From Vicinamibacteria bacterium (lineage in GTDB: Bacteria > Acidobacteriota > Vicinamibacteria > Vicinamibacterales > 2-12-FULL-66-21): DNA of 29,123 nt. This document shows, piece by piece, positions 1-29,123 of this stretch. The stretch covers positions 1 to 29,123 of the forward strand of contig JAICSD010000005.1 in NCBI GenBank assembly GCA_025937075.1, given 5' to 3'. Position 1 is the stretch's first letter. Each line of letters starts with the position of its first letter. The translations under genes and the position numbers were made by a program. The notes under the pieces were generated by a model. That model was not told where the DNA came from and made no database searches. It saw only the letters and a program-made list of their open reading frames with translations.

Positions 1-203
1 CGACGGCTGGCGACGTGCAGGACGAGAGAGTACGCGACAGCGATGGCACCGCTTGCGATGAGAGATGCGCCGGCGACGAAACCAGCGCCGGGCCAGGCAA
101 AGAAGTACTCGACGCCGGCCGCATTCTGCAGGGGCACGAGCGTTCCGAACGCGGCGGCGGAAAAGCAGACGCACGCCGCGGCGGTTGCGATGAGCCACGC
201 CAT
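1..203 (-). CDS. Membrane protein of unknown function, 5' part only
   Basis: This frame starts at an ATG on the minus strand and stays open to the window edge, giving 67 codons, so only the N-terminus is visible. It begins MAWLIATAAACVCFSAAAFG, a hydrophobic segment that could be a signal anchor. After a short stretch (VPLQNAAGVEYFFAWPG) comes a second hydrophobic segment at about residues 40-63 rich in Ala, Val, Ile and Leu. Two membrane spans near the N-terminus suggest a small integral inner-membrane protein. I do not recognise the family. It is transcribed away from the glycan operon that starts at 314. A TACAAT -10-like box lies 12 bases before the start codon. Confidence 0.6.
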   Translation of the reverse strand, partial: MAWLIATAAACVCFSAAAFGTLVPLQNAAGVEYFFAWPGAGFVAGASLIASGAIAVAYSLVLHVASR

Positions 204-215
204 CGTGCGGCATGG

Positions 216-221
216 ATTGTA
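216..221 (-). promoter_or_regulatory. Possible -10 box for the minus-strand membrane protein gene
   Basis: The minus strand reads TACAAT, five of six matches to TATAAT, 12 bases upstream of the start codon at 203. There is no convincing -35. If real, the mRNA leader would be only a few bases long. Confidence 0.3.
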
Positions 222-313
222 CCGCACGCCTTACAGTCGATCCGGGCACAAGGGCCGTTGCATGCGTCGTATCATAGGGTTCGCCCGCGCGTCCCGCTGG
301 CGCCTCAACTGCT

Positions 314-1060
314 ATGGCCGACATTCAGCGCGCGCAGGATCAGTTGTTCACGTCGCGCGGTTCCCCGCGGCAGAAGTACTCCGCCCTCGTGGTTGGACGT
401 CCGGGATGGAGCGCGCTGCTGAAGTACGAGTTTGTGCAGCAAGCGTCGCAGAACGTGGCTGGCGCGCTGGGGCTCGCGCTGCGAAAGGTGATGTTTCCGT
501 GGCTGCTCGGCGCATGCGGCCGGAATGTCATCTTCGGCCAGAACGTCGTCCTGCGGCATCCGCACAAGATTCGCATCGGCGACAACGTCGTCATCGACGA
601 CAACTGCCTGCTCGACGCGAAGGGGACGGCGAATCAGGGGATCACGATCGGCAGCGGTGTCTTCGTTGGCAGAAACTCGATCCTGTCGTGCAAGGACGGC
701 GACATCGTGCTCGGCGACGGATCGAACATCGGGTTCAACTGCGAGCTGTTCTCCGCGAGCCGGGTGACCATTGGCCAGGACACGCTGATTGCCGCCTATT
801 GCTACATCATCGGAGGCGATCACGAGTTCACGGATCCCTCCCGTCCGGTGCTGGAGCAGCGGCGCCGTAGCAAGGGGATCGTCGTGGGGGCCGGCGCGTG
901 GCTCGGCGCGGGCGCAAAGATCCTCGACGGGGTCAGTATCGGTGACCGCGCGATCGTCGGCGCCGGTTCCGTCGTAAGGCAGGCAGTTCCCGACGGCGCC
1001 GTCGCGGTTGGCGTGCCGGCGCGTGTCGTCGGCGATCGCCAGCCGGAGGTCCGCACGTGA
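314..1060 (+). CDS. Hexapeptide-repeat acyltransferase (WbbJ/maltose O-acetyltransferase type)
   Basis: Predicted O-acyltransferase (probably acetyl) of the left-handed beta-helix class, acting in the cytoplasm on a sugar or glycan intermediate. The 248 residues have a helical N-terminal part (1-65). From about residue 68 there are repeated hexapeptide-type turns (NVIFGQNVVL, IRIGDNVVI, ITIGSGVFVG, IVLGDGSNIG, VTIGQDTLIA, IVVGAGAWLG, VSIGDRAIVGAGSVV), ending in the typical GVPARVVG at 233-240. His170 in GGDHEF sits where the catalytic His of this family usually lies, before the loop that precedes the last coils. It is the first gene of a four-gene unit: its stop overlaps the next start as GTGA. 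The glycosyltransferases that follow point to modification of a surface polysaccharide. The acyl donor and acceptor cannot be told from sequence. Confidence 0.85.
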   Translation: MADIQRAQDQLFTSRGSPRQKYSALVVGRPGWSALLKYEFVQQASQNVAGALGLALRKVMFPWLLGACGRNVIFGQNVVLRHPHKIRIGDNVVIDDNCLLDAKGTANQGITIGSGVFVGRNSILSCKDGDIVLGDGSNIGFNCELFSASRVTIGQDTLIAAYCYIIGGDHEFTDPSRPVLEQRRRSKGIVVGAGAWLGAGAKILDGVSIGDRAIVGAGSVVRQAVPDGAVAVGVPARVVGDRQPEVRT

Positions 1061-2259
1061 GCAGCCGCCGGCTGAACGTGCTGCAGGTCTGCGATCATCT
1101 CGGCTGGGAAGGGTCGCGCATGCACGGCGTCAAGCGGCTGTTCGCGTGGATGATCCCTCGGTTCGACGCGGACCGCTACAACGTATCGCTCGTCAGTCTC
1201 CGGCGAAAGGATCTCTCGGAGGAGACGCTCGATGCGCTCGGCATCGATATCACGTACCTGCACAAGTCGAAGTTCGATCCGGCCACGCTGACGGCGCTCC
1301 GAAAGGTCGTCCATCGCAAGGAGATCGACATCCTCCACCTGCACGGATACGGAGCGACGACGTTCGGGCGCCTCGTCGGTTTGATGGACGGCATTCCGAC
1401 CATCCTGCACGAGCACGCGAATCTGACCGACACGCCGTGGTTTCAGAAGATTGCCGATCGGCTCCTGGTGCCGGCGACGGACATTGCGATTGCGGTGTCG
1501 CAGAGCACCGCCGAGTTCGTGATCGACGCGCGTCAGATGCCTCCTGAGCGCGTGAAGGTCGTGTACCTTGGCGTGCCGCTGGAAGAGTTCAGCCGTGAGC
1601 GATCCGCCGGCGAGGTTGCCGCCGCGAGGGAAGCACTGGGCGTTCAACCCGACGAGTTCGTCATCGGTAGCGTCTCGCGCCTGCACGATTCGAAAGGCAA
1701 CTCGTACCTGGTCGATGCCGCGCGCCGCGTGCTCGATCGACGGCCGCGGACGCGGTTCTTCCTGTTTGGTGAAGGTCCGCTTCGCCCGGCGCTGGAAGAT
1801 CAGGCGCGCGCGCTCGGTCTTGGCGGACGATTCGCGTTCGCCGGGTTCGCGCGCGATGTGCCGCGCGTGGTGTCCGCGTTCGATCTCTACGTGTTTCCGT
1901 CGCTCTGGGAAGGGACGCCGCTCACGGTCTTCGAAGCGCTCGCGATGGGGAAGCCGATCGTGGCGACGGACGCGGACGGCCTCGTCGACGTGCTGACGCA
2001 CGGCCGCGATGCGGTGATCGTGCCGAAGCGCGACGCCGATGCGCTCGCGAACGGCATGGTCGCGCTGATGGACGATCCCGTAGAGCGCAGCCGACTCGCG
2101 TCAGCCGCGCGACTCACCGGGCAGCAGTACGATATCGCCGCCTTCGTGCGCAAGATGGAGCGCCTCTACGATTTGCTGCATGACGTGTCGCGCGCGACGA
2201 AGCGGCGCGGCGTGCTGCAGGCAGACCTCTCGTTCCTGACCGGCGGGGCGCCGGCGTGA
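1057..2259 (+). CDS. GT-B glycosyltransferase, family 4
   Basis: Predicted retaining glycosyltransferase transferring a sugar from a nucleotide donor to a glycan or lipid-linked acceptor at the inner face of the membrane. The 400 residues form two Rossmann halves: an acceptor domain (about 5-185, with LQVCDHLGWEGS near the start) and a donor domain (about 200-370). The donor domain has VSRLHDSKGNSYLVDA, FFLFGEGPLRPAL and the family EX7E signature (Glu285 in LWEGTPLTVFEAL, Glu293). The GTG start overlaps the previous stop by four bases and the end overlaps the next start the same way, so the genes are probably translationally coupled. The last 25 residues extend past the fold and look disordered. 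Specificity is unknown. Confidence 0.88.
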   Translation: MSSRRLNVLQVCDHLGWEGSRMHGVKRLFAWMIPRFDADRYNVSLVSLRRKDLSEETLDALGIDITYLHKSKFDPATLTALRKVVHRKEIDILHLHGYGATTFGRLVGLMDGIPTILHEHANLTDTPWFQKIADRLLVPATDIAIAVSQSTAEFVIDARQMPPERVKVVYLGVPLEEFSRERSAGEVAAAREALGVQPDEFVIGSVSRLHDSKGNSYLVDAARRVLDRRPRTRFFLFGEGPLRPALEDQARALGLGGRFAFAGFARDVPRVVSAFDLYVFPSLWEGTPLTVFEALAMGKPIVATDADGLVDVLTHGRDAVIVPKRDADALANGMVALMDDPVERSRLASAARLTGQQYDIAAFVRKMERLYDLLHDVSRATKRRGVLQADLSFLTGGAPA

Positions 2260-4163
2260 CGCAGCCCGTGACGGCGCGGGACGTGGCCGCGCCCGCCATG
2301 TCCGTGCGGCCCGGACTTCTCCTGGCGTTCGTGCTGCTCTGCATCTACGGAGGCCTCGGCCTCACCGTTGACTTTCCGCGCGCGGCGCTCGGGATCCAGA
2401 GCGACGAGGCAACCTACTACATGATGGGCCACAGCCTCGCGGAGGACGGAGACCTCACATACCGCCGCGAGGACCTGATGCGCGTCTGGAAGGAGTTCTC
2501 CGGCGGACCTACCGGGCTGTTCCTCAAGCGCGGGCAGAAGGTACGAGACGCTCACCTCACGGCGCGCCCCCCCTTTTTCAAGCTGGACGGAGACCCCGAC
2601 CCGGTCCGGTCGAGGCTTTTCTACGGCAAATCGTTCGTGTATCCGCTCTTTGCCGCGCCCTTCGTCGCGATGTTCGGCACGAACGGCTTCCTCGTGCTGC
2701 ACGCGATTCTGCTCGCGCTGACGGCGCTCTGTGGCTATCTCTTCCTGCACGCGCGCGCGCCGGCAATGCCGTCAGCACTGCTGGCGGGAGCCTTTCTCCT
2801 GGTTTCGATCGTGCCGGTGTATTTCGTCTGGATCACGCCGGAGCTGTTCAATTTTTCCATTGGGCTCCTCGCGTATTTCTGCTGGCTGTACAAAGAGGTC
2901 GCCGATCCGGAGCGGTCGCCGCGCGGCACGCGGTGGCTCTTCACGCCGCGCAGCGACATCGCGGCCGCGGCGCTCCTCGGAATCGCGACCTTCTCGAAGC
3001 CCACCGCGATGGTGTTCGCGGTTCCGGTATTCCTGTGGTGGGGATGGCGCCGGCAGTGGGCGCGGCTGGTGGGAGTCGGGATCGTGTTCGTCCTCGTCAC
3101 CGGCGGACTCTTCGCGGCAAACCTCGCGATCACCGGCGATTGGAACTACCAGGGCGGCGATCGACGCACGTTCTACTGGGAGTTTCCGTTTCAGACGGAG
3201 ACGTCGGCATTCGATCGGATCGGAACGGCGATGGCGCGCGACGAGGGGCTCGGCGACATCATTTTCGATCCGCGCGTGTTCTGGAGAAACCTGCGGCACA
3301 ACCTCGCGTACTACTTCGTCGGCCGCTATGCCGGACTCGTCGCGTACTTCTTTCCCGCCGTGTTCGCGCTCGTGGCGTTCCTTGCGGCGCCACGCCGTCG
3401 TCCTTTCTGGCAGTGGCTGGTATTCGGGACCGCGATTGCGCAGATGCTCCTGTTCGTCATCTCGCTCCCGTACACGTGGCTCGGCGGGGGAGGGTCTGTC
3501 GGCAACCGCTACTTCATGAGCGCCTACGGCATCTTCCTGTTCTTGCTGCCGCCCGTCAGCAGCCTGGCGCTGGCGGGGGTGCCGTGGATTGCCGGAGCGC
3601 TGTTCACCGCGCCGATGGTCCTCAATCCGTTTGCGGCATCCTTTCGCCCCGGCGACAACGCGAAGCATGGACCGCTGCGGCTGCTTCCGCCGGAGCTGAC
3701 GCTCGTCAACGACTTGCCGGTGAACACCGACACGGCGAGGGTGCGGATCTGGTTCGGCGACGATCCGGAGCTGCACGATCCCGGATTTCAAATCTATTTC
3801 CTCGACGACAACGCGTATGGCCGCGAGGCGGATCGCACGTTCTGGGTAAAGGGAGAGTCGCGTGCGGAGTTCTTGATCAAGACGGACCGGCCGATGAAGC
3901 GCGCGGTGATGACGCTCATGTCAGGCCCGTTTCCGGCCGACGTGACGGCGTCGATCGACGGCCGTTCGCAGTCGGTTCATCTCGGAGCGGACGCATCACA
4001 GCAGGTGACGTTCGCGCTGCCGCCGGGGTTCTGGTATCAGGCACGCGCGTTCGTGTGGGTCGTCTCGATCTCGAGCAGCACGGGGTTCACGCCGATCTTC
4101 CATGGTGCGAACGACACACGGTTTCTCGGCGTGCGCGTCAAGCCGATGCTCGTCCTTCAATGA
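2256..4163 (+). CDS. Polytopic GT-C (ArnT/PMT/GT39-like) membrane glycosyltransferase
   Basis: A 635-residue integral membrane protein with about ten hydrophobic spans between residues 20 and 460 and a soluble beta-rich C-terminal domain (about 470-635). After the first span comes QSDEATYYMMGHSLAEDGDL (48-67). Asp50/Glu51 there match the acidic catalytic pair that GT-C enzymes carry in their first periplasmic loop. GNRYFMSAYG (416-425) is the later arginine motif typical of the group. Enzymes of this fold use polyprenyl-phosphate sugars as donors and act on the periplasmic face, so this protein may add a residue after export of the product of the neighbouring GT4 enzymes. GTG start in a GTGA overlap; ATGA overlap at its end. 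Donor and acceptor are not predictable. Confidence 0.8.
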   Translation: MTQPVTARDVAAPAMSVRPGLLLAFVLLCIYGGLGLTVDFPRAALGIQSDEATYYMMGHSLAEDGDLTYRREDLMRVWKEFSGGPTGLFLKRGQKVRDAHLTARPPFFKLDGDPDPVRSRLFYGKSFVYPLFAAPFVAMFGTNGFLVLHAILLALTALCGYLFLHARAPAMPSALLAGAFLLVSIVPVYFVWITPELFNFSIGLLAYFCWLYKEVADPERSPRGTRWLFTPRSDIAAAALLGIATFSKPTAMVFAVPVFLWWGWRRQWARLVGVGIVFVLVTGGLFAANLAITGDWNYQGGDRRTFYWEFPFQTETSAFDRIGTAMARDEGLGDIIFDPRVFWRNLRHNLAYYFVGRYAGLVAYFFPAVFALVAFLAAPRRRPFWQWLVFGTAIAQMLLFVISLPYTWLGGGGSVGNRYFMSAYGIFLFLLPPVSSLALAGVPWIAGALFTAPMVLNPFAASFRPGDNAKHGPLRLLPPELTLVNDLPVNTDTARVRIWFGDDPELHDPGFQIYFLDDNAYGREADRTFWVKGESRAEFLIKTDRPMKRAVMTLMSGPFPADVTASIDGRSQSVHLGADASQQVTFALPPGFWYQARAFVWVVSISSSTGFTPIFHGANDTRFLGVRVKPMLVLQ

Positions 4164-5197
4164 GGATCGCCATCGTCACCTCCAGCCCACCTATGGCGGA
4201 AGGTGGCCACATGGTGATCGCGCGCGAGCTGCGTCGCGCCATTCTCGAATTCGGTCACGACGCGCACATTGTCGTCACGCCGCAGAACCGGTTTGGACGC
4301 CAGGCCTCAGCCTACCTCGCGACGTGGCTGACGGACGTCGAGACGGCCGAAGGGCGTCCCATCGATCAAGTCATCAGCCTTCGGTATCCGAGCTATGCCG
4401 TCCGCCATCCGCGACACGTGTGCTGGCTGAATCACACGATGCGCGAGTACTACGACCTGTGGGACCGCTTCAGCAGCGGGCTGAGCCCGCGCGGCCGGCT
4501 CAAGGAAGGCGTGCGGCGCACGTTCATTCATGCTGCCGATCGGTACCTGCTCTCGCGAAATGTAAAGCGGCTTTTCGTCCAGTCGCGGACGATTCAGCAG
4601 CGGCTCTCGATCTGGCGGTCACTCGAGTCTTCCGTGCTCTATCCCCCGGCGCCGCAGCGGCCGTACCGCTGTGATGCGTACGGCGCCGAATTCCTGCTCG
4701 TGTCGCGGCTGACGCCGTTGAAGCGCGTCGATCTGTTCATCCGCGCCCTGGCGGCTCCGGATGGCGCGGGCCTGCGCGCGGTGATTGCGGGCGATGGCGA
4801 GGAGCGGGGCTCGCTCGAGCGGCTCGCAAGGGAGCTGAACGTTGCGGAGCGCGTGCGGTTCACGGGCCGGACGACGGACGCGGAGTTGTTGAATCTGCTG
4901 GCCACGTGCCGCGCGGTCGTTTTTCCGCCGTATCAGGAGGACTACGGGTTCGTCACGGTCGAAGCGTTCGCGTCGCGGAAGGCTGTCGTGACGTGTTCGG
5001 ATGCCGGCGGCCCGGCCGAGCTCGTGGATGATGGCGAGAACGGGTTCATCTGCCAGCCTTCCGCCGATGCGCTTGCTCGGAAGCTGCGCCGGCTTGCGGA
5101 CGACCAGCCGCTCGCGCAGCAGATGGGCGCGCGAGGGTTCGCAACGGCGGCAGCCCTGACGTGGCCTGAGACGGTGAAGCAGCTCGTTTTAGAATAA
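4160..5197 (+). CDS. GT-B glycosyltransferase, family 4 (last gene of the glycan operon)
   Basis: 345 residues. The N-terminus is MRIAIVTSSPPMAEGGHMVIA, the usual opening of GT4 enzymes with the glycine-rich loop that faces the acceptor. The donor half (about 175-345) contains LLVSRLTPLKRVDLFIRAL, VIAGDGEERGSLERLA and the EX7E motif (Glu260 in YQEDYGFVTVEAF, Glu268), then DAGGPAELVDDGENGF, a typical nucleotide-sugar binding loop. The ATG lies in an ATGA overlap with the preceding GT-C gene. The cluster seems to stop here: seven bases downstream begins a dispersed hairpin repeat, followed by the unrelated ttcA. No flippase or polymerase gene is visible nearby, so the export route must be encoded elsewhere. 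Confidence 0.87.
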   Translation: MRIAIVTSSPPMAEGGHMVIARELRRAILEFGHDAHIVVTPQNRFGRQASAYLATWLTDVETAEGRPIDQVISLRYPSYAVRHPRHVCWLNHTMREYYDLWDRFSSGLSPRGRLKEGVRRTFIHAADRYLLSRNVKRLFVQSRTIQQRLSIWRSLESSVLYPPAPQRPYRCDAYGAEFLLVSRLTPLKRVDLFIRALAAPDGAGLRAVIAGDGEERGSLERLARELNVAERVRFTGRTTDAELLNLLATCRAVVFPPYQEDYGFVTVEAFASRKAVVTCSDAGGPAELVDDGENGFICQPSADALARKLRRLADDQPLAQQMGARGFATAAALTWPETVKQLVLE

Positions 5198-5203
5198 GCA
5201 GGT

Positions 5204-5262
5204 GGCGGCCCTGAAAGGGCCGCCCAACGTACGTGGCGCCGGCCTTTTAGGCCCGCGATCAT
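5204..5262. repeat. Dispersed double-hairpin repeat, copy 1
   Basis: A perfect 8-bp stem (GGCGGCCC / GGGCCGCC) closes a TGAAA loop at 5204-5224. It is followed by the self-complementary ACGTACGT (5227-5234) and by a second, opposite-facing hairpin with a TTTTA loop (GCCGGCC TTTTA GGCCCGC). It fills the gap between the last glycosyltransferase and ttcA. The same layout recurs at 6991-7048 and, with a different centre, at 16105-16190. There is no U-run, so it is not a classical terminator by sequence. Confidence 0.85.
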
Positions 5263-5270
5263 CAACCGAT

Positions 5271-6104
5271 ATGCCATACGCCAGCGAGCTCGAGAGCCGC
5301 ATCGCCAAGAAGGTCACGAAAGCGATCACCGATTACCGCCTGATCGAAGACGGCGATCGCGTCATGGTGGGCCTCTCGGGCGGCAAGGACAGTTGGGCGC
5401 TGATCCAGATCCTCGACGTCCTCCAGCGGCGCGCGCCAATCGATTTCTCGATCGTTGCCGTCAACATCGATTCCGGATACGACGGGTACGAGCACGGGAA
5501 GATCACCGACACCTGCGCCGCGCGCGGCTGGGAATGCCACGTCGTGCACACGCGAATCGGTGAGACGATCGACGACATCCTGGACGAGAGTGCGACCCCT
5601 TGCTCTTTGTGCGCGCGTCTGCGTCGAGGCGCGCTCTATCGTCTCGCGAGGGCGGTGGGCGCCACGAAGATCGCGCTGGGGCACCACGCGGACGATTTCA
5701 TCGAGACGCTGCTGCTGAACCTGTTCTTTGCCGGAACGCTGAAGTCCATGCCTGCACGGCTCGTGTCCGACAACGGCGAGCATGTCGTGATCCGGCCGCT
5801 CGTGAACGTGCTCGAGTCGGAGGCGCGCGCGTACGCCCGGGCATCCGGCCTTCCGATCATCGGCTGCTGTTGTCCGGCATGCGGCGATCTGAGCCTCCAG
5901 CGTCAGCGGGTCAAGCGGTTGATCGCCGAGCTCGAAGTCGAGCATCCGGAGATCAAGAGCTCGATGCTCCGCGCGGTCGGGAATGTCGCCCCGCGCCACT
6001 TGCTGGATCGCCGCCTCAATCCGCTTCCGGAGCTCTATCAGGCGGCTGCCGCGCGCGACCTGACGGGCGCCGGACGAATTCTGCCCCTTACCCAAGTACG
6101 TTGA
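5271..6104 (+). CDS. ttcA: tRNA 2-thiocytidine synthetase TtcA
   Basis: TtcA-type ATP-dependent enzyme that thiolates cytidine 32 of certain tRNAs, using an iron-sulfur cluster. The 277 residues show the N-type PP-loop SGGKDS (36-41), the CxxC pair Cys111/Cys114 in PCSLCARLRRG, the signature GHHADDFIETLLLN (137-150) with AGTLKSMPA after it, and a further cysteine cluster at 199-204 (CCCPAC) that would supply the third cluster ligand. The ATG at 5271 gives the normal family N-terminus. An upstream extension of the frame would only translate the hairpin repeat. No strong ribosome-binding site is seen before the start. Closely related PP-loop thiolases exist, but the spacing of the motifs fits TtcA best. 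Confidence 0.88.
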   Translation: MPYASELESRIAKKVTKAITDYRLIEDGDRVMVGLSGGKDSWALIQILDVLQRRAPIDFSIVAVNIDSGYDGYEHGKITDTCAARGWECHVVHTRIGETIDDILDESATPCSLCARLRRGALYRLARAVGATKIALGHHADDFIETLLLNLFFAGTLKSMPARLVSDNGEHVVIRPLVNVLESEARAYARASGLPIIGCCCPACGDLSLQRQRVKRLIAELEVEHPEIKSSMLRAVGNVAPRHLLDRRLNPLPELYQAAAARDLTGAGRILPLTQVR

Positions 6105-6128
6105 ATGCGGACCGAGGATGTCCGCTGA

Positions 6129-6989
6129 ATGCGAGGTTCATCGCTGATGTACCGAACGTTGTGTGCCGTTCTGCTGACCTGCTTCGTCTCCACGCCGCTC
6201 TTCGCCCAGCAACGTCCCCTCGTCACGGAAGATCCCGAAACCATCGGCTCCGGCCTCGTGCTGATCGAAGGAGGGCTGGATTACGGCGACGACATCTTCT
6301 ATCCGGTCTCGGGCCTCCGCGGAGATCTGCTCAGAGTACCGACGCTGGGCGTGAGCTTCGGATTGAGCTCGATCGCCGAGCTGCAGCTCGACGGCGGCTT
6401 GTACAATCGCCTCACCGTCAAGTCGCGCCAACCGGCGCCTCTTTCAGGAATGCTGACCTTCACCGGCGATACGACCCACGACGTCGAGGACATCGTCGTG
6501 GCCACGAAGGTGCGGGTGGTGGCCGAAACCCCGCAGCATCCTGCATTCGGGCTGCGCTTTGCGACCAAGCTTCCCAATGCGGGCAACGAGAGCGGCCTTG
6601 GCCTCGACACGACCGATTTCTACTTCCAGGGACTCGTTGGGAAGACGGTACAGTCGATTCGCATCGTGGGGAACGTCGGCCTCGGGATCCTGGGCGATCC
6701 GACCCGCGGCGATCGGCAGAACGACGTGCTGTCGTACGGCGTCTCGCTCGCGCGCGCGGTGAAGCAGGGCGTGGAAATCGTCGGCGAGTTGAACGGCCGC
6801 GCGAACACGCGAAGCGGCGAGCCGCCGCCGGGAACGGAGAGTCGCGGCACGATGCGCTTCGGCGGCCGCATCACGCGACACACCGTCAGGGTCGACGGCG
6901 CTTTTCTTCTCGGCCTGACCTCGCGCGATCCGGGGTTTGGTTTCACCGTCGGGGCAACCTGGGTGTTCAGGGGGTTTACGGTTCCATAA
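6129..6989 (+). CDS. Secreted outer-membrane beta-barrel (Phenol_MetA_deg / transporter-like)
   Basis: A 286-residue protein with a signal peptide ending near TPLFAQQ (cleavage around residues 26-27), then RPLVTEDPETIGSG and a run of alternating hydrophobic and polar strands with glycines. It ends in an aromatic strand (GFGFTVGATWVFRGF), as expected for an outer-membrane barrel. This layout resembles the family called 'putative MetA-pathway of phenol degradation', whose members are mostly barrels of unknown substrate; nothing here supports a role in phenol breakdown. A second ATG at 6147 (MYRTLCAVLL) would give a more compact signal peptide and may be the true start. The stop codon lies one base before repeat copy 2. 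Confidence 0.7.
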   Translation: MRGSSLMYRTLCAVLLTCFVSTPLFAQQRPLVTEDPETIGSGLVLIEGGLDYGDDIFYPVSGLRGDLLRVPTLGVSFGLSSIAELQLDGGLYNRLTVKSRQPAPLSGMLTFTGDTTHDVEDIVVATKVRVVAETPQHPAFGLRFATKLPNAGNESGLGLDTTDFYFQGLVGKTVQSIRIVGNVGLGILGDPTRGDRQNDVLSYGVSLARAVKQGVEIVGELNGRANTRSGEPPPGTESRGTMRFGGRITRHTVRVDGAFLLGLTSRDPGFGFTVGATWVFRGFTVP

Positions 6990-6990
6990 T

Positions 6991-7048
6991 GGCGGCCATG
7001 AAAGGGCCGCACCACGTACGTGGCTGCCGGCCTTTCAGGCCCGCGATG
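6991..7048. repeat. Dispersed double-hairpin repeat, copy 2
   Basis: Same organisation as the copy at 5204: first hairpin GCGGCC/GGCCGC around ATGAAAG, then ACGTACGT (7014-7021), then an opposite hairpin with a TTTCA loop. The two copies are nearly identical in the centre (ACGTACGTGG) and in the tail (GGCCCGCGAT). It lies between the barrel gene and the start region of the BNR/VPS10 gene, whose ribosome-binding site follows within ten bases. Confidence 0.85.
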
Positions 7049-7062
7049 ACGAAGGAGGAGTG

Positions 7063-10365
<3,303 letters not shown>

Positions 10366-10367
10366 AC

Positions 10368-10387
10368 GCGGTCCTTTCAGGGCCGCC
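10368..10387. repeat. Dispersed hairpin repeat, copy 3 (single hairpin)
   Basis: GCGGTCC TTTCA GGGCCGC: a 7-bp stem with one G-T pair and the family loop in the TTTCA orientation. It is the only content of the 28-base gap between the convergent BNR/VPS10 and glpD genes, where it could end transcription from both sides. It lacks a U-run. Confidence 0.75.
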
Positions 10388-10393
10388 ACCGTC

Positions 10394-12001
10394 CTAGATC
10401 TGATAAAACGCATCGACCGCGGCGATCTCGTCATTGCGCCGCGTCTCGCTCCAACCCAACTCGTCGCCGCCGATCTGCGCCATGGCCACGAGCATCGGTC
10501 GTCCAGGATGACCCGCTGCGCCGAGGGTCGTACGCCGAATGGCGACATCGCCCAACGTGTACGCCATCTCGTGCCGAATGGCGTGAATCACTTCGGCGCC
10601 GACGTGGAGCTGCCCCGGCACGAGCGGCATACGCCAGTCGGTGTGCTCGGCCATCAGACGGATGATCGGCGCGCAGCGGTCGCCATAGAGCGACGTCAGG
10701 TGACGGATGATCGGCGGCGCCAGCTCGAGGCCCACGGCCCGCGCGGTCTCGATGGCCAGCGCTTCATGATCGGCGATGCCCGCGCCCGGCAGCATGGCGC
10801 GATCGGTACGCGAGCCGGGCACCCGCTTTCCCAGCCGCTGTGCCGCGTGTGACACGACGCGTGCGGCTACGCCGCGGGCAGTGGTGTACTTGACGCCAAT
10901 GACGCTCATCGCGCCGGCCGCATGGTCGAGAATCTGCGGCGCGGCGAGCAGGTCGGGCCGCCCGCCCTTGCCGCGCCGTGCGGGCACGACGCCGCGATGG
11001 ACCAGCGTGACGTCATCTCTGGTCAGATGCAGTGACGGAAACGCGGCGTTCGCATCGCCGATGAATGCGTCCACGTCGGCGCTGGTGATGGCCGTCTCGT
11101 CCGGGCCGCAGAACGTCCGCGACTGGCTCGTCCCAATCAGGGCGTGGCCATGCCACGGGACGAGCGTCAGCATGCGTCCGTCGCGGTCAGGCGCGGCAAG
11201 CGCGATGTCGCTGGCCGGCCTCGACGTCACCAGGTTCATCGCGCGAAGCAGCAGGACGTCCCGTTCCACGCCGAACATCCGCATCACGCGGCCGACGGAC
11301 GCGCCGGCTGCGTTGATCGTGAGGCGTGCCCGCACATCCAGCACGTCTCCCGTCAGCCGATCGTGCACGCGCATGCCGGTAATGCGCCCGCCGTCACGGA
11401 GCGCGCCCGTTGCCTCGACATAGTTCGCGATCACCGCGCCGTGCGCATCCGCGGCTTCGGCGAATGCGATGTTCAGCCGATCGCCTTCGACGATCTGATA
11501 GTCGTACCACATCGCGCCGCCGGTCAGGCCGTGCTGGCGGACGCCCGGAAAGAGCTTCAGGGTCGCGGCGCGCGACACGAGGCGGGGCGGAGGCAGGTGC
11601 AGCTCGGGCTCGAGGTGCTCGTTGCGGGCGCGTCCGAGCCATCGATCGAGCCGGAAGGCCGCCCTCAGCGCGAGCCGATTCCTGACGACCGACCGGTACG
11701 TGCCGACGATGAAGGGAAGTGGCCGGAGGAGGCGCGGGGCAATCCGCGCGAGCGCGCGGCGTTCGCGGATCGACTCGCGCGCGCGATCGATTCGTCCGGA
11801 CTGCAGCGATCGCAGCCCGCCGTGCGCCGTCTTCTGGTGATTGAACGACGTGCCGCTGCCGAAATCGTTCGCCTCCACGAGCGCGACGCTGAGGCCGCGG
11901 CTTGCGGCGTCGGCGGCAATGGCAAGGCCGTACACCCCGCCTCCGACGACGAGAGCGTCGAACTCACGTGCGGCAAGGGATGCGGCATCGCGCGCGCGCA
12001 T
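10394..12001 (-). CDS. glpD: Aerobic-type glycerol-3-phosphate dehydrogenase
   Basis: FAD-dependent, membrane-associated enzyme oxidising glycerol 3-phosphate to dihydroxyacetone phosphate with electrons passed to quinone. The 535 residues start with the dinucleotide-binding stretch FDALVVGGGVYG (14-25) and VALVEANDFGSGTSFN, then HGGLRSLQSG, the family motif around the flavin. Later blocks include WYDYQIVEGDRLN, VIGVKYTTARG and a C-terminal helical domain with HEMAYTLGDVAIRRTTLG, all diagnostic for GlpD/GlpA. It stands alone: no glycerol kinase or facilitator gene is next to it. It is divergent from the methyltransferase gene with only 29 bases between the start codons. No Shine-Dalgarno sequence is seen, but TATAAG lies 11 bases before the start. 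Confidence 0.92.
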   Translation of the reverse strand: MRARDAASLAAREFDALVVGGGVYGLAIAADAASRGLSVALVEANDFGSGTSFNHQKTAHGGLRSLQSGRIDRARESIRERRALARIAPRLLRPLPFIVGTYRSVVRNRLALRAAFRLDRWLGRARNEHLEPELHLPPPRLVSRAATLKLFPGVRQHGLTGGAMWYDYQIVEGDRLNIAFAEAADAHGAVIANYVEATGALRDGGRITGMRVHDRLTGDVLDVRARLTINAAGASVGRVMRMFGVERDVLLLRAMNLVTSRPASDIALAAPDRDGRMLTLVPWHGHALIGTSQSRTFCGPDETAITSADVDAFIGDANAAFPSLHLTRDDVTLVHRGVVPARRGKGGRPDLLAAPQILDHAAGAMSVIGVKYTTARGVAARVVSHAAQRLGKRVPGSRTDRAMLPGAGIADHEALAIETARAVGLELAPPIIRHLTSLYGDRCAPIIRLMAEHTDWRMPLVPGQLHVGAEVIHAIRHEMAYTLGDVAIRRTTLGAAGHPGRPMLVAMAQIGGDELGWSETRRNDEIAAVDAFYQI

Positions 12002-12012
12002 GGGAGGATCAT

Positions 12013-12021
12013 CTTATAGTA
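12013..12021. promoter_or_regulatory. Overlapping divergent -10 boxes between glpD and the methyltransferase
   Basis: Plus strand: TATAGT at 12015-12020, five of six matches to TATAAT, 10 bases before the GTG at 12031. Minus strand: TATAAG (complement of 12013-12018), also five of six, 11 bases before the glpD ATG. The two boxes share the same base pairs in a 29-base gap. No good -35 is visible on either side. Confidence 0.4.
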
Positions 12022-12030
12022 GAGGCACTC

Positions 12031-12798
12031 GTGAGCCCCGCTTCGTCCAATGCTGCCGTCCGCGACTATTGGGACCGCCACATCCACGATCTCGACATCA
12101 CCACGCATCCCGTCGGTTCTCCCGGCTTCTTCGCCGATCTGGACCAGTATCATTTCGAGAAGCTGCATCATCTGCCGCGGCTGATCGACTTCGATGGCTA
12201 CCGCGGCAAGCGCGTGCTGGAGGTTGGGTGCGGCGCGGGCACGGATCTCGTCAGGTTCGCGAAGGGAGGGGCTCGTGTCACGGGCGTGGATATCTCGCCG
12301 TCCGCCATCGCGCTCGCGCGCGAGAATTTCCGCCAGCAGGGCCTCGAGGCGGATCTCCGCGAAGCCGACGGCGAACAGCTTCCGTTCGCGGACAACTCCT
12401 TCGATTTCGTCTACGCGCACGGCGTCGTGCAATACACGACCGGGGATCGCGCCCTCGTCGACGAATGCCGGAGAGTACTGGTTCCCGGCGGCACCGCCGT
12501 GTTGCAGGTGTACAACCGCGTCTCGTGGCTGAATGCGCTCTCGAAGCTGATGAAGGTGCCGCTCGAGCACGAAGACGCGCCGGTGCTACGCAAGTACAGC
12601 CCGAAGGAATTCCGCGCGCTGCTGACCGGCTTCAGCGATGTTCGCATCGTCGAGGAGCGTTTTCCGGTCAAGTCCCGGCTCCACGGCGGGTGGAAGGGGA
12701 CGCTGTTCAACACATTGTTCGTGGGTACGTTCAACGCGCTGCCGCGCACCTGGGTGCGCCGCTTCGGCTGGCACCTGCTTGCGTTCGGTCGCAAATGA
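12031..12798 (+). CDS. Class I SAM-dependent methyltransferase
   Basis: 255 residues. Motif I is VLEVGCGAGTDLVRFA (62-77). VTGVDISPSAIALAREN (83-99) supplies the acidic residue that holds the SAM ribose. EADGEQLPFADNSFDFVYAHGVV and VLVPGGTAVLQVYN are motifs II-III of the Methyltransf_11/25 type. The C-terminal 80 residues (LLTGFSDVRIVEERFPVKSR onward) are basic and aromatic and may touch the substrate or the membrane. I chose GTG 12031, which has AGAGG six bases upstream and matches the length of the fold; the frame is open further upstream but lies inside glpD. It overlaps dapF by ATGA, so the two are cotranslated. The substrate is unknown. Confidence 0.82.
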   Translation: MSPASSNAAVRDYWDRHIHDLDITTHPVGSPGFFADLDQYHFEKLHHLPRLIDFDGYRGKRVLEVGCGAGTDLVRFAKGGARVTGVDISPSAIALARENFRQQGLEADLREADGEQLPFADNSFDFVYAHGVVQYTTGDRALVDECRRVLVPGGTAVLQVYNRVSWLNALSKLMKVPLEHEDAPVLRKYSPKEFRALLTGFSDVRIVEERFPVKSRLHGGWKGTLFNTLFVGTFNALPRTWVRRFGWHLLAFGRK

Positions 12799-13607
12799 CA
12801 ATCGTCAAGGCCCACGCGCTCGGCAACGATTTCCTGCTGCTCGAAGAGCGCGAAGCGCGATCAGGTATCGATCGCGGAGCACTCGCGCGCCGCCTGTGCA
12901 ATCGGCATCGTGGCGTGGGCGCGGACGGCCTGATCATCTTCAGCCAGGCCGCACCGGACGAACGTTCTGCCGCTCGTCCCGCGCGCGCGCGGATGCATCT
13001 GCTCAACGCCGACGGAAGCCCATCGGAGATTTCGGGCAATGGCGTGCGATGTCTGGCGGCATGGATCGCGCGCGTGCTGGGACTCGAGCCAGGCGCCACA
13101 ATCGACGTCGAGACTGACGCAGGGATCAAGCTCCTCGAGCTGTGCGGGTCGGAGGGAACGCGCCAGATCTTCCGCGCGGCAATGGGACCTCCCGAGCAAG
13201 TCGAACGCCGTTCGCTGGACGTGAATGGCGCCGCCACCGAGGTCGTGACGCTCCGCGTCGGCAACCCTCAATGCGTTGTCCTCGGCGACGCGACGGAGGA
13301 GCGTCTGTACGGGCTCGCGTCCAGGCTCGCCGTCCATTCGGCGTTTCCGGCCGGCACGAACGTGGAGCTTGCCGCCGTCGAAGCGCCGGACCGCGTGAGG
13401 ATTCTGATCTGGGAGCGCGGCGTCGGGCCGACGGAAGCGTCTGGTACGGGTGCCTGCGCGGCGGCCGTGGCAGCGATTGCGTACGGCGGGGCATCGCGCG
13501 ACGTCGCCGTGCACTCGCCGGGTGGCGTGCAGCGCGTCGAGTGGCGTGACGACGGCCTGTACTTGACCGGCTGGGCGGAGATCGTGCTGGAGGGAACCGT
13601 GTTCTAG
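12795..13607 (+). CDS. dapF: Diaminopimelate epimerase
   Basis: Converts LL- to meso-diaminopimelate, the last step before its use in peptidoglycan and for lysine. The 270 residues form the two-domain DapF fold: KAHALGNDFLLLE (5-17), RHRGVGADGLI (38-47), then the first catalytic cysteine Cys86 in ISGNGVRC and the second, Cys221, in EASGTGACAAAVAA. GNPQCVV (156-162) and GTNVELA (187-193) are further family blocks. The ATG lies in an ATGA overlap with the methyltransferase gene, an unusual partner. Its stop overlaps that of the opposite-strand lipoprotein gene by four bases. Confidence 0.95.
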   Translation: MTIVKAHALGNDFLLLEEREARSGIDRGALARRLCNRHRGVGADGLIIFSQAAPDERSAARPARARMHLLNADGSPSEISGNGVRCLAAWIARVLGLEPGATIDVETDAGIKLLELCGSEGTRQIFRAAMGPPEQVERRSLDVNGAATEVVTLRVGNPQCVVLGDATEERLYGLASRLAVHSAFPAGTNVELAAVEAPDRVRILIWERGVGPTEASGTGACAAAVAAIAYGGASRDVAVHSPGGVQRVEWRDDGLYLTGWAEIVLEGTVF

Positions 13608-14176
13608 CGTCTCCTGCGCGTTTTCAGGCGCTGCAATGCCGCATCGACCTGCGTGCCCGCGGCATCCATCTTCTCTTTCATTCCCGACAGATCAGCAGTG
13701 ACGGTCTGATAGTCGCCGCCGGCAAAAGCTGTGCGCGCTTTTTGCAAAGCCGTCGTCGCCTGAGCGAGCGTTGCCGAGGGGTCGCGCAGCTCGCGTGGAG
13801 GCACGCGGGCCCTTTCAGCCGCCTCGAGACTTGTCTCCAGTTGGTGTGTGCGATGGGCGAAGTCCACGAGGGCGGCTTCGGCGCCGGCTTGCGCCCGCGC
13901 TCTGCCGTCGGCGGCGGCGCGCGCGGCGTCCTGCGCGCGCTCGCGTGCGTCAATCGCGTAGCTGAGCGCCTGGCGATAGTCGCGCTGCGTGACCGCGTCG
14001 TGCGCTTTCTGCAACGCGCCAGAGGCGGCGGTGTACTCGTCTACGGCGTACTTGTCAGCCCCCGCGGCGCGCGCGGCGTCCAGCGCGCCCTGGGCCTGAT
14101 CGATTTCTTTCTGGGGAGGTTCGGAGCAACCTGCGGCGAACAGCAGCAGGAGTGCTATCACCGGCAGGCGACGCAT
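13604..14176 (-). CDS. DUF4398-like lipoprotein
   Basis: 190 residues beginning MRRLPVIALLLLFAAGCSEP. This is a lipoprotein signal peptide with lipobox AAGC, giving a lipidated Cys17. The rest is almost all alpha-helical and rich in Ala, Arg, Asp and Gln, with repeating helices that each contain an 'ALQKA' type motif (EYTAASGALQKAHDAVTQRDYRQALSYA-like, then ATTALQKARTAFAGGDYQ). This pattern resembles DUF4398 envelope proteins; the tail KTRRRR is strongly basic. The start at 14176 is fixed by the signal peptide. An open frame continues upstream but lies antisense to radC. It is convergent with dapF and divergent from radC (29 bases between starts). Role unknown, probably structural in the envelope. 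Confidence 0.8.
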   Translation of the reverse strand: MRRLPVIALLLLFAAGCSEPPQKEIDQAQGALDAARAAGADKYAVDEYTAASGALQKAHDAVTQRDYRQALSYAIDARERAQDAARAAADGRARAQAGAEAALVDFAHRTHQLETSLEAAERARVPPRELRDPSATLAQATTALQKARTAFAGGDYQTVTADLSGMKEKMDAAGTQVDAALQRLKTRRRR

Positions 14177-14187
14177 TTCGCAAAAAG

Positions 14188-14193
14188 TATAAC
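14188..14193 (+). promoter_or_regulatory. Possible -10 box for radC
   Basis: TATAAC, five of six matches to TATAAT, 12 bases before the radC ATG at 14206. A second similar hexamer, TATGAT (14197-14202), is too close to the start to serve. No clear -35. Confidence 0.3.
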
Positions 14194-14205
14194 AGGTATG
14201 ATGAG

Positions 14206-14919
14206 ATGAAGTCCGTTGCGCTGCACGATCGCCCGCGGGAAAAACTCGAGCGCGTCGGTGCGGGCGGCCTCGGCGACAACGAGCTGCTCGCGATCGTGCT
14301 CGGGCACGGCGCGCCGCGATCCGGGGCCCTCGAGCTCGCGAACGCGGTACTTGCCGCCGTCGGCGGATTGCACGGCCTCGCGCGCGCATCGCTCGATCAC
14401 CTGCAGCACGTACCGGGGATCGGCGGGGCACGCGCGGCGCAGCTGATTGCCGCCATCGAGGCGGGCCGCCGCACGTTGCTGCGCGGTCCGCACGATCGCG
14501 TGCAGATCATGTCACCGCGTGACTCGGCCGACTTGCTGCTGCCGCTGTACGGCAGCCGCGAAGTGGAGCACTTCGGCGTCGTGCTCCTGGACACGAAACA
14601 CTTCGTGCTGCGATCGAAGGTGCTCTCAGTCGGGACGCTCGACGCGAGCATCGTGCATCCGCGCGACGTCTTTCGCGAGGCAGCCCGGGCGGGCGCGGCG
14701 GCGGTCGTGCTGTTTCACAACCACCCGTCCGGCGACCCGACGCCCAGCCCGGACGATGTGGCGCTGACGCGGCGGCTCGTCGTGGCTGGCGAGCTGATGG
14801 GCATCTACGTGCTCGATCACGTCGTCGTCGCCGACACGCGGTTCTACACGATGAATGGCGCCGGCGACCTCGATCCGCGCAAGCTGCCAAGAGGCGATTG
14901 GAGAATGCTGTTGCCGTGA
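14206..14919 (+). CDS. radC: RadC-family JAMM domain protein
   Basis: 237 residues. The N-terminal UPF0758 domain has LHDRPREKLERVG and GLGDNELLAIVLGHG (6-35), then a helix-hairpin-helix VPGIGGARAAQL (69-80). The C-terminal JAMM/MPN+ metal site is His171, His173 and Asp184 in HNHPSGDPTPSPDD, with Glu121 as candidate acid. The family is widespread and was once linked to DNA repair; its molecular activity is still not settled. The ATG at 14206 starts the conserved domain and sits outside the divergent lipoprotein gene; an upstream in-frame codon at 14152 would overlap that gene. The end overlaps larC by GTGA. Confidence 0.9.
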   Translation: MKSVALHDRPREKLERVGAGGLGDNELLAIVLGHGAPRSGALELANAVLAAVGGLHGLARASLDHLQHVPGIGGARAAQLIAAIEAGRRTLLRGPHDRVQIMSPRDSADLLLPLYGSREVEHFGVVLLDTKHFVLRSKVLSVGTLDASIVHPRDVFREAARAGAAAVVLFHNHPSGDPTPSPDDVALTRRLVVAGELMGIYVLDHVVVADTRFYTMNGAGDLDPRKLPRGDWRMLLP

Positions 14920-16115
14920 GCGTGGGCGTGGGCGTGTTCTATATCGATTGTTTTTCTGGCGCCGCGGGGGACATGATCCTTGGCGCGCTGATCGATCTGG
15001 GGTTGCCGATCGATGCGCTGAAGAGTGCGCTCGGGAGCCTTGCGATCGAGTACGGCGACATCACGGCGGAACGCGTGCTCCGCGCCGGGGTGACCGCCAC
15101 CAAGTTCCGCCTCATCGAGCACGCCGCGCCCGCACCGGCACCCGCGCACGCTCACCACCATTTGAAGCACATCGTGACGGCGATTCGCCGATCCTCGCTG
15201 TCGCCGGAAGGCCACGATCGCGCCGTGCACCTGTTCGAACGGCTTGCCGAGGCCGAAGCGGCCATTCACAGCACGCCCATGGAGCGCGTGCACCTCCACG
15301 AAGTGGGCGCAGTCGATTCCATCATCGACATCATCGGCTGCGTGTACGGCTTCGAATGGTTCGGGATCGACGACATCGTCGCATCGCCCTTGAATGTCGG
15401 CGGTGGCACCGTCCGCTGCGCGCATGGCGTATTTCCCGTGCCTGCGCCCGCGACGGCGCGGCTGTTGGCGGGTGTGCCGGTGTACGGGAACGGCACCACC
15501 GAGCTGGTGACGCCGACGGGCGCGCTGATCGTGACGTCCTACGCGCGCGAATTCGGTCCGCTGCCCGCCATGTCCATCGAGAAGATTGGATATGGCGCTG
15601 GCGATCGGGATCCGAAGGAGACGCCGAACGTCCTCAGGATCCTGCGCGGCGAACGCACCAGTGCCTCATCGCACGAACGAGTCGTCAAGCTCGAATGCGA
15701 AATAGATGACATGAACCCGCAGTTGTTCGGCCCGCTGATGGACAGTCTCCTGGCGGCCGGCGCGCTGGACGTGTTCTATACGCCTGTGCAGATGAAGAAG
15801 AACCGGCCGGGTACGCTCGTGACGGTCCTTGGACGTCCAGATCTCCGGCAGTCGCTCACGGACGTCCTCTTCCGGTCTTCGACGACGATTGGCGTGCGAT
15901 ATGAGGAGATGTCGCGCGCGTGTCTCGATCGGACGATGGAGTCGATTGAGACGCCGTTCGGAGCAGTCCGCTTCAAGGTGGCGCGGCGGGATGGAGAGGA
16001 GCTGAATGCAGCTCCGGAGTTCGATGACTGCGCGCGGCTCGCCGCCGAACACAAGGTTCCGATCAAGACGATTCACGCCGCAGCCATCAAGGCCTGGCTC
16101 GATCGGCGGCCCTGA
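14916..16115 (+). CDS. larC: Nickel-pincer cofactor nickel-insertion protein LarC
   Basis: LarC loads nickel into pyridinium-3,5-bisthiocarboxylic acid mononucleotide, the cofactor of lactate racemase and related enzymes. The 399 residues show the start YIDCFSGAAGDMILGALIDLG, the block VHLHEVGAVDSIIDIIGC (125-142), and SPLNVGGGTVRCAHGVFPVP. A histidine cluster (HAHHHLKH, 78-85) is a likely metal-binding stretch. The C-terminal half begins near CEIDDMNPQ. I prefer GTG 14916, which overlaps the radC stop as GTGA, over a TTG 18 bases earlier. In Lactobacillus plantarum larC is read through a programmed frameshift; here it is one continuous frame. Neither LarB, LarE nor a LarA-type enzyme is encoded in the window. 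The last codons and the stop lie inside repeat copy 4. Confidence 0.9.
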   Translation: MSVGVGVFYIDCFSGAAGDMILGALIDLGLPIDALKSALGSLAIEYGDITAERVLRAGVTATKFRLIEHAAPAPAPAHAHHHLKHIVTAIRRSSLSPEGHDRAVHLFERLAEAEAAIHSTPMERVHLHEVGAVDSIIDIIGCVYGFEWFGIDDIVASPLNVGGGTVRCAHGVFPVPAPATARLLAGVPVYGNGTTELVTPTGALIVTSYAREFGPLPAMSIEKIGYGAGDRDPKETPNVLRILRGERTSASSHERVVKLECEIDDMNPQLFGPLMDSLLAAGALDVFYTPVQMKKNRPGTLVTVLGRPDLRQSLTDVLFRSSTTIGVRYEEMSRACLDRTMESIETPFGAVRFKVARRDGEELNAAPEFDDCARLAAEHKVPIKTIHAAAIKAWLDRRP

Positions 16116-16190
16116 AAGGGCCGCCCCACGACGGTCGCGCTCGCGCCCCCACGATCGCGCCGATCGTGGCGCGGCCCTTTCAGGGCCGCG
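16105..16190. repeat. Dispersed double-hairpin repeat, copy 4, with its own centre
   Basis: The first hairpin (16105-16125) is identical to that of copy 1: stem GGCGGCCC/GGGCCGCC, loop TGAAA. The TGA in its loop (16113-16115) is the larC stop codon. In the middle is a separate perfect inverted repeat, ACGATCG CGC CGATCGT (16151-16167). The closing hairpin is GCGGCCC TTTCA GGGCCGC (16171-16189). All of the gap before the metG promoter is thus made of secondary-structure elements. Confidence 0.85.
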
Positions 16191-16199
16191 TACGTCGCA

Positions 16200-16208
16200 T
16201 GGCATAAT
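16200..16208 (+). promoter_or_regulatory. Possible extended -10 promoter of metG, implying a leaderless start
   Basis: TGG followed by CATAAT (16203-16208) is an extended -10 form (TGn plus five of six matches). Seven bases separate it from the metG ATG at 16216, so transcription would begin at or next to the start codon. No Shine-Dalgarno sequence is present. Confidence 0.45.
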
Positions 16209-16215
16209 CGATCGG

Positions 16216-18150
16216 ATGTCCCGGTTCTATCTGACGACGGCTATCGACTATGTGAACAGCCGTCCCCACCTCGGCACGGCCTACGAGAAGATCACGGCCG
16301 ATGTCATCGCGCGCTACAAGCGGCTCGCGGGGTGCGACACGTTGTTCGTCATGGGGAACGACGAGCACTCGCAGAACGTGTATCGGCGTGCGCGCGAAGA
16401 GGGGCTCGATCCGCTCGCGTACTGCGATCAGATGGAGCGCGAGTTCCGGAGCGTCTGGGATCAGCTCGACGTCTCGTACGACGATTTCATCCGCACGACG
16501 CAGCCGCGCCATCGGACGGCTGTCCAGGAGCTGGTGCGCCGGATCGACGCGAACGGCGACGTCTACGAGGGCTTCTACGAAGGCTGGTACTGCGTCGGCT
16601 GCGAGGCGTTCAAGCAGGACAAGGACCTCGTCGACGGCAAGTGCCCGCTGCATGGGACGACGCCCGACTGGATCAAGGAGAAGAATTACTTCTTCCGGCT
16701 GTCCGCGTATCGCGACCGGCTGCTGGCGCATTTCGACGCGCACCCTGCCTTTACCGTGCCGGACGTCCGGCGCAACGAGATCCTGCGGCTGCTCGAAGCG
16801 GGGCTCGAGGACATCTCGATCAGCCGCGCGGGACAGGCCTGGGGCATTCCGCTGCCGCAGGATCCCGGGAGCGTGACGTACGTCTGGTTCGACGCGCTGA
16901 TCAACTATGCGTCCGCGGCTGGATTCGGTACCGATGCGGCGCTGTTCGAGCGCTGGTGGCCTGCCGATCTCCACGTGATCGGCAAGGACATCACGCGCTT
17001 TCACTGCGTGATCTGGCCCGCGATGCTGATGAGCGCCGGGCTGCCGCTGCCGACGCAGGTCTTCGGGCATGGGTTCATGACCGTCGACGGGCAGCGCATG
17101 AGCAAAACGCTCGGCAATGTCGTCGATCCCGTTGATGCGGCGGCGCGATTCGGCGTCGATCCGGTGCGGCTGTATCTCGTCAAGGAGATCACGTTCGGCG
17201 CGGACGGCGATTTTTCCTGGACGCGCTTCCATGACCGCTACAACGCGGATCTCGCGAACAATCTCGGGAACCTCGTGAGCCGCATCGCCGCCATGAGCGA
17301 TCGCTATCGCGCTGGCCGCGTGCGTCCGTCAGGCACGGCCGGCCGTCTGGCAGGCGTCGCGGAGAGCGCGGTGGCCGACTATCGCGCGCAGATGGATCGG
17401 TTCGCGCTCGAGGCCGGCGCCGCCGCCGCGTTCCGCATCGTCGACGCGGCAAACGAATACATCACTGAAACCGAACCATGGGCGCTGGCGCGGAACGAGG
17501 CGCAGGCGGATCGCTTGACGCAGGTACTGTTCGATGTCGCGGAGGCGGTCCGCATCGCGGCGCTGCTGCTGCAGCCGATCATGCCGCGATCGGCGGCCGA
17601 GATCCTGCGCCGCATGGGCGACGCCGCGTCGGCGGACAGACCGTCGCTCGAGAACGCCGGCTGGCAGAACAGCGGTGAACGTACGATTCAGAAGGGCGAT
17701 GCGATGTGGCCTCGCGCCGATTCGGGCACGAGCCAGCCGGTCGCCGCACAGAGGAGCGTGATCGTGACGGAAGAGCCAAAGACCACTCCAGCGCCGGCGC
17801 CTGCGGCTGCACCACCCGAGGACGGGCGCATCACGATAGACGAGTTCATGAAGATCGACCTGCGCGTCGCGAAGGTCCTGGCGGCGGAGAAGGTCCCGAA
17901 CTCGCGGAAGCTGCTGAAGCTGCAGATTGACGTCGGGACGGAGCAGCGGACGCTCGTCGCTGGCATCGCGGAGGCGTACGAGCCCGAGCAGCTCGTCGGA
18001 CGGACGGTCGGGATCGTGTTCAATCTCAAGCCCGCAAAGCTGATGGGCATCGAATCGAACGGGATGGTGCTCGCCGCGAGTCCGGACGGCGGCAAGCCGA
18101 CGCTCGTCACGTTCGACGGTGATGTGCCGCCCGGGGCGCGGATTCGATGA
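16216..18150 (+). CDS. metG: Methionyl-tRNA synthetase with C-terminal tRNA-binding domain
   Basis: Charges initiator and elongator tRNA-Met. 644 residues. The class I signature appears as RPHLGTAY (16-23, HIGH-like) and the KMSKS equivalent as QRMSKTLGN (around 293-301). The connective peptide carries one zinc knuckle: Cys126 and Cys129 in YCVGCEAF, Cys143 and His146 in GKCPLHG. The anticodon-binding helical domain spans about 330-500. It is joined by a Pro/Ala-rich linker (APAPAAAPPEDG) to a Trbp111-like OB-fold domain (about 538-644, IDEFMKIDLRVAKVLAAEKV, then VAGIAEAYEPEQLVG and NGMVLAAS). The start at 16216 gives the standard N-terminus; the frame upstream runs through the hairpin repeat and into larC. 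Confidence 0.96.
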   Translation: MSRFYLTTAIDYVNSRPHLGTAYEKITADVIARYKRLAGCDTLFVMGNDEHSQNVYRRAREEGLDPLAYCDQMEREFRSVWDQLDVSYDDFIRTTQPRHRTAVQELVRRIDANGDVYEGFYEGWYCVGCEAFKQDKDLVDGKCPLHGTTPDWIKEKNYFFRLSAYRDRLLAHFDAHPAFTVPDVRRNEILRLLEAGLEDISISRAGQAWGIPLPQDPGSVTYVWFDALINYASAAGFGTDAALFERWWPADLHVIGKDITRFHCVIWPAMLMSAGLPLPTQVFGHGFMTVDGQRMSKTLGNVVDPVDAAARFGVDPVRLYLVKEITFGADGDFSWTRFHDRYNADLANNLGNLVSRIAAMSDRYRAGRVRPSGTAGRLAGVAESAVADYRAQMDRFALEAGAAAAFRIVDAANEYITETEPWALARNEAQADRLTQVLFDVAEAVRIAALLLQPIMPRSAAEILRRMGDAASADRPSLENAGWQNSGERTIQKGDAMWPRADSGTSQPVAAQRSVIVTEEPKTTPAPAPAAAPPEDGRITIDEFMKIDLRVAKVLAAEKVPNSRKLLKLQIDVGTEQRTLVAGIAEAYEPEQLVGRTVGIVFNLKPAKLMGIESNGMVLAASPDGGKPTLVTFDGDVPPGARIR

Positions 18151-18155
18151 TGGAA

Positions 18156-18175
18156 GGCGGCCCTGAAAGGCCGCC
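18156..18175. repeat. Dispersed hairpin repeat, copy 5 (single hairpin)
   Basis: Stem GGCGGCC/GGCCGCC (7 bp) with a CTGAAA loop, followed by CCAC as in copies 2 and 4. It begins five bases after the metG stop and lies 20 bases before tatD. One G is missing from the 3' arm relative to copies 1 and 4. Confidence 0.8.
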
Positions 18176-18195
18176 CCACATCAGCGATCATTCGA

Positions 18196-18990
18196 ATGAT
18201 CGACTCGCATTGCCATCTGGCGGACGAGGCATTTGCATCCGACCTCGATGCCGTCATCGACCGTGCAAAAGGCGCCGGCCTGTCATCGGCGCTTTGCATC
18301 ATCGCTGCAGGAGATGACGCCGAGGCCCGGCGTGCTGCAGACGTCCGGGGACGGTGGAGTACCGTGCACTTCGCAACCGGCGTGCACCCCCACAATGCGG
18401 GGACGTTCACGGAGGGCAGAGCCGCGGCGGCGGCGACGCGAGAGTGGGTGACGCGGTTCGAGGCGTGCGCGGCTGGCGAGATCGGTCTCGACTACCACTA
18501 CGATTTCTCCAAGCCGCCCATCCAGCAGGAAGTCTTCGCGGCCCAGATCGAGCTGGCGCTCGAGTTGCGCGTGCCCGTCATCATCCACACACGCGAGGCC
18601 ACGGACGACACGTTTGGCATCCTTCGCGAATCGGGCCGCGGCACCCTGCGGGGCGTGTTCCACTGCTTCACAGGCGATCTGAACATGGCGCGCCGTGCGC
18701 TCGATCTTGGATTCGACATCTCGCTCGCGGGCATCGTCACGTTTCCCAAGGCTGAGGCGCTCCGCGATGCGGCGCGCTTCGTGCCGTCGGATCGTCTGCT
18801 GATCGAAACGGACAGCCCGTATCTCGCGCCCGTTCCGCATAGAGGGAAGCGCAACGAGCCGGCGTTCGTCGCGCGCGTGCTGGACGAGCTGGCGTCGCTT
18901 CGGGGCGAACCTCGCGACGCGCTCGAGCGCATCACGGACGCGAATTTCGCGCGGTTGTTCCGGCCAACTCGCGCGTCCGCAAGCGCTTAG
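18196..18990 (+). CDS. tatD: TatD-family metal-dependent DNase
   Basis: 264-residue TIM-barrel hydrolase of the TatD family, whose members act as 3'-5' exonucleases on DNA. Metal ligands are visible in the expected order: His5 and His7 in DSHCH, Glu95 in GEIGLDYHYD, His131 in VIIHTREA, His156 in HCFTG and Asp206 in ETDSPYLAPVPHRGKRNEP. Length is normal for the family. It follows metG, a common pairing in bacterial genomes, separated only by repeat copy 5. The last residues (RASASA) extend slightly past the fold. Confidence 0.93.
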   Translation: MIDSHCHLADEAFASDLDAVIDRAKGAGLSSALCIIAAGDDAEARRAADVRGRWSTVHFATGVHPHNAGTFTEGRAAAAATREWVTRFEACAAGEIGLDYHYDFSKPPIQQEVFAAQIELALELRVPVIIHTREATDDTFGILRESGRGTLRGVFHCFTGDLNMARRALDLGFDISLAGIVTFPKAEALRDAARFVPSDRLLIETDSPYLAPVPHRGKRNEPAFVARVLDELASLRGEPRDALERITDANFARLFRPTRASASA

Positions 18991-18994
18991 CGCG

Positions 18995-19024
18995 TTGACA
19001 CTTACGCAGACAGTTCAGTATTGT
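18995..19024 (+). promoter_or_regulatory. Sigma-70 promoter of the ispB-ligA-HtrA-regulator group
   Basis: A perfect -35 TTGACA (18995-19000), an 18-base spacer and TATTGT (19019-19024, four of six). This is the best full promoter I can see in the window. Transcription should begin near 19031, leaving a leader of about 60 bases. It lies over an in-frame upstream start at 19023, which argues that translation begins at GTG 19092 instead. The palindrome GGCCGCGGCC (19027-19036) covers the predicted start site. Confidence 0.65.
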
Positions 19025-19091
19025 GGGGCCGCGGCCTACGCGGACGACGCGGAATCCGGACGGATCGAGGCAGCCTGAAAGTACACACCGA

Positions 19092-22272
<3,181 letters not shown>

Positions 22273-22277
22273 GGCCA

Positions 22278-23765
22278 ATGCGCCGCTTCACGCTGCTCAC
22301 CGTCGCGCTGTCGTCCGCGGTGGCGTTTCTCGTCGGCCTCATCCTCGCCGGCGGCGTGACGCGGACGCCGGTCGTGTCGAGCGCGCCGCGTCCCGGGCCG
22401 GCACGCTCCGGTTTGAAGCCCGCGGGCGAGGTGGCGGGCGCCGTCAACTTCGCGGACGTCGCCGAGCGCATCAACCCGGCGGTCGTCAACATCGACGCTG
22501 CGTCACGCGGCGGACGCGACGTCCGGCGCCGCCGCGGCATCGACGATCCTTCCGAGGTGCCGCGCGACTTCGATCTGCCACACCAGGGCTCGGGCAGCGG
22601 CTTCATCATCGACAAGGACGGGTACGTCCTGACCAACTACCACGTCATCGAGGACGCCGATCGCATCAGCGTCACCCTCGCCGACGGCCGCACTCTTCGC
22701 GGCGAGGTCGTCGGCACCGATCCCGCGATTGACGTCGCGTTGATCCGTGTCGGCGGTACGGGCCTGCCCGAGGCACCCATGGGGAACTCCGACGAGCTCC
22801 GCGTCGGCGAATGGGTCTGCGCGATCGGGAACCCGCTCGGCTACGTGCACTCGGTCACCGTCGGCGTGGTGAGCTTCATCGGTCGGAAGCTCTTCGACGC
22901 GAGCCTCGACGACTACATCCAGACCGACGCCGCAATCAATTTCGGCAACAGCGGCGGTCCCCTCATCAACGCGCGCGGCGAGGTGATCGGCATCAACTCG
23001 GCGATCAGTTCCCGCGCGAGCAATATCGGGTTCGCCGTCCCCATCAATCAGGCGGTGGCCATCCTGCCGCAGCTCAAGACGCGCGGCCGTGTCTCGCGCG
23101 GGTTCATCGGCATCTACTTGACCGATGTGACCGCGGATCTGCAGCGCTCGCTCGAGCTTCCGGTCTCACGAGGCGCGCTCGTGCAGGACCTCACGAACGA
23201 CTCGCCCGCGGAACGGGCCGGCATCCGCGCGTACGACATCATCCTGTCGGTCGATGGTCGCGAGGTCTGGACGAACGAAGAGCTGATTCGCGACATCTCA
23301 GGTCGGCAGCCGGGGACGCTGGTGCGCCTCGACGTGCTGCGAGACGGCCGTCACGTGCCCGCCACGGTGAAGCTGGTGGAGCGGCCGCAGGCGGACCGCT
23401 CGGGCGACCAGTCCGACTCCGGACTGCCGCAGCGTCCGGGCACCGGCGCGCCTGGCGCCGACGATTCGCCGCTCGGCCTCACCGTCCGCGAATTCGACGC
23501 CCCATTCGCGCGGCGGCTCGAGATTCCCTCGTCCGTCCAGGGGGTCGTCGTCACGCGCGTGGAGCCCGCGCGCGCCTCGTTCGTGCCGTCGATCCGCCGC
23601 GGCTTCATCATCATGGAGATCAATCGTCAGCCTGTTCGCTCCGTCGCCGAGTTTCAGCGGCTCGTGTCCGGCGCACGGTCGGGTGAGGCGCTGGCGCTCT
23701 ACGGGTACGATCCCGGCATCAGCCAGCGCGCCTTCGTCACCGTCACCGTGGACGAGGCGCGATGA
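22278..23765 (+). CDS. HtrA/DegP-type periplasmic serine protease with two PDZ domains
   Basis: 495 residues with an N-terminal membrane anchor or signal (TLLTVALSSAVAFLVGLILA, about 5-24), so it acts in the periplasm. The trypsin-like domain has the complete triad: His122 in LTNYHVIEDA, Asp152 in PAIDVALIRV and Ser225 in NFGNSGGPLIN. Two PDZ domains follow (about 265-365, then about 385-490), separated by a Pro/Gly/Asp-rich linker. The family degrades or refolds misfolded envelope proteins. A basic stretch (RGGRDVRRRRG, 77-87) precedes the protease domain. Its stop overlaps the start of the sigma-54 response regulator by ATGA, an association that suggests shared control. Confidence 0.92.
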   Translation: MRRFTLLTVALSSAVAFLVGLILAGGVTRTPVVSSAPRPGPARSGLKPAGEVAGAVNFADVAERINPAVVNIDAASRGGRDVRRRRGIDDPSEVPRDFDLPHQGSGSGFIIDKDGYVLTNYHVIEDADRISVTLADGRTLRGEVVGTDPAIDVALIRVGGTGLPEAPMGNSDELRVGEWVCAIGNPLGYVHSVTVGVVSFIGRKLFDASLDDYIQTDAAINFGNSGGPLINARGEVIGINSAISSRASNIGFAVPINQAVAILPQLKTRGRVSRGFIGIYLTDVTADLQRSLELPVSRGALVQDLTNDSPAERAGIRAYDIILSVDGREVWTNEELIRDISGRQPGTLVRLDVLRDGRHVPATVKLVERPQADRSGDQSDSGLPQRPGTGAPGADDSPLGLTVREFDAPFARRLEIPSSVQGVVVTRVEPARASFVPSIRRGFIIMEINRQPVRSVAEFQRLVSGARSGEALALYGYDPGISQRAFVTVTVDEAR

Positions 23766-25138
23766 AACCACGGATTCTCGTCATAGACGACGAGGCGGAA
23801 ATCCGGCGATCGGTGAGGATGATCCTCGAGTACGAAGGCTATGACGTGACGGAGGCGTCGAGCGGTCCCGAGGGTCTGGCGATGGTCGAGCGTGAGCCGC
23901 CGGATCTCGTCTTCCTCGACATCAAGATGCCGGGCCTCGACGGGCTCGAGGCGCTGCAGCGGATCCGACAGACGAACGAATCGCTGCCGGTCGTCATGAT
24001 CTCCGGCCACGGCACCGTGAGCACGGCTGTCGAAGCGACCAAGCTCGGTGCGTTCGACTTCATCGAGAAGCCGCTCGCCAGCGAGCGCGTGCTCGTCACG
24101 ATCCGGAACGCGCTCGACCAGACACGGCTCCAGAACGAGAACCGCACGCTCAAGCGCGCCGCGGAAGCGCGCCACCAGATGGTGGGGGAGAGCCCTGCGC
24201 TGCGCCACGTGTGGGATGCCGTCAAGCGCGCCGCGCCGACGAACGCCACGGTGCTGCTGCTCGGCGAGAGCGGCGTCGGAAAGGAGCTCGTCGCGCGGTC
24301 GATTCATCGCAACAGTCTGCGCAGCCGCGAGCGCTTCGTGCAGGTGAACTGCGCCGCGATTCCCGAGGAGCTGATCGAATCCGAGCTCTTCGGCCACGAG
24401 AAGGGATCGTTCACCGGCGCGACCGAGAAGCAGATCGGGAAGTTCGAGCAGGCGGACCGCGGGACGATCTTCCTCGACGAAGTCGGCGACATGAGCGCGA
24501 AGACACAGGCCAAGGTGCTGCGCGTGCTCCAGGAAGGGGAAGTCGAGCGGCTGGGCTCGGCGCGCACCATCAAGGTCGACGTCCGCGTCATCGCCGCCAC
24601 GAACAAGGATCTGGAAGCGGAGATCGAGAAGGGAAGCTTCCGCGAGGATCTCTATTTCCGTCTGAGCGTGATTCCGATCCGCGTGCCGACGCTGCGCGAT
24701 CGGCGCGAGGACATCCCGGTGCTCGTGCGCCACTTCGTCGACCTGTTCAGCCGCGAGAACAACCGGCGTCCGCAGCGATTCACGGCGGCCGCGCTGGAGT
24801 ACCTGCAGAAGGCGCGATGGAAAGGGAACGTCCGCGAGCTCAGAAACACCGTCGAGCGGCTGCTCATCATGACGCCCGGAGACGTCATCGACGTCGACGA
24901 CCTCCGCGACGTCGTCCGGATCGATTCCGGGAAATCCGTGGCGTCCGCCGAGCCGGCGGGCGATCGTCCCGGCACGTTGCGCGAGTTCAAGGAATCAGCG
25001 GAGCGGGCGTTCCTCGTCGAGAAGCTGCGCGAGAACGCGTGGAACATCTCGAAGACCGCGGAAGTCATCGGCACGCCGCGAAGCAATCTGTACAAGAAGC
25101 TGGAGCAGTACGCGATCAGCCAGGAGAGCGACGGCTAA
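23762..25138 (+). CDS. NtrC-family sigma-54-dependent response regulator
   Basis: 458 residues in three parts. The receiver domain (1-120) has acidic pocket DDE at 9-11, phospho-acceptor Asp53 in VFLDIKMPG and Lys103 in IEKP. The AAA+ domain (about 140-370) has Walker A GESGVGKE (168-175), Walker B TIFLDE (235-240) and the sigma-54 contact loop, which reads GSFTGA (215-220) instead of the usual GAFTGA. The C-terminal helix-turn-helix is ISKTAEVIGTPRSNLYKKLEQY. Domain order and the tail resemble NtrX. No histidine kinase gene is adjacent, so its partner is unknown. The ATGA overlap with the HtrA-type gene points to an envelope-stress connection. Confidence 0.92.
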   Translation: MKPRILVIDDEAEIRRSVRMILEYEGYDVTEASSGPEGLAMVEREPPDLVFLDIKMPGLDGLEALQRIRQTNESLPVVMISGHGTVSTAVEATKLGAFDFIEKPLASERVLVTIRNALDQTRLQNENRTLKRAAEARHQMVGESPALRHVWDAVKRAAPTNATVLLLGESGVGKELVARSIHRNSLRSRERFVQVNCAAIPEELIESELFGHEKGSFTGATEKQIGKFEQADRGTIFLDEVGDMSAKTQAKVLRVLQEGEVERLGSARTIKVDVRVIAATNKDLEAEIEKGSFREDLYFRLSVIPIRVPTLRDRREDIPVLVRHFVDLFSRENNRRPQRFTAAALEYLQKARWKGNVRELRNTVERLLIMTPGDVIDVDDLRDVVRIDSGKSVASAEPAGDRPGTLREFKESAERAFLVEKLRENAWNISKTAEVIGTPRSNLYKKLEQYAISQESDG

Positions 25139-25180
25139 CCAGCGATCGTAGCGCGTCTTTCGGGCCACCCAATCGGAAGG

Positions 25181-25601
25181 CCACCGTAGAGAGCCGTAAG
25201 CCGAATTCTGTTCCCTTCGACTCGGCGTTGCGGCCTCGCTCGGGGTGACGACCATTCCTCTAGCCCCGTCATTGCTGACGGGATCCAGCAGCCTACCCGG
25301 AGGCTTCGGACGGGCCGTCCGATTGCCCCCCTATTTGGCCTTGCTCCGTGCGGGGTTTTGCCTGCCACTCGTGTTGCCACGAGCGCGGTGCGCTCTTACC
25401 GCACCTTTTCACCCTTACTCGCCTCCGCCCTCAGCCTTTGAGCCGACAGCGAAGGCGGGCGGTGTATTTTCTGTGCCACTTTCCTTCGGGTTGCCCCGAC
25501 CGGGCGTTACCCGGCGCACTGCCCTGCGGAGTTCGGACTTTCCTCCCCTCGACCCGGCCGAAGGCCGACTCGAGAGACGGTCGTCTGGCTCTCTCCGGTG
25601 G
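25181..25601 (-). ncRNA. rnpB: RNase P RNA, bacterial type A
   Basis: Catalytic RNA that matures tRNA 5' ends. On the minus strand the conserved blocks come in order: GAGGAAAGTCCGAACTCC (25545-25528), GTGCCACAGAAAATACACCG (25479-25460), AAGGTGCGGTAAGAGCGCACC, GGAGCAAGGCCAAATAGGG (25347-25329), GGGTAGGCTGCTGGATCCC, and the 3' block GAATTCGGCTTAC (25208-25196). The ends are set by helix P1: 25587-25601 pairs with 25181-25195 in 14 of 15 positions. About 421 bases is a normal length. In the loop equivalent to L15 the tRNA-contact sequence reads GGC (25352-25362) where GGU is usual. Confidence 0.95.
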
Positions 25602-25608
25602 TCTTTCC

Positions 25609-25614
25609 ATGATA
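25609..25614 (-). promoter_or_regulatory. -10 box of rnpB
   Basis: The minus strand reads TATCAT (five of six) seven bases upstream of the first base of helix P1 at 25601. That is a normal -10 to start-site distance for a transcript whose 5' end is made by initiation. The -35 region is poor. Confidence 0.5.
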
Positions 25615-25654
25615 ACAGCCGCTGAGCGCGCAGCTGCAGTTGCGCGCTAGGATT

Positions 25655-25684
25655 TCCAACCTCCAATCTCTCCAACCTCCAACC
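25655..25684. repeat. Short heptamer array (TCCAACC)
   Basis: TCCAACC, TCCAATC, a 2-base interruption (TC), then TCCAACC twice. The complement is GGTTGGA/GATTGGA. It lies between rnpB and the FG-GAP protein gene and has the same period as the longer array at the window's right end. Confidence 0.65.
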
Positions 25685-25726
25685 TCCGGCTTTGACGCCC
25701 CGCTTGAGCCGCGGTATCGTTTGAAC

Positions 25727-26275
25727 GTGGTTTCCCAACGGGTCGTTGCGGGAGCACTCCTCGTCCTGCTGGCGATTGCCGTTCCCGGCGTTGCCGCAGC
25801 CCATTCGCGCCACGAGCGGCGCATCCATTCCGTCACGCTTCATCCGGAGCGGGATGGCACGCTGATCGCGATCCGGTTCATCCATCGCGCACGCCCGCGC
25901 CTGCTGCACCTCGCGGAACGCGTCGACGCCTTCGTCCTCCGCGATATCGACAACGACGGCGACCTGGACATCGTCGCGGCTTCGCAGACGCGCGGGCTCC
26001 TGGTGTGGCGAAACGCCGGACGCGGACATTTCAAGCTCGCCGGCCCGCCGTCGACGCGTTCGGGCCGTCCTCCGCTTCGTACCGTCCGCCACCGCCCGGC
26101 GGATAAGGATGGTCCCGCCGCCTCGGACGATCGGTACGATGCGACGGCGCCCCGCGGGCCCGGGCCGGTTCACAGCGAGCCCGCGATTCACTTCGCTCCC
26201 CGCTCGCCCGTTTTTCATTCCGCCGTCGTCCTCCACCCCCAGCACGGCCGCGCGCCTCCCACCGCCATCCTCTGA
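25727..26275 (+). CDS. Small secreted protein with one FG-GAP/VCBS repeat
   Basis: 182 residues from GTG 25727. The N-terminus (VSQRVVAGALLVLLAIAVPG, cleavage near VAAAHS) is a signal peptide. A single FG-GAP/VCBS unit follows: DIDNDGDLDIVAAS (73-86) holds the calcium-binding DxDxDGxxD pattern, and GLLVWRNAGRGHF (90-102) completes the blade. One blade cannot form a propeller, so the protein may pair with others or be a remnant. The last 80 residues are rich in Pro, Arg, Ala and His with no recognised fold. The start is uncertain, since no ribosome-binding site is clear, and the tail is the least certain part of the reading frame. Confidence 0.6.
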   Translation: MVSQRVVAGALLVLLAIAVPGVAAAHSRHERRIHSVTLHPERDGTLIAIRFIHRARPRLLHLAERVDAFVLRDIDNDGDLDIVAASQTRGLLVWRNAGRGHFKLAGPPSTRSGRPPLRTVRHRPADKDGPAASDDRYDATAPRGPGPVHSEPAIHFAPRSPVFHSAVVLHPQHGRAPPTAIL

Positions 26276-26358
26276 TTCCTTCCTGACTTGCTCCGTCTGC
26301 CGCAGCGGCGGCGAACGGGTCGGTCCATATCGGTTGGTTTCTCGTCGGAGGCACTTGT

Positions 26359-27756
26359 ATGCGCGTCCTGTTGGTGGATCTTCCTGCCCGTGAAGGCGTG
26401 GTGGCGAAGGACACCGTTGTCGGCGGATATGGTTCCCGGTTGCTGCCGTTCTCGCGCGTCACGAGAGTGATCGGCGCGTTGAAGCAGCGGCTGCACGATG
26501 TGCCGAGCGTGCAGCTCGCGTACATTTCGGCGATCCTGGCGCAGTACGGGCACGACGCCGTGTGGTCGCGCGGCGAGATGAGCCGCGCCGACGTGGCGAT
26601 CGTGCTCAGCTCGCTCGTGGATCACAGGCACGAGACGGCGTGGGCGGACGCGATGCGCGCCCGCGGCGTCCGTGTCGGGTTCGTCGGGCTCACGGCGTCG
26701 AAGATGCCGGAGCTCTTCCGCGCGCACGCGGATTTCATCGTCAACGGCGAGCCGGAATCGGCGGTGCGCCGGCTCGCGCGCGGCGAACGGCTGAACGGCG
26801 AGTGCATCAGCGAGCCGGCGAGCGACCTCGATACGCTGCCGTTCCCGCGCTGGGATTTCGCGTTCACGGCGAAGCGCCGCCGCGGGATCCTGCCGTTTCG
26901 GCCGCGGGCGATCGCGGGCCGCATTCCGCTGCTCGCGAGCCGCGGCTGCCCGGAGTTCTGCACCTACTGCCCGCACCGGATTCTCGCGGGCCATCGCTCC
27001 CGCTCGATCCGGAACATCGTCGACGAGCTGGCGCTCCTGTGCGACGTCTTCCGCCGGCCGTACGTCGTCTTTCGCGATCCCCTGTTCACGAACGATCGCG
27101 ATCGGGCGCTCGGCCTCGCGGACGAGATCCGCGCGCGCGGCCTCGATCTGCGCTTCGAGTGCGAGACGCGCCTCGATCGCCTGGACACGCCGCTCCTGGA
27201 GTCGCTCCACGCGGCGGGTCTGCGGGCGATCAGCTTCGGCATCGAATCGGTGTCGCCGGAGACCCTGCGCCGCGTCGGCAGGCGGCCGATCCCCGAGGGG
27301 CACCAGCGGGCGATCATCGGCTGGTGCCGCGACCGCGGCGTCCTCACAGCGGCGTTCTACGTGCTCGGGTTCCTGCAGGACGACTGGACGTCGATCGCCG
27401 CGACGATCGACTACGCGATCGATCTGGGATCGACCGTCGCGCAGTTCAAGCTGCTGACGCCGTATCCGGGGACGCCGCTCTGGAGGCAGTTCGCGCCGCG
27501 GGTCTACGAGACGGACTGGCAGAGGTTCGACGGGTTCACGCCGACGTTCGAGCATCCGAATCTGAGCCCGGCGGAGCTGCGGTTCCTGCTCGGCGCCGCG
27601 TACACGCGGTTCTACATGCGCCCCTCGTGGCTCGCGAACTGGGCGCAGATTGACGCGAAGCCGGTAAGATCGGTCGTGCGCAGAATGGATGTGCGCGTCG
27701 CGCGCCGCCATGCGCGCGAGGAACTGGAGCTGATGTCGCGGACCGTCTCGTGCTGA
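26359..27756 (+). CDS. Radical SAM protein with N-terminal B12-binding-type domain
   Basis: 465 residues. The N-terminal part (1-145) has the fold signature of cobalamin-binding domains (MRVLLVDLPA, then VQLAYISAILAQYGHDA, ADVAIVLSS, FIVNGEPE), though the cobalamin-ligand DxHxxG motif is not present. The radical SAM core carries the cluster ligands Cys197, Cys201 and Cys204 in SRGCPEFCTYCPH, with FGIESVSPETLRRVGR (from about 294) and LLTPYPGTPLW typical of this superfamily. GGAGG seven bases before the ATG is a good ribosome-binding site. The end overlaps the aminotransferase start by seven bases, so the two probably serve one pathway. Members of this group methylate or rearrange unactivated carbons; the substrate here is unknown. 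Confidence 0.85.
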   Translation: MRVLLVDLPAREGVVAKDTVVGGYGSRLLPFSRVTRVIGALKQRLHDVPSVQLAYISAILAQYGHDAVWSRGEMSRADVAIVLSSLVDHRHETAWADAMRARGVRVGFVGLTASKMPELFRAHADFIVNGEPESAVRRLARGERLNGECISEPASDLDTLPFPRWDFAFTAKRRRGILPFRPRAIAGRIPLLASRGCPEFCTYCPHRILAGHRSRSIRNIVDELALLCDVFRRPYVVFRDPLFTNDRDRALGLADEIRARGLDLRFECETRLDRLDTPLLESLHAAGLRAISFGIESVSPETLRRVGRRPIPEGHQRAIIGWCRDRGVLTAAFYVLGFLQDDWTSIAATIDYAIDLGSTVAQFKLLTPYPGTPLWRQFAPRVYETDWQRFDGFTPTFEHPNLSPAELRFLLGAAYTRFYMRPSWLANWAQIDAKPVRSVVRRMDVRVARRHAREELELMSRTVSC

Positions 27757-29024
27757 CCGCCATCTGCCGCTATGGTCCGCGCGTGCTGCCCGAGACACAC
27801 GCCATCGTGCACCGTGCCCGCGCGCGCCACGAGCTGATCCAGGGGCCCGACATTCGACGCTTCGAGACGGCATTTGCGGCGCGCCTCGGCGTCAGCGACG
27901 CGGTCAGCGCGTCGTACGGGCGCGTCGCCTTCTATTACCTTCTGAAGGCGATGCGGTTCCCCGACGGCGGGGACGTGATCCTGCCGGCGCTGACGTTCTG
28001 GGTCGTTCCGGAGATGGTGCGCGTCGCGGGCCTGACGCCCGTGTTCGCCGACATCGATCCCTCCACGTTCAACCTCGATCCGGCCGCTGTCGAGCGCGCA
28101 ATCACCGAGCGCACGGTTGCCGTGGTGCCCACGCACTTGTACGGACTGCCGTGCCGGATGGACGCGATCATGGCGATTGCATCCAGACACCACCTTCGGG
28201 TGATCGAGGACTGCGCGCACGCGCTCGGCGCAACATATCAGGGACAGCAGGCCGGGACGTTCGGTGACGCGGCGTTCTTCAGTTTTCAGACACTGAAGCC
28301 GCTGAACACCTACGGCGGCGGGATGGCGATTGCGAAAGACCCTGGCGTCCTTGCGCGCGTGCGGGCGCAGGCGGACGCGGAGCCGTGGCCGAGCGAGGAG
28401 CGCGTCAACAACCGCCTGAAGGTTGGGGCGGCGCAGCGCATCTTCAGCAGCCCGCTCGGCTTTACGCTGAGCGCGTTTCCCGCGTTGCTCACCGCTTCTC
28501 TCTTCATCCCGCGTCCTGACGTCTACCTGTGGGAGAAGATCCGGCCGCTCTCGCCGATGCCCGACAGTTATCGCGAGCGGTACACGAACGTCCAGGCGGC
28601 GCTCGGGCTCGCCGGCCTCGATCGCCTCGACGAGTGGACGCACGCGACGCGGAATCACGCGGCAATCATGGATGCGTCTCTCTCCGGGATTCCAGGCGTC
28701 CAGACGCCGCATGCGCCGCCCGGTGCCGGGCACGTGTACTACCAGTATTGTGTCTATGCGCCGGACCGCGACCGGCTGGTTCGCCGTGCCTTGCATCGAG
28801 GCGTCGACGTCGAGACGCTGCACGTCGATGTCTGCTCGACGCTGCCGCTCTTCGGCGCGCAGCCCCCTGCGCCGAACGCCGAGCGCGCCGCGCAGGTTGT
28901 CCAGCTTCCCGTCTATTCCTCGCTCGGCGAGCGCCGGGCGCGTCGCGTGGGTCGCGTCATGCGGAGACTCCTGAGTCCCTCATCGCTAATCCCTGATCCC
29001 GAATCCCTCATCTCGAATCGCTAA
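27750..29024 (+). CDS. DegT/DnrJ/EryC1-family PLP aminotransferase
   Basis: 424 residues with the fold-type I pattern of sugar and cyclitol aminotransferases: LIQGPDIRRFETAFAARLGV (29-48), VILPALTFWVVPEMV, Asp154 in RVIEDCAHALGA (contacts the PLP nitrogen) and the PLP lysine Lys183 in FSFQTLKPLNTYGGG. Such enzymes make amino sugars for surface glycans or modified secondary metabolites. I used GTG 27750, which overlaps the radical SAM gene by seven bases; GTG 27783 is an alternative. The last 15 or so residues (SPSSLIPDPESLISNR) and the stop codon are encoded by the heptamer array that begins at 28978, so the natural end has probably been replaced or extended. Confidence 0.88.
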   Translation: MLTAICRYGPRVLPETHAIVHRARARHELIQGPDIRRFETAFAARLGVSDAVSASYGRVAFYYLLKAMRFPDGGDVILPALTFWVVPEMVRVAGLTPVFADIDPSTFNLDPAAVERAITERTVAVVPTHLYGLPCRMDAIMAIASRHHLRVIEDCAHALGATYQGQQAGTFGDAAFFSFQTLKPLNTYGGGMAIAKDPGVLARVRAQADAEPWPSEERVNNRLKVGAAQRIFSSPLGFTLSAFPALLTASLFIPRPDVYLWEKIRPLSPMPDSYRERYTNVQAALGLAGLDRLDEWTHATRNHAAIMDASLSGIPGVQTPHAPPGAGHVYYQYCVYAPDRDRLVRRALHRGVDVETLHVDVCSTLPLFGAQPPAPNAERAAQVVQLPVYSSLGERRARRVGRVMRRLLSPSSLIPDPESLISNR

Positions 29025-29121
29025 TCCCTGATCCCGAATCCCTCATCTCGAATCGCTAATCGCCGATCCCCAATCCCCGATCCGAACCCCGAACCCCGCA
29101 CCCGCACCCGCACCCGCACGC
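28978..29121. repeat. Heptanucleotide tandem array running to the window edge
   Basis: From 28978 to 29082 the sequence divides into fifteen 7-base units that all end in ATC: CCTCATC, GCTAATC, CCTGATC, CCGAATC, CCTCATC, TCGAATC and so on. Five units form a 35-base higher-order repeat present twice without a mismatch (28985-29019, 29020-29054) and begun a third time. After 29082 the units become CGAACCC, CGAACCC, CGCACCC and then hexamers GCACCC. The first third lies inside the aminotransferase frame. Confidence 0.9.
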
Positions 29122-29123
29122 CG

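Follow-up and report, generated by a model that had tools for sequence, protein, structure and literature searches.

What are the short GC-rich hairpins that recur at five gene borders within 13 kb of an Acidobacteria genome, and how did they come to lie there? The first-pass annotation of the window (the whole stretch analysed, 29,123 nucleotides of contig JAICSD010000005.1 from a Vicinamibacteria bacterium) had likened them to REP/BIME elements of the kind moved by RAYT transposases, and had named copy number, compensatory stem changes, a RAYT gene and the occupancy of orthologous gaps as points on which that likeness could be checked. A covariance model recovered all five loci, with eight hairpins at E <= 0.012 and the next match in the window at E 0.43 (Table 1); the model was trained on the hairpins at 16106 and 16166, so those two matches are built in. 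Six hairpins combine a TGAAA/TTTCA loop with at least six of seven stem pairs, far above the mean of 0.055 and maximum of 2 in 200 order-1 Markov simulations. An Rfam scan of the window returned RNase P only.

Table 1. Putative REP units matched by the covariance model, with positions in the window
Unit	Positions	Strand	Score
Tag GTTG (decayed), loop TTTCA; doublet 1, left half	5205..5228	-	32.4 bits, E 1.2e-4
Tag GTGG, loop TTTTA, one stem mismatch; doublet 1, right half, tags inside	5233..5256	+	28.8 bits
Tag GTGG, loop TTTCA, loop-adjacent mismatch; doublet 2, left half	6992..7015	-	22.0 bits
Tag GTGG, loop TTTCA, one stem mismatch; doublet 2, right half	7020..7044	+	25.8 bits
Single unit, tag lost	10367..10386	+	22.8 bits, model positions 5-24
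Tag GTGG; doublet 3, left half	16106..16129	-	39.6 bits, training-set member
Tag GTGG; doublet 3, right half	16166..16189	+	40.2 bits, training-set member
Single unit, tag GTGG, one stem arm a base short	18157..18179	-	25.9 bits

Read on the strand that carries the TTTCA loop, the unit has the consensus GTGG-N-GCGGCCC-TTTCA-GGGCCGC. The loop is TTTCA/TGAAA in seven of the eight hairpins, the unit at 5233 being the exception. The shared stem described earlier holds as GCGGCCC, but not without flaws, since the copies at 5233, 6992 and 7020 carry mismatches and the one at 18157 lacks a base. The first-pass annotation had overlooked the GT[AG]G foot, a tag that reads GTGG in six of eight hairpins, GTTG in one and is lost in one. 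The matches also bear out the three head-to-head doublets it had described, at three of the five loci and in the inverted arrangement of REPINs and BIMEs. Two of them are centred on ACGTACGT, which consists of abutting, inward-facing tags (CCAC or CCAA, then GTGG); doublets with the tags inside correspond to TT dimers in the terms of the sections of PMC3733652 consulted.

The short hairpin stem is maintained by compensatory change. Across 55 distinct 24-mers, all four free stem pairs covary above the maximum of 500 shuffles. In a second, later test, 53 cells are double-changed against 18.4 in shuffles, none of the 500 reaching 53 and slid structures giving 1-22. Two of the five measures of this second test show weak signals: double changes occur in 4 pairs against 3.9 (462 of 500 shuffles reach this value), and the count of additional pair types is 13 against 9.9 (reached by 7 of 500). 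Before the later covariation test, 11 of 69 distinct 24-mers (phylum-search loci L286-L295) were dropped.

Copies were counted in relatives only, with a pattern of tag and loop that leaves the four stem pairs free. Among 162 genomes of a relative's order, most likely the Vicinamibacterales, the richest hold 414, 266, 176, 83 and 79 copies, whereas the reversed pattern matches five times over all 162; where counted, the copies are both numerous and dispersed. Ten close relatives chosen by MetG gave 17 matches against 22 for the reversed pattern, which is not above control. The family is nearly restricted to one order among the genomes sampled. In 10 of the 11 relatives inspected by eye, most copies have the GT[AG]G foot, G035 being the one that differs.

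Comparison of orthologous gaps reveals that occupancy differs between genomes. The larC|metG gap spans 100 nt in the window against -4 to 57 nt in those relatives, 13 out of 15, in which it could be measured, and the relatives' gaps are mostly devoid of such a hairpin. The window's metG|tatD gap of 45 nt is unremarkable beside the -4 to 81 nt seen in 18 of 23 relatives. Element positions differ between the relatives compared. REPs are described as being bound by IHF, DNA polymerase I and gyrase in the part of PMC6006769 consulted, and on that precedent the hairpins could be binding sites or structural DNA (for gyrase or nucleoid proteins) selected at fixed chromosomal positions. We regard this as very unlikely, given that positions are not conserved and that copy number by pattern runs from 0 to 414 within one order.

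None of the window ORFs scanned is a RAYT gene, as had been stated, and in the 162 genomes the RAYT family NF047646 scores above cut-off in 59. In two relatives, G029 (locus L210) and G096 (L220), the RAYT gene is flanked by TTTCA-loop hairpins. The G029 gene (ORF 10003-10494) has 13 GTRG/TTTCA units upstream in one orientation and four inverted units downstream. This subfamily, GTAG/GCGAG, keeps a tandem G.A mismatch in its stem; scans for unbroken stems missed the REPtron because of this mismatch, and it was detected by a scan for tag and loop. In G096, TTTCA units lie on either side of the gene with the foot GCGG instead of GT[AG]G. A RAYT gene with matching flanks is present in the order, but neither REPtron carries exactly the window's GTGG/GCGGCCC subfamily. 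At least two GT[AG]G-tagged hairpins were found at 13 of 30 other RAYT loci; of 105 control chunks, each 3.4 kb long, 4 reached that number. Many RAYT-bearing genomes have no TTTCA units; conversely, G012 and G036 contain copies and the NF047646 search found no RAYT in them, which incomplete genomes may explain.

The foot and these flanks also bear on whether the units are instead REPs of the CGTC type, a kind without a known dedicated transposase. The 5-nt loop and CCA-like tail are in line with how the sections of PMC3733652 consulted describe CGTC repeats, and CGTC follows the units at 10367 and 16166. This assignment is hardly credible to us, as the conserved foot is GT[AG]G in all sampled relatives but G035, CGTC does not, to judge by eye, form a conserved unpaired end, and RAYT genes in relatives have this kind of unit on their flanks.

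Tag, copy number in relatives, covariation, RAYT flanks and gap occupancy together support the REP/BIME-like, RAYT-type identity first proposed. The reading we favour, at a probability of roughly 0.87, is a GT[AG]G-tagged REP family, present in the window as units and doublets (REPINs, BIME-like): non-autonomous mobile elements moved by RAYT in part of one Acidobacteria order; this small DNA element of uncultured Acidobacteria is probably mobile. By analogy with known TnpA-REP and IS200/IS605 systems, the mover is most likely a TnpA-REP/RAYT protein of the HUH-tyrosine type, encoded elsewhere in the genome. It would recognise the GTRG foot and hairpin on single-stranded DNA, cut at the hairpin and paste copies at new sites. 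Copies would survive at the sites of least harm, which are gene borders; those of the window's GTGG subfamily, to judge from one relative, may persist inside genes as well, in stop-free reading phases.

The earlier description of the elements as intergenic fits the window, where all five loci lie at gene borders, but not G029, where window-type copies are often inside genes. Four of the five window loci start 1-7 nt past a stop codon: the 5205 unit, for example, begins 7 nt past the stop of ORF 2933-5197 and the 6992 unit 2 nt past that of ORF 6129-6989. The 10367 unit sits between the ends of convergent ORFs (BNR/sortilin-like and FAD-dependent DAO type), the nickel-insertion (LarC) ORF 14898-16115 ends on the TGA in the loop of the 16106 unit, which supplies its stop codon, and the 18157 unit separates MetG-like and TatD-like ORFs. 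Since every locus lies at or just past a stop codon, one of them between convergent genes, the hairpins might act mainly as RNA, as bidirectional terminators or mRNA-end stabilisers kept for their function. REPs are reported in such a role in the part of PMC6006769 consulted, as DNA, the element strands form stable folds (z -2.6 to -7.9), and seven of eight gene-border clusters in unselected G042 sequence touch a 3' end. In unselected G029 sequence, however, ten such clusters divide into four at a 3' end only, five at a 5' end only and one at both. Furthermore, no T run follows the stem as in an intrinsic terminator, none of the three terminator-like sites in 5000-18500 overlaps an element (shuffles give 6.1 sites), the relatives' larC|metG gaps mostly lack the hairpin, and some copies lie inside genes. 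We therefore find this RNA role, which had been offered earlier as an alternative, unlikely and unsupported as a general explanation, although it may apply to single copies.

The family is a new one of an already known kind: REPs, RAYTs and intragenic REPs are described in the sections of PMC3733652 consulted. In those sections and the part of PMC6006769 consulted, GTAG REPs and REPINs with RAYT share with it the GT[AG]G foot, short GC-rich stem, short loop and doublets, many dispersed copies, a RAYT gene with inverted flanking units, element-supplied stop codons, and some copies within genes, DNA repair genes among them. Unlike the GTAG REPs of PMC3733652, the Acidobacteria family has a loop nearly fixed as TTTCA, window doublets with tags inside and, in G029, a subfamily with a tandem G.A mismatch. 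The host also differs: as far as consulted, the taxa for which that survey lists GTAG repeats are Proteobacteria, Cyanobacteria, Chloroflexi and the PVC group. Class 3 TnpA-Y1 of Solibacter usitatus, a genome with about 600 REP-like hairpins, likewise pairs HUH transposase genes with flanking hairpins in Acidobacteria, but its foot is CnGA (PMC6006769, same part) where ours is GT[AG]G. RAYT-linked GT[AG]G REPs would extend to an order of mostly uncultured Acidobacteria, at up to hundreds of copies per genome.

Window-type copies in G029 also lie inside conserved genes and in frame, frequently encoding VARPFQGR or GPERAAP, and the 24-mer at 16166..16189 is identical to many of them. Intragenic calls rest on a codon-model test of both flanks. 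By this test, intragenic clusters number 1 of 12 in unselected G029 sequence (all GTAG), 1 of 9 in unselected G042 sequence, and 14 of 39 in selected G029 stretches, with 11 of 27 for the GTGG subset; the 19 selected stretches were chosen around exact window-type matches or the RAYT gene, so that 11 of 27 describes a selected sample. The contrast between GTGG (11 of 28 intragenic, with one GTGG cluster from G042 counted in) and GTAG (5 of 32) is weak (p 0.047; p 0.48 within the same stretches). Two crude gene predictors, which placed 29 and 24 of 67 G029 copies inside ORFs, were both replaced; the first extends ORFs upstream, in the window too.

Where orthologues at 91-92% identity have three residues, the galactokinase of G029 has 43, and the insert is missing from proteins P0003-P0008. 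A REP-type peptide occupies this loop in 20 of 120 homologues with a pattern widened after the data were seen (16 of 120 with the narrower one); 29 of the 120, with other or intermediate inserts, were excluded before a further count. A tentative extension, possible but doubtful, would make the GTGG subfamily a mobile peptide-insertion REPIN. Its sequence, open in five of the six phases, would be translated into short peptides that proteins tolerate (VARPFQGR, GPERAAP, ALKGPPH); it would spread through protein genes and gaps, and would repeatedly lengthen the same protein loops, such as that of galactokinase, in many Acidobacteria. Empty sites, single units, doublets and repeated insertion at one protein loop form a natural series for studying the survival of a palindromic mobile element within reading frames; with it one can also ask whether the extra peptides benefit host proteins or are simply tolerated.

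Genes holding copies of the Acidobacteria family include a UvrD-type helicase and other repair genes. According to the sections of PMC3733652 consulted, O. terrae and R. conorii (RPE-4, RPE-6) likewise have REPs as palindromic units within protein genes; their doublets encode 20 to 30 residues, and the genes hit again include a UvrD-type helicase and further repair genes. R. conorii has units of CGTC type, the Acidobacteria units of GT[AG]G type; unlike in either organism, the Acidobacteria show a single galactokinase loop in which REP-type peptides recur across homologues.

The five hairpin loci that the first-pass annotation had described in the window are real, as judged by both a loop/stem scan and a covariance model. 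Six TGAAA/TTTCA loops with at least 6 of 7 stem pairs were found, against a mean of 0.055 and a maximum of 2 in 200 order-1 Markov simulations, and the covariance model, trained on 58 distinct copies of which two come from the window itself, places eight hairpins at E <= 0.012, the next match being no better than E 0.43. These eight are arranged as three doublets, the double hairpins of the annotation, and two singles. Six carry the tag GTGG, one carries GTTG and one has lost its tag; in two doublets, two inward-facing tags meet at the centre, ACGTACGT. Among 11 relatives' genomes sampled for copies, 10 conserve a 3' flank (C/G)C(T/C)AC (it deviates in all three G035 copies and part of the G018 copies), so that on the opposite strand GT[AG]G stands at the hairpin's foot. 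The unit reads GTRG-N-GCNNNNC-TTTCA-GNNNNGC, the same layout as the GT[AG]G REP described in the accessible text of PMC3733652 and PMC6006769. In one subfamily, common in G029, the stem retains a tandem G.A mismatch (GCGAGCC/GGCGAGC). At its end (28969-29082) the window has a series of short, imperfect TCCCTGATCCCGAATCCC-like repeats.

In the richest relatives, the many copies expected of a REP-like family amount to tens to hundreds per genome. Allowing up to two mismatches, GCGGCCCTGAAAGGGCCGC has matches in 70 of 162 genomes of the order to which the relative G001 belongs, probably Vicinamibacterales (G039 165, G029 108, G038 58, G037 43, G096 31, G041 28), compared with 0 to 4 per genome for the reversed pattern. 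A second pattern, with tag and loop fixed and four stem pairs free, is present in 27 of the 162 (G029 414, G039 266, G042 176, G041 83, G038 79, G040 31, G037 30, G036 24, G111 19, G016 18, G018 11, the remaining genomes at most 6); its control gave 5 matches over all 162. In a phylum sample of 396 genomes, 22 hold the pattern, and the 13 of these 22 that lie outside the order search have 1-2 matches each, the level of the control (14 matches across the 396), with the exception of G402 (8). Among the genomes sampled, the family is therefore nearly limited to part of one order.

Because the four inner stem pairs were left free in the search, complementarity there carries information, which it does not at the other three pairs, since the pattern fixed those. 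Across 55 distinct 24-mers, the inner pairs were Watson-Crick in 37, 38, 47 and 48 cases, where the highest shuffle values were 34, 31, 36 and 37. In 58 distinct rows, two-sided changes filled 53 cells compared with 18.4 in shuffles (reached in 0 of 500), and structures slid along the same rows gave 1 to 22, with kinship among rows raising these numbers. Pairs with double change lend no support (4, with 3.9 in shuffles, of which 462 of 500 reach the observed value), and further pair types are a weak measure (13, with 9.9 in shuffles and 7 of 500 reaching the observed value). Stem covariation thus emerges from the inner-pair counts and the two-sided changes, two other measures being weak. Genome-specific stems also show change: GGTCCGC in G018, GGGTCGC in G038 and GGGCTGC in G012.

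A MetG-like protein scan of genome contigs yielded 61 loci, with Acidobacteria closest. The window's gene order (glycosyltransferase, TtcA-like, p6129 [ORF 6129-6989], GlpD-like, DapF-like, LarC, MetG, TatD, IspB-like; beyond the Pfam matches, names that we presume) is largely conserved in most of 28 relatives' loci, many of them partial. The larC|metG gap, measurable in 13 of 15 relatives, spans -4 to 57 nt in those 13 and 100 nt in the window; the glycosyltransferase|TtcA gap spans -10 to 8 nt in 7 of 8 relatives and, by the same measure, 64 nt in the window, whose likely TtcA ATG lies 9 nt beyond the start used. Between metG and tatD, 18 of 23 relatives have -4 to 81 nt (13 of these at most 13 nt) and the remaining five more than 1.4 kb of other DNA; the window's 45 nt is not an unusual size. 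Occupancy of orthologous gaps thus differs, the first two gaps being shorter in relatives, and from these sizes the window copies look like additions. Likewise, other REPs look to have struck the same gaps in other species. REP-like or tagged hairpins of other stem types lie in the larC|metG gap of L017, one of the 13 short ones, and in the p6129|GlpD gap of L047 (GTAGGGCGCGTCC..GGACCCGCC; CGCCGGACC TGAA GGTCCGGCG). Over the 28 loci, matches to the covariance model were few and weak, five in all (E 0.04 to 0.9), one of them in the L017 gap; those at L001:584-636, L005:10684-10712 and L003:3255-3277 (E 0.04 to 0.55) fall within LarC/MetG matches and are possibly intragenic REPs. Between p6129 and the GlpD-like gene, which overlap or lie within 92 nt in 11 of 13 relatives, the window holds a BNR/sortilin-like gene (7063-10365) bracketed by REPs (6992-7044 and 10367-10386), and its entry may have taken place at REPs or between them. 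The window's LarC ends in LDRRP, its stop codon lying within the element's loop. Among 15 aligned close homologues this end recurs in one, P0122 (85% identical), which we infer to have the same insertion; the others end in LDRVR, LDRMR, LDSVR, LDGVR, VDRVR or RRV.

The annotation had called the hairpins intergenic, a description too narrow for the family: by a codon-model test on both flanks of each cluster, G029 and G042 copies also lie inside genes. A unit sits in the core of 17 predicted G029 ORFs; all ten of those scanned hold Pfam domains, which in at least eight lie either side of the unit or span it (galactokinase, S9 peptidase, molybdopterin oxidoreductase, xanthine-dehydrogenase type, PriA, 3-hydroxyacyl-CoA dehydrogenase, UvrD, Lhr). 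Intragenic clusters number 1 of 12 in 400 kb of unselected G029, 1 of 9 in unselected G042, and 14 of 39, plus one at an edge, in selected G029 stretches, compared with 47 to 56% of random positions in the same test. Overall, the elements therefore keep away from coding sequence, GTGG units doing so least (11 of 27 intragenic), with a weak contrast between subfamilies. The 21 copies in intragenic clusters are read as VARPFQGR (7), inverted GPERAAP (6), ...LSG... (7) and ALKGPPH (1), the phase that meets TGA being excluded by design because the test requires an open frame. At gene borders the hairpins could alternatively serve as terminators, as the annotation had also suggested, and 7 of 8 border clusters in G042 do touch a 3' end. 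However, the elements have no T run, and the 10 border clusters of unselected G029 show no 3' preference (4 3'-only, 5 5'-only, 1 both), so that in general these results lend no support to a role as terminators.

Sequence comparison of the G029 galactokinase (P0001) appears to give direct evidence of insertion: an interval that spans 43 residues in this protein is three residues long in P0003-P0008 (identity to P0001 is 91-92% for P0003-P0006 and 79-81% for P0007 and P0008). Related but different inserts occupy the same place in P0009, P0010, P0011 and P0014. A REP-type peptide is found there in 20 of the 120 best homologues (16 with a narrower pattern), and on a tree that FastTree built from the remainder of the protein there are at least 13 switches between presence and absence, a raw count for 91 rows (20 bearing the peptide, 71 lacking it, 29 left out) that pools gains and losses. 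In PriA of G029 (P0241) the insert is VARPFQGR, and relatives carry other short inserts there; in P0242-P0249 the same loop holds peptides that differ by species, such as AERSPKRLA and RPEPVEGR, that resemble palindromes of other families in translated form.

The transposase expected to move such elements, the RAYT (TnpA-REP), occurs in the order. PF01797 is present in 104 of 162 genomes, and NF047646 (REP-associated tyrosine transposase) is above cut-off in 59. Tested singly, six of nine proteins score 100 to 125 bits, over the cut-off of 80, and the other three fall below it (59 to 71 bits); the six share HxH and Y...NP, which we take to be catalytic motifs. RAYT genes accompanied by TTTCA units were found at L210 and L220 (see table), neither exactly of the window's subfamily. 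At L210 the upstream units lie mostly 37 nt apart, with one extra in opposite orientation at 9384, and all flanking units have the TTTCA loop and all but one GTAG. The 13-unit array itself (L210:9466-9969) has a common spacer around GGATATCACCG. At L220 one unit overlaps the predicted gene start. At least two GT[AG]G-tagged hairpins occur in 13 of 30 other RAYT loci versus 4 of 105 control chunks (3.4 kb each, from relatives), with loops mostly TTCA, TTTA or TTTC. Three observations speak against a simple pairing of RAYT and unit: the G029 REPtron (a RAYT gene flanked by units) belongs to the GTAG and not the window's GTGG subfamily; the 162-genome search found no RAYT in G012 or G036, though both hold copies; and many RAYT-bearing genomes are without TTTCA units.

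Coordinates of RAYT genes near TTTCA units and of an RNA gene in the window
Feature	Location	Strand	Score	Remarks
RAYT gene of G029	L210 10003-10494			13 units in one orientation upstream, 4 inverted downstream
RAYT gene of G096	L220 2613-3104			TTTCA units on both sides, foot GCGG
RNase P RNA gene, bacterial class A	window 25182-25596	-	282.7 bits	

Given the GT[AG]G tag, the copies, the covariation and the RAYT loci in relatives, the REP/BIME-like reading of the first-pass annotation is the best supported: a mobile REP/REPIN that would be moved in trans by a RAYT, its copies being retained where tolerated. Movement and enzyme action are proposed here by analogy with the known TnpA-REP system. 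The accessible text of PMC3733652 already covers GT[AG]G REPs, REPtrons, doublets, element-supplied stop codons and intragenic REPs; it places GTAG repeats among Proteobacteria, Cyanobacteria, Chloroflexi and the PVC group, and Acidobacteria come up there in connection with a tyrosine transposase of a different kind. Our searches of open-licence PMC papers found no prior account of this family. On that basis the family appears new, and the type of element, a GT[AG]G REP, is already known.
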